The notes under the pieces were generated by a model. That model saw nothing but the letters and a program-made list of their open reading frames with translations, had not been told where the DNA came from and ran no database searches. 64,000 nt of DNA from a virus. The position numbers were made by a program, and so were the translations under genes. The stretch is from the IMG/VR virus record IMGVR_UViG_3300040801_003053, positions 1 through 64,000 of that record. One strand, written 5' to 3'. Positions 1 to 64,000 of this stretch are shown here, piece after piece. Positions within the stretch are counted from its first letter, which is position 1; every line of letters begins with the position of its first letter.

Positions 1-346
1 CGTTTAAAGCAATGTATGTGGTTTCACACCCGCGAAGAGGGGATAGCCTATCCTCGCTCATCTTTTGACCTGCAATAGCCATGATGCGACTATCAAGTTT
101 CCTGGTGATCCAGTTTCTTTTAAGTTTGTGGATCTCTCCTGTTTCCTGATCCAATGACGTTCCTGCTTCCATTTTAGGCACACTTTTTACGTCTACTTTG
201 ATTTTATGGCCTCGATATTCATGCTTGAGCCAATTAATAAATTCTTTGATGTCCATATCTGCGGGTAATGTATGGGTAGATACCCCATCAATTACTGCTT
301 CTGCAGATTGAATAACGACTTGTACTTCTACTGTTGGTAAATCCAT
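1..346 (-). CDS. Unrecognised protein, 3' part cut by window edge
   Basis: The open frame starts at an ATG read from 346 and runs off the left edge without a stop, so only the first 115 residues are visible (MDLPTVEVQVVIQSAE...). The visible part is soluble, has no membrane segment, and contains a basic stretch (KLKRNWITRKLD) about 70 to 80 residues in. No family is recognised. Its start lies in the same repeated junction sequence that precedes the next four upstream genes, so it belongs to the same minus-strand operon. The coding assignment rests on an uninterrupted frame, normal composition and the shared junction. Confidence 0.7.
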   Translation of the reverse strand, partial: MDLPTVEVQVVIQSAEAVIDGVSTHTLPADMDIKEFINWLKHEYRGHKIKVDVKSVPKMEAGTSLDQETGEIHKLKRNWITRKLDSRIMAIAGQKMSEDRLSPLRGCETTYIALN

Positions 347-349
347 CAC

Positions 350-541
350 TTACTTGTTTAGTTGGTCTTGAATTAATTTTTGCTGTTTATTTCCCTTTGT
401 ATAGCCAATATTATACGCTTCTATTACTGCATTGCAAATGTCTATCACTCTCTTTTCGGTAGAGGAATTGTTATGCTCCCATCCCTTGATAGCTTCTTCC
501 CAATAGGAAGGGGATGATATAATTATAAGTCTTTTGTCCAT
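350..541 (-). CDS. Small unrecognised protein, 63 aa
   Basis: This short soluble protein begins MDKRLIIISSPSYWEEAIKGWEH. An ATG at 541 is preferred over the GTG codon one position upstream because the upstream gene's TGA overlaps this ATG (TGATG), a normal coupling arrangement in this operon. The N-terminal hydrophobic run is too short for a membrane span. The C-terminus reads QDQLNK, close to the NQLNNK endings of neighbouring genes, because the conserved junction repeat encodes part of the tail. No function can be assigned. Confidence 0.6.
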   Translation of the reverse strand: MDKRLIIISSPSYWEEAIKGWEHNNSSTEKRVIDICNAVIEAYNIGYTKGNKQQKLIQDQLNK

Positions 542-684
542 CACTTATTGTTTAGTTTGTGCTTCTCTCTCTTGTATTTTAAATATGCTTTAGGTGCATC
601 AATCTCAAATGGGATGTAAAGTTGATTTGGATTCCAAACTTCCATTAACCATTTATTGTAGTCGTGTAATTCTTGTTCTGTCAT
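541..684 (-). CDS. Small unrecognised protein, 47 aa
   Basis: The frame reads MTEQELHDYNKWLMEVW and ends in HKLNNK before TGA. It is a short, charged, aromatic-rich peptide with no recognisable domain. Its ATG (684-682) overlaps the TGA of the upstream gene and its own TGA overlaps the ATG of the downstream gene. It therefore fills exactly the gap between two repeat-marked junctions. That tight fit, rather than any similarity, is the main argument that it is real. Confidence 0.5.
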   Translation of the reverse strand: MTEQELHDYNKWLMEVWNPNQLYIPFEIDAPKAYLKYKREKHKLNNK

Positions 685-836
685 CACTTATTGTTTAGTT
701 GGTTCGCAAACTCATGAGCAAAATTAATCATATCATCACCGTTGAATTGGAGAAGATTGTACTTGTCATATTTGTCCTCTTGTTCATATTCAGTTGATTG
801 AATCCATTTTTCATAAAATTTTATCAATTCTTCCAT
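684..836 (-). CDS. Small unrecognised protein, 50 aa
   Basis: The frame begins MEELIKFYEKWIQSTEYEQEDKY and ends ANQLNNK. It is acidic, likely helical, and without a recognisable domain. Like its neighbours it is bounded on both sides by the operon's junction repeat, and its TGA overlaps the next ATG. The last few residues (NQLNNK) are encoded by the repeat itself. The function is unknown; such small acidic proteins are common among phage early products, but nothing specific can be said. Confidence 0.5.
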   Translation of the reverse strand: MEELIKFYEKWIQSTEYEQEDKYDKYNLLQFNGDDMINFAHEFANQLNNK

Positions 837-846
837 CACTTATTAT

Positions 847-1026
847 TTAGTTGGTTAAAATATTCACAATATCACTTGTAAAGAATTTTATGTACGCAAT
901 TTCACTCTTATTAAATGACAGCTCATATCCTTCTTTTACTTTTTTAGATAGCACTCCAAGATTAAATATGTCTTTTCCGTTTTCTGGTTTAAATTGCATT
1001 TGCTCATTGTCTATTGTTATTTTCAT
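847..1026 (-). CDS. Small unrecognised protein, 59 aa
   Basis: The minus-strand frame from ATG at 1026 reads MKITIDNEQMQFKPENGKDIFNLG and ends TSDIVNILTN before TAA at 849-847. It has no recognised family. The ATG overlaps the TGA of the upstream 89-residue gene in an ATGA arrangement. The plus-strand frame across the same DNA is low-complexity and hydrophobic and is regarded as a shadow. Confidence 0.55.
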   Translation of the reverse strand: MKITIDNEQMQFKPENGKDIFNLGVLSKKVKEGYELSFNKSEIAYIKFFTSDIVNILTN

Positions 1027-1292
1027 CCCTTATTGTTTAGTTGGTTTAATTCTTGTTCTATACTTTCAGATATGTTTATAAGAATCTCAAAATTATTGTC
1101 TCCCTTATAATCACAAAGACACATCCAAGGAAGATAATCATACCTTTCAAACTTTAGCATTAAAGTAGGTAGATTAGCTACCCCATCATAATTTTTAACT
1201 GATTTGACTTTTAAAATCTCATTTAACTTAGGGTAATTAATTTTCCAAGTTTCTTGTAACTCTTTGAAATTCTGAACTACTTTTACTTTCAT
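1023..1292 (-). CDS. Unrecognised protein, 89 aa
   Basis: This frame reads MKVKVVQNFKELQETWKINYPKLNE and ends ELNQLNNKG. It is a soluble small protein of mixed charge with no recognised domain. Its TGA (1025-1023) overlaps the ATG of the downstream 59-residue gene. Its own ATG at 1292 overlaps the TGA of the short frame at 1289-1339. It is one of the operon's small early-type genes, and nothing in the sequence suggests an enzymatic role. Confidence 0.65.
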   Translation of the reverse strand: MKVKVVQNFKELQETWKINYPKLNEILKVKSVKNYDGVANLPTLMLKFERYDYLPWMCLCDYKGDNNFEILINISESIEQELNQLNNKG

Positions 1293-1339
1293 CCGTACAA
1301 TTTTTTAGCATAGTTATCAGTAAGCTCGAATCCACTCAT
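1289..1339 (-). pseudogene. Orphan C-terminal fragment overlapping the HNH gene
   Basis: A 16-codon frame beginning MSGFEL ends ELTDNYAKKLYG before TGA at 1291-1289. This tail closely resembles the C-terminus of the gene on the other side of the HNH endonuclease (DLTDETAKKLYQ, ending at 1847). It overlaps the 3' end of the HNH gene in another frame. It looks like the leftover end of a gene, or of a paralogue, displaced by arrival of the HNH gene. It could also be a genuine tiny leader peptide coupled by ATGA overlap to the next gene. Confidence 0.4.
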
Positions 1340-1850
1340 GTCTCTTATTTCTACAATAATCAGTATTAGCTTTCTTACATTCATCACATCGACAACCCTT
1401 ATTGTATTCGTAAAGAGTCCCGTGTGTAGGTGGCTTCTGTCTTTTGCCTTTATTCCAAGGAATATTACCATTTTTAAAATAGTATTTATCCCCTTTAAAT
1501 TGTGGAGGTATAGTCCCTTTAGGGAATGTAGGCCCCCTCAATCCTGTATCAAAAGCGTGTTTAATATTTTCAGCCTGTGTACACCACTCAATATTATCAA
1601 CTCTGTTATCCAGTTTATCTCCGTTCTTATGGTTAACATGAGGCTTATTTTCTGGATTGTCAATGAAGTGAATAGCAACCAATCTGTGGGTATTAAACGC
1701 TTTCCTAACTCCGTCCTTACAGAGTTGAACCCTGTGATAACGAGACTTCGATCCTTTCAGTATTATGTTATTCAACAATGATTTAACTTGACCGTCATTG
1801 CTTATCTCATAATAATCCTCATATCCAATTACGGGTTTCCACTTAATCAT
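1317..1850 (-). CDS. HNH homing endonuclease (NUMOD4-HNH)
   Basis: This is a 177-residue free-standing homing endonuclease of the type that mobilises itself among phage genomes by cutting DNA lacking it. Residues 3-45 (WKPVIGYEDYYEISNDGQVKSL) match the NUMOD4 DNA-binding module. Residues 71-100 form an HNH_3 nuclease core with H71-x-x-H74, KNGDKLDNR and NIEW. A Cys-containing tail (GCRCDECKKA) may bind a metal. Its ATG overlaps the TGA of the upstream gene (ATGA). Duplicated C-terminal sequences of a neighbour flank it, consistent with a mobile insertion. Confidence 0.92.
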   Translation of the reverse strand: MIKWKPVIGYEDYYEISNDGQVKSLLNNIILKGSKSRYHRVQLCKDGVRKAFNTHRLVAIHFIDNPENKPHVNHKNGDKLDNRVDNIEWCTQAENIKHAFDTGLRGPTFPKGTIPPQFKGDKYYFKNGNIPWNKGKRQKPPTHGTLYEYNKGCRCDECKKANTDYCRNKRHEWIRAY

Positions 1851-2287
1851 TGGTATAGCTTTTTTGCAGTTTCATCGGTTAAATCAGCAATTCCTGCTAA
1901 ATCACCTCTAACTTTTATTTCAGTGTCATCACTTTTAAATATCCCGTGTGGGTAAAAGGTAATAGTAATCAGCCCATTTGATACTTGTGGACATTCAACA
2001 CCTTCGTAATTATCATAACCAATAACCTCAAACCCTTTGTATATTTTACGGTCAAGGGCTTGTTGGTATTCTTTAGAAAACTCTTCGTCTGCTATTTCTT
2101 CAAATGCTCCTTTGTAATTATTTATCAAGGGCTTCCCATCCTTACAAGGAATGAAGTCTCCAAGGGTTAGGTTGGTTTGGTCGTGTTTGACTAAATAATC
2201 AAACTCCGTCACTATTTCTGAATCTCCAGCTTGAGTGTATTTGTCGTATATAAAATGCCACGCTTCGGCTAATGTTTTTTGTTTCAT
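1847..2287 (-). CDS. Unrecognised protein, 146 aa
   Basis: The protein begins MKQKTLAEAWHFIYDKYTQAGDSE and ends IADLTDETAKKLYQ. It is soluble and acidic, with an aromatic and beta-rich middle (GLITITFYPHGIF). No family is recognised. Its final motif LTDxxAKKLY reappears as the tail of the short frame at 1289-1339 beyond the HNH gene, suggesting this gene or a paralogue was the insertion target. Its start at 2287 abuts the end of the upstream gene. Confidence 0.65.
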   Translation of the reverse strand: MKQKTLAEAWHFIYDKYTQAGDSEIVTEFDYLVKHDQTNLTLGDFIPCKDGKPLINNYKGAFEEIADEEFSKEYQQALDRKIYKGFEVIGYDNYEGVECPQVSNGLITITFYPHGIFKSDDTEIKVRGDLAGIADLTDETAKKLYQ

Positions 2288-2634
2288 TACAATCTGTTTT
2301 CTACACGTTTCTTAAATCCATAAAAGAAATACATCTTAGCATGCTTATCCTTTACACGAAAGCTCTGTACATCTTCCATGTCTTCCCCATTGAATGTCCA
2401 TGGGTTGTAAAGCACTTTCTCAAACCATTTGAATAAACGATCCTCTATTTTCTTTGGTAAAGAATAACGCTCTATTGCTCTTGACATAGCCTCACTTGCG
2501 GGAAGCACGCCAACAGCTTTAACATCAGACATAGCCATTTCAAGTATGCCAATGAGCATTTCAGACTCAATAGGGCAAAATGTTAAATAGTATGAAAATA
2601 CTGCATCATCAATTAGATTCCTGATTACATTCAT
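2287..2634 (-). CDS. Unrecognised protein, 115 aa
   Basis: The protein starts MNVIRNLIDDAVFSYYLTFCPIESEML and ends KKRVENRL. It appears helical in the first half and basic at the end, without a recognisable domain or membrane segment. It overlaps the upstream gene by 26 bases and directly joins the next, so it is translated within the same operon. No function is assigned. Confidence 0.65.
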   Translation of the reverse strand: MNVIRNLIDDAVFSYYLTFCPIESEMLIGILEMAMSDVKAVGVLPASEAMSRAIERYSLPKKIEDRLFKWFEKVLYNPWTFNGEDMEDVQSFRVKDKHAKMYFFYGFKKRVENRL

Positions 2635-3091
2635 TTCTCTGTTTTATTTTTTGTTCAACTTGATTTAAATCTTTGATTGCTTCCTGGAGCTTGGCAACAG
2701 CTTTGTCATACTTCTCGTCATAGGTTTGAATAAGCAATGTCTTTTGATGCTCCCTATACTTTTCAATCCTGTTGCGATACAATGTGACCTTCCGGCGCAA
2801 TGACGTTCTGTCAATAAGCAATCGATCCCTTTCTTTTACTTCTGGTGTGCGCATGATGGGGCTGGTCTGCACATGGCAATCCCAGTATTTCAATTGCAAT
2901 CGCGCCTCAAAGCGCCGAAGCACAACAAGCTTATCCATCATCTTGCGTTGCGTGGAGTTAATCACATACCTCTTGATGATCGTATGATGATCAGTCACAT
3001 ACTTGCCACCGATGAAGTTTACAGGCTTTACGGTCCATACCTTATAGCATGGAGCCAACTCCGGATCATTGTAACTCAGTTTGCTTTTCAT
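2609..3091 (-). CDS. Coiled-coil, strongly basic protein, 160 aa
   Basis: The second half (from about residue 85, KERDRLLIDRTSLRRKVTLYRNRIEKYREHQ onward) is a long charged helix typical of a coiled coil, continuing to the C-terminus (AIKDLNQVEQKIKQRNE). The N-terminal half holds a short beta-type region (YKVWTVKPVNFIGGKYVTDHHTI). There is no known catalytic motif. The overall basic charge is compatible with nucleic-acid binding, but this is only a guess. It overlaps the genes on both sides by about 26 bases. Confidence 0.65.
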   Translation of the reverse strand: MKSKLSYNDPELAPCYKVWTVKPVNFIGGKYVTDHHTIIKRYVINSTQRKMMDKLVVLRRFEARLQLKYWDCHVQTSPIMRTPEVKERDRLLIDRTSLRRKVTLYRNRIEKYREHQKTLLIQTYDEKYDKAVAKLQEAIKDLNQVEQKIKQRNECNQESN

Positions 3092-3344
3092 CCTGGTTGT
3101 TAAAATAACGTATCAATATCCTTGATGCATCCTCAGCTGAATAGTCTTTCAAATACAAGTAATTGTAAAGCTTATCACCAAGATCATCATAAATGTCATC
3201 TGCGTACTTGTCAAGCATCTCGTCCGGGTACAAATCATCGATCTTTTCACACCAATGCTCATACTCCGCATCCTCTTCCAGGTAATTGAAGAGCTGACTC
3301 TCCATCCACCGGTCTACTGCATGATTTCCAAAGCACCCTCCCAT
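3066..3344 (-). CDS. Unrecognised acidic protein, 92 aa
   Basis: The protein begins MGGCFGNHAVDRWMESQLFNYLEED and is rich in Asp, Glu and Tyr. The N-terminal GNHxxDRW motif looks like a conserved signature but no named family is recognised. The acidic central section (YPDEMLDKYADDIYDDLGDKLYNYLY) is predicted helical. Its gene starts at the base where the upstream gene's stop ends, which indicates translational coupling. Confidence 0.65.
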   Translation of the reverse strand: MGGCFGNHAVDRWMESQLFNYLEEDAEYEHWCEKIDDLYPDEMLDKYADDIYDDLGDKLYNYLYLKDYSAEDASRILIRYFNNQDEKQTELQ

Positions 3345-4024
3345 TACAGCTTACCTTTTAACATGATGATCAATGCTGCATTCAAAGAGATCCTTTTCCC
3401 AATAGAATCCAATTCCTTCTCAAGAGCCTCAGTCCTCTCGCTGATCTCCGCAATCATTTCTTTGATTACCTCTACTCTGATCTTATCCCTGTCGGGCTTG
3501 GGTATCAAATTGCTCTGCTCGCTTTGTTTAACGCTCTGTGTTGGCTTTTCTTTCATTTCTGGTGTATTCATACTTTCTTTAGGTTTAACTTTTGTTACAG
3601 GCCGTTTAATTATGTCTGGCCTTGTTTTGCCTACAGCCCTATTCTCAGGATGCTTAATGTGCTTGGCAGGATGCCTGTCCACACCAGGCTTTTGCTTATA
3701 CGTGCGTGGCTCAATGACAAGCTGACTCTTACGATCATACATCATCATCTCCTTGTTGTAACGCGTAAGGTTCCAAATCAGTATCGTTGCCAACTGCTTG
3801 TTAGGCTTTGCACCCTTCCACTTGTATTTCTTTAATTGAACGTAATCAAGTACGCCCATACGCTTTAATACAGTGGCGCTCATTGTGTTTACTCCCGCAT
3901 TACGCATCTGAACATCCAAAGGTAATGAATTCGGCTCTGACGACTCTATATACAAGTCATCAAGGAATACGTAATACTTCTGTACCGTTGCATCCAAAGG
4001 GATGCCATCTGTGAAATCTATCAT
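3344..4024 (-). CDS. Protein with Lys/Pro-rich linker and C-terminal helix, 226 aa
   Basis: Residues 1-100 are a globular region (MIDFTDGIPLDATVQKYYVFLDD). Residues 105-175 are a Lys/Pro/Glu-rich, probably disordered linker. Residues 178-226 are a helical segment (VIKEMIAEISERTEALEKELDSI) suited to oligomerisation. No family is recognised. The two-domain, linker-joined layout is typical of phage adaptor or regulatory proteins, but no partner can be named. The ATG overlaps the upstream stop (ATGA). Confidence 0.65.
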   Translation of the reverse strand: MIDFTDGIPLDATVQKYYVFLDDLYIESSEPNSLPLDVQMRNAGVNTMSATVLKRMGVLDYVQLKKYKWKGAKPNKQLATILIWNLTRYNKEMMMYDRKSQLVIEPRTYKQKPGVDRHPAKHIKHPENRAVGKTRPDIIKRPVTKVKPKESMNTPEMKEKPTQSVKQSEQSNLIPKPDRDKIRVEVIKEMIAEISERTEALEKELDSIGKRISLNAALIIMLKGKL

Positions 4025-4329
4025 TTTTCTTTTAATTGAATGTTAATTAACTCTGCTCTTAAATCAGGACAATAACGAATAGCCTTGTCCCGGTTATGCT
4101 CACTCTTGATGAAAATTAAATCATCAATATTGGTCTCAAATTTACTACGTGTACTACGTGTTCGCATCGTAGCTCTTCTGCCATCAATAGCATGCAAGAC
4201 AAACCGCATAGCCTTATGCTTCTGCCATGTCGTATGATAATTGCAACCCAAAACCAAATACTCTCCAGAAGAATTGCGACGTAAACGAACATTCTTGTTC
4301 CTGTCTCGATAAAGCTTGCCTAAATCCAT
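4021..4329 (-). CDS. Small basic unrecognised protein, 102 aa
   Basis: The protein begins MDLGKLYRDRNKNVRLRRNSSGEYLVLG and contains several Arg-rich stretches (GRRATMRTRSTRSKF). The composition suggests nucleic-acid contact, which is inference only. It has no recognisable domain. It sits between two genes with one- to four-base overlaps in the minus-strand operon. Confidence 0.65.
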   Translation of the reverse strand: MDLGKLYRDRNKNVRLRRNSSGEYLVLGCNYHTTWQKHKAMRFVLHAIDGRRATMRTRSTRSKFETNIDDLIFIKSEHNRDKAIRYCPDLRAELINIQLKEK

Positions 4330-4667
4330 TACTTATCCCTCTTTAATTTGTTACTCGATGCAAGCATTAAATAACTCTTGCTATCCTTACCCTCTCTCTC
4401 CAATGCATTGAACTCAACAACAAACTCACTCAGATCATAAAAAGTCAAAACCTTCGCAAGTAACTGCCCAGGACTCTCGCCAATTAAACCACCAAACAAC
4501 TCAATCGTGCTATTGATATGATAACGGTTCTTGATAATATAAGTGACAGACCCATTGTCAGCAACGATCCTCAACTCAATACGATGAACATCGCCTTCCT
4601 GTACCCTGCCCCTGTCAAAATAATAAACCTTCTCGCCTACAACAAACTCTAACTCTACTCTAATCAT
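4329..4667 (-). CDS. Small beta-rich unrecognised protein, 112 aa
   Basis: The protein begins MIRVELEFVVGEKVYYFDRGRVQEGDVHRI, an alternating beta pattern resembling small barrel domains (SH3-like) but without a diagnostic motif. The C-terminal third is helical and basic. It is the first gene of the sub-operon downstream of the inverted-repeat control region at 4687-4756, so its transcription probably starts there. Confidence 0.65.
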   Translation of the reverse strand: MIRVELEFVVGEKVYYFDRGRVQEGDVHRIELRIVADNGSVTYIIKNRYHINSTIELFGGLIGESPGQLLAKVLTFYDLSEFVVEFNALEREGKDSKSYLMLASSNKLKRDK

Positions 4668-4686
4668 AATATGTCCATTTTAAAAA

Positions 4687-4756
4687 CCGGTATCGAAAAT
4701 TTCATTCTCTCTATATACGTAGTTATATTTAGAGTAAATGAAATAATGGATACCGA
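4687..4756. promoter_or_regulatory. Inverted-repeat control element upstream of the 4329-4667 gene
   Basis: Two arms face each other around position 4720. The left arm reads CCGGTATC, a spacer, then TTTCATTCTCTCTA. The right arm, read on the other strand, gives TCGGTATC, a spacer, then TTTCATTTACTCTA. A third copy lies at 5280-5328 in the left-arm orientation. All three share the GGTATC box, the TTTCATT box and a CTCTA box, followed by an A/T-rich segment containing TACGTA or similar. It is probably a promoter or operator, possibly for phage RNA polymerase or a repressor; an origin element is an alternative. Confidence 0.6.
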
Positions 4757-4864
4757 TACAATTATATACAGTAAATAGTCTCCAAAAAAAAAATAAATCC
4801 CTAACACATAAGGTGCGAAGCTGCCTCAGTTCGTGTTCAAAGTTCATATGAAGCAATTGCCACA

Positions 4865-5251
4865 CTATACCTCACGACTTATAGACAATAAATCCGTCCA
4901 ACCATCCTCAATATCACACAAACATCCAAACAATATACCATCCAACCAATACAACGTATGGTGAGTTCCAACACATTGCGAGGTGCCGTCCATACGTGGA
5001 TACGTGGCTTTCAGCGGTGGCACATGGTCTACCATGTATCTATTATCGTTATTGATTTTTATTTGTTTTCTTATGTATCGTTTGATCTGTGATTCGGACC
5101 AATCGGGATGCGTGTATCGCATGGTTTGTATTTGTTCACCGAATAGTTTGCGTGAGAGTTTTACTTTGTCAGCGATCTCTGCTTGTTGCTGTTCTCTGAC
5201 CTTGTACAGGTCCGTGATTCCTTTGACTGTTACGTCTTTTAACTTGCTCAT
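4865..5251 (-). CDS. Unrecognised protein, 128 aa
   Basis: The N-terminal half is helical and basic (MSKLKDVTVKGITDLYKVREQQQ, then SESQIKRYIRKQIKI). The C-terminal half contains several Cys and His (CVGTHHTLYWLDGILFGCLCD), possibly a metal or disulphide site, but no family is recognised. The gene is flanked by two of the three copies of the GGTATC/TTTCATT control element in inverted orientation. This suggests separate regulation and makes it a candidate regulator of that site. Confidence 0.65.
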   Translation of the reverse strand: MSKLKDVTVKGITDLYKVREQQQAEIADKVKLSRKLFGEQIQTMRYTHPDWSESQIKRYIRKQIKINNDNRYMVDHVPPLKATYPRMDGTSQCVGTHHTLYWLDGILFGCLCDIEDGWTDLLSISREV

Positions 5252-5279
5252 GTTTGAAGTATTGCGAAGACAAGTTATA

Positions 5280-5328
5280 CCGGTATCCTTTTTTTCATTT
5301 ACTCTAAATGTATAATACTATGTACGTA
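5280..5328 (-). promoter_or_regulatory. Third copy of the GGTATC/TTTCATT control element
   Basis: The element lies just upstream of the start (5251) of the 128-residue gene. In plus orientation it reads CCGGTATC, a T-rich spacer, TTTCATTTACTCTAAAT, and then an A/T stretch containing TACGTA. It matches both arms at 4687-4756. Position and conservation suggest a minus-strand promoter or operator; it has no host-type TAnnTTTG box. Confidence 0.55.
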
Positions 5329-5395
5329 ATACACCTATGCAATAGGTTGACGAAATAGTTATTAACAAAATAATGAACAATGATATTCGGTACAA

Positions 5396-5427
5396 TTTGT
5401 TTTCAATTAATAAATGATTTAACTTTG
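5396..5427 (+). promoter_or_regulatory. Bacteroidota-type housekeeping promoter
   Basis: TTTG at 5396-5399 is followed after 20 nt by TAACTTTG at 5420-5427. This matches the established Bacteroidota sigma consensus TTTG-N19..21-TAnnTTTG. Transcription would begin a few bases after 5430 and read rightward on the plus strand, against the surrounding minus-strand genes, into a terminator 40 bases downstream. Confidence 0.65.
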
Positions 5428-5433
5428 TATTAT

Positions 5434-5499
5434 GATAAGTACTATGATACCCGGCCATTTTTAGAGCTGACTGTAAGACCTGCAGATCAGCTCTTTTTT
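5434..5499 (+). ncRNA. Candidate short RNA of about 65 nt
   Basis: A consensus host-type promoter at 5396-5427 and an intrinsic terminator at 5463-5499 enclose a region with no open frame of its own. The expected product is a short RNA ending in a hairpin and a U-tract. It overlaps the last bases of the membrane protein gene on the opposite strand (5487-5801), so it could act as an antisense or small regulatory RNA. The exact 5' end is estimated from promoter spacing. Confidence 0.45.
5463..5499 (+). terminator. Intrinsic terminator
   Basis: AGAGCTGA (5463-5470) pairs perfectly with TCAGCTCT (5487-5494) across a 16-nt loop, and a T-run follows to 5499. The T-run lies on the plus-strand side only, so it terminates rightward transcripts. 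No plus-strand gene precedes it except the candidate short RNA. Confidence 0.7.
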
Positions 5500-5801
5500 C
5501 TTATCCATGGCACATATACCAATGTAAATCCTAATCCTGCTACTGTAAGTGATGCAGCTATTGTGGGTCCAAGTGACAGACCAGCATAGATGGTCAGTCC
5601 TAAGATCACCAGGTCAATGACTCTGTTACTCTTCCGTACAAGCCATTTCAGAGGCTTGATGCTCTCAATCACTACAACCATGCCCAGTAGTGTTAGAACT
5701 CCTAGAAATACGTAGCTCGCTATCGCTGCACCTATGTACAGACCTACAACAACTACAAGACCGAATAATACAGCTCCCGCTGCAAGACTTAGCGTTTTCA
5801 T
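5487..5801 (-). CDS. Small integral membrane protein, 104 aa
   Basis: Three hydrophobic segments are visible at about residues 3-23 (LSLAAGAVLFGLVVVVGLYIG), 26-46 (IASYVFLGVLTLLGMVVVIES) and 64-98 (DLVILGLTIYAGLSLGPTIAASLTVAGLGF), with basic connecting and C-terminal residues (IRKKS). The position among early genes makes a superinfection-exclusion or membrane-remodelling role possible, but no family is recognised. The stop lies inside the terminator stem of the opposite strand. Confidence 0.65.
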   Translation of the reverse strand: MKTLSLAAGAVLFGLVVVVGLYIGAAIASYVFLGVLTLLGMVVVIESIKPLKWLVRKSNRVIDLVILGLTIYAGLSLGPTIAASLTVAGLGFTLVYVPWIRKKS

Positions 5802-5846
5802 ATTATAATGGGCAGTTGGTAACCCGGTTGCCCAGCCGGCTTTAAA

Positions 5847-6305
5847 TTATGACTTGATTACAAACTCTTCATACCTGCGGAAATACTTGCTTGGCACTTG
5901 TTCGTGCAAGGACTGTCCCTGGGCATTGGTGACCGTGGCTTCAACTCTGCGTTGGAAGACATCGATACCTCTGCGTACCTTCTTCTTGCCCTCATTGACA
6001 AGCTTTAAATACCAATTGATGGTGACACCATCCTTGTCCTTGAAGCGCACAAGCTTCAGTGGGTTCTCTTTGTAGAGTGTTGAGTACAACTCACTGGTGA
6101 ACCATACATTCTCGTACTGCATACGTGATGGATCCTTCCTGGATTCACGGATCTGATGCTCCAACCATGGGCTGATCCTTACGATGAACTCCCTGACCTC
6201 TCCTTGCTCACTTGCTGCTAGCAAGGTGCCTGTGCGGTCCTTGAAGTCCTCGTGATCCAACTCTACATTGATTAACTTGTAACTGACTTTTGTTCCTTGT
6301 TCCAT
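5847..6305 (-). CDS. Unrecognised protein, 152 aa
   Basis: The protein begins MEQGTKVSYKLINVELDHEDFKDRTGTL and is soluble and mixed alpha/beta. A basic patch occurs near residues 105-120 (GKKKVRRGIDVFQRR). The pattern of beta strands with GTLL and VRISPW is reminiscent of small barrel proteins, but there is no specific match. The final aromatic helix (SKYFRRYEEFVIKS) may be structural. It is followed by two small genes at 6308-6566 reading in the same direction. Confidence 0.65.
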   Translation of the reverse strand: MEQGTKVSYKLINVELDHEDFKDRTGTLLAASEQGEVREFIVRISPWLEHQIRESRKDPSRMQYENVWFTSELYSTLYKENPLKLVRFKDKDGVTINWYLKLVNEGKKKVRRGIDVFQRRVEATVTNAQGQSLHEQVPSKYFRRYEEFVIKS

Positions 6306-6307
6306 AA

Positions 6308-6484
6308 TTACTTTGTCTTAATGGTTAATGTTTGTTTATATACTCCTAATTCAAACTGTGTCTTCGTAAGATCCTGTTTGTTCCTACGATAAATGTCGCA
6401 TACGATTGATTCCCTGAGCTCGTACAACTCAGCCAGTAGGCGTACTTCCTTCGGCCAACTGATTCTCTTTATTCGTGTTCTCAT
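6308..6484 (-). CDS. Small basic protein, 58 aa
   Basis: The minus-strand frame from ATG at 6484 reads MRTRIKRISWPKEVRLLAELYELRE and ends QTLTIKTK before TAA at 6310-6308. It is helical and basic. The stop lies 3 bases from the start of the next gene (6305). No family is recognised. The clean frame, start and spacing make it plausible as a small early gene. Confidence 0.5.
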   Translation of the reverse strand: MRTRIKRISWPKEVRLLAELYELRESIVCDIYRRNKQDLTKTQFELGVYKQTLTIKTK

Positions 6485-6566
6485 GATTATAGTTTAATGG
6501 TTTATTACATTTAGGATAGCGCTCCAATGCGCTCTTGTTCTCGTTGTCTTTATCTAAGTTTATCAT
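6429..6566 (-). CDS. Possible 45-aa peptide
   Basis: The frame begins MINLDKDNENKSALERYPKC. Its ATG at 6566-6564 overlaps the TAA of the upstream gene as TAATG, a coupling junction. It overlaps the following small gene by 56 bases, which is unusual in this tightly packed operon and lowers confidence. It may be a true small product or only the leader region of the next gene. Confidence 0.3.
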   Translation of the reverse strand: MINLDKDNENKSALERYPKCNKPLNYNHENTNKENQLAEGSTPTG

Positions 6567-6829
6567 TATTTCTTTATGTAAACGACATCTTTATATTCCC
6601 CTAACTTCACAGGAAGTGTGACAATCTCCTTCGTGATTAAATTCATAAGTTCACTCTCCACCTCACCGCTGTTCATGTTCTTGATCTTAATGACCTGGTA
6701 AGGCTGACGCTCTTCAGTTGAGTCTTCAGGCACATCTTTAACCCTATTATAAGCTGCTACAGCTCTCGATTTAAGGGATTTCAAGTCTTGGATTGTTGGT
6801 ACTGGTACTCTTAAATTAAAGGTTCTCAT
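6566..6829 (-). CDS. Unrecognised protein, 87 aa
   Basis: The protein begins MRTFNLRVPVPTIQDLKSLKSRAVAAYNRV and ends KDVVYIKK. It is a small soluble mixed alpha/beta protein. It is the first gene of the left minus-strand block, immediately next to the divergent control region, which suggests early and strong expression. No domain is recognised. Confidence 0.6.
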   Translation of the reverse strand: MRTFNLRVPVPTIQDLKSLKSRAVAAYNRVKDVPEDSTEERQPYQVIKIKNMNSGEVESELMNLITKEIVTLPVKLGEYKDVVYIKK

Positions 6830-7027
6830 TGCGTTAAAAATTAAATGTTATATAAAAGGGGGTGTACCCCAAAAATTCAAAACCCACGGGGGGATTTTGA
6901 GGGTGTGCCCCGCGTCCTTGCATTATTATGTTACGTCCTTTGCGTTGATATGATATACTGCTATGCGGTAACATTTGTCAGAATGTTTTATCTTTGGGCT
7001 ATTGAAGTTTCATTTAAAGTATTTATC
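6830..7027. promoter_or_regulatory. Divergent intergenic control region
   Basis: This 198-base gap separates the leftward early block from the rightward late block. It contains two direct copies of GGGTGTRCCCC (6860-6870 and 6901-6911), each able to form a GGG/CCC mini-hairpin, 41 bases apart. Between them lie the short inverted sequences TCAAAA and TTTTGA. An A/T-rich stretch (6831-6857) faces the early gene start. A TAnnTTTG box is listed separately. No convincing gene lies here. Confidence 0.5.
6989..6996 (+). promoter_or_regulatory. Candidate minus-7 box for the late block
   Basis: TATCTTTG matches the Bacteroidota TAnnTTTG minus-7 consensus and lies 31 bases upstream of the first late gene start (7028). 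A TTTG is present at 6974-6977, but the 11-nt spacing is far too short, so no good minus-33 element is visible. It may be an activator-dependent late promoter, or chance. Confidence 0.35.
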
Positions 7028-7414
7028 ATGGAAGAATTAAGGAGTAAATTGGAGGGTATGACTAAGGGGGAGATTTACGAGATGTTCCCGGGGTCTGACG
7101 AGAGTTTAAAGAAGGATGACTTGATAGCGTCGATTATAGAGGCTGAGCGGGCGTCTTTGGAGGCTGAGGGTTCTGAGGGTGTCGAGGGTGCTGTTGAGGC
7201 ATCTGAGCGTGCGATTAGGACGGGTGAGGGTGTCAACAAGAAGTTTGAGTTCACCGAGGGTCAGATTGCGATGAGTGAGGCGGCGAATGCGGGCAAGCGT
7301 GAGGCGTTGTTGAAGAGTGAGGGGTATAAGGCTAAGCAGGCGAAGCTTTTGGCGGCTAAGAAGGCTGAGCGTGCGCGTATGGCGAAGTTGAACAAGCCTG
7401 TTAAGAAGAAGTAG
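7028..7414 (+). CDS. Small charged virion-type protein, 128 aa
   Basis: The ATG at 7028 (MEELRSKLEGMTKGEIYEMFPGSDES) is chosen over upstream in-frame starts because the upstream extension crosses the G-rich control region and is hydrophobic nonsense. Residues 1-35 resemble small helix-extended-helix DNA-binding folds (LRSKLEGMTKGEIYEMF...KKDDLIASII), which is only a weak resemblance. The rest is Glu/Ala/Lys-rich helix ending in KKK. It opens the late operon just upstream of packaging genes, so a small-terminase or accessory head role is possible but unproven. Confidence 0.65.
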   Translation: MEELRSKLEGMTKGEIYEMFPGSDESLKKDDLIASIIEAERASLEAEGSEGVEGAVEASERAIRTGEGVNKKFEFTEGQIAMSEAANAGKREALLKSEGYKAKQAKLLAAKKAERARMAKLNKPVKKK

Positions 7415-7438
7415 TTTTAATTTTAAACCAGTAATAGT

Positions 7439-7777
7439 ATGGCAAAGGCAAAGGAGGAGTCTGTTTTGGAGCAGGCTTATTTAGTTGATGGCAGTCCGGA
7501 GCAGGGCGAGGTCATCCAGGATGCGGTTAGGTCCGCTAGTGACATTCCTGACAAGATTTCTGTTGGGGAGAATCCATTCAAGGTTATTTACAGGGAGGCA
7601 CAACCTCGTCAGGGGGTCCAGAAGTATGTTCTGGGTTTCGAGTGTGACGGGGGTGTTATGTTGCGTGTTGTGGATTACAATGGTGGCAGTGGTGTTTCGA
7701 GCAGTTTGATTTTTGTTCCTGACGCTTCTCTTGAGGCTCATGAGAATGGGGAGACGTTTAATTTGATAAATCAGTAG
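7439..7777 (+). CDS. Unrecognised beta-rich protein, 112 aa
   Basis: The protein starts MAKAKEESVLEQAYLVDGSPEQGE. From residue 35 it follows a beta pattern (ENPFKVIYREAQPRQGVQKYVLGFECDGGVMLRVVDYNGG). It has no known domain. The start follows an AAACCAGTA motif shared with other late genes here. It lies between two Lys-tailed genes in the operon leading to TerL and may be a minor head component. Confidence 0.65.
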   Translation: MAKAKEESVLEQAYLVDGSPEQGEVIQDAVRSASDIPDKISVGENPFKVIYREAQPRQGVQKYVLGFECDGGVMLRVVDYNGGSGVSSSLIFVPDASLEAHENGETFNLINQ

Positions 7778-7779
7778 TT

Positions 7780-8310
7780 ATGGGTAAGGTAAAAGAGATG
7801 AAGGAGGAGGGGAAGAGTAAGATTAAGCAAACGAAACGGATCCAGCGCGAGGATGTTCGCTGTGCTTCGGATGCGGTTATACGCAAGTTGGACACGACGG
7901 CGTTATTTGGTTTTCATGATATGGCGGGCAGTGTTTTGGAGGATTTAAAGCGTAGTGGCAACCATGTGTTTACGGCTCAGAGTTTGGGTGCTATTACGGC
8001 TGAGGAGAGCAATGATGCACTTACGCGTGTTCAGAACATGATGACCGAGTATGGTATTGTGAAGGAGCGTTTGGCTAAGGCGCTGAGTTCGCGTATGAAG
8101 AAGGAGATGCGTATCTCGAAGAGTCCTTTGGAGATTCACGTTGCGTTGAATCAGTTGGCTACGGACTATCCGGGGTTGAAGGAGGATTTGGAGAAGTTGC
8201 AGCAGGAGAAGCAGGAGAAGGAGCAGGAGCGTCTTTTGGCTGAGCAGGAGAAGAACAAGAAGTTGGAGAAGTTGGTTCCGGCGGGTAAGAAACCTAAAAA
8301 GAAGAAGTAG
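7780..8310 (+). CDS. Helical charged protein, 176 aa
   Basis: The protein begins MGKVKEMKEEGKSKIKQTKRIQRED. It has a helical central region, then a long Glu/Gln/Lys coiled coil from about residue 125 (LKEDLEKLQQEKQEKEQERLLAEQEKN) and a GKKPKKKK tail. Its TAG stop (8308-8310) is immediately followed, in the same frame, by the next open frame, so readthrough would fuse the two into about 363 residues. The Lys tail resembles that of the 7028-7414 product, which supports a genuine stop. A late, probably virion-associated role is inferred from position. Confidence 0.65.
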   Translation: MGKVKEMKEEGKSKIKQTKRIQREDVRCASDAVIRKLDTTALFGFHDMAGSVLEDLKRSGNHVFTAQSLGAITAEESNDALTRVQNMMTEYGIVKERLAKALSSRMKKEMRISKSPLEIHVALNQLATDYPGLKEDLEKLQQEKQEKEQERLLAEQEKNKKLEKLVPAGKKPKKKK

Positions 8311-8871
8311 GTGTACCTGGTAGAGATCAATAAGCGTTCGGGGTTGGTTGCTGTCGACAAGGAGTATGACGGCATCCGTTCTATTAAGGCGTTTAGGGAT
8401 ATCTTGGATGATCCGGAGCTGGGCATAGAGTGTATGACTGCGATTGCCTTGACGGTGGATCACCTGACACCTTTTGCTAATTATTCTTTATCGGAGCGTC
8501 ATCGCCGGGCGATGTATGAGGTTACGGGTAATCGTGATGCGTTTGTCTGGAACCAGGAGAAGATACAGGTAGCGCTCAACAAGTATGATGAGCTTCAGTA
8601 CAATCCGGCGCTTATGGAGAAGTTGCTTTTGGAGAATATGCAGCGCGACCAGCTCAAGGAGTTGGAGCGATTGCGTGGGGAGGGCGCTGATGCCAGCAAG
8701 CTCAAGGACAAGTTTTCTCAGTTGAATCTGACCAAAGGCTTGTTGGAGCAGTGGAAGAAAGACAATGACATCTATGAGGAGATCAAAAAAGGGCCTGTCA
8801 AAGGCAAGTACAGGCTCAAGCGTTTAGAGCGCAAGATCGAGGACAAGCAGTCATTTTATCAAAACCAGTGA
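8311..8871 (+). CDS. Structural-type protein upstream of terL, 186 aa
   Basis: The frame opens with GTG directly after, and in frame with, the preceding TAG. No ATG is available before residue 42. The N-terminus (YLVEINKRSGLVAVDKEYDGIRSIKAFRDIL) looks well folded, so this GTG is taken as the start. The region LTPFANYSLSERHRRA recalls a motif common in head-region proteins of crAss-like and related phages, recalled from general knowledge. The second half is helical and charged. Tandem hairpins follow before terL. Confidence 0.65.
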   Translation: MYLVEINKRSGLVAVDKEYDGIRSIKAFRDILDDPELGIECMTAIALTVDHLTPFANYSLSERHRRAMYEVTGNRDAFVWNQEKIQVALNKYDELQYNPALMEKLLLENMQRDQLKELERLRGEGADASKLKDKFSQLNLTKGLLEQWKKDNDIYEEIKKGPVKGKYRLKRLERKIEDKQSFYQNQ

Positions 8872-8883
8872 TTTCATGATATC

Positions 8884-8917
8884 CGGATTAGTATTTCTTA
8901 CTGGTTTGCCTAATCCG
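8884..8917 (+). other. Hairpin preceding the terL terminator
   Basis: CGGATTAG (8884-8891) pairs perfectly with CTAATCCG (8910-8917) around an 18-nt loop. It lies 8 bases upstream of a second hairpin with a T-tract. The tandem arrangement in the short gap before terL suggests an RNA control element rather than a simple terminator. Confidence 0.55.
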
Positions 8918-8924
8918 ATTTTCG

Positions 8925-8956
8925 GCGGGGAGCTTTGCCTACTTCCCGCTTTTTTT
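8925..8956 (+). terminator. Intrinsic terminator just upstream of terL
   Basis: GCGGGGAG (8925-8932) pairs with CTTCCCGC (8942-8949) with one G-T wobble, followed by seven T residues (8950-8956). The terL ATG lies only 8 bases later. It probably limits readthrough into terL, acting as an attenuator. If termination were complete, terL would need a start site inside the T-tract, which is unlikely. Confidence 0.7.
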
Positions 8957-8964
8957 ATTTGTGT

Positions 8965-11313
8965 ATGGCGGTAAAAGCGAAGAAAATAAAAAAGTACATT
9001 CTCTCCGAGCGGGAGAAGCAGCTTCTCAAGGGGCGGCGCAATGGGTTTGTCTTCAATATACGTGACCGTATTATGTGGGCCGACAAGGTCAGTGGGGGCA
9101 AGTTTCACAGTAAGCACTATTCGCCTCTGACGCATGATGATGTGCCTCACATGATAGATGACAAGGTGGTGTATGGTGTTCCTGACATGGATGAGAACTC
9201 CTTGGAGTATGATGATTTTTGGGATGAGCAGGACAGGCGTTGCATGGAGGGTTATGCACCCATTGTCGATGGGATTGAGTATCCGCGCATTACGGGGGCT
9301 CATTATTTTTATCTCAACATGTTCAAGATCCTATTGCTTCCCGAGGGCAAGCGCAAGAAGGTTTTGGATTACCCTTTTTACCGGGTATTGGATCACATGA
9401 TATTTTTGGAGCTGGAAAAGGCTGAGCGAGACGGTTATGGAATAATCGTGGGCAAATCAAGAAGGATGGGGCTTAGTTATATTGGATCGGTGATGCTTTA
9501 CTGGCAGATGTTGTTTTACAAGGACAACTTTGTGGCGGTGGGTGCCGGAAAAGAGGATAAGGCGCAGGCCCTTTTTGCGAAGCTCAAGAAGGGTATTCAG
9601 AGCGTCCGGCCGGAGTACCAGGTCAAGTACCGCTACAAGAAAGAGGAGCTTCGCCTATGTTATGAGGTCAATGTCAATGGTGTTCGTGAGGACCATGGCC
9701 TGAACAGTCAGGTGGACATCCGTACTTTCTTTAGCGACCCAAGTGCTTTCGAGGGGGGTTCTTACAGTTTTTTCATTTTTGAGGAAATTGGCATCCATGA
9801 CAATCTGATAAAAAGTTACAAGGCCAGTGAGCCTTGTTTTACCGATGGGAGTACGCAGTTTGGTGTTCCCTTTTTGTTTGGTACCGGTGGTGAAGTTGAA
9901 AAAGGGTCTAAGGATTTCAAGGTGATGATGGCCAACCCGGCCGCTTACGGGCTTAAGAAGATTGTCATTCCGAAATTTATGTTTTACCCGGGGTCTCCCG
10001 ATGAGGAAGCTGACGAGATGGACAAGGGTGTGAATTTCTTTGATATGCGTACCGGCCTTAATGATGAGGAAGGCGCACTCAAGCACATCCTCAAGCGAAG
10101 GCAAGAGGCGAGAAAAAGCAAGGAGGGTTATATCAAGGAGGTGCAGAGTAATGCGATTAAGGAGAGCGATATCTTCTTAAAGACCGATGGTGGTGTCTTG
10201 AATCGTATTATGCTTTCAGCCCAGAGGGAGGCTGTTTACAATAAAGAGGTTCAGCATGAGGAAGAGCGTGGCCGCTATGAGTGGGTCGACCGGGAGGAAT
10301 TTGCTATTGAGCTGAGCCGTTGCCGAACTGTTAAGGAGCGCAACAAGGTACGCATGAAGCATAAGGCTGAGGTGAAGTTTGTTCCGGATCCCGAGGGGCC
10401 TGTATGCAAGCTGAAAGGCTTTGCGCCGATTAACGATCCCCGGATGCCGTACAATGCTGACATTATAGGGGTTGACAGTTATGATGAGGAAGAGGCTTCT
10501 GAGAGCACCTCTCTGGGTTGCTCGCTGGTTTACCGTTGCTTTAATGGTGTTTCCAATGAGTATGACTTGCCGATTGCCTACGTTTATGAGCGCGGTGACG
10601 GCTCCAGTGATGACACTTTTTGGGACAATTGCCTCAAGCAGAGTGTTTACTGGAAAGCGCAGAGTCTTATTGAATACACCAAGATTGCGGTACTTAACTA
10701 CTTCCGTGATGTAGATGCTTATGAGTGGCTCCGGGAGAATCCGGACCTGTCTCCGGACCTGGTTACCAACAAAGGCCGTCAGCAGTACGGTGTGCGTATG
10801 ACTGCCGGAAAGAAAGGTTTTGCTGCCCTGGTAACAAAACTTCTCAAGTTGGAGGTTCTGGACAACTGTTACAGCATTTACTTTGAAGAGGTTTTGGACG
10901 AACTGATCGAGTATGGGGAGGTCAATACCGATATCGCTATGGCCTATGGTATTGCTCTTATCCACAAGCAGGATCTATGGGATTACATTACCGATGACAT
11001 TGATGAGCATGAGGTTGATGATAGCCTTTTGGATGGAATGATCTACTACCAGGAGAATGAAAGAGGCGAGTTGGTAGCGCAAGTTTATGACAGCCCCGGG
11101 GGCGAGAAATTACAGGTCTTTGACAAAAGAAAACACCTCTCCGGCGAAGAAAGGGAGAATTATCTTAACTTTGTAAAGGTACAGCAACAACAATTAGAGA
11201 AAGAACGGCAAAAAAAGTTATCTGCATTGCAGGAGCTTCAAACGCAACCCCAGGATCCATTCGCGTCCTTACGCGAAGAATATTTAGCTAAAATGGCAGA
11301 GCATGAAGAGTAA
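8965..11313 (+). CDS. terL: Terminase large subunit (TerL)
   Basis: This 782-residue protein is the DNA-packaging motor. The ATPase domain carries an atypical Walker A (GKSRRMGLS, residues 163-171) and a Walker B ending in catalytic acids (FFIFEEIG, E273/E274). The RNase H-like nuclease domain starts around IIGVDSYDEEE with D504, and a candidate late acidic motif is VDDSLLDGM. ATG at 8965 is preferred over a TTG ten codons upstream that lies inside the terminator hairpin. The last 100 residues are a Gln/Glu/Lys-rich coiled tail. It overlaps the portal gene by 11 bases, the usual order in tailed phages. Confidence 0.9.
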   Translation: MAVKAKKIKKYILSEREKQLLKGRRNGFVFNIRDRIMWADKVSGGKFHSKHYSPLTHDDVPHMIDDKVVYGVPDMDENSLEYDDFWDEQDRRCMEGYAPIVDGIEYPRITGAHYFYLNMFKILLLPEGKRKKVLDYPFYRVLDHMIFLELEKAERDGYGIIVGKSRRMGLSYIGSVMLYWQMLFYKDNFVAVGAGKEDKAQALFAKLKKGIQSVRPEYQVKYRYKKEELRLCYEVNVNGVREDHGLNSQVDIRTFFSDPSAFEGGSYSFFIFEEIGIHDNLIKSYKASEPCFTDGSTQFGVPFLFGTGGEVEKGSKDFKVMMANPAAYGLKKIVIPKFMFYPGSPDEEADEMDKGVNFFDMRTGLNDEEGALKHILKRRQEARKSKEGYIKEVQSNAIKESDIFLKTDGGVLNRIMLSAQREAVYNKEVQHEEERGRYEWVDREEFAIELSRCRTVKERNKVRMKHKAEVKFVPDPEGPVCKLKGFAPINDPRMPYNADIIGVDSYDEEEASESTSLGCSLVYRCFNGVSNEYDLPIAYVYERGDGSSDDTFWDNCLKQSVYWKAQSLIEYTKIAVLNYFRDVDAYEWLRENPDLSPDLVTNKGRQQYGVRMTAGKKGFAALVTKLLKLEVLDNCYSIYFEEVLDELIEYGEVNTDIAMAYGIALIHKQDLWDYITDDIDEHEVDDSLLDGMIYYQENERGELVAQVYDSPGGEKLQVFDKRKHLSGEERENYLNFVKVQQQQLEKERQKKLSALQELQTQPQDPFASLREEYLAKMAEHEE

Positions 11314-13636
11314 CGATTTCCAGATGCCCGATCAGCGGGTTTCTGAAAAACAGAAAAAAACAAAGAAGTGGCACATCCTACATGCCAACACTTTGGTTGA
11401 ATACTTGGGAGGAACCCAATTCTCACAGCGACTTACAGAAATAGCCAAGCTCGAGCAGCTTTATCTGGCAAAGCCTGTTAAGCGGGCAAGCGTCACCAGC
11501 CCCCACGGAGAGCCGTTGGGTGAGAATTATGAGGTTTACCCACTTATTGAGAGTGTCATCGACAGTGTTGTGGGTAAGTATCTCTCCCGTCCGCCCAAGC
11601 GAAGTGCATACAGCATCAATCGCGAGGCGGTCAACTCCAAGCTCGATGCCAAGGTAGACATGATGATGGAGGACATGATGCGTCAGTACACCGAGAATAT
11701 CAATGCTACTCACGACCTTTCCCTTGAAACCGATAATCCTGACCTGGAGATCCCCGACAATATTGAAGAACACTTCTTAAAAACCTTCAAGACTCATGCC
11801 GAGGAAATGGCTGAGGATCTTATAACGCAATTCCTTGATGTCAACAGAAACAAAGAACGCTTCCGCTCGCTTCTTACCGAGTACCTTTATGGCGATACAG
11901 CGGCTTGCTACATTGGACAGGAGGACGGGCATCCCAAGCTTGAGCGTTACCGCTATGATGAATGTTACTACGATATAGACCCTTCAAAAGAGGTCCAGGA
12001 CAATGTCAATGTTTGGGCCTCGTGGCAGTGGAAGCACGAAAACGAAATTCTCAATGAGTACCCGTTGGACGATAAGAACCGCAAGAAAGTCACAATGGCT
12101 TTTCAGAGTATGCGAAGCGGATCAATCAAGCAGGACAACTTCAACTTTGACAATCTCTCCGATGCTACGGACTACGCAAATTGCAGTGAGGGCACCAGCT
12201 ACCGTAATTGGTATCAGACCAGCGGCAACAACCACAGGCTTCGCGTGATGAAAATGCAGTGGAAGTCTCGCCGGGACATACGTTACAAAGAGGATGTTGA
12301 TAAGATCACGGGAGAGAAGTTCAAGCGCCTTATTCCCAAAAGCTACCGAAAGAGAAACAACGACAAGATAACAACGGTGAGTGTTGAAACGATACACCAC
12401 ATTGATATGATCGGTCCCGAAGTTGTCCTTTCCTATGGGGAGCTGAAAGAAAGGCATCCTCGGATTGACAGCCCGGCAAAAAGTTACATTCCGGCCATCG
12501 GCCTTATTGGCAGGACGGATCTCAAAGGGTACGAGGTGCGTAGTTTGGCGCGTAAGTTAAAAGGTTTGCAACAATACGCGTCAGACATCCTCTACCAGAT
12601 GAAGCTTTTCGTCAACCAGCTTGAGGGCAAGGTTTTGGTCTATGACGTGGCTCAGACACCGAAAGAATTTATTCAAGGCCCTGGCGGGGCTAAAAATGCC
12701 GTCAACAGGGTGTTTCACCATATGCGTAAGGATAAGGTGGTGCTGATCAATTCCAAGGACAAAGGGCAGCGTAATACCTTCAATCAGTTTACGACCATGG
12801 ATCTTTCCAATCGGGGCTACTTCCAAGACCTTATGAATGCCCTGATACTTATTGAGGATCTCTCTTACAAGTTCAGTGGTTTACAATCTTCAGAGCAAGA
12901 AGGAGGAGAGAAGTACGATACGGCTACGAGCATCAACAGAAAGGTATTGGCTTCACACAGCCGACTGGAAGTTTACTTTGAGCCTTTTGATAATTTTATT
13001 GGCTCCATGCTGACCCGGTTCTTGCAGGTATGCAAGTATGTCTATGACCAGGGGGAGGTCTTCCAACAAATTTTTGGTGACGGCCAGACCAAGTTCTTCA
13101 CATTATACCAAGACTTCTTTGAGGCCGACCTGGGGATCTACATTGGTGACAGTGCTAAGAATTTCCGCGATAAGCAGAATATCGACCGGGCCGCTGAAAT
13201 GGCTCTAAGCACCGCCAATGACCCAAGGCTCATCCTTGATCTTATTTCCGTACTGGAAGCTGAGGAAGCGACAGAGGGCAAAGCAATCTTTGAGCGTAGT
13301 GTAAAAGCCATGGAAGAGATTCAAGAGGCCAGAGAGCAAATGGAAAAAGAAATGAATGATGCCAACATCCAAGAAAAGCAGGATGAAAGAGTTTTTGAAG
13401 CTGAGCAAAATCAGCTTGACCGAGAGAATAAAATTGAGATTGCTAAAATACAGGCCAATGCCCAAACGCGAAATGCCAATGAGCAGAGGCTATCCAATGA
13501 GCGCATAAAGCGAGCTGAGCTGGAAAGTCAGCAAGGGCAAAAGAGCGATTCTTCAGGCTCCAGTAGTGGCTCTGATAGCAAGCCCAAGGCTGAATCAAAA
13601 AGCAAGCCAGAGCCGGCCGCTCAGGAGTCGAAGTAA
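11303..13636 (+). CDS. Portal protein
   Basis: At 777 residues this directly follows TerL and has the size and layout of crAss-like portals. An N-terminal and central region holds conserved-looking segments (VYPLIESVIDSVVGKYLSRPPKR, about residues 77-100, and ITQFLDVNRNKERF). A helical stem and crown region is around 410-600 (LKGLQQYASDILYQMKLFVNQLEGK). A coiled Gln/Glu/Asn-rich barrel-like helix runs from about 660 to 740, ending in a Ser/Lys/Pro tail. It forms the DNA channel at one capsid vertex. Identification rests on position, length and helical pattern. Confidence 0.82.
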   Translation: MKSNDFQMPDQRVSEKQKKTKKWHILHANTLVEYLGGTQFSQRLTEIAKLEQLYLAKPVKRASVTSPHGEPLGENYEVYPLIESVIDSVVGKYLSRPPKRSAYSINREAVNSKLDAKVDMMMEDMMRQYTENINATHDLSLETDNPDLEIPDNIEEHFLKTFKTHAEEMAEDLITQFLDVNRNKERFRSLLTEYLYGDTAACYIGQEDGHPKLERYRYDECYYDIDPSKEVQDNVNVWASWQWKHENEILNEYPLDDKNRKKVTMAFQSMRSGSIKQDNFNFDNLSDATDYANCSEGTSYRNWYQTSGNNHRLRVMKMQWKSRRDIRYKEDVDKITGEKFKRLIPKSYRKRNNDKITTVSVETIHHIDMIGPEVVLSYGELKERHPRIDSPAKSYIPAIGLIGRTDLKGYEVRSLARKLKGLQQYASDILYQMKLFVNQLEGKVLVYDVAQTPKEFIQGPGGAKNAVNRVFHHMRKDKVVLINSKDKGQRNTFNQFTTMDLSNRGYFQDLMNALILIEDLSYKFSGLQSSEQEGGEKYDTATSINRKVLASHSRLEVYFEPFDNFIGSMLTRFLQVCKYVYDQGEVFQQIFGDGQTKFFTLYQDFFEADLGIYIGDSAKNFRDKQNIDRAAEMALSTANDPRLILDLISVLEAEEATEGKAIFERSVKAMEEIQEAREQMEKEMNDANIQEKQDERVFEAEQNQLDRENKIEIAKIQANAQTRNANEQRLSNERIKRAELESQQGQKSDSSGSSSGSDSKPKAESKSKPEPAAQESK

Positions 13637-13644
13637 AAAAGAAG

Positions 13645-13652
13645 TATATTTG
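13645..13652 (+). promoter_or_regulatory. Candidate minus-7 box before scaffold gene
   Basis: TATATTTG fits the TAnnTTTG consensus and lies 28 bases before the scaffold-like gene start, in the 44-base gap after the portal gene. No TTTG is seen about 20 bases upstream, so it is a weak candidate for an internal late promoter boosting scaffold and capsid transcription. Confidence 0.35.
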
Positions 13653-13680
13653 TAAGTATAAACCAGTAAAATAGAACACG

Positions 13681-14793
13681 ATGAGTACAGAATTAAATCC
13701 TAACGACGACAGTCAATTTCAAAAAATTGATATGAGCACCCTTGATGGCTATGAGGATGCTGATACGCAGTTGAATGAAAATCAAAGTTCACTGCAGGAC
13801 GATTTCGCCAAGGAGTTTATGACTCCAGATGAAATCAAAGCTCAGCAACCACCAGCAAAAGAAGAGTCGCGCCCTCCGGCCGACCATGGCAAGGATGCTA
13901 CTTACCCGGCTGATTATGACCCCAACAAAAAAGTTGAGGATTCCAAAGAAGATGATGAAGACGAAGGCGATCTTGAAGATGAAGATTTTGACTTGAAGCT
14001 TGAGGATCTCGAAAAAGGAATCGAGGATGAGGTTGACCCTGATGTAGAGGCTTTCAATAGGATCATGAAAACGGACTTTAAAACGATGGCAGAAGTGGAA
14101 GCCTTTAAATCGGAAGTTCGTTCTGAGGAGGTCAATGAAGAGCGCCAGCAAGTTGACCAGGCAAGGCAACTTAATGAGACCTATGATGCAATCCTGAAAA
14201 TGCCTATTGAGGATGCAGTCTTTTACGATGTTCGCAGAAACTTCCAAAAGGATGGTAAGGACGTCAATAACGAAATGGTGATCCAAGAGATCAAAGAAGA
14301 GGTCAACCGTCAGAAAGACTTGGGGATCCTTCAAACGACATACCGCGCTTTTAAAATGGAGCTGGAAAGCTATAAGCGTGAGAACAACCAGGTAATCCAA
14401 AGCTTCGAGTCCAAGCAGTCCGAAGCTGAAAAAGAGCAAGAGAGCCTGAAGAAACAGAAAATGTACGAAACAGCCGCCGACATACTGAAAGCGAAAACCT
14501 ATATGGGTGTTCAGGTTTCACGTAAGGACGCGGTAAAGGCATACAACAATGCCAATAAAAACAATTTACGCAATTTGATTGACCGTGACCCGGCAACTGC
14601 TTTTGAGTTAGAGCTTCTGTACTCCATGAAAGACAAAATCATGAGTGTGCTGAGCCGACCCGGATATGATGCGGGGGTAGATGAGGTACTGAGCAAGCTT
14701 GAAGGTAAAGCTTCATCGTCCAACGTACAGGTTAAAAGGACCAGTGACAGTAGTGGCGGATCAAAAGATGTGGGAAGTCTCTGGGCATCTTAA
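13681..14793 (+). CDS. Probable scaffolding protein
   Basis: This 370-residue protein lies between portal and major capsid genes, the normal place for a scaffold. Residues 1-120 are extremely acidic and disordered (KEDDEDEGDLEDEDFDL, about 80-97). Residues 130-260 are long charged helices, and the C-terminus has a Ser-rich linker (KRTSDSSGGSKDV) ending in LWAS. Highly acidic, helical, low-complexity proteins in this position direct capsid assembly and are lost on maturation. No protease domain is visible. Confidence 0.72.
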   Translation: MSTELNPNDDSQFQKIDMSTLDGYEDADTQLNENQSSLQDDFAKEFMTPDEIKAQQPPAKEESRPPADHGKDATYPADYDPNKKVEDSKEDDEDEGDLEDEDFDLKLEDLEKGIEDEVDPDVEAFNRIMKTDFKTMAEVEAFKSEVRSEEVNEERQQVDQARQLNETYDAILKMPIEDAVFYDVRRNFQKDGKDVNNEMVIQEIKEEVNRQKDLGILQTTYRAFKMELESYKRENNQVIQSFESKQSEAEKEQESLKKQKMYETAADILKAKTYMGVQVSRKDAVKAYNNANKNNLRNLIDRDPATAFELELLYSMKDKIMSVLSRPGYDAGVDEVLSKLEGKASSSNVQVKRTSDSSGGSKDVGSLWAS

Positions 14794-14871
14794 AGCGGCG
14801 AGTACGCTTTAGCCTGGAGAAAACTACAGAATCGATTGTGGATAGACCCGATCTGGTGGCGAGTACATCAG
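14792..14871 (+). ncRNA. Twin-hairpin RNA leader of the capsid gene
   Basis: Two hairpins have the same seven-base loop GCGAGTA but unrelated stems. The first is AAAGCG/CGCTTT at 14792-14810. The second is CTGGTG/CATCAG at 14853-14871, with one G-T pair. Pairing is conserved while stem sequence differs, which argues for selection on the RNA structure. They sit in the 124-base gap between scaffold and capsid genes. They may be protein-binding translational operators or RNA processing sites. A T-run at 14881-14886 follows but is not adjacent to a stem. Confidence 0.55.
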
Positions 14872-14917
14872 TGATAGTCATTTTTTAATCAAAAGTTTAA
14901 TTTAATACGATTTTAAA

Positions 14918-16585
14918 ATGTCGCAAATTTTTAGAGAATTAGGAGAGCGGTACAACCCGCAAATTCATACTGAGGATCTTTCATTGACCATCAATATGAA
15001 TAAAAATTTCGCAGTTAAGGAGAAATCCTTTGAACTGTTTGCCAACAAGAACAAGTTCATCTCGTTCTTGTACGCCACTGGACGAATCAACATGGGGGCC
15101 AAGCAAGGAAAAGTTATGGCCGCTTCCGGAGAGATCTCCGATAACGCTTACCGTGTGCAGTACCAGGGCAGTTTGTTTATCCCTGCTTATGCAACGGGTG
15201 ATGCTCATTTCGGTATTGTATTTGCCGGAAATGACATGACAGGAAATGGCATTACATATGAAGTTGCTGTTGGAGATGCTGACGGAGTGGTTCATAACGT
15301 GGTAGGATCAATTGCTGTGAAGCATGACCCTGCATCAAACGTGTTTGGAGAGAAATTCAATGAGGGTGATGTAATCATCTTGGGTGCCTACGAGGGGGCG
15401 CATTTCATTGTAATGGGAACACCTCGAAAAGCAAGCACCAACGACCACTATATCGTCAATGTGAAGTGTCAAACGCCAACAGGCTTCTTTGCTGAAGCAG
15501 ATCTGGCTGACGGAGAACTTCTCTCAGAAGGTGGTAACAGGTTTGGTGAAGGATCTCAAAGAGGTTACCAAAGAGAAAGAAGGACTAAATGGAAAATCAA
15601 TTACTCTTTCATTTCTCGTTCCACTTTGACCATCACCGGTTCAGCATTATCTCAAAAGAAAGTCGTTTGGCTTCGCAACACTGACACAGGCGCGAGAATG
15701 TGGGAGTGGGAAGCTGTACTCGATCTGAGAGAGCGTCATGCAACCTACCTGGAGCTTGGATGTCGCTATTCAAGAACGTCCATGGATGCTTCAAGTCACA
15801 AATGGTTTGAGGACTACGGTACCAACCTGTTGACCCTTGATGGGTTTACAGCCGATTACGGTATTGTTGCCCCAGTCATCGGTGACGGATGGGTATCTCA
15901 GCTGGATGATGTCTTTACAGTGACTTACAACCCGAATAACGATTTCCCAATCGCTCTGCTCGAGTTGTTCATGACTGTTTTGGCTCAACGCTCACCTGCC
16001 GGCCCGACCGGAAATACCTTTGTGGGTATTGGTGACAAATTGGGTCACATCAAGATTGATCAAGGATTCAAACGTCTTGTTGGATGGAACTCTACCGAGG
16101 GAGGTACTGTTCTTGGAGCTACGCAGACTGTGTTCAACTACCGTACAGGTAAAGAGCACTCTCTTGGTTTCTCAATCAACAAGTACAATTACCTGGGGAA
16201 CACATTCATTTTCATTGAAGATGACTTGATGAACAACCCAGCGTTTGTTCCGCAAAACGGTGGTATCATCGGTACTGGTACAATCTACGTGCTTAACGCC
16301 TCTATGGTTAACGGTGTTTCCAACATCGACCTTTTGGCCCGTACAGGACGAGCACTCAGAGCCAAGTACATCGATGGTATGCATTCACTTGACAAAAACA
16401 GAGACGGCTCTTCAGTAGCTGCCACTGGATTTGACGGTGGACGCTATGACTTGCTCAGCGAGTACATGCCAATTATCTACTCTACAGAGAGCTGTGGAAA
16501 GATCAAGGCAAGTGCTAAGTTTGCTGGAGGCGCATTGTCTGGCGAACCTGTTGCAAGTGAAAACGTAACCACTTGGCACTACTAA
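14918..16585 (+). CDS. Probable major capsid protein
   Basis: The protein has 555 residues (MSQIFRELGERYNPQIHTEDLSLTINMNK) and follows the scaffold-like gene. It is largely beta-rich, with an expected HK97-type organisation: an N-terminal helical arm, a long extended loop region around 60-130 (GAKQGKVMAASGEISDNAYRV), and a well-folded remainder. It has a long untranslated leader with twin hairpins and its own strong terminator, as expected for the most highly expressed gene. No single diagnostic motif exists; the call rests on position, size and expression signals. Confidence 0.78.
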   Translation: MSQIFRELGERYNPQIHTEDLSLTINMNKNFAVKEKSFELFANKNKFISFLYATGRINMGAKQGKVMAASGEISDNAYRVQYQGSLFIPAYATGDAHFGIVFAGNDMTGNGITYEVAVGDADGVVHNVVGSIAVKHDPASNVFGEKFNEGDVIILGAYEGAHFIVMGTPRKASTNDHYIVNVKCQTPTGFFAEADLADGELLSEGGNRFGEGSQRGYQRERRTKWKINYSFISRSTLTITGSALSQKKVVWLRNTDTGARMWEWEAVLDLRERHATYLELGCRYSRTSMDASSHKWFEDYGTNLLTLDGFTADYGIVAPVIGDGWVSQLDDVFTVTYNPNNDFPIALLELFMTVLAQRSPAGPTGNTFVGIGDKLGHIKIDQGFKRLVGWNSTEGGTVLGATQTVFNYRTGKEHSLGFSINKYNYLGNTFIFIEDDLMNNPAFVPQNGGIIGTGTIYVLNASMVNGVSNIDLLARTGRALRAKYIDGMHSLDKNRDGSSVAATGFDGGRYDLLSEYMPIIYSTESCGKIKASAKFAGGALSGEPVASENVTTWHY

Positions 16586-16612
16586 GATGGTAAGCCTTAT
16601 ATACCAATCACC

Positions 16613-16654
16613 AGAGTACACCAGCCCTTCGGGGTTGGTGTATTCTATTTTTTT
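16613..16654 (+). terminator. Strong intrinsic terminator after the capsid gene
   Basis: A 15-bp stem (16613-16627 with 16632-16646, including two G-T pairs) is closed by a TTCG tetraloop (16628-16631) and followed by a T-run to 16654. UUCG loops give very stable hairpins. It lies 27 bases after the capsid stop and would cap a capsid-rich transcript. Confidence 0.88.
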
Positions 16655-16674
16655 AACTTAAATCAGTAGATAAA

Positions 16675-17529
16675 ATGAAAACAGAAGCAGTAAAAGAAAA
16701 GAAACTGGGTCAAGACTGGCTGCCCGACCTCGAGGGGGTATGGGAACTGAGATACCAGAAAAAGAAGCCAACAAACGTATTTGGAGGACAGACATTGGGC
16801 CCGTATGAGAATCCAAGAAACGGTAAGACAATAGAGAGGCGCAATGCTGATGGCAAGGTAATGCCTTATCTCTTCATTGAAAGTGAAAGAACCAAATTCT
16901 TCCCGGACAATAATATTCAACACAAGCTGGACATTCAGTGGTTGATCCACAATCCAGAAATCACGGTTGAATATTACGATCATGTTCCCGATGCTTACAA
17001 GGCAATCAAAAAGCCTGGGCCATGGAGGCTTGTGAACCTCAACTTCCAAGATCAAAGAAAGATCGACGAAGACGATTACATTGACAAGTTGGTGGGCAGA
17101 ATTTCATTTGACAGCGGCACAAGTGCCTTGTCATTACATAATTTGAGAGTCATCCTTGCGGAGCTGGGTAAAACTTATCGTGACAGGCGATTTGTTTCCA
17201 ACCCGGTAACCGAGCGCAAGGCCCTGAGAAAAACACTCAAAAATTATGTTCGTGCCGACATTGAAAACGCACGACAAGTCAATGAAATGATCACCGAGAT
17301 TGACAAATACGCAAACTCCTTTATCCTCAAAGAAATGAAGCGACTGCGTATTATTGCCAAAAATCCGAATGGCATCTACAAGTTCAGAAACATTCCTTTG
17401 GCAACCGGAGACATAGGGATCCTTAGACATTGGGATGATGAGCCTCAGATCAAAGAGGAAATGATGGATGCACTTTCCAAAGCTCAAGAGGAAGAGCAAA
17501 AGGAAATTGAACGAAGCACGAAAAAGTAA
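16675..17529 (+). CDS. Head- or neck-region structural protein, 284 aa
   Basis: The protein begins MKTEAVKEKKLGQDWLPDLEGVWELRYQ. It is a soluble globular protein with a basic helical middle (ERKALRKTLKNYVRADIENARQVNEMI) and a highly charged C-terminal helix. Its start follows an AAATCAGTAG motif. It is positioned right after the capsid gene, where crAss-like phages encode capsid auxiliary or neck proteins. That role is inferred from position only. Confidence 0.65.
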   Translation: MKTEAVKEKKLGQDWLPDLEGVWELRYQKKKPTNVFGGQTLGPYENPRNGKTIERRNADGKVMPYLFIESERTKFFPDNNIQHKLDIQWLIHNPEITVEYYDHVPDAYKAIKKPGPWRLVNLNFQDQRKIDEDDYIDKLVGRISFDSGTSALSLHNLRVILAELGKTYRDRRFVSNPVTERKALRKTLKNYVRADIENARQVNEMITEIDKYANSFILKEMKRLRIIAKNPNGIYKFRNIPLATGDIGILRHWDDEPQIKEEMMDALSKAQEEEQKEIERSTKK

Positions 17530-17546
17530 TTTAAAACTGCAATACA

Positions 17547-18194
17547 ATGGCCTTCTCCATAGATTATCTCTACAACAAGTTTCTTGACAAGATAGACAAG
17601 CAGGGAACCAATACCGTCAGTTTACCGCGAACCATGGAAATGCTCGTGACACAGACGTATAGCTTTCTTGAATCGATCATAAACTTCAATGAGATAAATC
17701 AAAAGCAGAGAGATCTTGTAGCCCCTTTAAGCAGACCTTTGGATTTGCTGATGGCTGTCAACCCTGCCAATGGAGAAGAGCTTATTGCAGCTTTGCCTCA
17801 AGAGTATTATCATATAGAAACAGTAATCCCCCAAATTCCTGGAAAGACGGTCCGCGAGATCAGCTTTATCAGGAAAGGGGAATTGCAGGGGCAAAAAATC
17901 AATTCCTTGCGAACGCCCACGGATGAGTACCCTACTATAATCCAATACAGCGACTATGTCGCACTTTATGGGTCATCTGTATCGCAAGGCGTCAAAATGA
18001 AAGGATGGTACTGGAAAAAGCCTGAATTTGGAAATTACGGAGGGGATATCAGTGTTGAGATTGCTGTTGACCTGCCGGATCATACCGTTGAAAAGATATT
18101 GGAAATGATGGTGTCTTCTTACTACAATGAGTTGGGAGATCCCCGACACCAGGGAAAGTCATTACAGGAAGTTAAATTTGGGAAAAGTAATTAA
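17547..18194 (+). CDS. Probable tail-ring / head-tail adaptor protein
   Basis: The protein has 215 residues (MAFSIDYLYNKFLDKIDKQGTNTVSLPRTMEML). The middle contains LRTPTDEYPTIIQYSDYVALYGSS followed by GWYWKKPEF, a pattern recalled from ring or connector proteins of crAss-like phages. The end is helical (HTVEKILEMMVSSYYNELGDP). It is followed 2 bases later by another ring-like gene. It probably forms part of the short tail between portal and muzzle; this is inferred from order and weak pattern resemblance. Confidence 0.55.
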   Translation: MAFSIDYLYNKFLDKIDKQGTNTVSLPRTMEMLVTQTYSFLESIINFNEINQKQRDLVAPLSRPLDLLMAVNPANGEELIAALPQEYYHIETVIPQIPGKTVREISFIRKGELQGQKINSLRTPTDEYPTIIQYSDYVALYGSSVSQGVKMKGWYWKKPEFGNYGGDISVEIAVDLPDHTVEKILEMMVSSYYNELGDPRHQGKSLQEVKFGKSN

Positions 18195-18196
18195 TC

Positions 18197-18883
18197 ATGC
18201 TCACAGAAGAAAACATCGTTCACCAGCTTCAGATAGAATACAAAGGAGGCACAATTAACCAAGACAATCGTATTGGAGAGCGTGAGATACGATCTTTTCT
18301 CCAAGAGCATCGCCCCGATGTTATTCGCCAAGCTTATCGTCGAGACAGAGTTCTTGGCGATTCTGAGTTTCAAGACCTTGGTGTTCTGATAACAACGATA
18401 GAGGATATGCTTTACGTTGTCGAACTACCGCCGATTGTCATGTTTCCCGGATATGAAAGCATCCGATTGACTTCGGCTACCGGCAATGCAATTCCTCTGA
18501 TGAACAAGGAGGATTTCGTTCATTCGCGTAGAAACCGGACCACTCAATTTGGAACTAAAGCTTTTTATTCTGGTAATAAAATTCATATTTTTGAGGGTAA
18601 GAGTACCGATATAGGTTATGGAGGAACGGCTGGAATAGATGCTGAAATCTCAGCCATTCAAGAAAAGAAAGTCCATGTTTCTTGCATTTTGCAGGATCCA
18701 AGTGACGATCCGAATTACGACTGGACAAGCAGTCCCTACCCGCTTAATCCTGATCTGATTCCGATACTCAAAAACTTGATTAAAAAGAACAATCTGTTTA
18801 TCATGACAGAGATTAAAAAAGATGAAGTCACTAATCAAAAAGAAGATTCCGTGCGCTACCATGACTTAGGAAGAACAAATTAG
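18197..18883 (+). CDS. Probable tail-ring protein, 228 aa
   Basis: The protein begins MLTEENIVHQLQIEYKGGTINQDNRIGE. It has an N-terminal helical part, a beta-rich central region (VELPPIVMFPGYESIRLTSATGN) and a C-terminal segment SPYPLNPDLIPILKNLIKKNNLFIM typical of ring proteins in the crAss-like tail, where YP-L-P-DLI-L occurs before an acidic linker. It is likely one of the stacked rings of the podovirus-type tail. Support is context plus pattern recall. Confidence 0.55.
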   Translation: MLTEENIVHQLQIEYKGGTINQDNRIGEREIRSFLQEHRPDVIRQAYRRDRVLGDSEFQDLGVLITTIEDMLYVVELPPIVMFPGYESIRLTSATGNAIPLMNKEDFVHSRRNRTTQFGTKAFYSGNKIHIFEGKSTDIGYGGTAGIDAEISAIQEKKVHVSCILQDPSDDPNYDWTSSPYPLNPDLIPILKNLIKKNNLFIMTEIKKDEVTNQKEDSVRYHDLGRTN

Positions 18884-18884
18884 G

Positions 18885-19349
18885 ATGGAAATAAAACGAG
18901 ACGTATTTGGCATTAACTATTTCTTTCAGAAGTGTCTGAGAGGAGGAAAGAAATACGACACGTTAAAGCACTTCGGAGTCAAAACCCCCTTCAATAAAAA
19001 AAAGAAGATCGAGATAAAACAATTTCGATCAATTCTCAAAGCATACAGTGAAGTTTACCTGGGCGATCTTTATTACGGGGATCAGCCTATGTATTTTCCT
19101 ATCGGCGGGAAATTAATGAAAACACGATCACGTAGAAAGAACAAACTTCTGCAGGATTCCATTTACTTCATCTGGTATCACCGAATGAAATTGTCCTATG
19201 CCCTGAACATGAAGCTGATCAAAGTAAGACACAGTAACATTCATTTGGAATGGACAGACAGGATAAGGGCAACACAAGACACAAGTCTCTTGGATGAAAA
19301 GCATGAGGCTACAATAAAATTAATAACCAAATTGGTGCGAAATGATTAG
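18885..19349 (+). CDS. Basic neck/tail protein, 154 aa
   Basis: This strongly basic protein begins MEIKRDVFGINYFFQKCLRGGKKYDTL and contains KKKKIEIKQFRSILKAYSEVYLGD and a KTRSRRKNKLLQD stretch. It follows the preceding ring-like gene after one base and overlaps the next by 8 bases. The basic charge could support DNA or portal-channel contact. Small basic proteins occur between ring genes in related phages. No named family is recognised. Confidence 0.6.
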   Translation: MEIKRDVFGINYFFQKCLRGGKKYDTLKHFGVKTPFNKKKKIEIKQFRSILKAYSEVYLGDLYYGDQPMYFPIGGKLMKTRSRRKNKLLQDSIYFIWYHRMKLSYALNMKLIKVRHSNIHLEWTDRIRATQDTSLLDEKHEATIKLITKLVRND

Positions 19350-20058
19350 TGGATTAGTATTCTTTGAAGAGTTGGTGCAGTCGTTTAAAGACGAAACCGG
19401 CATTGAAAACGCTCAAAACTATTACGAGAAATTGGCTCGCATTATTTTTGATGCAGAAGAAGACATAGGGTACCACGGCACAATCGTACCAAAGATTAAA
19501 ACCTACACAAAGGGTTCTGAAGGTTATGACGGCTCTTGGCTTCCGGTTCCTTATGATTTTACAGGGGAATACCATTACGCTGCAATCAACACAGGTCGGT
19601 GGATGGGTAATGGCATTAAGCTTTATGAAGATGGCCCGGACAGTGTTGACTTGAAATACATGGGATTCATGACGGACAGTTATGGGCAGCCTGTAACGAC
19701 AATGAATCACAAGCGAGCTGTTGTTGCTCGAATGGTTTGGAAAATGTATGCAAGGAAAGTTTTTATGGGCCAGGGAGATAGGCAGCAATTACGCTATTTG
19801 AAAAGAGATTATGAAGATCTTGTTATGGCCTCCAGAGGGCATGATGCTTTCCCGACAGAAGAAGAACTTTCCATTATCGGAGAGACTCTGAGAACGCCTA
19901 CATCACAATTGATCACATTGACATGTGGCCAGGTAGAGGATCCATATGCAGACATACTCATTGGCGGGTCTACAACCGCGCCTCCGGGTAGTGGTGATGC
20001 TGATTGCGGAGATCTTACCGTAGATATGGTTGCAGTATTTGAAGCAAATTTAACTTAA
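19342..20058 (+). CDS. Probable tail-ring protein, 238 aa
   Basis: The protein starts MISGLVFFEELVQSFKDETGIENAQNYYEKLAR. It has a beta-rich middle (GSWLPVPYDFTGEYHYAAINTGRWMGNG) and a helical C-terminal part (NHKRAVVARMVWKMYARKVFMGQGDRQQ). It is the last of a run of small neck and tail genes that, in crAss-like phages, precede the muzzle gene; here the fibre cassette intervenes. The role as a ring protein is inferred from order and size. Confidence 0.5.
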   Translation: MISGLVFFEELVQSFKDETGIENAQNYYEKLARIIFDAEEDIGYHGTIVPKIKTYTKGSEGYDGSWLPVPYDFTGEYHYAAINTGRWMGNGIKLYEDGPDSVDLKYMGFMTDSYGQPVTTMNHKRAVVARMVWKMYARKVFMGQGDRQQLRYLKRDYEDLVMASRGHDAFPTEEELSIIGETLRTPTSQLITLTCGQVEDPYADILIGGSTTAPPGSGDADCGDLTVDMVAVFEANLT

Positions 20059-20062
20059 AGCA

Positions 20063-20344
20063 ATGGCAAAATTATCAGAACAATTAGATACGGAATTAGC
20101 TGCGTTTGCAGAGCGAATGGCAGAAGAGTTCAACAAGCGCATGGGGCCATGGAAAGTGCTTACTATTGACGGTAGGCGCTTCTATCATGTAAAAGGATTG
20201 AATAATTTTGTCGATGGCGCTTGGGAGCCTGGCGATAAAGCTGTCGGAGATAAAAACGGCTATGTGATTATCGCTGAGTTTTTGGGCGGCGATCCTGATG
20301 ACTGGGATAATGATGCCGTTTGGGATAAATCAACAATAGGATAA
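20063..20344 (+). CDS. Small acidic protein, 93 aa
   Basis: The protein begins MAKLSEQLDTELAAFAERMAEEFNKRMG. An N-terminal amphipathic helix is followed by a small beta domain (GPWKVLTIDGRRFYHVKG) and an Asp/Trp-rich tail (GGDPDDWDNDAVWD). It starts the tail-fibre cassette directly before the S74 fibre. A virion linker or attachment role is possible but unsupported. Confidence 0.6.
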   Translation: MAKLSEQLDTELAAFAERMAEEFNKRMGPWKVLTIDGRRFYHVKGLNNFVDGAWEPGDKAVGDKNGYVIIAEFLGGDPDDWDNDAVWDKSTIG

Positions 20345-20354
20345 AAAAAGAATC

Positions 20355-23300
20355 ATGAAAAAATATCTAGTATTAATAGCTCTTTTTGTTTTTGCCTTTG
20401 GCTATTCGCAACAAGGGCCTCCTCACAAGACTCGAACACAACTTCAGCTTGACGAGGCAGACGAAACAACAACAGTGAACAACTTGCTCACTCGTGGAGA
20501 TGACAAGATTGTAGATATTGTCACTTGGGATGAGTTTATCACGCTTCTCGAAAATGAGGGTATTGGTGGTGGTGGAGCTGGCAATACAGATCTTTCAGCT
20601 ACGCATAGCCCTACAGGTGTTGTTGTTTCATCAAGTACAGGAGACGATGCTACGCTATTATTCGCTACGCCGATCAATGCAGGACTTCTCAGTCCGGCTG
20701 ACAAAACGATCATAGACAACCTATCTTCTTTTGATCCTACAAATTACGCTCGAACCGATATAGATGAAATTTTCGAGCAAGGCATAACCGTAATTGACGG
20801 CATACGCATAGGCAACCAGAGTACCTATGGATATTTGAATTTTTATGGTGGTGGCACCGGAGAAGTAAAAGCTTCCATTTCTTTTGACGCTCAAACCAAA
20901 GACATTGTTTTTGTCAACAATGAGGTCAGCGGAAATTATTCCTTTGACGGAACGGTGGCGGTATCGGATCCTGTTGGAAATACAGATGCAGTCAATATGC
21001 AGTACATGGAGGATAATCTTGCCGGAACGACAAACACTACGGCTTTTGTGCCAACGGCCGACTACCATCCTGCAACTAAAAAATATGTGGATGATGAAAT
21101 TATTGCTGGAGGGGGATATAATGATGAAAACGCTCAAGACGCTATTGGAAGCATCTTGTTGGACGGAACAAGTATAAACTTCACCTACGATGACAACACG
21201 CCATCAATTACAGGAGAAGTCATCATGTCGGCTCTTTCAATTACTACAAGCCAGATTACAGACTTCGGAACATATGTGCAAAGCACAGATAATACAACCT
21301 TTACCGGGAATAATACTTTCAATGAGGCGATCACTTACAATGCAACCAATGCCGAGATTGATGCTATTGGAGAAAATGTAGTTATGTCTGTAGACTGGTA
21401 TTTGGACAACCTATATCATACCGGAGATAATATTGCGATTACGCCTGCAGGAAACCTCACTTCAACAGATGTGCAAAACGCCCTTGAAGAGCTTCAAATT
21501 GACATTGACAATACTGTAGCCGGAAATATCCAATACGCCATTACAACGGACTATACGACCGATGCAAGCAACTCAGGTCAGAAAGGAATCATGACTTCCG
21601 GAAATACAATTACCATTGACGGGACAGGGTTGCTTGTTGAATATGAAAATACAATTGTAAATGGGTCGGCAAACAATATCACGGTTGATATTGCAGCGGG
21701 ACAAAGCACATTTAACAACCAAACATTGCCCGCGATACTTGCGCCTGGTTATTATGTCTACATGGAAAAAACAGGAGCAACACAATGGAGTGTCATTATT
21801 GGCGGCGCCGGTGGCGGTGGCGGTGGTGATGTTTACCTGGCAGGCAACCAGACGTTCACCGGCAATAACGTATTTGACGAAAACATTACGCTCAATAGTG
21901 ATCCTACAACAGGGGACCATATTGGAAATGTGACCTACAATGACAATCGCTATGCCACAGAAGAAGTTGATCGCATTACAAAAAATGCCAATTTCTCTAC
22001 AACACTTGCTGAAAAGGGAGATTTTATCGATATGACCGGAGGAACGACTGTCACATTGGATTTGACAGGATTGCCTGATGGTTACAACCAGACTGTCTTT
22101 AATGATACAGGCGGCAATGTTGCTCTCTCATCGGCAAACACAATCAAAGGGCAGAACAATAGTATTCCAAATGGGTACTTTGCTACTTATGTTCTCGATT
22201 CAGTGGCTGGCGAATGGCTTGTATCTACTCCGGGAGCTGGGGGCGGTAGTGGCGCAGTCGATTCCGTTAATGGAGAAACAGGAGCCGTTGTTCTTACTTC
22301 AGACGATATTGACGATACAGGTCAGGCTCACCAGTTTGTTACGGCTACCGATGTGACCAATTTAGGCAACCTTTCAGGAGTAAACTCGGGTGACCAGACT
22401 ATTACGCTTACAGGAGATATTACAGGGTCAGGAACAGGCTCTTTTGCAACGACTATTGCCAATGGGGCCGTACAAATGGACGATCTTGACGCAACGGGAA
22501 CGCCAAGTGCTTCTACCATTCTTTTTGGCGATGGTGTTTGGCGGTCTATATCTGGCGGTGGTGATATGCTCAAAAGTGTATATGACACAAATGATGATGG
22601 AGCGGTCAACAATACAGACAGTCTTGGAGGTGTTGTAGCTTCAGATTATGCAAGATTGAGTCAAGCGAATACATTCACTAATATTGGCAATACGTTTCAG
22701 ACGAGGTTAACAATAGGTGATAATACGATTACAAATCCAACTTTGTATTTTGAATCAACCAATGGACCGAACACAGGAATCATACAGGCTGATTTGAATG
22801 CAATGAGTTTTAATTCAAATGGAATTTCATTTCAAATCAGCAGTGCCAATTCTCAATTACAAACAGCTTGGGATCCAACAACAGGTGATGGTATCGGAAA
22901 CCGAGATTATAACGATGGACGTTATGCCATAAATTCTCACAACCACGGAACCTTTGACCGAAATACGGCAGACCTTTCAGGAGCAACTGTATTTGACCGT
23001 ATTGCGGTGACTGACGGAATTGTGACAGATATAGGTACGCGAAATATTACACTTGCTAACTTGGGGTATGTGGGAGATCTTGATGCAAACAATTATGTGC
23101 ATCCAACAGGAGACGGAAACTTGCATGTGCCCGCAAGTGGCTCTACCAACTCCGGAAATGTGCTGACAGCAACGTCAACACCAGGTCAATATGTATGGTC
23201 AGCCCCGGCATCCGGCGGCATGACTTCATGGGATATTGAAGTGGACGGTGTTTTTAAAGAGGCTATAACACAAGGAGAGAACGTAAGTTTTGATAGCGGG

Positions 23301-23939
23301 ACCGGAATACAGGTAACGGGAACGACGGTCACCAACCCAAATCTGACGTTTGCCCTGACAAATACGGCGGTTACCCCCGGAACATACAATTCGGCAAATA
23401 TTACAGTAGACGCTCAAGGGCGTATTACTTCGGCGGCGGCCGGCGCACAGGGAACCATGTCCTCTTTCCGTTTGGTAGATAAAACTGGAACTCTACGAGA
23501 AGCGATAACCGATGGTGAAGACATCGGATTTGTTGGAGGAAACGGAATAGGCGTTGTCATTGACACCACTACGGATCCTGATATTACTTTCAGTTTAGGA
23601 GGCTTGTCAGCTGATTGGAATGCGGGAAGCTACAATATTACTGCAGGAGGCTTTTATGAAAGCTCTATGCGATCTTTGAAGATGAACATAGCCCCTTTTA
23701 CCAAAAGCGCGCTAGAACTCATCAGAAGCCTTGAAATTGTTTCATACGACAGAATAGAGGGTGCTAAGAACAAAATAGGGGTGATCATTGAAGATACACC
23801 CGAGGAATTTGGAAACGAGGATATGACAGCCGTAGATATTTACAAGACAGTATTTATTCAGGCAAAGGCGATACAGGAACTTGAAGAAAAAATAGAACAA
23901 CTCGAATCACGAATTGAAAAGCTAGAGAATGGCAATTGA
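20355..23939 (+). CDS. Tail fibre with S74 chaperone and signal peptide
   Basis: This 1194-residue receptor-binding fibre has repetitive beta-rich segments (NTFTGNNTFNEAI, QTFTGNNVFDENI, NTFTNIGNTFQTRL). The C-terminal intramolecular chaperone is of Peptidase_S74 (endosialidase) type, with the self-cleaving Ser-Lys pair in SSMRSLKMNI (K1109, with S1103 or S1104) and IGVIIEDTPEEFG. It ends in a short coiled coil (LEEKIEQLESRIEKLENGN). S74 proteins form trimers and cut off their chaperone. Unexpectedly it begins with a Sec signal peptide (MKKYLVLIALFVFAFGYSQ). Confidence 0.88.
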   Translation: MKKYLVLIALFVFAFGYSQQGPPHKTRTQLQLDEADETTTVNNLLTRGDDKIVDIVTWDEFITLLENEGIGGGGAGNTDLSATHSPTGVVVSSSTGDDATLLFATPINAGLLSPADKTIIDNLSSFDPTNYARTDIDEIFEQGITVIDGIRIGNQSTYGYLNFYGGGTGEVKASISFDAQTKDIVFVNNEVSGNYSFDGTVAVSDPVGNTDAVNMQYMEDNLAGTTNTTAFVPTADYHPATKKYVDDEIIAGGGYNDENAQDAIGSILLDGTSINFTYDDNTPSITGEVIMSALSITTSQITDFGTYVQSTDNTTFTGNNTFNEAITYNATNAEIDAIGENVVMSVDWYLDNLYHTGDNIAITPAGNLTSTDVQNALEELQIDIDNTVAGNIQYAITTDYTTDASNSGQKGIMTSGNTITIDGTGLLVEYENTIVNGSANNITVDIAAGQSTFNNQTLPAILAPGYYVYMEKTGATQWSVIIGGAGGGGGGDVYLAGNQTFTGNNVFDENITLNSDPTTGDHIGNVTYNDNRYATEEVDRITKNANFSTTLAEKGDFIDMTGGTTVTLDLTGLPDGYNQTVFNDTGGNVALSSANTIKGQNNSIPNGYFATYVLDSVAGEWLVSTPGAGGGSGAVDSVNGETGAVVLTSDDIDDTGQAHQFVTATDVTNLGNLSGVNSGDQTITLTGDITGSGTGSFATTIANGAVQMDDLDATGTPSASTILFGDGVWRSISGGGDMLKSVYDTNDDGAVNNTDSLGGVVASDYARLSQANTFTNIGNTFQTRLTIGDNTITNPTLYFESTNGPNTGIIQADLNAMSFNSNGISFQISSANSQLQTAWDPTTGDGIGNRDYNDGRYAINSHNHGTFDRNTADLSGATVFDRIAVTDGIVTDIGTRNITLANLGYVGDLDANNYVHPTGDGNLHVPASGSTNSGNVLTATSTPGQYVWSAPASGGMTSWDIEVDGVFKEAITQGENVSFDSGTGIQVTGTTVTNPNLTFALTNTAVTPGTYNSANITVDAQGRITSAAAGAQGTMSSFRLVDKTGTLREAITDGEDIGFVGGNGIGVVIDTTTDPDITFSLGGLSADWNAGSYNITAGGFYESSMRSLKMNIAPFTKSALELIRSLEIVSYDRIEGAKNKIGVIIEDTPEEFGNEDMTAVDIYKTVFIQAKAIQELEEKIEQLESRIEKLENGN

Positions 23940-25221
23940 TAGTGACAAAATGGTAACATTCTCCGATCTCGGGGAGCTTGTGGCTTTTGAAGGTTTTGAC
24001 GTAAAGAATCCTTTCGATGATTCAGTCAAGAAAGCCTGTACAAAAGCTGAGGTCGATGCTGCTATTGAGGTTGAGAAGATCGCTGAATATGTAAGCTGGC
24101 CTTCAAACAAATTGGTGCCACGAAGATTGCTTAATCCAAGACCTTATTATTGGGATGGAATGTTTATCTCTTGCGAGACAACGGATATTGGTGATGACCC
24201 GCCAACGGCACCTGTCATCTACAATACGTCTGCCACGCCAAACAGCCTCACAATAAGTTATTCAATCTCCAGTGACGATAATGGGATCGATCATTACCAA
24301 GCATATATCCGGAATCCTCAGACGGGAACCGTGAATAGTTACAATGCTGGACTCAGTTTGTTCTATACGTTTAATGGTTTAAATGCCAACACCCAGTATG
24401 AGATGTGGGTTGTGGCGGTAGACACTATCGGTCAAAACTCACCGGACAGCAATCACGTAAACGCTTACACGACATCGGCAAGTACCGGTGTCAATACAAT
24501 GGGCATTCTAACCTATGTTGGAGCTAATACAGGATCGGTAGATCTGGTGTGGGCCGATCCCGAGGAAGTGAAGTCTGGACAGACCGTATCTACATTCCGG
24601 TTTGAATATCGTGTTTACGGCAGTGGCAGTAGTTGGACCCTGCATGGATCCTCTGTAAGTGGATCTCTACGGGAAACTACATTGACAGGTCTTTCATCCA
24701 ACACAAATTATGAGATGAGAGCCAGGTTCCAAACCAATACAGGGGAATGGAGTTCTTACAGTAATATCATCATATTCGCTACAACGGCACCAACGGTCCT
24801 TTCTTGTGGAACAACAGATATTGAAGGATCACATAGCAATGTGTCAAAGCAATATACAATCAATATGTCGGGGAGCACAGGGTCTTTCATGTTTGAGGTT
24901 CAACCCTACTCTGTGCCAGACCGGTTTGTAATTTTGAGCGGTGGCAATGTTTTGTACGATTCAAAATATATCGGATCCTCATCGGACTACTTTGTAACTG
25001 AATTGGATCGTTTGGGTGTGCCTGCATCCGATCGCAGATTAGGGCAAACTGATCTGATTTTCCCTGAAACAGAAATTATCAATGAGGGGCAAACTCTTTA
25101 CAGGTATGGTCGAAGAGGGTACATAAGTGCAAATCAAATTACAGGAGGCCAGGTTACGCTCATTGTGTTTGCCCCGGTGAATGTAACTACATGGAGAGCT
25201 AAAATACAATGCCCATCATGA
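23929..25221 (+). CDS. Fibronectin type III tail-associated protein, 430 aa
   Basis: After an acidic N-terminal region (about 1-80) there are two fibronectin type III-like domains. The first runs from roughly 83 to 185 (PTAPVIYNTSATPNSLTISYS, LNANTQYEMWVVAVDTIGQ), the second from roughly 190 to 285 (GLSSNTNYEMRARFQTNTGEWS). The C-terminal 130 residues are an unrecognised beta domain. Fibronectin domains in phages mediate weak carbohydrate or surface contacts. It overlaps the S74 fibre by 11 bases and is probably an adhesin or fibre partner. No signal peptide is seen here. Confidence 0.75.
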   Translation: MAIDSDKMVTFSDLGELVAFEGFDVKNPFDDSVKKACTKAEVDAAIEVEKIAEYVSWPSNKLVPRRLLNPRPYYWDGMFISCETTDIGDDPPTAPVIYNTSATPNSLTISYSISSDDNGIDHYQAYIRNPQTGTVNSYNAGLSLFYTFNGLNANTQYEMWVVAVDTIGQNSPDSNHVNAYTTSASTGVNTMGILTYVGANTGSVDLVWADPEEVKSGQTVSTFRFEYRVYGSGSSWTLHGSSVSGSLRETTLTGLSSNTNYEMRARFQTNTGEWSSYSNIIIFATTAPTVLSCGTTDIEGSHSNVSKQYTINMSGSTGSFMFEVQPYSVPDRFVILSGGNVLYDSKYIGSSSDYFVTELDRLGVPASDRRLGQTDLIFPETEIINEGQTLYRYGRRGYISANQITGGQVTLIVFAPVNVTTWRAKIQCPS

Positions 25222-25649
25222 GCAATACAGGATACAAAATATGGCTGAGAAGAATCAAGAAATGGTCTGACGATGACTCAAATGCAGGGGTTGTTGAAAT
25301 AAACACCGAGTTCCTGCCAGATGGAGTCACCCCTGACCCTAATTATATTCCAAAAGAATATGACCCGCTCTCCTGCCCATTGCCAATCACAACATACCCA
25401 AGAACACTTTCTGATACGGGAACGGGTGTGATCACTTGTCAGTCGGGAGGCGCATGGCAGAATGCTTATACAAATAACCAATTTACGAATCCGGCAGTAG
25501 GAAATTATTTCTATCAAGATACGGATGGCTATAACCCTTGGCCTGGAGGTAATAGGTGGTGGAACTTTAACGGTTCGACAGCAACACAGGTGAAAATTGA
25601 TAACAACGGAAGAGTCACACAAATACAAACAGGATGCCCCGAATTATGA
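25218..25649 (+). CDS. Unrecognised tail-cassette protein, 143 aa
   Basis: ATG at 25218 overlaps the upstream stop (ATGA) and is preferred to one 9 bases earlier. The protein begins MSNTGYKIWLRRIKKWSDDDSNAG and is aromatic and Gly/Asn-rich in the second half (YNPWPGGNRWWNFNGSTATQVKIDNNG), suggesting a small beta or carbohydrate-binding module. It is coupled by ATGA to the giant beta-helix gene downstream. It may be an adaptor of the fibre cassette. Confidence 0.6.
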   Translation: MSNTGYKIWLRRIKKWSDDDSNAGVVEINTEFLPDGVTPDPNYIPKEYDPLSCPLPITTYPRTLSDTGTGVITCQSGGAWQNAYTNNQFTNPAVGNYFYQDTDGYNPWPGGNRWWNFNGSTATQVKIDNNGRVTQIQTGCPEL

Positions 25650-28600
25650 AAAACTTAATCTACATACTACTTTTCGCAACATCGATAATGTTTTGTCAAA
25701 ACCCGGCAATCGTTCAAGTGCAAATAGGTCAAGAAGCTGAAAAGCCACCTGTAGAGCCTAAAGATTATTTGGAGTTTCTAACAACATCCAATTCGGCTAC
25801 ATTTTCTCCAGATGATATTATCAATTCTGGAGGTGATTTAACCTGGACAGTAAACGGCGGCCAAAGCCAAACCATTTCAGGTAGTGTTGAGCCTGTCTTT
25901 GATTTAAGCGGCAATGTCGATACAGACACCATACGCATAAAATCATTGACCGATTTTGTTGGGTTGACCAAGATCACATTTACAGATAAAGCCATTACTG
26001 GGTTTGATGTTAGCCTAGCGCAAGACCTCTATACATTTGAAGTTAAGATTGGCAACACCCTTTCAGAAGCTGATGTGACAAGCAATTTGGAACTGGGAGA
26101 GCTGGTCATACGCGATCAGCTGATTACGAGCATAGACATATCTAGCAATCCCGATCTTTTTGAATTATGGGCCTACAGAAACAGCCTAAACTATCTGGAC
26201 ATATCTAATAATCCTTTACTTACAACTGTTTCTATTCATGGAAACAATCTACAATCAGCAACTTTGGACTCGATTGTCAACCAGCTTGATTCCAATGGCC
26301 TTTCCAATGGGCGTTTGGATATTATCAACAATGCAGGGTCTTTAACCGGAGCTGTATATACCGCTTATCAAAATTTAATTGCCAGAGGATGGACGATTGA
26401 TGTTGGCCCTCCTGACAATCCGGCTGACGCAGGGCTTACTCCTGTTCTCTCAGCCTTTTATGTGGACGATGTCAATCCGGACCGGGTTTACTTTGATGCT
26501 TCAGCAGACATCACAGGTTTAACTCAGCAAGGATTTACAGTATCTGGAAAGACACTGGAAGCCTCTAATGGACTTGTCATTGACGGTGATGGTCTTGGTG
26601 GTTATTTAGACGTTACTGTACCTTTTACCTATTGGGATAACCTTTTGGTTTGGCTTGAGGGTGGTAATGGGACTGTACACGACTTTATGCAAGTGGAAGT
26701 TGATAATCGTATTTCTGAGCCATCGTCTACGGGTAGCACGTATTACGTTACAACTTCAGGTAATGACGGAAATGATGGCTTGTCGGAAGGTAATGCCTGG
26801 AGAACTTTAGCCTATGCGGATGGACAATTATCAGCAGGAGATATTCTTTACGTTAAGGCGGGTAATTATGGTGATGATAAAATGTATCTGGTTAACAGGG
26901 CCGGGACAGCCGCAAATCCAATTAAGATCATTGGATATAAAAACACACCAGGAGATATTACAACAAATTACTACGATTACGGAGTAGCCTGGTCTACAAG
27001 TGAAATGCCAACTGTTGATGGTAATGGTGCAGTCACAAGGGCTTTTGAGGCTACTGGGGCAAGCTATTTAATCGTAAAGAATTTCCAATATACAGATCAT
27101 AGATATGGAATGTATTTTGCAAATACAACCACAGCTAATAACATTCATGTTGAGCGTTGTAACTTCCTAGATCAAGGAGATGTATCTACGGACGGGGCTA
27201 GTGTTTACAGTACAGGAATTGCAAATACAAAAATGCGATTCAAAGATTGTGTATTCAATGATGCTTCCGATGTCAATATCGTTTTGATGGGCAACAACAA
27301 TTCAATCATTGACTGTAAATCTTACGGAGAGAGGACAGATAATAACTTCCCTGACCTTGACTTGGAAACCGACTACTACTACATCATATCTGGCTTGTAC
27401 AATACGATAATTGGAAGCATAGCAGAAAGAAAAGGTCAAACAGATCACGGTGGTCATGGCATCTCCTTGAAAAATCAGTATTACACTGTTGATAACACCT
27501 ATGCCGTTGAGAGAAATTTAGTCAAGAATTGTGTTGTTAAAAATATCAATGGAGCGGTTGAACTGCGCCATGCAACTGTTCAAGATAATTATGTCTATAA
27601 CGTTGAAATGGACGCTTCTGGAGGTGGAACAACATCGGCAGGACTTGTCATTCGTGACGGTGCTAAAAACAACGTAGTGGACGCTTGCGAGGTTCACAGC
27701 ATACCAACAGGGGCTTCTTTTTATGGAGCTGTCTACTTTACCAATACGAGTGAGGATCAATCCTCTAACCAAAATATAACTGGTAACATCATCAAGAACT
27801 GCATCTTTAGGGATGGCGGAGCGAATGTTCACGCAATTAATTGGGGAACAACAGGAACATACGCATACACGGTAAGCGGAAACAAGTTCTACAACAATAC
27901 GTTTGACAACTTCCCACGATTCCAAAACAAAGATGGTATTGTGGTTGTGAGTTCGGACAATGAGTTCAAGAACAACATTTTTAACGATGTGACTGTGTTG
28001 GGTGACGCGGTTGCAAATGTATATGACTACAACCTATTCTTTAATGGATTTGCAGCCCAAGGAACAAATACAATAACAATCGATCCTCAAATGGATATTA
28101 GTTATGTCCCTGGTGCTACTTTCACAGATATTGATGTACCAGCTTTATCATCTGTCAAATACGATAAAAACAGCAGGGAGCGAAATAGAACTTTAACCAC
28201 TGCTGGGGCACAAAGTCATTCTGAAGAGCCCTCAAACACAGAAAACCTATCAACTCCTGTTCTCTCAGCTTTCTATGTAGATGACACTAACCCGGATCGA
28301 GTGTATTACACTTCAAGCGATGATGAATCTGGATTAACAACTCAAGGTTTCACGATTTCCGGAAAAACCGTATCAGGAATAAACACGACAGACAACTATA
28401 TTACCGTATCTACTCCATTTACTTATTGGGATTTTGCAATAACGATTAAGCTAGAGAATGGAAATGGAGTAGTGCATGATTTCTATTTGAATGAAGTTGT
28501 CAACAACATCTCAGAGCCTACAAACTCCACGATTAAATATGTAGCCGTTGGAGCATCGGGATCAGGAGACTCAACAGGCGATCCTATGTCTTGGTCAGAC

Positions 28601-30718
28601 GCTCAGAGTGTGTCGGCAGGAACAACGGTTTATTGGAAAGCGGGTAACTATGGGGCGATCAATTTCACTCAAACAAATAGCGGTACGTCCACAGCACCAA
28701 TCAAGCATATTGGGTATAAGACCACACCAGGGGATGCAGCAGAGCTTACAAGGTCTGTGGGCATGGCTTTTGACAGTGCGGAAATGCCATTGATTGATAG
28801 TTTTACTGGAAATGCTTTCTATTCCGTATCGAAGCAATACGTGATCTTTAAAAACTTCCAAGTTTCCAATGGAACGACAGCGTTTTATATAGACAACTCA
28901 GATTATCACTTTTTCGAGAACACTTACATAGACGATATGAGTTCATTCGGGATCTTGACTATTGATTCAGGGTCGCTAGGTAATAAAATCAAGCGGAGCT
29001 ATGTTGCGAATTGTTCTTCCGTGGGTTACAGGCTCTACAATCACAACAACGTATTTGACGATGTGTATGCTTGTACTTCCGAAATATCAAGCATGGACTA
29101 TTACATAAGTCTCTATGGAGGAACTGGAAGCCTACCAAACCTTGTGAAAGACTCCTACGTGTACAGATTGTCAACGGATAATCATGGGGGCCATGGAGTT
29201 GACCTGAAAGCAGGAGAGGAAGTTTGGACCCTTGAGAATACTCTGGTTGAAAACAATGAGCTTGTTAATGTGAATCAATCCCTGACAGTACGACACAGGG
29301 GAACAAAATACAATGTATTTAGAGGTAATACAGTTCGGGCTGAAACAGCAGGGAACGGAAACGGGATTGTTTTTCATGATGGAGGGGCCTATAACGTATT
29401 TGACGGAAATACAATCATAGACAAAGGAAACGCTTTCAGGTGGTATGAGTCAAGTGAGGACGAAGAAGATTACGCCAATAAAGAGTCCGGCAACAATAAC
29501 TTGATTATTAACAATGTCATTGATGGGGTTTATGCAATACTTGATGTAGCCTTTTATGACTTGGACGACCATGTTGTTCCTTTCCATGACAACAAGTGGT
29601 ACAACAACACTTTTCATGATGTTACCTATTTCTATAAAGAAGACACAGAGACTTTTGACAGTACCAACGAGTTTAAGAACAACATCTTTGACGGTGTGGC
29701 AATCAAAGGAACAGGATCAGAGAATATCACGTTTGACTACAACTTATTTAATGCAAGCTGGACAACGAGCTATGGAACAAACTCCATAAGTGCAGATCCT
29801 CAGTTGGATGCCAGCTATGTTCCTCAAGCCTTATTTGCTTCGATTGGCGTACCTCAAATATCCGGTCTGTACTATGATTATTATGCAGGTGAAAGAGAAT
29901 CGACAACAACAGCAGGTGCGGTTAAACACACGGATGAATTGTCTGCACCCGACACGACAGCACCTCTTTACGTTTCTTCCTCAGTTGAAAATGGGGCACC
30001 GTCAAGCCTGGTAATCAATTACGATGAACCATTGGACGCAACAAGCGTACCCGCAACAACTGATTTCTCAGTCAATGACGGATTAGCAAATCCGGTGACG
30101 AATGTTTCAATAAGTGGGTTGAGCACAACCCTGACGCTCACCAATGAAATAGATAATGGCGATACAGTGACATTGAGCTACACGAAAGGAACAAACCCAA
30201 TTCAGGATGACGATGCGAATGAAGCTGTTAATCTTGTGGGCGAATCGGTGACAAATAACGTGTTGGGCGCAACAGAGATTTACCCAACAGGTAACGCGGC
30301 GAGTATAGGAGCGTCCGAAGGGAATAGTACAGGAAGTTGGCTTGGTGTAAGTGCAACTCTGACTTCTGAATCTGGAGACACCTACGATGGAACGTATGCC
30401 TTGAAAATAAATTCTAATACAACAGGAACTTGTAGAGGTGAAATAACATGGACACAAACACTAGGTACAGATGTTACGGTGACTTTCAGAATGAAGGTAG
30501 TGCAAGGCTCTTGGGCCAGATCCTACGCCTGGACAGGCTTTACGGCTTCACCTGATACAGGAATCCTAAATGACGTTGATGATGGAACGTGGATAGAATA
30601 TTCCTACACTCTGACCCCTAGTAGTACCGAAGGAAAAATGAGAATTTACTCCACTTACAACACCTCTGGTACAATAGGAGACAATGTGCTGGTAGACTCA
30701 ATAACAATTACGCAATGA
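25646..30718 (+). CDS. Secreted-type duplicated beta-helix protein, 1690 aa
   Basis: ATG at 25646 gives a signal-like N-terminus (MKNLIYILLFATSIMFCQN). Domains in order: a leucine-rich-repeat-like region at about 60-240 (LDISNNPLL); a first unit of VLSAFYVDD...PDRVY and a right-handed beta-helix (YYVTTSGNDGNDGLSEGNAW); a second diverged copy of the same unit; a SwmB/SbsA-like Ig domain near 1430-1530 (YDEPLDATSVPATTDFSVND); and a C-terminal jelly-roll carbohydrate-binding-like domain. Beta-helices of this type bind or cleave polysaccharides in tailspikes, so it is a candidate depolymerase. The catalytic residues cannot be assigned. Confidence 0.75.
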   Translation: MKNLIYILLFATSIMFCQNPAIVQVQIGQEAEKPPVEPKDYLEFLTTSNSATFSPDDIINSGGDLTWTVNGGQSQTISGSVEPVFDLSGNVDTDTIRIKSLTDFVGLTKITFTDKAITGFDVSLAQDLYTFEVKIGNTLSEADVTSNLELGELVIRDQLITSIDISSNPDLFELWAYRNSLNYLDISNNPLLTTVSIHGNNLQSATLDSIVNQLDSNGLSNGRLDIINNAGSLTGAVYTAYQNLIARGWTIDVGPPDNPADAGLTPVLSAFYVDDVNPDRVYFDASADITGLTQQGFTVSGKTLEASNGLVIDGDGLGGYLDVTVPFTYWDNLLVWLEGGNGTVHDFMQVEVDNRISEPSSTGSTYYVTTSGNDGNDGLSEGNAWRTLAYADGQLSAGDILYVKAGNYGDDKMYLVNRAGTAANPIKIIGYKNTPGDITTNYYDYGVAWSTSEMPTVDGNGAVTRAFEATGASYLIVKNFQYTDHRYGMYFANTTTANNIHVERCNFLDQGDVSTDGASVYSTGIANTKMRFKDCVFNDASDVNIVLMGNNNSIIDCKSYGERTDNNFPDLDLETDYYYIISGLYNTIIGSIAERKGQTDHGGHGISLKNQYYTVDNTYAVERNLVKNCVVKNINGAVELRHATVQDNYVYNVEMDASGGGTTSAGLVIRDGAKNNVVDACEVHSIPTGASFYGAVYFTNTSEDQSSNQNITGNIIKNCIFRDGGANVHAINWGTTGTYAYTVSGNKFYNNTFDNFPRFQNKDGIVVVSSDNEFKNNIFNDVTVLGDAVANVYDYNLFFNGFAAQGTNTITIDPQMDISYVPGATFTDIDVPALSSVKYDKNSRERNRTLTTAGAQSHSEEPSNTENLSTPVLSAFYVDDTNPDRVYYTSSDDESGLTTQGFTISGKTVSGINTTDNYITVSTPFTYWDFAITIKLENGNGVVHDFYLNEVVNNISEPTNSTIKYVAVGASGSGDSTGDPMSWSDAQSVSAGTTVYWKAGNYGAINFTQTNSGTSTAPIKHIGYKTTPGDAAELTRSVGMAFDSAEMPLIDSFTGNAFYSVSKQYVIFKNFQVSNGTTAFYIDNSDYHFFENTYIDDMSSFGILTIDSGSLGNKIKRSYVANCSSVGYRLYNHNNVFDDVYACTSEISSMDYYISLYGGTGSLPNLVKDSYVYRLSTDNHGGHGVDLKAGEEVWTLENTLVENNELVNVNQSLTVRHRGTKYNVFRGNTVRAETAGNGNGIVFHDGGAYNVFDGNTIIDKGNAFRWYESSEDEEDYANKESGNNNLIINNVIDGVYAILDVAFYDLDDHVVPFHDNKWYNNTFHDVTYFYKEDTETFDSTNEFKNNIFDGVAIKGTGSENITFDYNLFNASWTTSYGTNSISADPQLDASYVPQALFASIGVPQISGLYYDYYAGERESTTTAGAVKHTDELSAPDTTAPLYVSSSVENGAPSSLVINYDEPLDATSVPATTDFSVNDGLANPVTNVSISGLSTTLTLTNEIDNGDTVTLSYTKGTNPIQDDDANEAVNLVGESVTNNVLGATEIYPTGNAASIGASEGNSTGSWLGVSATLTSESGDTYDGTYALKINSNTTGTCRGEITWTQTLGTDVTVTFRMKVVQGSWARSYAWTGFTASPDTGILNDVDDGTWIEYSYTLTPSSTEGKMRIYSTYNTSGTIGDNVLVDSITITQ
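26438..29940 (+). repeat. Internal tandem duplication of about 600 codons
   Basis: The unit starting near 26438 (ACTCCTGTTCTCTCAGCC, encoding VLSAFYVDDVNPDRVY) recurs near 28253 with the same order of elements: VLSAFYVDD, PDRVY, GLTxQGFTxSGKT, PFTYWD, a YxxKAGNYG beta-helix opening, then HGGHGxxLK and a TTAGA-type end. Copies are spaced by about 1.8 kb and diverged, so this is an old duplication within one gene. Confidence 0.8.
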
Positions 30719-33186
30719 TGACAACTAAAAAGCTATTTTCCATCTTACTGATCCTTGTGAGTTTTAGTGTTCAAGCACAATTAGTTCGGGCGGTTATCGG
30801 TCAGAACAATTCGGCTACCGGGGGAGAAAGCATTCCCACAGGAGCAGACTATTACGTGTCAACCTCTGGCACGGGAACAGGGGATGGTTCTATTGGTGAT
30901 CCGTTAGACTTTACGCAACTCCAAGCCCTAACTCCTGTGGCGGGAGATACCATTGCCCTGAAAGGGGGGGATGAGTTTTATGGGAGCCTGACATTATCGG
31001 GTGTAAACGGAACGGTTGGAAACCCAATTACTTTTACTTCTTACGGAACAGGTAAAGCTACTATAAAAGGTTCAGAATCAATTACGGGATGGGCGAATGA
31101 AGGTGGCAATATTTGGAGTGCTGATGTTACTGGAAAAACAATTTACAATGTGTTTTCAAATGGTGTCCCAGCTAATAACACAAGGACACCATTGCCAAAT
31201 ATGTACACTATTGATACTAAAACATCAAACACAGTTTTTATATGCAACGAGTTAGCTGGAGTTGGATATCCTGACATTGTTGGTGCAACAGTTTACACGG
31301 AGTCTAATCAATGGACAATGCAAAATAGGACTGTTACTGCCTTTAATGCTACAACTGGAGAAATAACTTTGAGTGGTGCTGAAACAATTTCAGAAGGAAA
31401 TTTATTCACAATACATAATCACAAGAATTTATTATCAAGTCAAGATGATTGGGCTTACGATTCTTTAGCGAATAAATTGTATGTATATTCAACAACGTCT
31501 CCAACAAATGTAACCGCAACCACAAGCAATACGAATGGTATTTCTATTGCAACATCAAGCTACGTTACCATTGATGGTTTAGAGGTTAAGCACTTCTCAA
31601 ACTATGGAATCTCATTTTCTGGTTCAAATAATCTTGTTTTCGATAACAATTATATTCACGATTGTAATCTCAGGGGTATTTCAGAGGCTTCCTACAATAA
31701 CACAAATACTTACATCACTGTGACCAACAATCAAATTGAGAAAATGGATGAGCACGCTATTAGAATTTATGGTCAAAATTCTGTAATTGAAGATAATGTG
31801 ATTTCTAATGTGGGTATGCAGGATTACAAGACATGGACTAACTCAGGATATACCACCGCAATATATTCAAACAGTGATGATGGCACTATTAAAAGGAATT
31901 CCATTGAAAACACGGGCTATAATGCAATTAATTTTTCAGGTCAGAGAACAATTATTGATAAGAATTATGTAGAAAACACAAATATCTACCTACCTGATGG
32001 GGGGGCTATCTATACTTACAGTACTGACTTTACAGATACAACAGGTGACGATTCCGAAATAACAGATAATACAGTAATAAATCCTGTCCCCGCAAGATTT
32101 AGAGAGAGTATAGGATTGATTTACCTGGACGACAGAAGTAAAGGGCAAACAGTTAGTGGAAACACAACAGAGGGCGGTAAACGAGGTATTTTCTTACACA
32201 ACACAAGAAATGTAACCGTATTGAATAATACAGTTCACGCACCAGCCCAAGACGGTATAGGGATATCAGAAGATGCAAATGGAGGAAGCGGGAACACCTA
32301 TGGCAATGTTCTTACTGGAAATAAAGTTCTTGTTGCAGACAGTGAATATCCTGTGTCCGCTATCGGAGTTGCAAGTTCTTATGGCAGTACGGGAATGTAC
32401 ACTGGATCAAACAATGAGTATTATAACATTGGGTTTTCTCATCCTGTATTATTCAGAAACACATCAACATATTTCTTAAATTCAAATTATCCAAAACCTC
32501 TTACTGTTTCTGAATTGCAAACCTTGATTTCGAGTGAATCTGGCACGACTTCAAATTCTAGTTATGACAATGAGCAATTTTCTTTAGCAACACAAGGAGC
32601 TGAAATTTATACAAATACCAATTTCGCTTCTGGCATAAGTCCGTGGAACGCAACAGGTTCAGGCGCATTGGTTACGTGGAATGCCTCTGGATACCTGGAG
32701 TTTGACCCTAATGGAAATGCAAATGCAATGGTCGCTGCAAATGACCTCAGGGTAAATGCTACTGAAGGTCAAGTTTATTTGGTTCAGTTTGATGTGAAAG
32801 GGACGACACCTCATTGGGGTAGATTCAACTTTCAAATGACAGGCTCGCCTTACAAATCTGCTGGAATACGACCATTTTGGATAACCTCATCATGGATGAC
32901 TCACAAGTATTTAATCAGAATTACTGACACTGGAAATGATTACAGAAGTGAATGGAGAAACGAAAACGATTCTGTGAATGGATTTGAGTTAGATAATGTC
33001 AGCTTGACCCTAGTCACTGAAAGTACTAAGCCCCAGAACACATTCTTAGCCTACAACGAAACTTCAGTTGCAAAAGATATTGCACTTCCGGCAGGAACTT
33101 GGGATAGCGTAGACGGAACGCAAACAAATAAAACGGGGACAGTGACAGTGCCCGCATATAACTCATACATAATGATAAAACAATGA
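30715..33186 (+). CDS. Beta-helix protein with signal peptide, 823 aa
   Basis: The N-terminus is a clear signal peptide (MTTKKLFSILLILVSFSVQAQ). It is followed by LVRAVIGQ, matching the post-signal IVQVQIGQ of the preceding protein. Residues 40-600 are a parallel beta-helix of polysaccharide-lyase type (YYVSTSGTGTGDGS, TSYGTGKATIKGSESI, many repeated NNxI/NTV turns). A jelly-roll carbohydrate-binding-like domain (about 630-765) and a short beta tail complete it. It is probably a polysaccharide-binding or -cleaving spike. Parts appear more A/T-rich than flanking genes, consistent with recent exchange. Confidence 0.72.
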   Translation: MMTTKKLFSILLILVSFSVQAQLVRAVIGQNNSATGGESIPTGADYYVSTSGTGTGDGSIGDPLDFTQLQALTPVAGDTIALKGGDEFYGSLTLSGVNGTVGNPITFTSYGTGKATIKGSESITGWANEGGNIWSADVTGKTIYNVFSNGVPANNTRTPLPNMYTIDTKTSNTVFICNELAGVGYPDIVGATVYTESNQWTMQNRTVTAFNATTGEITLSGAETISEGNLFTIHNHKNLLSSQDDWAYDSLANKLYVYSTTSPTNVTATTSNTNGISIATSSYVTIDGLEVKHFSNYGISFSGSNNLVFDNNYIHDCNLRGISEASYNNTNTYITVTNNQIEKMDEHAIRIYGQNSVIEDNVISNVGMQDYKTWTNSGYTTAIYSNSDDGTIKRNSIENTGYNAINFSGQRTIIDKNYVENTNIYLPDGGAIYTYSTDFTDTTGDDSEITDNTVINPVPARFRESIGLIYLDDRSKGQTVSGNTTEGGKRGIFLHNTRNVTVLNNTVHAPAQDGIGISEDANGGSGNTYGNVLTGNKVLVADSEYPVSAIGVASSYGSTGMYTGSNNEYYNIGFSHPVLFRNTSTYFLNSNYPKPLTVSELQTLISSESGTTSNSSYDNEQFSLATQGAEIYTNTNFASGISPWNATGSGALVTWNASGYLEFDPNGNANAMVAANDLRVNATEGQVYLVQFDVKGTTPHWGRFNFQMTGSPYKSAGIRPFWITSSWMTHKYLIRITDTGNDYRSEWRNENDSVNGFELDNVSLTLVTESTKPQNTFLAYNETSVAKDIALPAGTWDSVDGTQTNKTGTVTVPAYNSYIMIKQ

Positions 33187-33878
33187 TGAGAAGAAGATTT
33201 GTACCAATATTTTTAAAACGTAGAAATGCAAGTAGTGTACCACCAAGTTACATTACGCCACTTTTCTCCGATACTTTTGATGGAACAATAATAGATACGG
33301 GAAAATGGACGATTGTAAATCCACAGCCTACCCAAGTTGTATTTTCGCAAAATAACGAATATGATGCATTGTTACAGGGGGCAGACACAGGGTATTTGGA
33401 TAATCATTGGGCTTCTGTCCCTAGCTTCAATGTGGCAATTAATCCGACACTTGTGTTTACAGTTGACTTTAAAACCACATCAACAGAGCTTGGTAATGGT
33501 AGGGGGTATATCTATTTAGCGAAAAATTATCCATCTGAACTTGATGTTCTTACTTTGAGAAACGATGGAGCTAATACAGTTGCAATAGAATTTAAAATAG
33601 GAGGAAGCTCACAATTCAACCAGACATTCACCACACCCTTAAACCTTACAAACTATCAAACGTTCAAATTTGTATTAACAAGTGCGGGATTTGATGTGTA
33701 TGTGTGGGATACAAGTTCATGGTTACTATTAAAATCACATGCAACAGCTATATCCGGAGATTACAATTTTGTACTGGATGCCAGGTCATTAGGGGCAGAC
33801 GGAAATACAGTAAATTACGATAATGTATATGTGTGTGCTGAAGATTTTGATTCGCAATATCCTTCACTAACACCATAA
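33183..33878 (+). CDS. Concanavalin/LamG-like lectin protein, 231 aa
   Basis: After a short basic N-terminus (MMRRRFVPIFLKRRNASS) comes a jelly-roll domain with opening LFSDTFDGTIIDTGKWTIVNP, a pattern of concanavalin-like lectin or glucanase folds (GH16 or LamG superfamily). The central strands are typical (FKIGGSSQFNQTFTTPL). The GH16 catalytic ExDxxE signature is not seen, so it is more likely a binding module than an enzyme. It overlaps the upstream beta-helix gene by four bases. Confidence 0.65.
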   Translation: MMRRRFVPIFLKRRNASSVPPSYITPLFSDTFDGTIIDTGKWTIVNPQPTQVVFSQNNEYDALLQGADTGYLDNHWASVPSFNVAINPTLVFTVDFKTTSTELGNGRGYIYLAKNYPSELDVLTLRNDGANTVAIEFKIGGSSQFNQTFTTPLNLTNYQTFKFVLTSAGFDVYVWDTSSWLLLKSHATAISGDYNFVLDARSLGADGNTVNYDNVYVCAEDFDSQYPSLTP

Positions 33879-33938
33879 AATACGTTCACAATGAAGAACA
33901 GAACAACGAAATTAATAATGACTTAAAATTCAAATATC

Positions 33939-34469
33939 ATGGCAATTAAATTAGGCTTTCTAACAGCTTTAATGTTCATTCTGGTATCATTTACCCTTTC
34001 CAGCCAAACAACGACAAGGAAAGGGTATTATAACGCTCACATGGGGGATTCAATCGGTCCAAACCGAACTACAGCCGACAAAGCGATATTGGATTGCTAT
34101 GGTATGAGTCAAAATAATCCGGATGGTCTGGAGATCTATTACACGTTGCCTGCCCGGGTCGTAGTTGATTTTCCTATTGACTCTCCGGTCATTGTTACCG
34201 AGCCTCAATTTTTAATCAATTCGGTAACCCAAGAGGTCGGTCAGACTTCGGTTGTGCTTAATATTGAATTTAGCACATCGGATTTAAAATTTGCTTATGT
34301 AAGGTTTCGTCCTGTTGGAGGTATATGGCAACGAACCAATGATGATCCAGCTTATGTTCATTGGATCGGAGCTTTGGATAGAAATACTGAATATGAATAC
34401 ATTGTGTATGGGGAAAACATGGATGGTGTAAAAATCAATAGTGACTTATTGACCTTTATTACAAATTGA
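33939..34469 (+). CDS. Signal-peptide fibronectin-like protein, 176 aa
   Basis: The protein begins with a Sec-type signal (MAIKLGFLTALMFILVSFTLSSQ). Its C-terminal 95 residues form a fibronectin type III-like fold (QTSVVLNIEFSTSDLKFAYVRFRPVGG...LDRNTEYEYIVYGENMDGVK). The middle links these with TTRKGYYNAHMGDSIGPNRTTADKAI. It is the fourth protein of the fibre cassette to carry a signal-like N-terminus. It is likely surface- or virion-associated; the precise role is unknown. Confidence 0.68.
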   Translation: MAIKLGFLTALMFILVSFTLSSQTTTRKGYYNAHMGDSIGPNRTTADKAILDCYGMSQNNPDGLEIYYTLPARVVVDFPIDSPVIVTEPQFLINSVTQEVGQTSVVLNIEFSTSDLKFAYVRFRPVGGIWQRTNDDPAYVHWIGALDRNTEYEYIVYGENMDGVKINSDLLTFITN

Positions 34470-34510
34470 ACTCATGTTAAATCTTTGTACCTTTACCTAA
34501 ATATCAGACT

Positions 34511-34819
34511 ATGGAAGTATTAGTAAATTTCGGAATTGGACTACTGGGGATCCTTTTTTTAACACTTTTCAATGCAAAAGACTACTTAGCAAAAAAAGAC
34601 AAAACCTTTTCTTGGCCTGTTCATGTTAAAGAAAACTACAATCGATGGATATGGGCCGGACTTATGATCGGAGTTATATCTGTCATTGTTTTTGTAGAGC
34701 CTAATACAGCAGACGGAATCAAAAGTTTCACCGGACTTGATGTTGCGGGTTCACGAGTATCTTTCTTTACTCTTGGACTTGCCTTGACAGCTATGACGAA
34801 GAAAAAGTCAATAAATTAA
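34511..34819 (+). CDS. Small membrane protein, holin-like, 102 aa
   Basis: It has two or three hydrophobic segments: about 2-22 (VLVNFGIGLLGILFLTLFNA), 48-64 (WIWAGLMIGVISVIVFV), and a weaker one at 84-94 (FFTLGLALTAM). The C-terminus is KKKSIN. Size and topology resemble phage holins, which form membrane lesions at lysis. It is the first of six consecutive small membrane proteins, so it may be one of a set with related roles. No family is named. Confidence 0.6.
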   Translation: MEVLVNFGIGLLGILFLTLFNAKDYLAKKDKTFSWPVHVKENYNRWIWAGLMIGVISVIVFVEPNTADGIKSFTGLDVAGSRVSFFTLGLALTAMTKKKSIN

Positions 34820-34827
34820 AAATTGCA

Positions 34828-35139
34828 ATGAAGGAATACGTAGTTGAAGCTCTAAAAGACGTATTAATTTTTTTTGTTTTTGGAGCGTACACACTAATAG
34901 CGAGAACAAATGCAGCAAAAACACCATTAAATCTCAGACAGAAATTTAACGTCTTTTATATGGCAGTTGCATCAGGATGGGGAATATACAGTTTACTACT
35001 TGGGGTAAATCCATGGGTAGGTGAACCTCCTCAAAAGATTTTCATTATAATGACGGCCACCGTTGCGGGAACAAATACGGTTGCCTGGTTAAAGAGAAAA
35101 CAAATAATTCAAAAATTAATAGACGTTCTTATAAAATGA
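34828..35139 (+). CDS. Small membrane protein, 103 aa
   Basis: The protein begins MKEYVVEALKDVLIFFVFGAYTLIARTNAA. Hydrophobic segments lie at about 9-26, 43-60 and 72-86, separated by a basic linker (TPLNLRQKFN) and ending in KRKQIIQKLIDVLIK. The arrangement is holin-like. It overlaps the next gene by four bases. An alternative is a phage membrane protein unrelated to lysis. Confidence 0.55.
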   Translation: MKEYVVEALKDVLIFFVFGAYTLIARTNAAKTPLNLRQKFNVFYMAVASGWGIYSLLLGVNPWVGEPPQKIFIIMTATVAGTNTVAWLKRKQIIQKLIDVLIK

Positions 35140-35519
35140 TTTGGTTTAGTATTACATCAGCAATATGGCTTGTGATACGTTCTGGTGTAGAAGCATGGGC
35201 GACATCCAAGGCCTATAAAAAAGGAAGATATGTAGAAAACAAATTCCAGCATAGCAATCACCACATGGGAGGCTTGTACGGCTATGTGTATTGGGGTTTG
35301 ATTTGTTTAGCAATGATTTTTCTTGGATACAGGTTTGATGATTATTGGGTTCCTATACACACAGCTTTCAATCTGCTATTGATTTACAATGTAGAGCACT
35401 TCTATCAAGAAAGAACAGAAACCATTGGCCCCATTGAGCCTTATAAATTATTCCGGATCCCGGGACTCTTCAAATTCAATTGGTCCTGGATTTTTAAAAG
35501 TCAGAAAATAAACCATTAA
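35136..35519 (+). CDS. Membrane protein with His cluster, 127 aa
   Basis: The N-terminal and central hydrophobic segments (IWFSITSAIWLVIRSGVEAW; YGYVYWGLICLAMIFLGYRF; WVPIHTAFNLLLIYNVEHF) suggest two to three spans. A HSNHH cluster at about 39-43 and later His residues (IHTAF, VEHFY) resemble an H-box of membrane hydroxylases, but only one such box is present. It ends with a cytosolic aromatic tail. No family is recognised. Confidence 0.55.
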   Translation: MIWFSITSAIWLVIRSGVEAWATSKAYKKGRYVENKFQHSNHHMGGLYGYVYWGLICLAMIFLGYRFDDYWVPIHTAFNLLLIYNVEHFYQERTETIGPIEPYKLFRIPGLFKFNWSWIFKSQKINH

Positions 35520-35530
35520 ATATCTATACC

Positions 35531-35779
35531 ATGAAAAATTTCACATTATTAAAACCACTGTTCACACAAGGATTTTTAGTATTCCTTGTTTTCTTTGTTG
35601 TCATTGATCTTTTGTTGTTCCGATACATGAAAGCTTTTGCTCCTGTATGGTTCATCTTTGTCACTCAAATCACAGCGATCATAGGCTATGTCGTTTCAAA
35701 TGGATTTGGTGATGCCGGAAAGGTCGTATGGGACTTTGCAAAAAAATGGTGGCCAGATAATGAAACGGAGAAAGCATGA
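35531..35779 (+). CDS. Small membrane protein, 82 aa
   Basis: Two hydrophobic segments lie at about 14-31 (GFLVFLVFFVVIDLLLFR) and 39-56 (VWFIFVTQITAIIGYVVS), followed by an amphipathic tail (DFAKKWWPDNETEKA). It is a holin- or antiholin-like small membrane protein. Its stop overlaps the start of the next gene by four bases. Confidence 0.55.
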   Translation: MKNFTLLKPLFTQGFLVFLVFFVVIDLLLFRYMKAFAPVWFIFVTQITAIIGYVVSNGFGDAGKVVWDFAKKWWPDNETEKA

Positions 35780-35946
35780 AAAAGTTAGTTCAATTCTCTC
35801 CAGTCATTTTGATGGCTTGCTTGTTTTTCTATATTATCATCAAGCAGCCTGACTGGTCAAAAGCCGGATTCTGGATTGTAGGCATCTGCCTTGCGGCAAT
35901 GCTGATCTACGGATTCTCCGGAAGAATTTTCAAGAAAAGAAAATGA
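35776..35946 (+). CDS. Small two-span membrane protein, 56 aa
   Basis: The frame runs from ATG at 35776 to TGA at 35944-35946 and reads MKKLVQFSPVILMACLFFYI onward, with a second span (WIVGICLAAMLIYGFSG) and a basic end (RIFKKRK). Positive charges flank both segments. It overlaps the neighbour genes by four bases on each side, which supports real expression. It is another member of the small-membrane-protein cluster. Confidence 0.6.
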   Translation: MKKLVQFSPVILMACLFFYIIIKQPDWSKAGFWIVGICLAAMLIYGFSGRIFKKRK

Positions 35947-36350
35947 AAGATGTATATGTCACATTAGCCTGTATTGCTCTTTTCAACTTTTTATCGGGTT
36001 GGACGTTTGCTCTTGTCGAGCTAAATGAAGACCTCAGAAGTCAAAAAGCACGAAAAAGGAATAGAATGTGGTATTATACAAAAGCAGCTTATATCGGGGT
36101 TATATGCGCCCTATCTTCATATTTTGTTTTTGGTTTAAGCATAGTGTCATTTGTATTTTGGATTAATTTACTTGCATTGACCCCGATTATTTTTAACCCT
36201 ACGATCAACCTGTTTAAGAAAAACGGGTTTTTCTATTTGGGAGAGAATGGTTTTGAAGGCAATTTTCGAGATCCCTGGTGGAAACGATTGCTTTACTACC
36301 TTATATTTGTACTAATATTCATCATAACCTTTTATATATTTTCAAAATGA
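35943..36350 (+). CDS. Membrane protein, 135 aa
   Basis: The protein begins MKDVYVTLACIALFNFLSGWTFALVELNED. Four hydrophobic regions are visible: about 6-24, 46-60, 62-84 and 113-134 (LLYYLIFVLIFIITFYIFS). Basic loops (RSQKARKRNRMWYYTK) separate them. It is the last of the membrane-protein run. Function unknown; holin-like or superinfection-exclusion roles are both possible. Confidence 0.58.
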   Translation: MKDVYVTLACIALFNFLSGWTFALVELNEDLRSQKARKRNRMWYYTKAAYIGVICALSSYFVFGLSIVSFVFWINLLALTPIIFNPTINLFKKNGFFYLGENGFEGNFRDPWWKRLLYYLIFVLIFIITFYIFSK

Positions 36351-36640
36351 TAGTTACAGAAAGTGGAAAAAACATCCGGATAGACAGAGAGGACGGTCAA
36401 GGCCCCTACTCATATCCTTCAGCGCACTTGAGTTATACGTTTGAGCCTGTTGTAGGCTCTACCGTTGACGAGAAAGTGGTCATCGTAAAAGAAACCCATG
36501 CACCCTCTCCTTCGATTGTAGGTCAATGTTTGGTCAGTGAGCTGAAAAGTGCAGCGGCAACATTAGTTGTCACAACTCCTGCTGATCTCCAAACTGACAG
36601 AGCGCTTGTCATGGATTATCTGGACCCGATTATAGGATAG
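36347..36640 (+). CDS. Small beta-rich protein, 97 aa
   Basis: ATG at 36347 (MIVTESGKNIRIDREDGQGPYSYPSAHLSY) overlaps the upstream stop by four bases. Upstream extension of the frame lies inside the membrane-protein gene and is rejected. The protein is beta-rich and acidic. It is followed by a 50-residue gene and then by a long tail-protein gene. A virion or tail-cap component is possible. Confidence 0.58.
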   Translation: MIVTESGKNIRIDREDGQGPYSYPSAHLSYTFEPVVGSTVDEKVVIVKETHAPSPSIVGQCLVSELKSAAATLVVTTPADLQTDRALVMDYLDPIIG

Positions 36641-36644
36641 AGAA

Positions 36645-36797
36645 ATGAAGAAGGGCATACCATTATGGGATCAAAAAGTAAATTTGATTACAGGATGGAA
36701 ACCCTCTAAGGTCAGGTACAAAAAAACATATCCTGATTCCATAAATCCGGGAGTTTATATTCCGGAAATTGACTACCCAATATTGTATGAGTTATAG
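36645..36797 (+). CDS. Small protein, 50 aa
   Basis: The frame begins MKKGIPLWDQKVNLITGWKPSKVRY, ends DYPILYEL, and stops at TAG 36795-36797. The next gene's ATG lies inside its last codons (11-base overlap). It is soluble and basic at the start. The clean start, stop and coupling support it as a real gene, but no function is visible. Confidence 0.5.
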   Translation: MKKGIPLWDQKVNLITGWKPSKVRYKKTYPDSINPGVYIPEIDYPILYEL

Positions 36798-38631
36798 TAA
36801 ATTCAAAATAGAGCAAGGGCCAAAACGAATAGAACTTCGGATTCCTAAAGTTGCGGGAGATCCTAACCCACCATTGTTTGAAAAAGGAACCGAGTACGAC
36901 ATGGATCTTGAAAGTGAAATCATTTGGAATCCAAACGTAGGGTATCCCGGAGAGCCTCTTGACAAATTTACTTACCGCATTAAGCCTGATGAAAACTCAA
37001 ACTGGTCACCACCTATCCCATTTGTGATTAATGTGCCACCGGTACCCGGCACCCCTTCCTGTCAGAACAGATCGACTTTGGTTTCTCAAGGATTTACAAA
37101 TCAAATCACCGAGTCTTTTATCTTTGACACTTCAACAGATCGCATACGCATTGATAGCATTGAGGGTCAGGGAACATTATACATAGACAACATGCCTGTT
37201 GAAATTGGGCGAGCCTACATGATTTATGAGTTTAAAAACATATCGTATCATGCTCTTGGCGATCCTCTGAACTCAACAATTTACGCGAGGATAAATTTTA
37301 CCATGGGGCGAAAAAATGAATGGGGATCCTCATGTAGGATAAGTCTTGACAGAAACTTCTACGCAGCTCTTTACCTAATTGGCTTCCCCCGGGTACAAAC
37401 AGGAATCCATTGGAGAAGTAAAATCCATATTCGCAACGGTGTTCCAGAAGGTAAGATTAGAGTGCGTTTCAGCCCTACTGACGAACTTGCTTTCTTTAGG
37501 GCCTATTATATTGATCCCAATGGGGTTATGCAAATAGAAGAGCTTAATACGGACTCAGAGACCGATTGGAACATAGACGTAGATGAAACCGGAGCCGTTT
37601 TTCTTCACCTGGTAGGAGCCAAGCTCACTACGGATGAAACAGAGCCTTACCTGATGTTTATCAACATGGAGATCATTGACAATGACGGCAATGATGAATT
37701 GATCGATCCTGTGTACGGACAGCTCTCAATTCCAATCTTTAATGACGAATCGCTACTTGAAGCTTACGGATCCATCTATGCGGTTTACCTAAACTCTCCA
37801 ACAATAGGAAGCGCCCGCGATGATGTGACCATTGAAGTCCTTGCTCCGGCCTCCGAGGATTTGGAAGCGGAAATCAACTTGTTGCCAAATATTGGAACAC
37901 CACCTTTTACTTACAATCTGGTAGAGATAACAACAACTCCGGGCCTTACCATTACACAAAATGCAACAAAAGATATGCTCTTTGATATTTCAGGTATTGA
38001 CGGAGCAGCAAGTCCCGGTCTTGAGCATATTTTTGAAGCTCAAGTCACTGATGCCAATGATGTGACCAGTACCAAACGATTTACGGTAACAGTAATTGAA
38101 ATAGCGGCCCCTGGAGCCGTGCCTGTTGTTACGCCGCCACCAACAAAAGTCGTTAATCAAAATATCTACATTGACGTACAACCTACAGCAACCAACCCGC
38201 CAATCGATTCTTGGAGTGCCACCGGCCTCCCTGCAGGAATTAGTATTGACCCGGCAACAGGTCGCATTACAGGATCCTCTGTAGTCGATGGAACGCATAA
38301 CGTAAATATTTATGCTACCAATAGCCAAGGCCAATCATTGGCTGCCGCATGGGTATTAACCATTCGAGCAAACACATATACTGTTCCAGTGATTACCTCT
38401 CCAAATCAAGAAACTTGGAATTTTGGACAAAGCAATTTCTATCAACTGACATATACAGGCAGTGAGCCTATGAATGTTCAAGTGACAAACTTGCCTACTA
38501 ACTGGTATTACAATTCAGCGGACCGGAAAGTGTATGGATTAATACAAAGCCCTCAAGAGTCATTTACAATATTACTGAGCAATGCAGCGGGATCAACCTC
38601 GCAAGTAGTAACAATATACACCAATATCTAA
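36787..38631 (+). CDS. Tail protein with putative Ig domain, 614 aa
   Basis: ATG at 36787 (MSYSKFKIEQGPKRIELRIPKVAGD) is chosen because the upstream start lies in the previous gene. Residues 1-100 are a small beta domain, 100-360 an unrecognised beta-rich region, and about 455-540 a putative Ig domain (ATGLPAGISIDPATGRITGSSVVDGTHNV), the He_PIG-type signature of surface proteins. The last 80 residues are another Ig-like unit. It is probably a tail or fibre component. Its stop overlaps the muzzle gene start by one base (TAATG). Confidence 0.7.
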   Translation: MSYSKFKIEQGPKRIELRIPKVAGDPNPPLFEKGTEYDMDLESEIIWNPNVGYPGEPLDKFTYRIKPDENSNWSPPIPFVINVPPVPGTPSCQNRSTLVSQGFTNQITESFIFDTSTDRIRIDSIEGQGTLYIDNMPVEIGRAYMIYEFKNISYHALGDPLNSTIYARINFTMGRKNEWGSSCRISLDRNFYAALYLIGFPRVQTGIHWRSKIHIRNGVPEGKIRVRFSPTDELAFFRAYYIDPNGVMQIEELNTDSETDWNIDVDETGAVFLHLVGAKLTTDETEPYLMFINMEIIDNDGNDELIDPVYGQLSIPIFNDESLLEAYGSIYAVYLNSPTIGSARDDVTIEVLAPASEDLEAEINLLPNIGTPPFTYNLVEITTTPGLTITQNATKDMLFDISGIDGAASPGLEHIFEAQVTDANDVTSTKRFTVTVIEIAAPGAVPVVTPPPTKVVNQNIYIDVQPTATNPPIDSWSATGLPAGISIDPATGRITGSSVVDGTHNVNIYATNSQGQSLAAAWVLTIRANTYTVPVITSPNQETWNFGQSNFYQLTYTGSEPMNVQVTNLPTNWYYNSADRKVYGLIQSPQESFTILLSNAAGSTSQVVTIYTNI

Positions 38632-41600
38632 TGAGCATCCATGTTGACAGGCTGAGAGTATTCATCAAGGGTTTGAGTTACGACTTAAATCCTAAAGCTA
38701 CGCAGGATGAAACTTATCAGCATGCAGAGAATCTTCGTCTTTACTCAAAAAAAGGACGGCTTTCGCTTGTCAGCATAAAAGGAACGACTGTTTTTTACGA
38801 GAACGCGGCGATCAAGAAATACCTTGGAGCTTGTGCTTTTGAGGATCAGCTGGTACTCATGATCAAGTTGGATAATGATTATGCTCAAGAAATAAATACA
38901 GGAATCAGCTATCAGTTTACGGTTGTTCCTCAGAGTGTCACTCACAACTATCAATCGACAGATCCGGATCCCGGACTTGATCTCCAAGCTGGACTTCTTA
39001 CTGAACAAGTCTTTGATTCTGTTTTGGCAGAAACACAAGAAATTGAAGTCATTGACAAATCCAATGAGAGCTGTCAGACTCCTGTTTCGGCATTTAACCT
39101 CAATGACTACTACGCCCTTTCAAATATATCTGTCCCCAATTACGAGCATTGCATATTGGACAATGAAGATACGGTACCGACAAACAATGGGGAGTACGGT
39201 GACAGTATAAGTGACGCGATCCTGGTACTTACCAAAGATGAAGACGGTAATATTACGGATGAAATCGTCTGGAATGGATTCTTGAACCTTGACCCCAATA
39301 GAAAACTGGTCATGGTTGGCCTTGATGAGAACGCTCATTATCGCAGAGTCTACATGACTGACGGGATGAATCCTTACCGAACATTTAATTTGAAAGATCC
39401 TAACTTGCGTTACAAGATAGCCTCTACATTTGACATTGTTCAGGACATTTCCTTATTGCGTCCCGAGGTTGCTTTGCTTGAAGAGAATGGTCAACTTCCG
39501 GCCATGAGCGTTCAATACTTCTATCGACTCATTACAGAAGACGGTCAGGTATCTCTGATTTCTCCTTTTTCAAAACTTATCCAAGTTGTTAAAGAAGATC
39601 GTAAGCATGAATTTGCCGGAGGAGACATAGATGAAATCACCAATAAGGCTGTTACTATTTCATGCCCTATTCCGGAATATCTGAAATACAATCAGATTGA
39701 AGCCTATGCTCTCGAGTTTAAGGCCCCTGGCATTCCATCTGGCATCAAGCAGCTTGGAGTAAAAGACGTTCAGGAAATTGTAACGTTCAAGCATATAGGT
39801 ACAGAATCCGATTACAGCGATACGCTAACACTTACTGAGATTCTGACCAACACAAATACGTTTCGGTATTGCAATGCTTTGGAGATCCATAACAATAAAC
39901 TTGTGGCCGGTGGTTTACGCAACCAACCCTACCCCCTTGGAGTAAGGTATCTAGAAGATCAGTTTGTATTGAAAGCTTACGATGCTGACGGAAAGGCTCA
40001 CAACTGCCTGATAAACCCCTCTCCTGACGTTTATCGCTATGTAAAGCCTTCTGATACCTCAAAGAGTTTAAGTGCCGTTAAAACGCAATATACGCGCATT
40101 TTGGTGTTTGGCAATTTCAATATACGCTTGCCCAATCTGGATACAGGTGATTTCATCAAAACAACTTTTTATAGCGATACGGATCAATACGAGAATTACA
40201 TACCCCAAGTGGCTGAATGGTTGGAAGGCGAAGATCTTTCCATATTTCCAAATTTAAAAGTGGAATACGTCAATAGCACGCTTTTAATGTCTTTGGAGAA
40301 TGAAGCGGTTACTGTCGACTTATTGCGATACAGATTCAGCATATCTCAAGACCAGGCTATTGTAGAATTTGATAACGAATATGTCATTAATACCGATTCT
40401 GTAGATCCTACTGATCTTGTTTTTGGCGCATCCAGTCATGGTTACAATCAGGGTACAGGCATACGATTAAGTTGGGAGAGAGAAAGCGAACTCTTGCTTT
40501 CCAAAACACCAGAACAATATACCGGAGGAAATATTCTTCCTCTAGAAACACCAAGCCTTAAAAAAGGCTTTATGAAAGAAGAGATCTATCGACTTGGATT
40601 GACGTTCTACAAATCGGGAGCGGCTTTGTTTACGATCCCCATGGGAGATATTCAGGCCCCGGCTCTTGGTGATACAGTATCATACATTGACCAGCAAGGC
40701 AATGCAATTATTACAGACGAAAAATACAGAAATCAATTTGTAGATGGCAATAGTCTTTATGGCGAAAGAGTTGTCCTTAAAGCTGAAGTAAGGCTTGGTT
40801 GTGAAATGAAAAAGTTTGTTGACGCTTACCAGATTCATTATGTGCCGAGAGACGAATTTAACCGGACCATACTGGCACAGGGTATATCAGCTCCTTTGCA
40901 ACGAGTGATGCGCTTTAAGGATATCAATGAGTTTGGAGAAAACAAAACACCAGAGACTTATCGCAAATGGACATTGCCTTATAAGGGAGGACCCTTATTG
41001 GAGCGTTTCGGGTTTGAAGCTTATGATACCTATGGGGATCAATTTGAAGAAGATGTGACCGACAGTGAAGAAGTCATGAAAAGACGAATCATGACGCATC
41101 GAAAGCTTATGTATTTTGATTCTCCAGAATTCATCTACAATAAAGTTTCTGATGCCTTACTTGAAAACTCTACCGTCGAAGTCAAAGGCCGATTGAAAAC
41201 CGACCATAGCCGGGTTTTGTTTTATGACATGATGGTGCCTACACCCAATGCAAATCCATTCAACGGTGTTAACCAAAATACTTTCAGCAAGAAAATATGG
41301 GAAGGTGGCAGTAAGCCTGATGAAGAGCTGGAAGCATTTTTCGCGGGCGAAGATAAAAACACACATCCCTACTGGATGGACGTTTCTGTGTTTGCAGGCT
41401 TTGAGCCTTTTGAATCTTCTCATGATATTTCTGAATCAGCGATTGTTGGAAATGGAGAAATCATTCCAGCGGTCCTAATGGGAATGAGCCATCCCATAAG
41501 CAACAATGCGCTCAGTCTTGGAGAACCCTCTATGTATTATTCCTCTCATTGGAGAAAGGGGAAAACAAGTGGAGGAACAGTATTCAATCAAGGAGATATT

Positions 41601-43265
41601 GCCGCCTGTCAATTTGGTTTTACCAGTCAGCGAAGCTCTGGATACAGAACCCTATTTATCAAAACAAAAGAAGATCTCTTTACCGATGAGTTTTTAGGCC
41701 CCGAGATTATAGATGTTTCTTCAGCTCATTTCCGTGGCGATCGATGGACAACCAAACCCACTGTAGATTCCCATGCTCTTATTAATTTGAGAATGGACAA
41801 TGCCGATACGGTATATGGTGGAAGAACAAAATACGCCCTGTCAAGGAACCTCTACTCTCCATTGAGTAAAGTGATCCCAGTTCATAAAAAAGGCAACCAG
41901 GCGCAAATTTCAAAGGTTAATGGCGATGTTTATACAACGCTCTTCATGCGTACAAAGAACTCATGGCATAACCACAAACCTTTCAAGGAATTTAAGGAAA
42001 TGCAGAATCACGATGACCGGACGGACAACTCTCGTGACATAAACGAATGGAATCGCCCTTCTGCATGGATGTATGCCGTTGTTCTTGAAACGCAAGTCGA
42101 GGAAAGATTCAATCATCATAACAGGCCCTATCGTGTAGAGCCACCTTTTGATTTCGGTATTGAACAAAGAGAAACAATAAACCCAGCGTACCTTATCGAG
42201 GATGAGCTGAAAGATTTCATCCCAAGACCATTTACATTCCAGGATGATCCTTTGCGTACCGATCAGCTTGCCGCTTCTAAGGTCAAGCTTGCCGGAGACT
42301 ACTACGATTCATTTACGGTATTCCTTGCCAATGATTTTTATCCTCTTGGCAAGAAGTACGGAGATATTACCAATCTCGTTGTTGATAAAGATCAGTTGTT
42401 TGCGATTCAGGAAAGAGCGACCAACGCGGTTGTCATGGATCCAAAAGACACCATTCAAACCGAGGAAGGTCGAGAAATTCAACTGGCAACAGGTACCGGT
42501 AGAGTTTTTCACGATCACAAAGTCATAAGCAAATACGGAACCGGCATCCGAGGATCCGTAACTCAATCTGATTTTGGATTCAGTTTCTTTGATGAAAGAC
42601 GAAATGAATTTATACGAGGTGCAACACCGCTTACCCTTGAGCGTGACCTGGCTTTTAAGATGCGGGAGTATTTTGATAATGATCCTGTAGTAAATGTAGA
42701 AGGGTGGTATGATGATTACTACAAGGAAACAAACCTTATGTTGATAAGCAAGTCGGGGATAAAAAGAACACTCTCGTTCAATGAGCTTCAACAGGTGTTC
42801 AATGGATGGTATGATTACCAGGCAAGCAAATATTTCCGGTTTGACAACATCGTTTTTGCGCCAGAAGCAGACGGTGGTTATGAACCTAAATTGCACATGC
42901 TCAATACCGGAAATGAATTGGAATTGTTTGGCGTGCAAAAAAATGCTAAATTGGGATTGATCGTTAAAGAAGCGGGTCCAGCAATATTTGAAAGTATTTC
43001 TTTAAGCCTCAATCAAAATCTTCCTGTCGATCAGGTAACGATTTACGACAATAGAGATCAAAGCGATATTCGTGTTATAGCGTCCAATCACTTCCGATAC
43101 GAAATCCTTGAAGGGGTGCATCATGTCCCGCTAAGCAACATGATGGATCGGGCAGAAAAACGAGGAGAGTGGGCTTATATCGAAATCAATATGAGCATAC
43201 AGTCTCCCGGCCAACGAATAGAATTGATGAAAATGATAGCACATTTAAGAGCAAGTTTGATATGA
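38631..43265 (+). CDS. Muzzle-like tail protein, 1544 aa
   Basis: The N-terminal region contains DETYQHAENLRLYSKKGRLSLVSIKGTT, a pattern characteristic of the large muzzle (stabilisation) protein that forms the barrel of the crAss-like tail. The following body is a very large beta-propeller-like protein with periodic strands (FRGDRWTTKPTVDSHALINLRMDN). Length and position (before the cargo genes) fit. It would close the tail and interact with fibres. Its 3' end overlaps the next gene start by four bases. Support is pattern recall and synteny. Confidence 0.7.
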   Translation: MSIHVDRLRVFIKGLSYDLNPKATQDETYQHAENLRLYSKKGRLSLVSIKGTTVFYENAAIKKYLGACAFEDQLVLMIKLDNDYAQEINTGISYQFTVVPQSVTHNYQSTDPDPGLDLQAGLLTEQVFDSVLAETQEIEVIDKSNESCQTPVSAFNLNDYYALSNISVPNYEHCILDNEDTVPTNNGEYGDSISDAILVLTKDEDGNITDEIVWNGFLNLDPNRKLVMVGLDENAHYRRVYMTDGMNPYRTFNLKDPNLRYKIASTFDIVQDISLLRPEVALLEENGQLPAMSVQYFYRLITEDGQVSLISPFSKLIQVVKEDRKHEFAGGDIDEITNKAVTISCPIPEYLKYNQIEAYALEFKAPGIPSGIKQLGVKDVQEIVTFKHIGTESDYSDTLTLTEILTNTNTFRYCNALEIHNNKLVAGGLRNQPYPLGVRYLEDQFVLKAYDADGKAHNCLINPSPDVYRYVKPSDTSKSLSAVKTQYTRILVFGNFNIRLPNLDTGDFIKTTFYSDTDQYENYIPQVAEWLEGEDLSIFPNLKVEYVNSTLLMSLENEAVTVDLLRYRFSISQDQAIVEFDNEYVINTDSVDPTDLVFGASSHGYNQGTGIRLSWERESELLLSKTPEQYTGGNILPLETPSLKKGFMKEEIYRLGLTFYKSGAALFTIPMGDIQAPALGDTVSYIDQQGNAIITDEKYRNQFVDGNSLYGERVVLKAEVRLGCEMKKFVDAYQIHYVPRDEFNRTILAQGISAPLQRVMRFKDINEFGENKTPETYRKWTLPYKGGPLLERFGFEAYDTYGDQFEEDVTDSEEVMKRRIMTHRKLMYFDSPEFIYNKVSDALLENSTVEVKGRLKTDHSRVLFYDMMVPTPNANPFNGVNQNTFSKKIWEGGSKPDEELEAFFAGEDKNTHPYWMDVSVFAGFEPFESSHDISESAIVGNGEIIPAVLMGMSHPISNNALSLGEPSMYYSSHWRKGKTSGGTVFNQGDIAACQFGFTSQRSSGYRTLFIKTKEDLFTDEFLGPEIIDVSSAHFRGDRWTTKPTVDSHALINLRMDNADTVYGGRTKYALSRNLYSPLSKVIPVHKKGNQAQISKVNGDVYTTLFMRTKNSWHNHKPFKEFKEMQNHDDRTDNSRDINEWNRPSAWMYAVVLETQVEERFNHHNRPYRVEPPFDFGIEQRETINPAYLIEDELKDFIPRPFTFQDDPLRTDQLAASKVKLAGDYYDSFTVFLANDFYPLGKKYGDITNLVVDKDQLFAIQERATNAVVMDPKDTIQTEEGREIQLATGTGRVFHDHKVISKYGTGIRGSVTQSDFGFSFFDERRNEFIRGATPLTLERDLAFKMREYFDNDPVVNVEGWYDDYYKETNLMLISKSGIKRTLSFNELQQVFNGWYDYQASKYFRFDNIVFAPEADGGYEPKLHMLNTGNELELFGVQKNAKLGLIVKEAGPAIFESISLSLNQNLPVDQVTIYDNRDQSDIRVIASNHFRYEILEGVHHVPLSNMMDRAEKRGEWAYIEINMSIQSPGQRIELMKMIAHLRASLI

Positions 43266-43747
43266 AAACGACAAAATTTGGACAATGGGCTGATAGAGCC
43301 AAAGATAATACAGCTGAGTGGTGGCAAGACAACAAGCAAAAGATTGGCGAAGGTGCTAAAGCGGGAGGTCAATCTCTTTTGGATGTTGCCCCTCAGATGG
43401 CGGCTACGTTGGCAATGAATCCTACTGATGGAGCAACAAGCAAAAATCAGGTACGTGGAGCAACAACAAGCCGAGCCTTAAGTCTTGGAGGGCAAGCCGC
43501 TGCTGTTGGGATGGCGGCTGGTGGCCCAATAGGAGCCGCAGCTGGTCTTGTTTTAGGAACTGGATTTGGACTTGCTCAGGGCAATGGCTTTTTAAATGAT
43601 TTTCAGAAAAAAGAAAATGAACGCGTCAAGCGAGAATGGGAAATGACTGAAAGCGAACGCAAGCAAGCTTATTTTGCTGATTTGGATTCAGCTTCATTGG
43701 AACGGATGAACAATATAATTAAAGAACAAAACGGATATTTTACATAA
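43262..43747 (+). CDS. Small Gly/Ala-rich membrane-active virion protein, 161 aa
   Basis: ATG at 43262 (MKTTKFGQWADRAKDNTAEWWQDNK) overlaps the upstream TGA and is preferred over the frame's upstream start inside the muzzle gene. Residues 75-115 are a Gly/Ala-rich hydrophobic helix (GGQAAAVGMAAGGPIGAAAGLVLGTGFG broken by small residues), typical of proteins that insert into host membranes during genome ejection. It lies between the muzzle and lysozyme-cargo genes, so it is likely an ejected virion protein. Confidence 0.6.
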   Translation: MKTTKFGQWADRAKDNTAEWWQDNKQKIGEGAKAGGQSLLDVAPQMAATLAMNPTDGATSKNQVRGATTSRALSLGGQAAAVGMAAGGPIGAAAGLVLGTGFGLAQGNGFLNDFQKKENERVKREWEMTESERKQAYFADLDSASLERMNNIIKEQNGYFT

Positions 43748-43750
43748 GCC

Positions 43751-45565
43751 ATGGCAAAACCACCAAAATTTGAAAGAGACAATTTAAAGGCCATTTACAA
43801 TTACCTGCGTTATACCCACGATTTAAGTGAAATGGATACCCGGGCAATCGTTGGGAACTTGCTTCAAGAATCCCTTGGCGATCCATCTGCTGAAAATGGA
43901 AATGCTTATGGTATTGCTCAATGGTTGGGATCAAGAAAAAAAGAGTTGATGAAAAAAGAGAACCCCGAATCTCTTATGACACAACTCGATTTCATGATGG
44001 AAGAGCTTAAAGGGCCAGAGAAAAAAGCCTGGAACAAACTTCAAGAGGCAGATACCCTTGAAGCCAAAACCAAAGCCTTCCGAACACATTATGAACGCCC
44101 TGGTGAAGATGAAGCTCGTGATGATAAAAGGGTAAGGTATGCTGATTTTGATTCTACCACTTTTGAACTTCCACAAACATCTGACTTGCAAAGTCCAAGA
44201 AAAGTGGATTTTGACCCGATAGAAATAAGAGATCGGGTAAGTAAAAAATACCAAGAAAATATTGATGCTCTTGAAGGCCGTATCAAAGAAATTTCCGCTG
44301 ATGAAAATTTAACAGATCAGGAAAAACAAGGGCAATTAAAATCTATTATGCAGTCATTGGAAACAATGACAAATGAGCGTCAAGGAGAAATTGACCGGGA
44401 GATTCAAAATGCAGCAACAGAGTTTACCAAGAAATACAATAAAGAAACCAAGGAAATTCAGGAAACTCAAAACAAGAATGCTGGAACGCCAACAGCAGAA
44501 CAAGCTATTCAAGCAGAAAGCAACAAAGCTGACCAGTGGGATCAGATGATCAAAAAGACATTTGAAGATGCTGGCCTTCCTGTTCCATCAAAACCAGACT
44601 TCAATTATAACAAAGGCGATTACAAAAATCCACTGAACATACCTGCCTTGGCTCAAGGCGCCATGGGTCTTATTGGCCTGTCTCAAGCACAAGAAGAAAT
44701 GCCGGAGCAGGAGTTTAAGATCAGTCCGGCCGATCAGCTTTTCTTGGAAGAGAGTAAACGTATCAGCGAATCGGGAATCCCCGTAGCTGAAGAAGCGAAA
44801 CTGAAGAATGATCTCAAAGAAAGCTTTAAGATTGGTGTTGACAACTTAACTCGAGCGTCGGGAGGTGATCGCAACGCTGTACTCGCCAATACAGGAGCTT
44901 TAAGCGCGGCTCAAGCTAAAGCGATAACAGAGCTTCAGATTGCTGATCAAATGCAAAAGAACAAAGGATTTGAGCTTTATAGCAATGTGTTAGACCGAAT
45001 AGAAACTCGCAGACAACAAGTGGCTGACAAGAATTTTAATTTGAGTGTCGCTGAACGTAACCGTCGTGTCGGAAATGCGGAGAATTTGGCTAACAATGCA
45101 TTCTCTACGATGATGGATGAGATTGCCTACCAAAGAAATAATGGTCCGGGTAGTGCCAATCACATGATGAGAGAATTTATGAATGTTCAGATGTTCGGTC
45201 AATCGAACGCCGAAGACAAAGGGCAACCTTATTCAAAATCGTGGAGAGAAGCTCAAGATGCCAAAATGATAGCCAACTACAATGCTGAAAATGCTAAATA
45301 CAACCAGAGTCAATTCAGAAAAGAACTTCTTGATCAGATAACACCTGGTCAAAAAGCATTTTTACAAGATCAAGGATTTAATGCAGAGACTTTCAATTGG
45401 GACGGGATAAGCAATGTGAATCAAATTATTGAACGTTCCGGAGGACGAAAAATTCAAAACAGAGTTCAGCCTGTATCACAAGCCGGGTTTGATATGGTTC
45501 TTCCTGCTGTTGACATGGATTATAGCCAGATCATGGAAGAAGCCAAAAAACTACGAAATATATAA
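43751..45565 (+). CDS. Virion protein with tail-lysozyme domain, 604 aa
   Basis: The N-terminal ~110 residues are a phage tail-lysozyme-type domain. GNLLQESLGDPSA and YGIAQWLGSRKKEL match the lysozyme-like pattern GNxxxES...YGIAQW, with E40 as probable catalytic acid. It would cut peptidoglycan during entry. The remainder is charged and coiled (about 175-260, then 340-520), lacking clear domains and resembling internal cargo proteins of crAss-like virions. It follows the small membrane-active protein and precedes further cargo. Confidence 0.8.
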   Translation: MAKPPKFERDNLKAIYNYLRYTHDLSEMDTRAIVGNLLQESLGDPSAENGNAYGIAQWLGSRKKELMKKENPESLMTQLDFMMEELKGPEKKAWNKLQEADTLEAKTKAFRTHYERPGEDEARDDKRVRYADFDSTTFELPQTSDLQSPRKVDFDPIEIRDRVSKKYQENIDALEGRIKEISADENLTDQEKQGQLKSIMQSLETMTNERQGEIDREIQNAATEFTKKYNKETKEIQETQNKNAGTPTAEQAIQAESNKADQWDQMIKKTFEDAGLPVPSKPDFNYNKGDYKNPLNIPALAQGAMGLIGLSQAQEEMPEQEFKISPADQLFLEESKRISESGIPVAEEAKLKNDLKESFKIGVDNLTRASGGDRNAVLANTGALSAAQAKAITELQIADQMQKNKGFELYSNVLDRIETRRQQVADKNFNLSVAERNRRVGNAENLANNAFSTMMDEIAYQRNNGPGSANHMMREFMNVQMFGQSNAEDKGQPYSKSWREAQDAKMIANYNAENAKYNQSQFRKELLDQITPGQKAFLQDQGFNAETFNWDGISNVNQIIERSGGRKIQNRVQPVSQAGFDMVLPAVDMDYSQIMEEAKKLRNI

Positions 45566-45580
45566 TACCACCATAGAACT

Positions 45581-47506
45581 ATGAACACAGGAGGATTATT
45601 AGGACTTACCAAAGGAATCAATTCGCAGGAGCAAGCGAATCAGGATTTGCGTACAATGGCGCAAATGCTTGGCATGAAGAAAATGGAGGAAGCCGAGCAA
45701 ATGCAAGCTGAAGAGCAAATCAATGCTACGATTCAGAAGGTACGGGATCAGACCAACATGCTATTGGAAAATGACCGACTACAAGTAAACTCAAGGGCTC
45801 AAGAGTTAAGGCAAGACATCCGCAAAAAGCTTCGCGATCTTGGTGGTGACCGAAAAGCTTTTCTCAAAAACGGAGGCATGCAAACCTTGAGAGACTACGA
45901 GTCCAAGATCCTTGACAGTGATGAGTTCCTGACCTTTAAAAACAACAAGATCAACATGGAGAAAATCTTGATGGTTAAAGAGTCTGGGAAAGGCCATTTG
46001 CTCAATCAACGTGACGTTACAGCTCTGACAGAATATCAAGCCAATGGAAAAGGGAAAATAACCTATACGGGGCTGAATCACGAAGTAGAAATTGACCCAA
46101 TGGCTTTTGAATATGGGCAACAAGTAACTCCGGCCCAAGTCATAGCCTGGGGAAACAACCGTCAGGCAATACTCGCCAACTTTGAAGCAGACATGGGCAT
46201 ACCTTACCCGCACAGCTATAATGACGCGCTCCTGCAAGCTTACGTTAAAAAGAAAGGCTACGGGGGCATTGGAATGAATCAAAAGCTTCAGGCGAGGCGC
46301 ATGGCTTTAGCGGCTAAGGCCCAAAAAGATCTTTCAGTACGATCGGTGGCCGGCTCTATTCAAAATCTTGTTGGATCCGGAGAGAAACTTTCCAGAAGCA
46401 AGATCAACGATACGTCCATTCTGAACAATGAGGCTATGGGCCAGCTGGGGGCGAAACCTCTCAAAACGGTTGCTTACGATCAGTCCAACATATTTTTCAA
46501 TCAAGCTCCTGTTTCTGACCAAGGACTTGATAAGGGCTTGGGTATCTTTGATTACTTCAAAAAAGGAACGGCTTACAAATTGCGTGGTGGTGCAGAGATC
46601 CTTAGTGGTTTTGGAAGTAAGTTTGCTGAAAACTATTATGGAGTGAGTAATATTGCTCCAACAGAAGAAGGTACATACAACTTAAACCCAACAGAATTGC
46701 AAGGCACTTTTGACGCTAAAGGGTCATCCCTGCAGAACAGAAGCACTATTCGCGACTGGAACAACAATTATAAGCCTCAAGAGATTATCATGGCTTACAA
46801 AGGGACAAACAATAAAGGCGAAGAAGTGTTGATTACAGACAAGTATGCCGATAAAAACGGCAAAAAGCTTGCTGATGATAATCATGAGCTTTATGGCGGT
46901 GCAGACATTCAAGGCTCTAAAGTGATGGTGGTCCGAATGCATGACCCAAAAGAACCCGGGTTTGATTACTACCAAGAAATCCCTGCTTCTTCTCAAGCAC
47001 ATGCCTCATGGCTGAATGAGTCTATGGGTAAATGGATGAACACAACCGATGAGCGTAAAGAGGCCCTGCAACGTACAGCAATCTCTCAAGAAGCTGAAAT
47101 GCTGACCGAAAAAGAAGCTCAGATTATTCAAGAAAGAATGCCTGACATTGCCGCCCAAGTGCAAAAGCAAGCTTCCAACAGCCGTGTGTTCACAGGCCCT
47201 GAAATGAGCGTTGTACAGGCTGATTATATGTCACCAGAAGGGCAAACACGAAATGCCCTGATTCAATCGTTTGTGACTGCCGTATCTCAAGGGGATGGAG
47301 ACTTTGCTCAGAATTATCTGGAGAGCGGAGCCTTTACTGAATATATGAAAGCCTATGGCGTAGAGGAAATGCTTCATGATTACAGTGTAAGTGATGAGCA
47401 AATTCTGGAGGCTATTTACAAGGCCACAACAAAACCGGGAAGTGAGGTAAGCGATTACCAGCAGTATGAACTTCTAAGAAACATTTACCAACAAAACAAG
47501 CAATAG
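45581..47506 (+). CDS. Virion cargo protein, 641 aa
   Basis: The protein begins MNTGGLLGLTKGINSQEQANQDLRTMAQM, a helical Gln/Met-rich start. The middle holds mixed alpha/beta regions (PYPHSYNDALLQAYVKKKGYGG, a segment with periodic aromatic residues). No enzymatic motif is evident. It lies between the tail-lysozyme protein and the giant RNA polymerase gene, separated from the latter by one base, so it is most likely packaged or ejected with them. Confidence 0.6.
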   Translation: MNTGGLLGLTKGINSQEQANQDLRTMAQMLGMKKMEEAEQMQAEEQINATIQKVRDQTNMLLENDRLQVNSRAQELRQDIRKKLRDLGGDRKAFLKNGGMQTLRDYESKILDSDEFLTFKNNKINMEKILMVKESGKGHLLNQRDVTALTEYQANGKGKITYTGLNHEVEIDPMAFEYGQQVTPAQVIAWGNNRQAILANFEADMGIPYPHSYNDALLQAYVKKKGYGGIGMNQKLQARRMALAAKAQKDLSVRSVAGSIQNLVGSGEKLSRSKINDTSILNNEAMGQLGAKPLKTVAYDQSNIFFNQAPVSDQGLDKGLGIFDYFKKGTAYKLRGGAEILSGFGSKFAENYYGVSNIAPTEEGTYNLNPTELQGTFDAKGSSLQNRSTIRDWNNNYKPQEIIMAYKGTNNKGEEVLITDKYADKNGKKLADDNHELYGGADIQGSKVMVVRMHDPKEPGFDYYQEIPASSQAHASWLNESMGKWMNTTDERKEALQRTAISQEAEMLTEKEAQIIQERMPDIAAQVQKQASNSRVFTGPEMSVVQADYMSPEGQTRNALIQSFVTAVSQGDGDFAQNYLESGAFTEYMKAYGVEEMLHDYSVSDEQILEAIYKATTKPGSEVSDYQQYELLRNIYQQNKQ

Positions 47507-47507
47507 C

Positions 47508-50500
47508 ATGGGAATCATTGATGATGCCAGAATGGGTATTGACCCGATCAAGGAAAAAGCACAGCAAGATGCAAACAGCTCCATGGCTCAGACAACAAAT
47601 GTTGGCGAGCAAGATTTTAAAGAGCGAAGAAAAGACGAGCGTATTGCTGCCCAAGAGACTCCAACCTCACAAGGCATGGAATCTTTGCAGGGGCCACAAG
47701 AGGGCGTTATAGATCCTGAAGTGACCCAGCGCGGATGGGCTGAAGAGTTTGGTCATTCCCTGGTACGTGGTTTTGGTAAACAGGTCATTGGCGGCACCGG
47801 TGATGTGATACAAGCTATTCACGGCATTATTGATGAAGATGCTATCGAGGGCAACTTAGCTTCCCGATGGTTGCAAGAAGCAGGCAACAGTATTGCTGAA
47901 GGCCATGAGAACTACCTAAGCGAAGATTTTAGAAAACACATGGAAGACAATGCCTGGAGCATAAAAACTTTCATGGAGCCTGAATTTTGGAGCAATGATG
48001 TGGCTGAGGGTATCCCTATGCTTCTTGAAATGATCTTCCTTTCCAAGGGGATCTCCGGTCTTGCCAAAAAGGGGGCGTTAAATGTCGTCAAGAAAGTAGG
48101 CAAGAAAGGTGTTCGCGATGTAGCGGGATTGACCGGGAAAGGAATTGATCAAACTATTGGAGCTGCAAAGCTTGGTGAGTTTGGTGCAGGTGCTGTTGAC
48201 ATGGCGGCCGGTGGTGTGACAATGAACATGTATGCCGGATTGATGAATTCGGCTGAGCTTGTCAATATGCATAAAAATGACGTTGACGAAAATGGGAATC
48301 CTCTTTACACCAATGCTGAGCTTTCACAGATGGCGGCCACATCATTTACAAACAACATGGCTTATTTGCCTGTCGATGCTTTGTCATGGGGTCTGACTTA
48401 CGGTAATGCCGGGAGAGCGGTAATGAAAGGCATGAAGGGCGTCTTGTCCAAGCCAGGTCAATTACTCAAAGGCCCTGCAGAAAGTTTAACTAGCAGCGCC
48501 AAAATGTTTGCTCAGACGGTAAAGCCGATGGCAAACGTATTGAAGAAAAGAATACTCCCATTGAGTAAGCCAGCGGCTGAAGGCCTTGAAGAAACCTTTC
48601 AGGAATCTTTTGAAGAGTGGGCCAAACTTAAGGCTAAAGAAAAAAGCGGTATTTACGACAGCTCACTTCAAGAGAATGTTGGTGAGTTTATGGACTTCTA
48701 CAATAGCAAAGAAAATCAGCACACAAAAGCCGTTTCTATGGCTTTGGGTATGTTAGGTGGTGCGGGATCCAATGTGGCCAACTCAGCCCGTAATATGGTC
48801 AACAGGATCAATGAAGAGGCTGAAAAGAACTTCAAGTATTACGACAAAGCTGAATTGCTGAAAAACGTATATACAGATTCCGACATGAAAGAGGCCCAAA
48901 TGGAGGCCGTGCATGACATGATGCTCAATGATATGTACCATGACGGAAAAGTGAACATGGTCTACATTGAGGATCTCCATGAGAAAGAAGCAATCGATGA
49001 CGAGGTTTATAAAGAATTGAAAAACAAAGCCACCGCTATTGAAGACAACTGGGGCAAGGCCGAGCTTATGAATGTGAGGGGGAAAATGGCATATGGAAAA
49101 GCGAAGATGCAACAAGTCCATATTACAGAACATATGGCTAAGCTCAATGAAGAATTTTCTGACAAACGTGCGGAGATCCTTCAAGGCCCTGCTTCAGATC
49201 AAACCAAAGAAACTCAAATCAAGAAATATGAACAAGAAAGAGACCAGGGCCTCCAAGCCGCTCAAGAAGCTCTTGCCGTTAATGCAGCCGTTCAAGAATC
49301 TTTGCTTAGTGGCGATCAAAATGGAATTAAGCCGTTACAATCAAAATTTGTTACTAATGAAGATGGTAACGAAGAACTTATAAACGGACTGACCCCTGAA
49401 CTCTACAATGAGTTTTATACCAAGACCGATGAAGAGGTTCTAAATGAACTCAAAAAGAACAGGGTTCAACGTACAGCTTCAAAAGTCTTTGGTGGTTTTG
49501 CAGACCAGCTTACAAACGCCAGGGAAAGAGAAGTGTTTAAAAACATATTTACAAAAGTCAAAGATGGCGCAAAAGAAATGGCAGACAAGGCGGGTATTAA
49601 TGTTGAAGCCGCCGAAGATAATAATCAACAAAGTAAGGGTGATCAAGCAAAAGAAACAACAACTCTTACACCAAATGCAGAGAAAGGCGGGGTAGACGAA
49701 GGAAAAACCACAATAGAACGTCAAGAGCCGAAACCAATCAGTGGCTTAACTGGTGATCAGAACTGGGCAGAGCTTGTCCAAAATGCGGAGTACGAAAAAG
49801 AACTTGACTCAATTACAGATCAAATGACAGAAGCCGGGATATCAGATCCCGACATCACTGTTGCTATCAATAAGAAAAGAGAAAGTTTACAAAATGGGAC
49901 AGAAACACCGCAAGCACCCGATGGAGAGCAAGGAGCAGGTAATGCTCAGGATGGTGCGACAACTGGAAACAAAAATACGAAAGCTGGACAGAGAGATCTT
50001 AAAGAAGTACAATCTGAAGAAGGCACTGCAGAGGGATCTGATCGAAAAAGTACGTCAATTGCAACGCCCGCAAGAAGGATCGTCAAGATGGCTAACAAAG
50101 GAGGAACGTCAGGCTTTGAGGAACTCAACGAAAAAGACACAACGATTGTCGAGCAAATTGTCAAATCCGAAAAATTCAAAAGAACCCCCGTTGAGCGAAT
50201 AGCCAAAATTGTTCGTGCAGCCGGATTCATAGGAACAGAGGATGACGTTGTTTTAGACTATGTAAAGAACAAAGTGGGACCCAACTATGTAGGGCGTGCT
50301 TCTCGCGCTAAAACGCCAACAGGGCGCATGTATTTCCGCGATATAAAAAATCAGACAGATCACGATACTTGGGTAAATTCTGCTTTGGCTGAATTGGAGT
50401 TTGGGTACAGTACCATGAGTAAAGTGATGGTGCATAATCAATATCTGAGAAAATTGTTTCCAGGCACTTACATTAAAAGCTTTGCCATTCAAGATCTTTA

Positions 50501-53500
50501 CCGGGCTGTTGGTGAAGATGCTGTCGGCTATGCTTTAGGGTCTACAGTTTATATTGAACCAAACCAATGGGAACAAGATGACCTTTTTATGCATGAGTTT
50601 TCGCATATCTATTATGCGACAATGAAAGACACTCAAGAAGTGGAGGAAATTTTAAAAGCGGCCAGGGCCGATGAAAACTTCAGAAAATCCGTAGAGCAAG
50701 CTTATTGGGCTGATGTTATGTACAGGGCAACCAAGCCTATACCTCTTCTGAATCTTGCCAAAGGGGATCTGATTAATGTCGGGGCCGTAGGAGCAAACCT
50801 TAAAGTCACCGATCCTGAAACCTTCAACAAGAAAATAAGCATCATCATGAAGCGTTTGGAGAAGCTTCCGGACAGTGAACAGGAAGTAATCAATGATGAG
50901 CTTTTTGCCAATTACTTACAAGGAAAGCTATCCAAGGAATTCAATAAATTCTTTGATCCTAAAAAAGAACCTATGCGTCAGCGTCTGACCCGGAACTTCT
51001 GGAATACGCTGAAAAGGAAAAGCAACGAAAACGATGCTAAATACGTGGTTGAAAGCGGAACGAATTACAAGACCGCTAATCCAGATGAACAGGTCGCTTA
51101 CGACACCATTGTCAGAACATTCAAAGACACTTTGAAAATGAGGGGAACGACAGTGGCCGGTAGGCGAGCTGTCTCTCTGGAAAAATATGAGGGCATCCAA
51201 GACGCGGCTTTGGCAGCTGTCCATAACTGGGAGAAGGCTGAAATGAATATGGATCTCAAAGAGCCATACCAAGACGAGCTTGATGAGAACACTCAAGAAG
51301 ATGTTGGTATTGACGGTTATGACTGGGACAAGACCTTTGAGCGTATAAGCAACAAGGCTCGAAAGATCCTCAATAGCTTCATCAAACGATACAAACAAAA
51401 TCTCAGAGCGGAGCAGGAAGCAGAAGCCAAAGAGAAAAACCTACCTGTCCGACACCGTAACATTGAGGAGAGGCATTTTGTTAGCTTAATAATGAACTCT
51501 GCCCGAGAGGAGGAAAATCCTTTTGTGTGGTCCGCTAAGGTCATGAATCCAAATACGGAGAATCATGTACTTAAAAAGTTTCAGGAATACATGAAACAAA
51601 CTTATGGATCAAACCGAGGGCCTATTCTTAGAAGCATGCATAAGATCTACAATAATCAGATCACATTGCAGACCGTCTTTGGTCATACTGATTCTAATGG
51701 AAATACAGACTTCCTTTCTGGAACATCTTATAAAGACATGAGTCAGGTTAATTGGATGAGCACTCAGTTTATTGACAATCTTGATGAGCATCCTACTCTG
51801 CCCGGTCTTGTAGAACGTATTCGCAGTGGTCGCGGAACCGATGAGGATTATAAGTCCGTCATTCAGATCGCAACAGAATCTACTTCTTATGTTTTTGCTG
51901 ACGAGATCATTGGTGGGAATACTGTCAATTTCCAAAATGGGAAAACAGATATTAAAACATTCCTTGACCATTACCTGGGCATGGAAGACGTTTCTGATGG
52001 TGTTGCTGAAATGATGATGAATATTGTTACAACAAATGCTATTTATTCCTCAGATGCAGTAGTACGAAGCGTCAAAGAAGATAAAAATGGATTCTCCGAT
52101 TATACCGCTTCCAAGCACCTCAGAAATGCTTTGTTCTCAAGCTTTGAGGAAATGCAAAACGACTTGAAGCAGGGAATGTCCAAGAGAGCTTTCTTGAACA
52201 AGTACACGAATATGACTTCCAATGAAGGCAAGTATCGTGTAAAAGCCAGGAATGAGCTGACCGAGTTCATATATGACAATTACCAGAACAACAATTTGCT
52301 CCCTGATATCTCTCTTTACCTTGGTGATATTAATGATCGTCAAAATAAAAATGTTTCCTACAAGGACACCGATGCCGAATCACTGTATGTTAGTGACGTG
52401 ATCCGTTTCCTGAAAGGGGATAACGCGTATTTGTCTCCATTGAACACAATGGGCGAATCTAAGCGTAGCATGATGACGATGATGCCCAAGTATGAGGCAG
52501 GCACAGAAAAGGCGCGTACAGCCCTTAAAAGAGCTTATCAGGCTTATGTGATGACTCCGGGAGATAAAGACATCAAAAGCTTACAGGAATGGAGTAAGGG
52601 TGTTCAAGATTCCATCAATCAAGAAGTTGCCTATTTCCAAGCGCACAGCGAAGTGTACATGGAGTACAATGATTTTATCAATCCGGAAAATGAAAATGAA
52701 GGTCTTTACAATTCTCGAGGTGTACTCACTTCTTACGGGAAAAGACGCATTGCGGATTATGTGACTTCAACGATTATCAACAAAGCTTTTGTTCACGAAT
52801 TGCTTACGCCAACGACAGAAGTCAAAGATATTGTCAAGCGGAATAAAATGAACAACTCTCCGTTTATGCGCCTTTCTCACAAACTCAAGTTTGAGAACGT
52901 GCCTATGCCAGCGGAGTTTGTTGACGCAATCAATGAGCTTGGAGAGCAAAACGATTCCGGTCAGTACATAACCGATGTGACTGCAGCTCGTATTGAAGAA
53001 GCCAGTAGAGGTGTCCTGAATTTGAACAAAGGATACAAGATGGTCAACAACCATATTGAAAGAGACAATCCTAATTTTCGAGGACGCAAGCTGGGATTGA
53101 AAGGGTATGTGACCATTCTCTCTGCAGAGCAAGTAGAGAAGTTTCCTGCCCTCAAGCCAATCTACGACTTGCTGAATAAGCGTCAAGAACGTTTTGATGC
53201 CTACGCAAAAGAAAATGGAGTCAGCACTGATGATGTTCTTGAGCATCCGGAAACCGCCATGGACTACATAGCCATTGCCTCTCCTGTAAGCTCTGAAAAG
53301 CAAAACTTCTACAACAAGGAGCAGCTTGACACGATCAACAATGCCACACTTGAAGCCTTAGCTGATCCTGAGAACATGAAAGCTTATGAAGAGTTTCTCG
53401 ATGGTATGTACTACGATGAGAACGGAGAGTTTATGGGTCTTTCTGGAAACAACTTTGGACCACAAATGCGGATGGATGAGGACAAGCGAAAAGCTAAAAT

Positions 53501-56500
53501 ACCTGTCCAGATGCGAAGCGCCATTATGGTCAATGCCGGAATATTTGACAACATTGCCGAAGCTGAAGAGGTGCTGAGCAAGTATAACAGTGCGGCCAAT
53601 ATCATGCTTCAAGAGAATCTTCTTGCTGACATTATGCATAAAGGGGTTATCAAAAACGATGTAGAGCTTGCCAAATTTATTTTGAAAAACTCTAACCCGG
53701 ATGAGATCAATCCACGCGACAAGCGATTGTTGGAAGTTAAAAACGCAAGCATTCATAACCCTTGGCTTTCTCAGACAGCCCGTAACCTGGTTAAAAACCT
53801 GATCATTAAAAATGGAAACAACCTGCAAGGGCCGGGAACCATTGCTCAGCAAAAATCAGAAGTAGCCGGCAAGCAAGTTGAGAAAGGCAAGCCCTCTATG
53901 CCGCTAGAGTTTTACCGTGAAGCAAATGGTAAGGTTCTACCTATGGAAGGGATACTTCCTGCCTACATGAAAGATATGGGTGTTCGCAAAAGGAAATATG
54001 CTCCTTTAGAAGAAGTGCGAATCGACCTTCTTTCTTCAAGAAAACTCCAAGAGGAGTTTGGAATCAAAGGGCGTGAGCAAGTAGAGCAATTCATCAAAGA
54101 TCACAGTTTTGAATTTGATGGTAAAATGAAGTACTACATTCCTGGAGAGAATGTACTTGCCACTCGTGTGCCTAGCTCCGGGCCTTCTTTTACAGGCGTG
54201 ATGGAAGCCGTAGATTTTGACACTACGGGAGCCTCTAACGTCATGATACCAACCAAATTTAAAGAAACGATCGGTTCTGATGACGATGGGGATCAGCTCT
54301 TCATAAGCATACGGGACAAAGGAAATCGTATTGGTGCCATGGAGTACAATGAGTTTTTTGACTCAGCTGTTAAGAAATGGCTTACTCGGGAGATGCAAAC
54401 CACCCTGACAACCAAACTCGATGATTCCAGAGAAGTCAACAGGATCATAGAGGGCATGACGATAAAAGGCAAGCGTGAAAATCCAATGCCTTTCTCTCCT
54501 GCCTGGGCTAAAAAGAATCATAATGACGCTCTCGGTGCCAGCCAGACGGTAGGTATTGCTTTTAATCTGCACAGGATATTCAATAGCGTTGCCGCCTATA
54601 AAACTCCACTTAGGAGAGTTGACCGACAAGGAAGCTCTTACGACATGAGCATCGGCATCAATGGTCAGGTAGAAAATCAATTCAATGATAACGAACAAGG
54701 TGTAAAATCGCGTATCCATAAATCCAACACAATTACACAAATTGTATTGGACAGCTCTAAAAATGGCCACACAGAAGCGTTAGGGTTCAGCAAGAACTCT
54801 ATCGGATACGCGATGATTCTCACCAACCTCGGGTTTGACCTGGGAACAGTAGGAGAATTTTTAAACCACCCAACAACCAAAGAGTATGTTGCTCGTATCG
54901 CCTCAAAAGACAACCTCTACGCTCCTTATGAGCATGAGTATGGGGTATTGAAGCAAATGGTCAAGAAAGTCGATCGTAACCAAGCTATGAGCGATCTCTA
55001 TACAGGGGGCAATATTGACTTGAATAATGACTCCAAAGAAACCAAGATCAAGATACTTGGTCTTTTGGACTACATGAATAAAATTCATGCAGACATTGAG
55101 AAAGTCAACAAAGTGATGAAAGGACACAAAGAGATCTCTCCGGATCCTTTCGTTGTTGAAAAGCAAATGCAAGAATATCGGGACCTGGTATCAAACAAAG
55201 GAGCGACAACCTTGCTGTTTTCAGATGAGTTTTCTGTCAACCCGGAAGCCGAAGGGTACCTGTCCAGCATGAAACACACCCAAGACATTGTTGGTAAGAT
55301 GAGTATTGAATACTCTCCTGCCAACAGAGAGATCTACAATGAGGTGGCAAGAAGTGTATTCCAAGGATTTGGTAAGGACTACAATTCCAAGCTTGTTGGT
55401 GACTATCTTAAAATCTACAACGAAGCAAAATATTGGAACATCAATAACAAGTACACCCGTTCTGAATTAACCCGATTGATTGCTCCAAAAGATTTCAATA
55501 ATGAAGCCGTTCCCGGATCAGCTATAAAATCATTTGAGGATCTGGTCAATGAAATGCTTGAGCAAACAAGTCCAAGCACCGAAAATGCAGAGCTTGAAAA
55601 CACGGCATTCCACAAGAATAAATTTTTGAACCTGGTACAGGCATTTGGTGTTGAGAATGACATGTTCAATGAAAGCTTAGGCTTTGAGATCAAAACAACT
55701 CCTTATGCTCGCTCGAACTCATTAAGTCAAGAAGAGATTCAGGACGTTGCCAAATCCTTTGATGAATTGCCGGCAGACTTCAAAGAAAAGATTCTTGTCG
55801 CTGACCTGGTACTCAATGGGTGGAAAGGGAACAATTCTATATTCCCGTTTTTGCCTGACTATGTGATTGAATCAATCAATGAGAATGCAGGGCGCATTGC
55901 ACGCGATCAGTCCACTCCAAGCAGAGAGAAGATTGAACAAGTCCGAAACACAATCATTAATTTGATGATGTCCCGGAATGCAGGAGCCTTTAAAAATGTC
56001 AACATTAATGTTCCTGTCTTAAAAGACGCTCCACCGCCAACAAGCAAAATGGTAGCCAATGAAATTGCAAATGAGCTTGGCCGGGATCCGTCTTTCTTTG
56101 AAAATATTGCAAAAAAGAAAGATGACAAGGCAGTGCCTGTCCTTTATTATAAACTAAATCGCAGAGGCAATGATGGTCAAAAAGTTGATGCAGGCCAACT
56201 ATTTATCAAAGTAACCGGTATTGATCCAGTTACTGATAAAGTCGTACAGAAGTATGATATAAACAAGGGTCGCACACAGGGCCAGTTAGGAGTTTCTAAA
56301 TACAAGAAAAGACAGATCACTTTGGCGAAACTTGTTGAAGAGGGAAGAATTGAAGTAATCTCTCCAGAACCAACAAGCCCTAAAAATATTGACCTGCTTG
56401 TAATTCCGGATGAAGGCACCAAAATGCCTACCCCTGAATGGACTCAAAAAAAAAAGTTTAATCAGAAGTTAGGTCGAGCTGCCAGAGCAGACCTGGAGAG

Positions 56501-58793
56501 TTTCACCTCAGATCGCAAGCTTACTCCAGAGGAATACATGGACGCACAGCAGTTCCGCTATGGTGTCGATTCCGTTAAACGAAACATGATGTATCAGCGT
56601 TATCTTAAAGACAAGGATAACGCTAATGCATTGGCTCAGGGAGAGTACCGCAAAGAGAAGATCCTCAAAATGAAGCCTGATCAGCTTTTAGAAGTCTACA
56701 AGGAGTTTGCTAAAAAAGACATCTACGCCTACAGCAATATTATCGTTCCTGTCCTGGAAAGGATTACTCACTTCGCGATTAATGAACAACAGGAGCTTAC
56801 AGGTGTTCAAGAAGGTATGAAAGACATCAGTGTGCTTAAAGCTTACTTGCAGACCAACAATATAGACTCCTCTCATCCCGGCACTCAATACGCTCAAAGA
56901 ATGCTGGAAGGACAGTACAAGTCTTTTATCAATGAGAAGAAGCAATTCACCAAAAGGATCAATGAGGCCACAAACAATCTCTACAATGAGAAGTTCAACG
57001 ATCAGCGGTCCTCAATTCCTTTCTTTAATAGGCTGACCCGAGCCGCTATTGTCGCTTTCACTCCAAGAAATACCATGTATGAGAAATTGTATGGTAACCT
57101 GGTAAAGATTGACAAAAGAGAGCGATCTGACGGCACAATATTCAGGGCCTATAAAATGCATTCTCCCGAAGTGCTTAAGGCCAAGTACCTCAAGAAGCAG
57201 ATCTCTAAATCGGAATACGAATTTGCCCAGGTGTTTCAAGACACCATAAGCAAGCTTTCATTTACCGACAAAAAGGATTTTGAGACAGGTGGATTTGTTC
57301 CTGCCGTTGCCATGAACCGGATGGAGAAATTTGCCACTCGTGGACTTCTTGGACTGTTCAGCTCATCCAGAACACAGGATGAAGCCATGATGAATGTTAA
57401 GATGAATTTCCGGGGAAACACAGTTAGCTTTAAAGAGATTGAAGATTACTTCCGGAGTACGGCAAAGAACAATTACAAAAACATTAAAGAATACGTCACA
57501 CTCAAAGCCAAGGCGATCAAGCTGGTGAACCAAGGCAAAAATGAAGATGGAAGCATGCTGGTCACAACCGCTGTATCTACCAAAACATTGATGGGCGATG
57601 GTGTCATGGAGCGATTCAAGGAAGGAAAGTTTATCAATGAGAATGAGCTTGTAAGCATGGACTTGAATAAGGCTCTACATGACTTTGTTCACGCCTCTAT
57701 GTTTTCTCATGGCTATGGAGACTTTAAAGGCTTTGTAGGGCTTCAGTCGGTCATTGACGGCTTACTTATCCATAACCGAAAAAAAGGATTTGAGAATCAA
57801 AATAAATTTGTTCAGCGCGTAATGAAAGATGGATTTCTGACGGGCAATATACGCAAGAATGAATCCATGGCTGATAAGACCTTAAATGGATTGATCAGGG
57901 CCAACCTCTTGTACATATTGGGGTACAAGGCTTTGATACTACAGCATGGAGCATATGCTATCAACAACCTTGTTGTGGGTAAATACCACAATATAAAAAA
58001 TGAAGGTGGCCGAGCTTGGATAACCGGAGAGAAGCGTTATTGGGGGGTAAGTGCTGACTCCGGTTTCGGTCATCGTAAAGCAAATGGGATCCTCAAGAAT
58101 TTGAATTACATGACTTTCAACGTCTATGACGAAGTTCCTTTGGAAAACAAACATGGATTGGACGATATATTTTCAGACATTGCTTTGATGCCTATGACAG
58201 CGTCTGAAAACTGGACTCAAAAAGTACATTACTTGGGCCTATTGACAGATGAAGAATGGAAAAAGTTTGACCGTGACGGAGACTACCTTCCGGGCGTAGA
58301 GAAAATTTCAAACCAACGACTTCTTGAAATCGAAGAAGAAGTTAAAACGGCACATGGTAAAGGCTACCAGGTGATAGATCAGCGCATGATACAAACGTAC
58401 AGTTGGGGTCGTGCAATCATGCAGTTCGCTCGATTTATTCCAACGATGGTATATGACCGCTTTGCTCCTGAAGATGTCAATATCTATGGACAAAAGCATG
58501 TCGGCTCATTACGCAAGACCTGGCAGGTAATCCATGAAGCCATGAGCGGAAACATGAGCGTTAAAGAATTCGCCGCTTACAGGAAGTCCTTGCCCGCCCA
58601 CGAACGTAAAGCTCTTGACCAAGGACTCCGAGGAATGGGCCTTACCACGGCAGCCGCTTTCTTAGGGGTACTTGCTAATTCAGAGATAGCCACGGAGCTT
58701 GTAGGTGATTCAAACTACCTAATGAATCCAGACAAGATGCAATGGAAAATTGTACCGAGCCTGGTCAATACAACAAAACAAATAATTTTGTGA
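47508..58793 (+). CDS. Giant virion RNA polymerase / metallopeptidase, 3761 aa
   Basis: Residues 1-480 are a hydrophobic, Gly/Ala-rich ejection-type region, then a disordered linker (about 640-870). A zinc peptidase motif H1029-E-F-S-H1033 with probable third ligand E1131 (NDELFANYL) follows. A NFG-x-Q...KIPVQ pattern at 1982-2001 and the signature VLATRVPSSGP...SDDDGDQLF (D2258-D2262) match the beta-prime-type catalytic loop of multisubunit-type RNA polymerases (DFDGDQ). crAss-like phages package such single-chain polymerases. The C-terminus (about 2800-3761) is unrecognised and helical. Confidence 0.85.
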   Translation: MGIIDDARMGIDPIKEKAQQDANSSMAQTTNVGEQDFKERRKDERIAAQETPTSQGMESLQGPQEGVIDPEVTQRGWAEEFGHSLVRGFGKQVIGGTGDVIQAIHGIIDEDAIEGNLASRWLQEAGNSIAEGHENYLSEDFRKHMEDNAWSIKTFMEPEFWSNDVAEGIPMLLEMIFLSKGISGLAKKGALNVVKKVGKKGVRDVAGLTGKGIDQTIGAAKLGEFGAGAVDMAAGGVTMNMYAGLMNSAELVNMHKNDVDENGNPLYTNAELSQMAATSFTNNMAYLPVDALSWGLTYGNAGRAVMKGMKGVLSKPGQLLKGPAESLTSSAKMFAQTVKPMANVLKKRILPLSKPAAEGLEETFQESFEEWAKLKAKEKSGIYDSSLQENVGEFMDFYNSKENQHTKAVSMALGMLGGAGSNVANSARNMVNRINEEAEKNFKYYDKAELLKNVYTDSDMKEAQMEAVHDMMLNDMYHDGKVNMVYIEDLHEKEAIDDEVYKELKNKATAIEDNWGKAELMNVRGKMAYGKAKMQQVHITEHMAKLNEEFSDKRAEILQGPASDQTKETQIKKYEQERDQGLQAAQEALAVNAAVQESLLSGDQNGIKPLQSKFVTNEDGNEELINGLTPELYNEFYTKTDEEVLNELKKNRVQRTASKVFGGFADQLTNAREREVFKNIFTKVKDGAKEMADKAGINVEAAEDNNQQSKGDQAKETTTLTPNAEKGGVDEGKTTIERQEPKPISGLTGDQNWAELVQNAEYEKELDSITDQMTEAGISDPDITVAINKKRESLQNGTETPQAPDGEQGAGNAQDGATTGNKNTKAGQRDLKEVQSEEGTAEGSDRKSTSIATPARRIVKMANKGGTSGFEELNEKDTTIVEQIVKSEKFKRTPVERIAKIVRAAGFIGTEDDVVLDYVKNKVGPNYVGRASRAKTPTGRMYFRDIKNQTDHDTWVNSALAELEFGYSTMSKVMVHNQYLRKLFPGTYIKSFAIQDLYRAVGEDAVGYALGSTVYIEPNQWEQDDLFMHEFSHIYYATMKDTQEVEEILKAARADENFRKSVEQAYWADVMYRATKPIPLLNLAKGDLINVGAVGANLKVTDPETFNKKISIIMKRLEKLPDSEQEVINDELFANYLQGKLSKEFNKFFDPKKEPMRQRLTRNFWNTLKRKSNENDAKYVVESGTNYKTANPDEQVAYDTIVRTFKDTLKMRGTTVAGRRAVSLEKYEGIQDAALAAVHNWEKAEMNMDLKEPYQDELDENTQEDVGIDGYDWDKTFERISNKARKILNSFIKRYKQNLRAEQEAEAKEKNLPVRHRNIEERHFVSLIMNSAREEENPFVWSAKVMNPNTENHVLKKFQEYMKQTYGSNRGPILRSMHKIYNNQITLQTVFGHTDSNGNTDFLSGTSYKDMSQVNWMSTQFIDNLDEHPTLPGLVERIRSGRGTDEDYKSVIQIATESTSYVFADEIIGGNTVNFQNGKTDIKTFLDHYLGMEDVSDGVAEMMMNIVTTNAIYSSDAVVRSVKEDKNGFSDYTASKHLRNALFSSFEEMQNDLKQGMSKRAFLNKYTNMTSNEGKYRVKARNELTEFIYDNYQNNNLLPDISLYLGDINDRQNKNVSYKDTDAESLYVSDVIRFLKGDNAYLSPLNTMGESKRSMMTMMPKYEAGTEKARTALKRAYQAYVMTPGDKDIKSLQEWSKGVQDSINQEVAYFQAHSEVYMEYNDFINPENENEGLYNSRGVLTSYGKRRIADYVTSTIINKAFVHELLTPTTEVKDIVKRNKMNNSPFMRLSHKLKFENVPMPAEFVDAINELGEQNDSGQYITDVTAARIEEASRGVLNLNKGYKMVNNHIERDNPNFRGRKLGLKGYVTILSAEQVEKFPALKPIYDLLNKRQERFDAYAKENGVSTDDVLEHPETAMDYIAIASPVSSEKQNFYNKEQLDTINNATLEALADPENMKAYEEFLDGMYYDENGEFMGLSGNNFGPQMRMDEDKRKAKIPVQMRSAIMVNAGIFDNIAEAEEVLSKYNSAANIMLQENLLADIMHKGVIKNDVELAKFILKNSNPDEINPRDKRLLEVKNASIHNPWLSQTARNLVKNLIIKNGNNLQGPGTIAQQKSEVAGKQVEKGKPSMPLEFYREANGKVLPMEGILPAYMKDMGVRKRKYAPLEEVRIDLLSSRKLQEEFGIKGREQVEQFIKDHSFEFDGKMKYYIPGENVLATRVPSSGPSFTGVMEAVDFDTTGASNVMIPTKFKETIGSDDDGDQLFISIRDKGNRIGAMEYNEFFDSAVKKWLTREMQTTLTTKLDDSREVNRIIEGMTIKGKRENPMPFSPAWAKKNHNDALGASQTVGIAFNLHRIFNSVAAYKTPLRRVDRQGSSYDMSIGINGQVENQFNDNEQGVKSRIHKSNTITQIVLDSSKNGHTEALGFSKNSIGYAMILTNLGFDLGTVGEFLNHPTTKEYVARIASKDNLYAPYEHEYGVLKQMVKKVDRNQAMSDLYTGGNIDLNNDSKETKIKILGLLDYMNKIHADIEKVNKVMKGHKEISPDPFVVEKQMQEYRDLVSNKGATTLLFSDEFSVNPEAEGYLSSMKHTQDIVGKMSIEYSPANREIYNEVARSVFQGFGKDYNSKLVGDYLKIYNEAKYWNINNKYTRSELTRLIAPKDFNNEAVPGSAIKSFEDLVNEMLEQTSPSTENAELENTAFHKNKFLNLVQAFGVENDMFNESLGFEIKTTPYARSNSLSQEEIQDVAKSFDELPADFKEKILVADLVLNGWKGNNSIFPFLPDYVIESINENAGRIARDQSTPSREKIEQVRNTIINLMMSRNAGAFKNVNINVPVLKDAPPPTSKMVANEIANELGRDPSFFENIAKKKDDKAVPVLYYKLNRRGNDGQKVDAGQLFIKVTGIDPVTDKVVQKYDINKGRTQGQLGVSKYKKRQITLAKLVEEGRIEVISPEPTSPKNIDLLVIPDEGTKMPTPEWTQKKKFNQKLGRAARADLESFTSDRKLTPEEYMDAQQFRYGVDSVKRNMMYQRYLKDKDNANALAQGEYRKEKILKMKPDQLLEVYKEFAKKDIYAYSNIIVPVLERITHFAINEQQELTGVQEGMKDISVLKAYLQTNNIDSSHPGTQYAQRMLEGQYKSFINEKKQFTKRINEATNNLYNEKFNDQRSSIPFFNRLTRAAIVAFTPRNTMYEKLYGNLVKIDKRERSDGTIFRAYKMHSPEVLKAKYLKKQISKSEYEFAQVFQDTISKLSFTDKKDFETGGFVPAVAMNRMEKFATRGLLGLFSSSRTQDEAMMNVKMNFRGNTVSFKEIEDYFRSTAKNNYKNIKEYVTLKAKAIKLVNQGKNEDGSMLVTTAVSTKTLMGDGVMERFKEGKFINENELVSMDLNKALHDFVHASMFSHGYGDFKGFVGLQSVIDGLLIHNRKKGFENQNKFVQRVMKDGFLTGNIRKNESMADKTLNGLIRANLLYILGYKALILQHGAYAINNLVVGKYHNIKNEGGRAWITGEKRYWGVSADSGFGHRKANGILKNLNYMTFNVYDEVPLENKHGLDDIFSDIALMPMTASENWTQKVHYLGLLTDEEWKKFDRDGDYLPGVEKISNQRLLEIEEEVKTAHGKGYQVIDQRMIQTYSWGRAIMQFARFIPTMVYDRFAPEDVNIYGQKHVGSLRKTWQVIHEAMSGNMSVKEFAAYRKSLPAHERKALDQGLRGMGLTTAAAFLGVLANSEIATELVGDSNYLMNPDKMQWKIVPSLVNTTKQIIL

Positions 58794-58794
58794 T

Positions 58795-59226
58795 ATGCAT
58801 TACGAATGTAAATACTTTGATATCTACGAACTTGCCGCACCAAAAATCATAGCCGACATAGGCGAAGTCAATGCTTGGCGAAGGCTTAAAAGAGGGGCGC
58901 TTATGGATCTCGATACTATAAGAGAACACTTTGGAAGCGAGATATACATCAACGGAAATTACTGGGGAAAGATTTTTAATTCTTCCGGATGGAGACACCC
59001 CGACGATCCTGATGGTGCTAAATGGTCCGTACATAAGCTGGCAGACGCTTACGATCTCAAAGCCAAAAACGGAGAGCATCAAAAACTATGGGATACGGTT
59101 TATTACCTTATCCTTACAGGCAAGCTTGAACATTTTAACACGATGGAAGATCGGGCATATACCAAATCATGGACCCATGTTGCCAACATGAATACCGATC
59201 TACGTCCTTTAATTATAAAACCATGA
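58795..59226 (+). CDS. M15-type peptidase, endolysin candidate, 143 aa
   Basis: SVHKLADAYD (H80, D87) and WTH (H128) match the peptidase M15 zinc-binding pattern SxHxxGxAxD...WxH, with the usual Gly replaced by Ala83. Such enzymes are D-Ala-D-Ala carboxypeptidases or L-Ala-D-Glu endopeptidases that cut the peptide part of peptidoglycan, and many are phage endolysins. The protein is 143 residues, compact, without a signal peptide. It follows the giant polymerase gene and is coupled by ATGA to a membrane protein, forming a lysis cassette. Confidence 0.7.
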   Translation: MHYECKYFDIYELAAPKIIADIGEVNAWRRLKRGALMDLDTIREHFGSEIYINGNYWGKIFNSSGWRHPDDPDGAKWSVHKLADAYDLKAKNGEHQKLWDTVYYLILTGKLEHFNTMEDRAYTKSWTHVANMNTDLRPLIIKP

Positions 59227-59591
59227 AACTACCAGAAGGATTTGCAAGTTGGGTTAACACGATTTTATTGATTGCCGGCTTGGCTGGCTTTGCCTATGAA
59301 TGGGGTGGAGTAAAACAACTTCTCTTTGACAATTATGAGCAAAAGTATGAAGTGACCAAGCACGTCATTGTTGCGGACACAATTTTAAATCATGTCGATA
59401 AAGCCATAGAGGCAAAGTCAAAGAATGAAATGCACGCAATGGAATCTCGTAGAATGAGAGATTCATTACTCAAGGCACAAGCGGATGTAAGCCTCCGCAA
59501 TGCTATCCAAATTGAGAAGCTTATTAAAAACCAGGACTCCGTCATGGTATGGTGGAGAAAGTATAATCAATCCGCAAATGATGGAAACTAA
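59223..59591 (+). CDS. Single-span membrane protein of the lysis cassette, 122 aa
   Basis: ATG at 59223 (MKLPEGFASWVNTILLIAGLAGFAYEWGG) overlaps the endolysin stop and gives one span at about 10-25, followed by a coiled-coil-like helix (LFDNYEQKYEVTKHVIVADTILNHVDKAIEAKSK). It could be an inner-membrane spanin subunit or pinholin-like partner. It overlaps the next gene by 14 bases. Context supports a lysis role. Confidence 0.55.
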   Translation: MKLPEGFASWVNTILLIAGLAGFAYEWGGVKQLLFDNYEQKYEVTKHVIVADTILNHVDKAIEAKSKNEMHAMESRRMRDSLLKAQADVSLRNAIQIEKLIKNQDSVMVWWRKYNQSANDGN

Positions 59592-60159
59592 ACTCAAAAC
59601 AAAGAAAAAACAAACCATTGCCCTAGTTCTCTACGGCATCATTGTTACCGCGATCCTTATCTTTTTCATCGCTCAGGGGCCTGAAATCGTCAAAGTGGAC
59701 ACAACCCATTGGGAAAAAGAGATCGACTCTCTCAATCGGGTTATTAAGCTCAAGCAGGTAGAGTTTGACCAACTGGAAGATGACAAGCAGATAATCATTG
59801 AAATGCAGGAGACGCATGAGAAAAAAAGTGATAGCCTACTTGCTGTTATCCGATCCTTGCCGGCCAATACCCCTTGCGAACATGAATTAAAACTTGTCAA
59901 GCTGGAACGCAACCAGATTGCAAGTGCTTATGCAAAATGCAAGGAATCGCAATCCGTTACCAGAGTCCAGATAAAAGCCTGTACAGAGATTATAAACTCT
60001 CAAAACGTTAAGCATATCAGTTCAGCTGAAATGAACGCTGCGCTTGTCAGAAGTGCTGAGCGAAGAGCAGAAGAAGCAGGGAAGAAAGGATTTCTTAAAG
60101 GCCTAGGAATTGGATCCGGTGGAACAGCAGTCATTGTACTTATTCTACTGTTGCTATAA
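59578..60159 (+). CDS. Spanin-like membrane coiled-coil protein, 193 aa
   Basis: An N-terminal membrane anchor at about 13-33 (IALVLYGIIVTAILIFFIAQG) is followed by a long periplasmic-style coiled coil (EIDSLNRVIKLKQVEFDQLEDDK) and a C-terminal hydrophobic segment (GIGSGGTAVIVLILLLL). Four Cys residues (PCEHEL, AKCKES, KACTEI region) could form disulphides. The topology resembles Rz-type spanins that fuse inner and outer membranes at lysis, though the second hydrophobic end suggests a unimolecular type. It ends the plus block, followed at once by a terminator. Confidence 0.6.
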   Translation: MMETKLKTKKKQTIALVLYGIIVTAILIFFIAQGPEIVKVDTTHWEKEIDSLNRVIKLKQVEFDQLEDDKQIIIEMQETHEKKSDSLLAVIRSLPANTPCEHELKLVKLERNQIASAYAKCKESQSVTRVQIKACTEIINSQNVKHISSAEMNAALVRSAERRAEEAGKKGFLKGLGIGSGGTAVIVLILLLL

Positions 60160-60192
60160 AAAAAGCCCCCTGTGTGGGCAGGGAGCTTTCAT
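60158..60192. terminator. Convergent bidirectional terminator
   Basis: AAAGCCCCCTG (60162-60172) pairs with CAGGGAGCTTT (60179-60189) with one mismatch and a TGTGGG loop. On the minus strand the stem is followed by seven T residues, so it is the better terminator for the leftward block. On the plus strand only three T residues follow. It lies between the rightward lysis genes and the leftward block. Confidence 0.8.
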
Positions 60193-60247
60193 CGCTTAAA
60201 AACTAATTTATGATAACAAAATTACTCTTATGAGAACTCAAATATAA

Positions 60248-60592
60248 TCAAAACATTGGACCGCTTAATCCTTCAAGCGGATTTTTTTTAACATCCTCCT
60301 TTGTTTTTTCTACCAAAACCTTCTTTTTTTCAGGTCGCTTAATGAGTCCCGTTTCATAGATTCTTTTGTAAAATAACCTGTACGCTATAAGGTGCGCATG
60401 ACCCAATTGGTTTTTGGTGATTTCTTCTCCAAAATTGACATACTCTTTTTCTCCTTTATAAGTTCCAAACAATCTTAAGCCCTTGTCCTTATCCAGCTCA
60501 GCCTGGACAACCAATTGCAATTCATTCAGGCAATAGCTGAATAAGGCAAGATCTTTTTTTGAAAACTTATAATTAAACTTTAGTTGGCTCAT
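60248..60592 (-). CDS. Unrecognised protein, 114 aa
   Basis: ATG at 60592 (MSQLKFNYKFSKKDLALFSYCLNEL) is preferred over an upstream in-frame start because the DnaA-like gene ends at 60573, leaving a 20-base overlap. The protein is helical and basic, with a Lys/Glu-rich C-terminal third (KRPEKKKVLVEKTKEDVKKN). No family is recognised. It is the last gene of the minus block before the terminator. Confidence 0.55.
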   Translation of the reverse strand: MSQLKFNYKFSKKDLALFSYCLNELQLVVQAELDKDKGLRLFGTYKGEKEYVNFGEEITKNQLGHAHLIAYRLFYKRIYETGLIKRPEKKKVLVEKTKEDVKKNPLEGLSGPMF

Positions 60593-61037
60593 CAAGTGCA
60601 AAAAGCATATTGTTGATTGATCTATCTGTTTCCAGTTTAAATTTCCGGAAAACAAGATCTGTTTCACATAAATTCTCAACCGTTTTACAATTATGAATAA
60701 CAGCTGCATGGTCATAATTATAGTAACAGCCAATGGTTTCCAGGCTCATACCTGATGTATATTTCTTTGCATAGAAATAAAATAAGGCTCTGGCCCATAC
60801 ATGCTCTCTTACTCTGCTTTTCATAGACAAAGTATCCCGATCCAAATTGGTTACTTTCTCCATAGCGTAATGAATATTGTCAAGCTTTAACTCAGCGCGG
60901 GTAAGCCGACGCAAATCCTTGATCATCTTTCGTTGTTTTTTCCAGAGCATATACTCTTCTTTGTTGATTTTAACTTCAAGAAATAAAAGATGCTCTTTTT
61001 CTGTTTTATCCGATAAGTCAATATTTGTAATTATCAT
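60573..61037 (-). CDS. DnaA domain IV-like DNA-binding protein, 154 aa
   Basis: Residues 69-125 match the DnaA C-terminal helix-turn-helix domain: SRVREHVWARALFYFYAKK, then SLETIGCYYNYDHAAVIHN, where D109-H110-x-x-V-x-H115 parallels DnaA RDHSTVxHA, the DnaA-box-reading part. The AAA+ ATPase and domain I are absent; the first 68 residues are charged helices. It could bind DnaA-box-like sites to start or block replication, or compete with host DnaA. DnaA-domain proteins occur in Bacteroidota phages. It is coupled to the next gene by ATGA. Confidence 0.75.
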   Translation of the reverse strand: MIITNIDLSDKTEKEHLLFLEVKINKEEYMLWKKQRKMIKDLRRLTRAELKLDNIHYAMEKVTNLDRDTLSMKSRVREHVWARALFYFYAKKYTSGMSLETIGCYYNYDHAAVIHNCKTVENLCETDLVFRKFKLETDRSINNMLFALDEPTKV

Positions 61038-61690
61038 TCTGTTTGTTTTAAGTGATTGATTTTCTCTTTTTGCTGTTGCACAAACTGGTCCAACGATCTT
61101 GTTTCAAAATTGATTTTCCTTAACTGTCGGCCTCCATCGGTAAAGTAATATCTCTGAGGAACAAAAGTGGTAATGAACTTTGAACTCTTTGCACCGCCGC
61201 CGGCCGCCGGCACAGGAATAAACTTTTCAATGTAAATCCCTTGATTCTGCCACAACAATCTTTGCTTGTAAACAAAGGTGTAAGCTGACGATACTTTGCC
61301 CCCACGTTGCCTTACATTTGATCCTGGCTTTGTATCCATCCGGGTAATGATCTCTCCTTGATCATTCCTTTGTGCATAGAAATGAGGAACGCCATAAGGC
61401 AAAGGCTTTGGATCATGAGCAGAGATTTCGTCAAAAAATATGTGTCTGGCTTTCTCTTCCCAATAGATAATAAAATCATAGGTATAATTTAGCTCAGGAA
61501 ACAAATTGAAGTCCTCTGGCACATTATCCAAACGTTTGTAATGTTTCATACGTTCATAAGGAATTGCGTCTGCGACAACGAGTGTTTCAGGTTCTCGTAT
61601 AAAACTTCTGATCCACCCTTTGTTTTGAAGCTCCGTCCAATACCATCGCGTGTACATTTCAAATGTATTCTCTGTGGTGCTTTTTGCCAT
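61034..61690 (-). CDS. Unrecognised protein, 218 aa
   Basis: ATG at 61690 (MAKSTTENTFEMYTRWYWTELQNKG) is taken rather than a TTG twelve codons upstream inside the hairpin. The protein is aromatic and basic, with repeated acidic-aromatic strands (YTYDFIIYWEEKARHIFFDEI). A Y-D-F...FFDEI arrangement superficially resembles small PD-(D/E)xK nucleases, but no clear catalytic triad is visible. The C-terminal part contains GIYIEKFIP and a coiled tail. It lies beside the DnaA-like gene, suggesting DNA metabolism. Confidence 0.55.
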   Translation of the reverse strand: MAKSTTENTFEMYTRWYWTELQNKGWIRSFIREPETLVVADAIPYERMKHYKRLDNVPEDFNLFPELNYTYDFIIYWEEKARHIFFDEISAHDPKPLPYGVPHFYAQRNDQGEIITRMDTKPGSNVRQRGGKVSSAYTFVYKQRLLWQNQGIYIEKFIPVPAAGGGAKSSKFITTFVPQRYYFTDGGRQLRKINFETRSLDQFVQQQKEKINHLKQTE

Positions 61691-61694
61691 ATTT

Positions 61695-61760
61695 AAAAAA
61701 ATATGCCCCGCTTTGTTGCCAAACAAATCATGTTAATAATAATTACCATGAACGCGGGGC
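61695..61760 (-). promoter_or_regulatory. Attenuator-like hairpin before 61690 gene
   Basis: On the minus strand GCCCCGC (61760-61754) pairs with GCGGGGC (61711-61705) across a 42-base A/T-rich loop, followed by a T-run (61701-61695) only five bases before the ATG at 61690. The layout echoes the terminator hairpin before terL. It may limit transcription into this gene. Confidence 0.45.
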
Positions 61761-61768
61761 TGATTAAA

Positions 61769-62560
61769 CTATTTGTATTTTAAATCTGATGAGGGCTTGA
61801 ACAGGTTTGGATCACCTTCAACATCGGAAACCTCGTCAATAGCCTCTACCGTATAACTCGGTCGAGTACGGGAAATATCCCCTTTGACATAAGCCTCCAT
61901 CTGTAATGACTTGAACAATTCCTGGCTGGCATCATAATCACTTGCCAACAGGCCAAAGATCATTTTGTTTTTACCGAAAGTGAATCGTTGCATTTTATCA
62001 TTTCCAAAATGTTCAACAAGCAAAACATCGTTTTTGACCGTTGTTCCGAAAATTGCCTGAATGATTTTAATCATATTCCATGGCAAAGTTGACGTTTTTA
62101 CAGCAAGCTCTTCTTTGGCAACATACTCTTTCAGGTAATTTTCGTAATGCTCCATAGCATCCCTTTCCTGGTTATCATGGTTCCAGAAAGGGGCCACGTA
62201 AAACAGATCCTTTTTGATGCCTCGAGAATTAATCTCAATGTAGGATTTACCTTGAACATGATCGATGACTTCCATATCGGTTGCCTTGACAAGCTCCTCC
62301 CAAAATTTAGGAGTGACAAAGCGCCCATCCAAATATTCAAGAACATCCAAACGCTTATGAAGATAATAATCCATTTCTTCCTCTTCATCATTGTTGCGTT
62401 GTATTTCAAACAACATTTTCAAATTGACTCCGACAATACTTTGAAGATCGGTTACGAAAGCATGATAATTGCTGACATAAATGTAGTCGCTAAAGAATAT
62501 GGTGTCGACACCCAGCTTGGTTGTGCCTTTCTGCATATTCGGGAATTTAATTACACTCAT
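61769..62560 (-). CDS. Unrecognised protein, 263 aa
   Basis: The protein begins MSVIKFPNMQKGTTKLGVDTIFFSDYIY. The central beta-rich region (NDVLLVEHFGNDKMQRFTFGKNKMIFGLLASDYDA) has the alternating pattern of sliding-clamp or single-strand-binding folds, but this is a weak impression. It is acidic overall. It is coupled by ATGA to its upstream gene and followed by the attenuator-like hairpin. A DNA-replication role is plausible from context. Confidence 0.6.
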   Translation of the reverse strand: MSVIKFPNMQKGTTKLGVDTIFFSDYIYVSNYHAFVTDLQSIVGVNLKMLFEIQRNNDEEEEMDYYLHKRLDVLEYLDGRFVTPKFWEELVKATDMEVIDHVQGKSYIEINSRGIKKDLFYVAPFWNHDNQERDAMEHYENYLKEYVAKEELAVKTSTLPWNMIKIIQAIFGTTVKNDVLLVEHFGNDKMQRFTFGKNKMIFGLLASDYDASQELFKSLQMEAYVKGDISRTRPSYTVEAIDEVSDVEGDPNLFKPSSDLKYK

Positions 62561-62826
62561 TTTTTAAGATTTAAAGATTGAACAATTTCTCGCAAGAAGT
62601 CTTCCCAACGGGCAAATTCTTTGGCGTACCCATTAAGATCGACTGTTTTATTGCTACTACGTTTTAAGGTAGAGATCCTCCAAAGGGCATTTTCAACTTT
62701 TGAGAAGTACCCTTCATTGGTGAAAGTTTCTTCTCCTTTTTTACTCTTGCCTCTGCGTTGTACCGTAAAATTGCGTTCGTCAATATAGATACGGTACGGT
62801 TCTAATAATTTGTCTTCGATAATCAT
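62557..62826 (-). CDS. Small unrecognised protein, 89 aa
   Basis: ATG at 62826 (MIIEDKLLEPYRIYIDERNFTVQRRG) overlaps the upstream stop as ATGA and is preferred over an upstream in-frame start within the neighbour. It is a compact alpha/beta protein with a basic strand (VQRRGKSKKGEETFT) and a helical end (ENALWRISTLKRSS...). The opening pattern YRIYIDERNFTVQRR recalls small phage proteins of the DUF5405 kind, from memory. It stands between the recombination-type and replication-type genes. Confidence 0.6.
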   Translation of the reverse strand: MIIEDKLLEPYRIYIDERNFTVQRRGKSKKGEETFTNEGYFSKVENALWRISTLKRSSNKTVDLNGYAKEFARWEDFLREIVQSLNLKK

Positions 62827-63884
62827 TTTACTACAATATGTTTTGAAAGGTTTGTTACTACTTGATTCATCCACTTGCCAAGACCGGCATATGCGGCCAC
62901 AAGTTTAGGATCATTAAAAGTGTACTTCTCGGTGATTTCAATAAGCCCTTGAATCAGACCTTCAAGCTGTACCTGATCGTTGTCTGGCTTTGCTTGTTTA
63001 CGCTTTTCCAGAATGGTACTCATCACATCAGGCTTTTGTTGAAGCTCGGGAGTGTTTTTGACTATTTCCTCGCGATTCTTTTGAATACGCTCTTGAAACG
63101 TCAACTCTTTCTCTTCAATCTCTTTTTGATTTTGAGCAATGCGCTCTTCGAGTTTCTTCTGTTTTTCTTCTTCTAAGGCTCTTTCAGTGGCTCTGTTGGC
63201 TTTTGCCAATTCTGTCAGCTTCTCGAGCCTTTGAGCAAACAAGTCATCGCTAAGCTCATGTATCATACTTTCACGATCATACCCCAGTTCTTTGATCTCT
63301 TTCTCGTATGCCGACAATGTGAGATCGCGAACATCAGCGCGCTTGCGAAGCCTTTCAGCTTCTTTTTCTTTGTTAGCTCTTGCCTCAGCTGCCAACTGCA
63401 TATCCTCCAAAAAGCCTTTCCAGTCCACTGGAGAGTATTTTGTGTAATCGGAATGTGTTGACCCTGGACGGAGATAAGGATTGATCTCAGACTCTCTAAA
63501 AGATTGAAGTTTTGCAAGACGCTCCTCTTCAATCTTTTTAGCATGATCTTCAATCTTTTTCAGCTTTCCTTCAACTTCCTGGCTTACGTCACGTTGAGCC
63601 TTACGGAAAGCGTCAATGTACTTTTTCTTCTCAAAGTATGGAGCTGCCAATTTTTTATGCAACTTATCCGTTGCTGTACGGATCTCCACAAACTTCAATC
63701 GTAAAGCTTTTGCTTCCTTGCTGGCTTCAGGATTTTCAGGGTCAAGGGTTAATACTTGCTCAAATTTTGGCTTGAGTTCTTTCATCAATTTTACAGATTC
63801 TCCAAACTCAGATTGAATTTCATGAGCAAATTCTTCTGTTACTGCGTAATCTTTGATAGGGACGATTAATGCTTCTGTTTTCAT
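62823..63884 (-). CDS. DUF1351-like coiled-coil phage recombination-region protein, 353 aa
   Basis: The protein (MKTEALIVPIKDYAVTEEFAHEI) has long charged helices (KAEVEGKLKKIEDHAKKIEEERL; LEEEKQKKLEERIAQNQKEIEEKELTF) with a RLKFVEIRTATDKLHKKLAAPYFEKKK segment near residues 65-95, the pattern of DUF1351 proteins that accompany RecT/ERF-type recombinases and single-strand-binding genes. ATG at 63884 is two codons downstream of an alternative. It probably acts with a recombinase outside the window. Function within the family is not established. Confidence 0.62.
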   Translation of the reverse strand: MKTEALIVPIKDYAVTEEFAHEIQSEFGESVKLMKELKPKFEQVLTLDPENPEASKEAKALRLKFVEIRTATDKLHKKLAAPYFEKKKYIDAFRKAQRDVSQEVEGKLKKIEDHAKKIEEERLAKLQSFRESEINPYLRPGSTHSDYTKYSPVDWKGFLEDMQLAAEARANKEKEAERLRKRADVRDLTLSAYEKEIKELGYDRESMIHELSDDLFAQRLEKLTELAKANRATERALEEEKQKKLEERIAQNQKEIEEKELTFQERIQKNREEIVKNTPELQQKPDVMSTILEKRKQAKPDNDQVQLEGLIQGLIEITEKYTFNDPKLVAAYAGLGKWMNQVVTNLSKHIVVK

Positions 63885-63886
63885 TA

Positions 63887-64000
63887 TCAAATGTTTTTAA
63901 GGGTGTTTATTAAAGTGAATGCTTCTGCGTATTTTTCTTTGAACCAATCTCCGCGAGGAATAAGCAATCGAACTAACGAATACATTTCATTGAATGTATC
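63887..64000 (-). CDS. C-terminal end of a gene running past the window edge
   Basis: The minus-strand frame ending in TGA at 63889-63887 reads DTFNEMYSLVRLLIPRGDWFKEKYAEAFTLINTLKNI and is open to the right edge. The TGA lies 2 bases before the next gene's ATG, so it belongs to the same operon. The start and most of the protein are outside the window, so no identity can be given. Confidence 0.6.
   Translation of the reverse strand, partial: DTFNEMYSLVRLLIPRGDWFKEKYAEAFTLINTLKNI

Follow-up and report, generated by a model that had tools for sequence, protein, structure and literature searches.

Tailed phages are generally assumed to put their tail proteins together in the cytoplasm, and the coat proteins of filamentous phages, virion proteins made with Sec leaders, belong to particles that are extruded through the membrane and are not tailed. 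Why, then, does a 14-kb fibre cassette in the window, the 64,000-nucleotide stretch of viral DNA analysed here, encode four proteins with a Sec leader? Compared with Crassvirales records, the window terminase and portal show some 18-28% identity, and its capsid gave a weak PHROG match and no hit in tblastn of phage records. By sequence, the virus can be classed as crAss-like (Crassvirales or close), that is, among viruses of Bacteroidota.

The cassette begins directly after the conserved tail gene that closes the head-tail block (19342..20058; this and all features below lie on the + strand), which has homologues at the equivalent place in relatives. A 93-aa leaderless protein, defined by its frame and position (20063..20344), lies directly 5' of the first leadered fibre, a 1194-aa protein (20355..23939) with a leader at 20355-20408 (MKKYLVLIALFVFAFGYS/QQ, the slash marking the predicted cut) and a C-terminal S74 chaperone domain at 23670-23810. 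It is followed by a leaderless partner of 430 aa that has two fn3 stretches (23929..25221) and the N-terminus of which is related to the gene 3' of the S74 fibre in the crAss-like record G060, and by a 146-aa leaderless protein (25209..25649; phrog_21885, E 2e-5). The second leadered protein (25646..30718, leader 25646-25696) has 1690 aa, an internalin-like stretch, an SWM repeat and two repeats akin to a β-helix-type G064 protein, and is also related to a leaderless, MS/MS-annotated structural protein of the Cellulophaga phage phi4:1; its true start is likely 25646 rather than that of the longer alternative frame, 25634, because from the former it overlaps the gene 5' of it by 4 bases, as neighbouring genes do. 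Then come an 823-aa right-handed β-helix protein (30715..33186, leader 30715-30777), a 231-aa leaderless protein (33183..33878) and a 176-aa leadered protein (33939..34469, leader 33939-34004). The cassette genes overlap and form a tight operon. Five small membrane-like proteins, recognized as hydrophobic frames 3' of the cassette (34511..36350), are perhaps encoded by lysis genes, and a Pfam search gave no match for them; further downstream lies a 620-aa leaderless core tail protein (36769..38631) with an N-terminus conserved in relatives. Since the cassette is flanked by crAss-like head/tail genes and by the conserved tail genes 36769 and 38631, its description as a tail cassette is right by position. 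Megablast of the whole cassette against phage records gave no useful match, nor did tblastn of the 25209 and 33939 proteins in phage records.

The first-pass annotation had held that the frames at 20355, 25646, 30715 and 33939 start with Sec signals, and all four frames and leaders are indeed present. Each protein shows the features of a signal peptidase I substrate, namely a charged n-region, a hydrophobic core, a small residue at -1 and Gln at +1, with predicted cleavage sites GYS/QQ, MFC/QN, VQA/QL and LSS/QT, respectively; the weakest is that of 25646, with Cys at -1 and Met at -3. Gln at the predicted +1 position in 4/4 leaders corresponds to the "Q-rule" described for signal peptidase I of Bacteroidota (PMC5837995). 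Leaders were scored with a general and a strict Q-leader rule, which are our own heuristics and not SignalP. Applied to 55 window ORFs, the general rule flagged the four and one membrane-like protein (at 5487-), while the strict rule, applied to the 46 ORFs of at least 100 aa, returned the four and the membrane-like 59500 (with an internal Met start). The strict rule was passed by 1 of 501 ORFs in leaderless phage control loci and, per 2000 shuffles, by 1, 1, 30 and 14 shuffled N-termini of the four leaders, respectively. No lipobox (SPII, Cys at +1) was flagged on the four proteins by the general rule, and none matched the type IX sorting domain (TIGR04183 and kin), which the same library detects in a cellular protein at locus L069; type IX or lipoprotein export was therefore rejected. 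A need for disulfides as the reason for export is likewise unsupported, since many mature leadered fibres are cysteine-free (none in 20355 or in the fibre of G046). In the translation of 20355, the only one inspected for this, no Met that could start a cytoplasmic form follows shortly after the leader. As Gln at +1 is sensible only if signal peptidase I cuts, the fit of every leader to the Q-rule supports the earlier proposal that the fibres would be exported.

Fibre-sized Q-leader proteins recur in 4 of 18 crAss-like records (the window, G046, G064 and G050). The records comprised the window, G003 and 16 cassettes, G057 repeating G062 in the tested stretch; left out were contigs ending in or before the cassette (G001, G002, G065) and those assumed from match tables to duplicate G048 and G053 closely (G055, G058, G061), and the G064 contig stops before the hub gene. 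Q-leader proteins below 250 aa, also found in G048, G050, G051, G052, G060 and G062, were excluded from the count. On the capsid tree the leader trait requires at least three changes. Run on all loci L070-L133, the general rule flagged three proteins beyond the leadered fibres (one GroEL-like, of 564 aa, one lipoprotein-like, of 267 aa, and one of 323 aa) and, in L140, one of 328 aa; we judged that none of these represents a fibre leader. Gln occupies +1 in 7/7 fibre-sized leaders of G046, G064 and G050, and cleavage-type residues with Gln at +1 are thus kept in 11/11 leaders across the four crAss-like phages. Such residues would be superfluous in an anchor that is never cut, which makes it very improbable that the leader does not serve export and is instead retained, anchoring the fibre in the tail or at a membrane-bound assembly site, even if the leadered G064 and G050 proteins lack the usual adapter domain and something else must therefore attach them. 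The earlier suggestion of a leader turned into a peptide for virion attachment is disfavoured on the same ground.

Among 16 cultured Bacteroidota phages (phi4:1, MA9V-1, crAss001, ProJPt-Bp1, phi38:1, phi10:1, phi46:1, B40-8, phi19:1, phi17:1 and 6H being partly covered), leadered fibre proteins were found in 3, the Cellulophaga phages phi10:1, phi19:1 and phi39:1, so that most phages in both sets do without them. These three resemble the window in having consecutive leadered fibre/pectate-lyase genes, but their genomes are not crAss-like and the record annotations shown omit the leaders. Ten of the leadered proteins (phi10:1 gp091-094, phi19:1 gp101-104, phi39:1 gp25-26) carry the record annotation of a virion part by MS/MS. 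The strict rule counted 5, 3 and 1 proteins in phi10:1, phi19:1 and phi39:1; two of the ten fail it: in phi19:1 gp104 the likely site lacks Gln, and phi39:1 gp25 has a Glu within the hydrophobic stretch. If cleaved, the phi10:1 proteins are predicted to have the pyroglutamate N-termini pQ-TTDVVK (gp091), pQ-TVIK (gp093) and pQ-TVEGTVGSDGSLIPYNVSGGLDETAVDTK (gp094). Leaders on fibres recorded as particle parts in cultured phages suggest that some tailed viruses export fibres before attaching them.

The same annotations weigh against a rival explanation, that the leadered proteins are exported and stay out of the particle as free polysaccharide-binding or -degrading enzymes, which would make the host surface looser or prevent re-infection, with only the leaderless 23929 and 36769 used by the particle. 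Leaderless 36769 is still present, and the leadered pectate lyase gp095 of phi10:1 bears no MS note, as this explanation would have it. It is also favoured by 30715, classed as a right-handed β-helix protein with putative enzyme activity: its β-helix repeats match PF13229 (1e-17), a weak partial xylosidase match covers residues 45-139 only, and its sole full-length relative found is the cellular L069 protein, which matches residues 75-821 and, unlike 30715, has a type IX tail at its end; tblastn of 30715 in phage records gave no useful match. As the body of phi10:1 gp093 is moreover an MS/MS-annotated virion protein in the leaderless Cellulophaga phages phi4:1 and phi14:2, we regard the free-enzyme explanation as unlikely, though with appreciable weight.

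The first-pass annotation called one protein an unmistakable S74 tail fibre. The S74 domain of 20355 is real, though modest by Pfam (Peptidase_S74, 24.7 bits against a cut-off of 22), and the protein can be classed from its domain as an S74-chaperoned tail fibre. Its S74 end is 53-56% identical to phage-fibre C-termini, among them, at 53%, that of the leaderless G060 fibre, which is followed by the relative of the 23929 partner, compared with only 32% for the single cellular hit found; its N-terminus is related to the leadered fibre of G046. An S74 alignment search of viral contigs and single-protein scans with 20355, 30715 and 25634 gave no useful match. These identities bear on whether captured host secreted genes travel here as passengers and are not fibres. 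Cellular S74 proteins occur in 31 of the 42 Flavobacteriales genomes searched, and by a fixed rule 21 of the 30 top-scoring cellular loci are leadered (1 of the 9 misses is cut by a contig edge); they share with the window protein the leader, often Gln at +1, and the C-terminal S74 domain, but lie on cellular contigs. However, the N-terminal domain of the G064 and G050 fibres matched 0/42 of these genomes (in a search without a positive control), portions of this domain are present in tail proteins of phages, and the window genes overlap in a tight operon, so passenger genes appear quite improbable overall. Capture, which the first-pass annotation had raised, is rejected as the whole explanation for 20355, because the S74 end and the downstream partner match leaderless phage fibre modules; it fits 30715 best, given the full-length cellular relative, and may apply there.

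Leaders seem to be exchanged for other N-termini. The tailspike body of leadered phi10:1 gp093 recurs, at 44-50% identity over ~660 aa, in phi4:1 gp051/052 and phi14:2 g086 (phi14:2 being a Crassvirales member), which have instead a leaderless, ordinary N-terminal region, and in G067 a leadered and a leaderless neighbouring gene share 50% over 72 aa. In G064 and G050 the adapter domain is a stand-alone 170-aa gene directly 5' of the leadered fibre; elsewhere it is fused as the head of leaderless fibres. G052 has a stand-alone adapter, yet no leadered fibre. The window protein 20063 occupies the place of the stand-alone adapter in G064 and G050, and searches with it found neither adapter homology nor any sequence relative. 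The adapter family was modelled with AlphaFold (mean pLDDT 66), and the model matched neither PDB structures nor viral folds at E 0.001. Related phages with the same fibres and no leader had been named beforehand as evidence against export; they exist at the module level (phi14:2, phi4:1, G060), yet in cultured phages the versions with a leader also carry virion annotations. Leader and no leader therefore look like alternative designs, and being a virion fibre would be compatible with being exported.

Taken together, we favour, with a probability of roughly 0.6, that the leaders function as Sec signals and belong to genuine tail-fibre and tailspike proteins, which are exported, trimmed and attached at lysis. 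The window phage being known as a contig, we infer export, cleavage and the time and place of attachment from the leaders, Q sites, recurrence, swaps and MS/MS annotations. Bacteroidota phages would thus have two interchangeable fibre N-terminal modules, an adapter domain or a Q-rule Sec leader. Adapter-type fibres would dock to the tail in the cytoplasm, whereas leadered fibres would pass through Sec, be cut by signal peptidase I, have the mature N-terminus capped as pyroglutamate by a host cyclase, and fold and remain in the periplasm for want of a type IX signal. On lysis of the cell, these fibres would meet particles and attach, partly via leaderless partner or adapter proteins encoded adjacently.

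In the accessible part of a report on Porphyromonas gingivalis phages (PMC10367356), the authors note phage proteins with Q-rule leaders and regard them as an adaptation to the export machinery of the host; the five genes concerned, however, have no assigned function and are not presented there as coding for fibres or virion components. In the available part of PMC6199706, the absence of a signal peptide was used to back phage origin. Whether Bacteroidota tailed phages in general assemble receptor-binding fibres outside the cytoplasm and fit them at or after lysis, by a route that arose or spread repeatedly through adapter-to-leader swaps, we consider an even bet. If fibres are exported first, the assembly order, the conditions of fibre folding and the timing of infection would change for a group of phages, and so would the annotation rules that separate phage from host genes.

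Signal peptides of the Sec type (leaders), proposed in the first-pass annotation for the cassette proteins starting at 20355, 25646, 30715 and 33939, were borne out by heuristic scores under a general and a strict rule. The general rule, applied to 55 window ORFs, picked the same four proteins and one membrane-like protein, as did the strict rule, which requires Gln at the predicted +1 of the signal peptidase I site (46 ORFs) and let through a single one of 501 ORFs from leaderless control loci. Gln occupies +1 in all four leaders. The consulted parts of two reports give Gln at this position in 71% of Bacteroidetes signal-peptidase-I substrates as a species average (PMC5837995) and describe its conversion to pyroglutamate, which stabilises exported proteins (PMC10653852). 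The window leaders themselves point to a Bacteroidota host. The window covers 64 kb of a 75,553-base IMG/VR virus record; its terminase and portal share about 18-28% identity with Crassvirales records, and its gene order matches that of its relatives and, in outline, the phi14:2 and crAss001 records. It also encodes a 604-aa protein with phage tail lysozyme domain PF18013 (43751-45565) and a NUMOD4/HNH homing endonuclease-like gene (1317-1850, minus strand).

The 20355 protein had been called an S74 tail fibre, and it indeed ends in an S74 domain with phage-fibre matches: over its last 100 residues it shares 53-56% identity with two leaderless fibres, one from Chryseobacterium phage MA9V-1 (2373 aa) and one from a crAss-like relative, G060 (296 aa). 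Since the gene following the G060 fibre is related to window 23929, the leaderless partner gene (28.7% over 94 aa), fibre and partner form a phage module. The G060 fibre starts with a leaderless N-terminal domain common to two sibling fibres (46-65%), whereas 20355 starts with a leader. Relatives of 25646 are a leadered 1112-aa protein of the crAss-like record G064 and a leaderless, MS/MS-annotated structural protein of Cellulophaga phage phi4:1. The 30715 protein is a beta-helix protein for which a single full-length relative was found, a cellular protein (in 1 of 42 genomes) with a C-terminal type IX sorting domain absent from 30715 itself; capture of host genes does not, though, account for all the leadered proteins. 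Cellular S74-domain proteins are very common in Flavobacteriales-order genomes (31 of 42, up to 14 per genome). Because such proteins are commonly leadered (21 of 30), a leader on an S74 protein is unremarkable in this phylum; what is odd is a leader on a virion fibre.

Related loci were gathered by alignment, 44 via the capsid and 25 via the terminase. Of the 18 crAss-like records whose cassette was read, 4 have fibre-sized leadered proteins, namely the window (three, plus one of 176 aa), G064 (four), G050 (two) and G046 (one). The capsid tree (18 rows) implies a minimum of three changes in the trait; G050 is sister to G064, and the rows nearest the window are leaderless where read. N-termini of the first leadered fibres matched between G064 and G050 (52% over 143 aa), between G046 and the window (27% over 133 aa) and weakly between G050 and the window (E 0.002-0.004); the leader itself makes up part of this similarity, yet in the first two pairs the match extends to the mature parts. 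A run of Gln-leader proteins also lies in the tail region of G066, an unrelated phage contig with, by eye, an integrase-like frame, and in G067 adjoining related proteins (L155, 1483-3039 and 3044-5188; 50% over 72 aa, N-terminal) are one leadered and one leaderless. In the match table, the closest relatives (G053, G056, G058, G061 and G063) have the 1544-aa hub homologue divided between two frames, a longer one covering residues 1 to about 1413 and another, further on, covering the last 125.

Leaderless fibres of about a dozen relatives (415 to 1295 aa) share an N-terminal adapter. In G064 and G050 a leadered fibre begins at the end of a 170-aa protein, and residues 1-100 of that small protein are homologous to those leaderless N-termini (phmmer and alignment), so the adapter head of leaderless fibres is a separate gene before leadered ones. 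Similarly, an iterated search matched phi39:1 gp24 (107 aa), which precedes leadered gp25, to the N-terminus of a leaderless G047 fibre of 1068 aa. Against such a swap, the adapter stands alone in G052 although no leadered fibre accompanies it, a fused leaderless fibre is also present in G050, and no detectable relatives were found for the small window gene at 20063. A search with a structure model of the adapter family returned no fold match.

Fibre-sized Gln-leaders were also found in 3 of 16 cultured Bacteroidota phages, most examined in part. In Cellulophaga phage phi10:1, leadered gp091, gp092, gp093 (pectate lyase) and gp094 (tail fiber) are all annotated from MS/MS proteomics, and leadered gp095 is without such a note; MS/MS annotation likewise covers leadered gp101 to gp104 of phi19:1 (the gp104 leader is without Gln) and gp25 and gp26 of phi39:1 (the gp25 leader contains Glu and fails the strict rule). 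Leadered gp093 shares 44-50% identity over 658-664 aa with three proteins that lack a leader and are likewise MS/MS-annotated, phi4:1 gp051, phi4:1 gp052 and phi14:2 g086. Because phi19:1 gp102 nearly duplicates gp093 (97%), it does not count as an independent case. One tailspike body, virion-annotated with either a predicted leader or an ordinary N-terminus, is the strongest single point. Flavobacterium phage 6H encodes a Gln-leadered DUF4468 protein (L174, 8153-8707, minus strand) amid an otherwise leaderless stretch. A full-text literature search, with most subscription journals outside its scope, found no description of leaders on tailed-phage fibres. The nearest report, as far as its consulted text goes, concerns five genes with Gln-type leaders and unknown function in P. 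gingivalis phages (PMC10367356), and the consulted part of a study of phage hypervariable proteins took signal-peptide absence as support for phage origin (PMC6199706).

In the window phage, known from sequence alone, the leadered proteins may be free exported enzymes; retention of uncut leaders does not account for all observations. Neither these readings nor host-gene capture explains everything that is directly supported, i.e. leaders, Gln sites, recurrence, swaps and virion annotation. We propose instead that leadered fibres would pass through Sec, be cut and then capped, and, being without a type IX signal, would stay in the periplasm, attaching to particles once lysis mixes the compartments.

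Follow-up and report, generated by a model that had tools for sequence, protein, structure and literature searches.

The window covers positions 1 to 64,000 of an IMG/VR virus record that is 75,553 bases long, and it encodes a giant protein. Judged by profile comparison and structure prediction, this protein is three phi14:2-type transcription-block gene families, gp67, gp66 and gp65, fused into a single chain. We consider it very probable that it is a fused three-family virion polymerase which enters the cell with the DNA to transcribe early genes after being packaged in the capsid, and which bears a HExxH domain, a likely zincin. Most of this confidence applies to its identity as a polymerase and to the fusion of the three families; for a peptidase role it is much lower. 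The open reading frame (ORF) is laid out as follows.

47508..58793, + strand: giant ORF, 3761 aa, in one frame from an ATG start without internal stop
47508..49187, + strand: N-terminal region, residues 1-560, related to phi14:2 gp67 and crAss001 gp47 (hhalign)
49575..50087, + strand: charged low-complexity linker, residues 690-860 (sequence)
50325..51017, + strand: HExxH (zincin-like) domain, residues 940-1170 (homology to the domain of giants L010 and L007)
52245..55511, + strand: two-barrel RNA polymerase core, residues 1580-2668 (AlphaFold pLDDT 73.8, pTM 0.67; Z 17.2 to 6VR4)
56385..58790, + strand: gp65/gp49-type C-terminal domain, residues 2960-3761 (hhalign)

The single fused ORF of 3761 residues described in the initial annotation is borne out, and the motif positions given there (VPSSGP at 2221, DDDGD at 2258-2262) are exact. 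The protein has a computed mass of 424.9 kDa and a pI of 6.0. RVPSSGP occupies residues 2220-2226 and HEFSH residues 1029-1033. GSDxDGD was absent from all 2000 shuffles of the giant's own composition, and the chance expectation per shuffled giant is 0.073 for HExxH and 0.05 for D.DGD. Conservation was counted over ten aligned full-length giants, the window protein and nine relatives that are 21-31% identical to it, and the ORF is unbroken in all ten. The linker is the least conserved part of the chain (mean conservation 0.29-0.34) and residues 2960-3761 are the best conserved.

The reading of the core as a crAss-like gp66-type single-chain two-barrel RNA polymerase holds, both in the predicted structure and at the level of sequence profiles. 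Three features within it are central to the comparison.

53817..54410, + strand: beta'-type double-psi barrel region, residues 2104-2301 (structural superposition)
54279..54293, + strand: DDDGD catalytic triad, residues 2258-2262 (motif and invariance)
54498..54593, + strand: bridge-helix candidate, residues 2331-2362, GASQTVGIAFNLHRIF (long helix, model residues 752-783)

Residues 1580-2700 were modelled with AlphaFold from 11 sequences without templates. The initial annotation had called for a structure prediction, and the model has the two-barrel fold; of the outcomes named there as refuting, a missing double-psi barrel around residue 2258 and a lack of homology to gp66-type polymerases, neither occurred. 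Its best match among 350,542 PDB chains searched with Foldseek is 6VR4, the phi14:2 virion polymerase gp66 (E 8.3e-18, TM 0.61), and VIA-align superposes 926 residues (model 1-1088) on this structure with Z 17.2 and rmsd 4.9 A. The next structural match is QDE-1, with Z up to 12.1, and the P23-45-type non-virion polymerases (P74 gp62 and gp64) rank well below both. An N4-type virion polymerase was rejected because the core is a two-barrel fold with 6VR4 as its clear best match and not a T7-like single-subunit fold. The beta-prime-type catalytic loop that had been aligned by eye is supported by the superposition of residues 2104-2301 on the large subunits of Pol I, II and III and of the archaeal enzyme (about 107 residues, 2.6 A), and D2258, D2260, G2261 and D2262 of the triad, together with R2220 and P2222 of the Arg-x-Pro element, are invariant in all ten aligned giants. 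The candidate bridge helix aligns with GGKSGVGITAN of gp66. Two further invariant residues, K1844 and K1865, would sit at the expected beta-type barrel.

The profile-profile comparison that had been proposed also agrees with a gp66-type polymerase. Residues 1580-2700 match the gp66+gp50 profile with probability 98.6 and E 1.3e-15 over 618 columns, and a clade-only profile built without L010 still reaches probability 97.4 and E 1.4e-11. In 20 column-shuffled controls of the core comparison the probability was at most 0.43, and wrong-pair profile controls for the core, the C-terminus and the N-terminus all stayed under 1%. The window sequence alone gave no significant match to gp66+gp50 (probability 0.5).

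Both ends of the chain resemble genes that flank gp66. The long C-terminal region had been considered unknown, which is not borne out: it matches gp65+gp49 with probability 96.3 and E 1.6e-9 over residues 3457-3719 (control probability 0.3). A borderline BLASTP match to gp65 lies at the same end (E 0.007), and the sole match of the gp65+gp49 profile in the giant's own record is the giant's own C-terminus (58308-58466, E 0.003). The N-terminus, which had been described as ejection-type, is related to the virion proteins gp67 and gp47: residues 1-560 match their profile with probability 88 and E 3.2e-6 (wrong-pair control probability 0.2). This is the weakest of the three family matches. Residues 81-450 form a Gly/Ala-rich stretch (22% vs 14% overall), and hydropathy of residues 1-560 revealed no transmembrane-type hydrophobic stretch. 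With the core, C-terminus and N-terminus matching gp66/gp50, gp65/gp49 and gp67/gp47, the chain corresponds to three neighbouring phi14:2 genes, and the rest of the giant is accounted for as neighbouring virion genes, fused. A second DRDGD, at residue 3588, is unrelated; it was weighed as an additional metal site and set aside for its lack of conservation. The surrounding loop DEEWKKFDRDGDYLPG (residues 3581-3604, window 58248-58319) has an EF-hand-type look in some of the relatives (FDDNGNY, FDENGNY), not in all.

Relatives of the giant were reached in viral contigs through alignments only. Searches of Pfam, PHROGs and PDB sequences with the whole giant returned no credible match. When the polymerase cores of the clade were compared with PHROGs, nothing matched, and the clade C-termini gave no more than isolated marginal matches (E 0.004-0.005), all to unnamed families. 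A single-sequence scan of viral contigs with the giant found no relatives, and the exact pattern DDDGDQL was not found among them. The gp66+gp50 profile failed to detect the giant in its own record because it is too thin; the richer clade profile did match. Among named phages, tblastn found only the cr114_1 giant (E 2e-3) and one unannotated fecal contig (4e-2). The best direct match there is also the cr114_1 giant, which BLASTP aligns in the catalytic region with E 8e-9. Compared by BLASTP over its full length, the window giant had no significant match to gp66, gp65, gp50, gp49 or gp47 beyond the borderline one to gp65. The full-length members of the clade (L006/L012 and L013-L020) each have one intact ORF of 3,901-3,993 aa in the same gene setting, and the ORFs of L007, L008, L009 and L010 measure 5796, >3528, 3969 and 4820 aa. 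Environmental crAss-like contigs commonly encode giants of about 3,900-5,800 residues in a single chain. An unusual status of the window protein on account of its size is therefore not supported, as gp66 is one of three adjacent genes and other contigs hold giants of 3,901-5,796 aa.

The second domain of interest is defined by two sites.

50592..50606, + strand: HEFSH, residues 1029-1033 (invariant H-E-H)
50898..50900, + strand: E1131, candidate third zinc ligand (Glu in all ten giants, on a helix modelled with confidence)

As initially described, an internal HExxH region is fused to the polymerase, and H1029, E1030 and H1033 are invariant in 10/10 aligned giants. The domain matches that of the giants L010 and L007 (L010:12161-13123, L007:12116-13048) with hhalign probability 96.2 and E 2.7e-9. 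It precedes the polymerase in the window clade and follows it in L010 (residue 3030 vs triad 2286) and L007 (3764 vs 2998). The invariance and the homologous post-polymerase domain indicate, from alignments, that it is a real, movable domain that has moved within giant chains. The AlphaFold model of this domain is poor (pLDDT 47.7 overall), and its confident parts are the HExxH helix at 184-200 (block pLDDT about 66-90) and the E1131 helix at 287-303. Foldseek with this low-confidence model found no fold match; a zincin fold is therefore not claimed. Further HExxH motifs are found in gp47, gp65 and cr114 gp21; for gp47 and gp65, profile comparison with the domain gave no link, leaving common descent unsupported. 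The 5,796-aa giant of L007 also has a PD-(D/E)XK nuclease-like domain (L007:13049-14500, PF12705 E 1.6e-5) and a second HExxH at residue 1264.

We give the domain roughly even chances of having a zincin peptidase role. With rather less than even chances, the protein is a virion polymerase whose HExxH domain is a structural or degenerate zinc-binding module for packaging or ejection, with no active peptidase. Comparison with Pfam and PDB sequences matched no peptidase family, and neither such a family nor a fold was recognised for the domain. The HExxH domain of the N4 vRNAP lies in the C-terminal region needed for encapsidation (PMC5512222), and the available portion of a further report ascribes no peptidase activity to it (PMC12633501). 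However, the H, E, H and downstream Glu are invariant in ten giants of 21-31% identity to the window's, which speaks against a purely structural module because such a module would not need them.

The giant lies in a crAss-like setting.

8935..16585, + strand: crAss-like head block with terminase large subunit, portal, one further ORF and major capsid protein (phrog_6681, phrog_6547, phrog_11589; PF23898)
38631..43265, + strand: crassvirus muzzle protein, 1,544 aa (PF25731, E 2e-69)
43751..45565, + strand: 604-aa ORF with an N-terminal phage tail lysozyme domain (PF18013, E 3e-23; phrog_9570)
45581..47506, + strand: 641-aa ORF directly upstream of the giant, in the cargo-gene position (conserved neighbour in relatives)

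The capsid protein matches Crass_capsid. The closest terminases among named phages, from gut crAss-like, Flavobacterium and other phages, are ~24% identical, so this crAss-like phage is divergent and probably comes from the environment. Counterparts of the 641-aa ORF have 631-680 aa in seven relatives (L013, L014, L016, L017, L019, L020 and L021) and 618 aa in L018. The order of muzzle, cargo-sized ORFs and giant matches the phi14:2 and crAss001 blocks. Several other ORFs deserve mention. A 143-aa ORF just 3' of the giant (58795-59226) has a weak Peptidase_M15_3 match below the cut-off (E 0.0015) and is a possible endolysin. Among the tail genes, an 823-aa right-handed beta-helix protein (30715-33186) and a 1,694-aa protein with a SWM repeat (25634-30718) are candidate fibres or depolymerases.

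This setting bears on two other readings. Two-barrel polymerases that are not virion components are known, such as P23-45 gp64 (PMC10770324), and the giant could likewise be an early or middle polymerase made inside the infected cell. We regard this as improbable, since the giant closes the same-strand structural block directly after the cargo-sized ORFs and its N- and C-termini are related to virion proteins of crAss001 and phi14:2. Still less probable is a polymerase fused to a tape measure, as in gp96 of the Thermus phage P23-45, a 5,002-residue chain that contains both a DxDxD polymerase and a metallopeptidase domain (PMC10770324); fold and gene context led to its rejection here. The muzzle protein and crAss-like head genes point to a podovirus-type tail, the polymerase is central in the giant rather than N-terminal, and the closest fold is gp66, then QDE-1, with P74 gp62 and gp64 well below.

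For the favoured fused virion polymerase, packaging is inferred by homology to relatives found in virions. Mass spectrometry identified gp47, gp49 and gp50 in crAss001 virions, and these proteins are proposed to be stored near the portal and ejected partly unfolded (PMC10172136). In phi14:2, the annotation of gp65-gp68 draws on MS/MS proteomics, and the polymerase belongs to the virion and drives early transcription (PMC7886860). By homology, the giant would most likely be made late and kept inside the capsid by the portal, and would pass the portal and tail at least partly unfolded. Once injected, it would refold in the cell and transcribe early genes during DNA entry, ahead of host polymerase use, with the DxDxD triad presumably binding catalytic magnesium ions. 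The HExxH domain is most likely a zincin, presumably zinc-binding and proteolytic. Its substrate in the cell would be the polypeptide itself or some host protein; for other injected multidomain phage proteins such processing of the polypeptide has been proposed (PMC5512222), which is a precedent rather than evidence for the giant. A more speculative idea, which we hold to be rather unlikely, is that the domain is a standard movable part of crAss-like virion polymerases and a peptidase that divides the injected giant into working pieces. If true, cutting would give one-gene and three-gene phages equivalent protein sets.

Giant single-chain crAss-like polymerases are already known. A review names giant polymerases, which reach ~6,000 aa, as a hallmark of the crAss-like order (PMC10136315), and the crAss-like transcription block consists of several large multidomain proteins (PMC7886860). 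With these polymerases published, together with metallopeptidase-like fusions in N4-like phages and P23-45, the kind is known, and the window protein is a good further example, not a revolutionary one. This analysis places gp66-type virion polymerases in an environmental crAss-like clade whose divergence puts it beyond the reach of any family profile, and shows the HExxH domain to be conserved in the polymerases of this clade. No description of such a domain in crAss-like polymerases was found in the literature searched, which did not include the main subscription papers, and its novelty is therefore not claimed.

The most similar system is gp67-gp66-gp65 of the Cellulophaga crAss-like phage phi14:2 (gp66 is PDB 6VR4), which shares the core fold, the motif order, the partner families and the gene order behind the tail genes. 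There the families are three adjacent genes (gp67 of 1797, gp66 of 2180 and gp65 of 1421 aa) whereas the window has one chain, and the phi14:2 HExxH sits in gp65, after the polymerase, whereas that of the window giant sits before it. The crAss001 proteins gp47, gp49 and gp50 represent the same three families, and gp47 ends in a HExxH motif; unlike the single chain of the window, they are separate genes, with gp49/gp50 on the opposite strand. Like the window giant, gp21 of cr114_1 (Suoliviridae, 4272 aa, TAG read as Gln) is a single chain with HExxH (1739) before the triad (3242). Its HExxH context is YHEAWH vs MHEFSH in the window, and another large gene, gp20 (4,755 bases), comes after gp21. 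The cr114_1 giant (L002:2464-15282) is listed as a plain CDS, though its frame contains 69 TAG codons and stays open only if these are read as an amino acid.

Virion polymerases of other folds or architectures, those of N4-like phages and P23-45, also bear a HExxH or metallopeptidase domain. The N4-like (Schitoviridae) vRNAP of ~3500 aa is likewise a giant injected virion polymerase with a HExxH domain (PMC12633501, PMC5512222), and the literature describes N4-like polymerases as always fused to HExxH-type domains, again a precedent and not evidence for the window protein; its T7-like single-subunit fold is unrelated to the two-barrel fold of the window. The repeated pairing of injected polymerases with HExxH-type domains makes cutting on entry a testable question. 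P23-45 gp96 resembles the window protein in combining a two-barrel polymerase with a metallopeptidase domain within a single virion protein (PMC10770324), but it is a tape-measure fusion with an N-terminal polymerase, from which the window giant differs.
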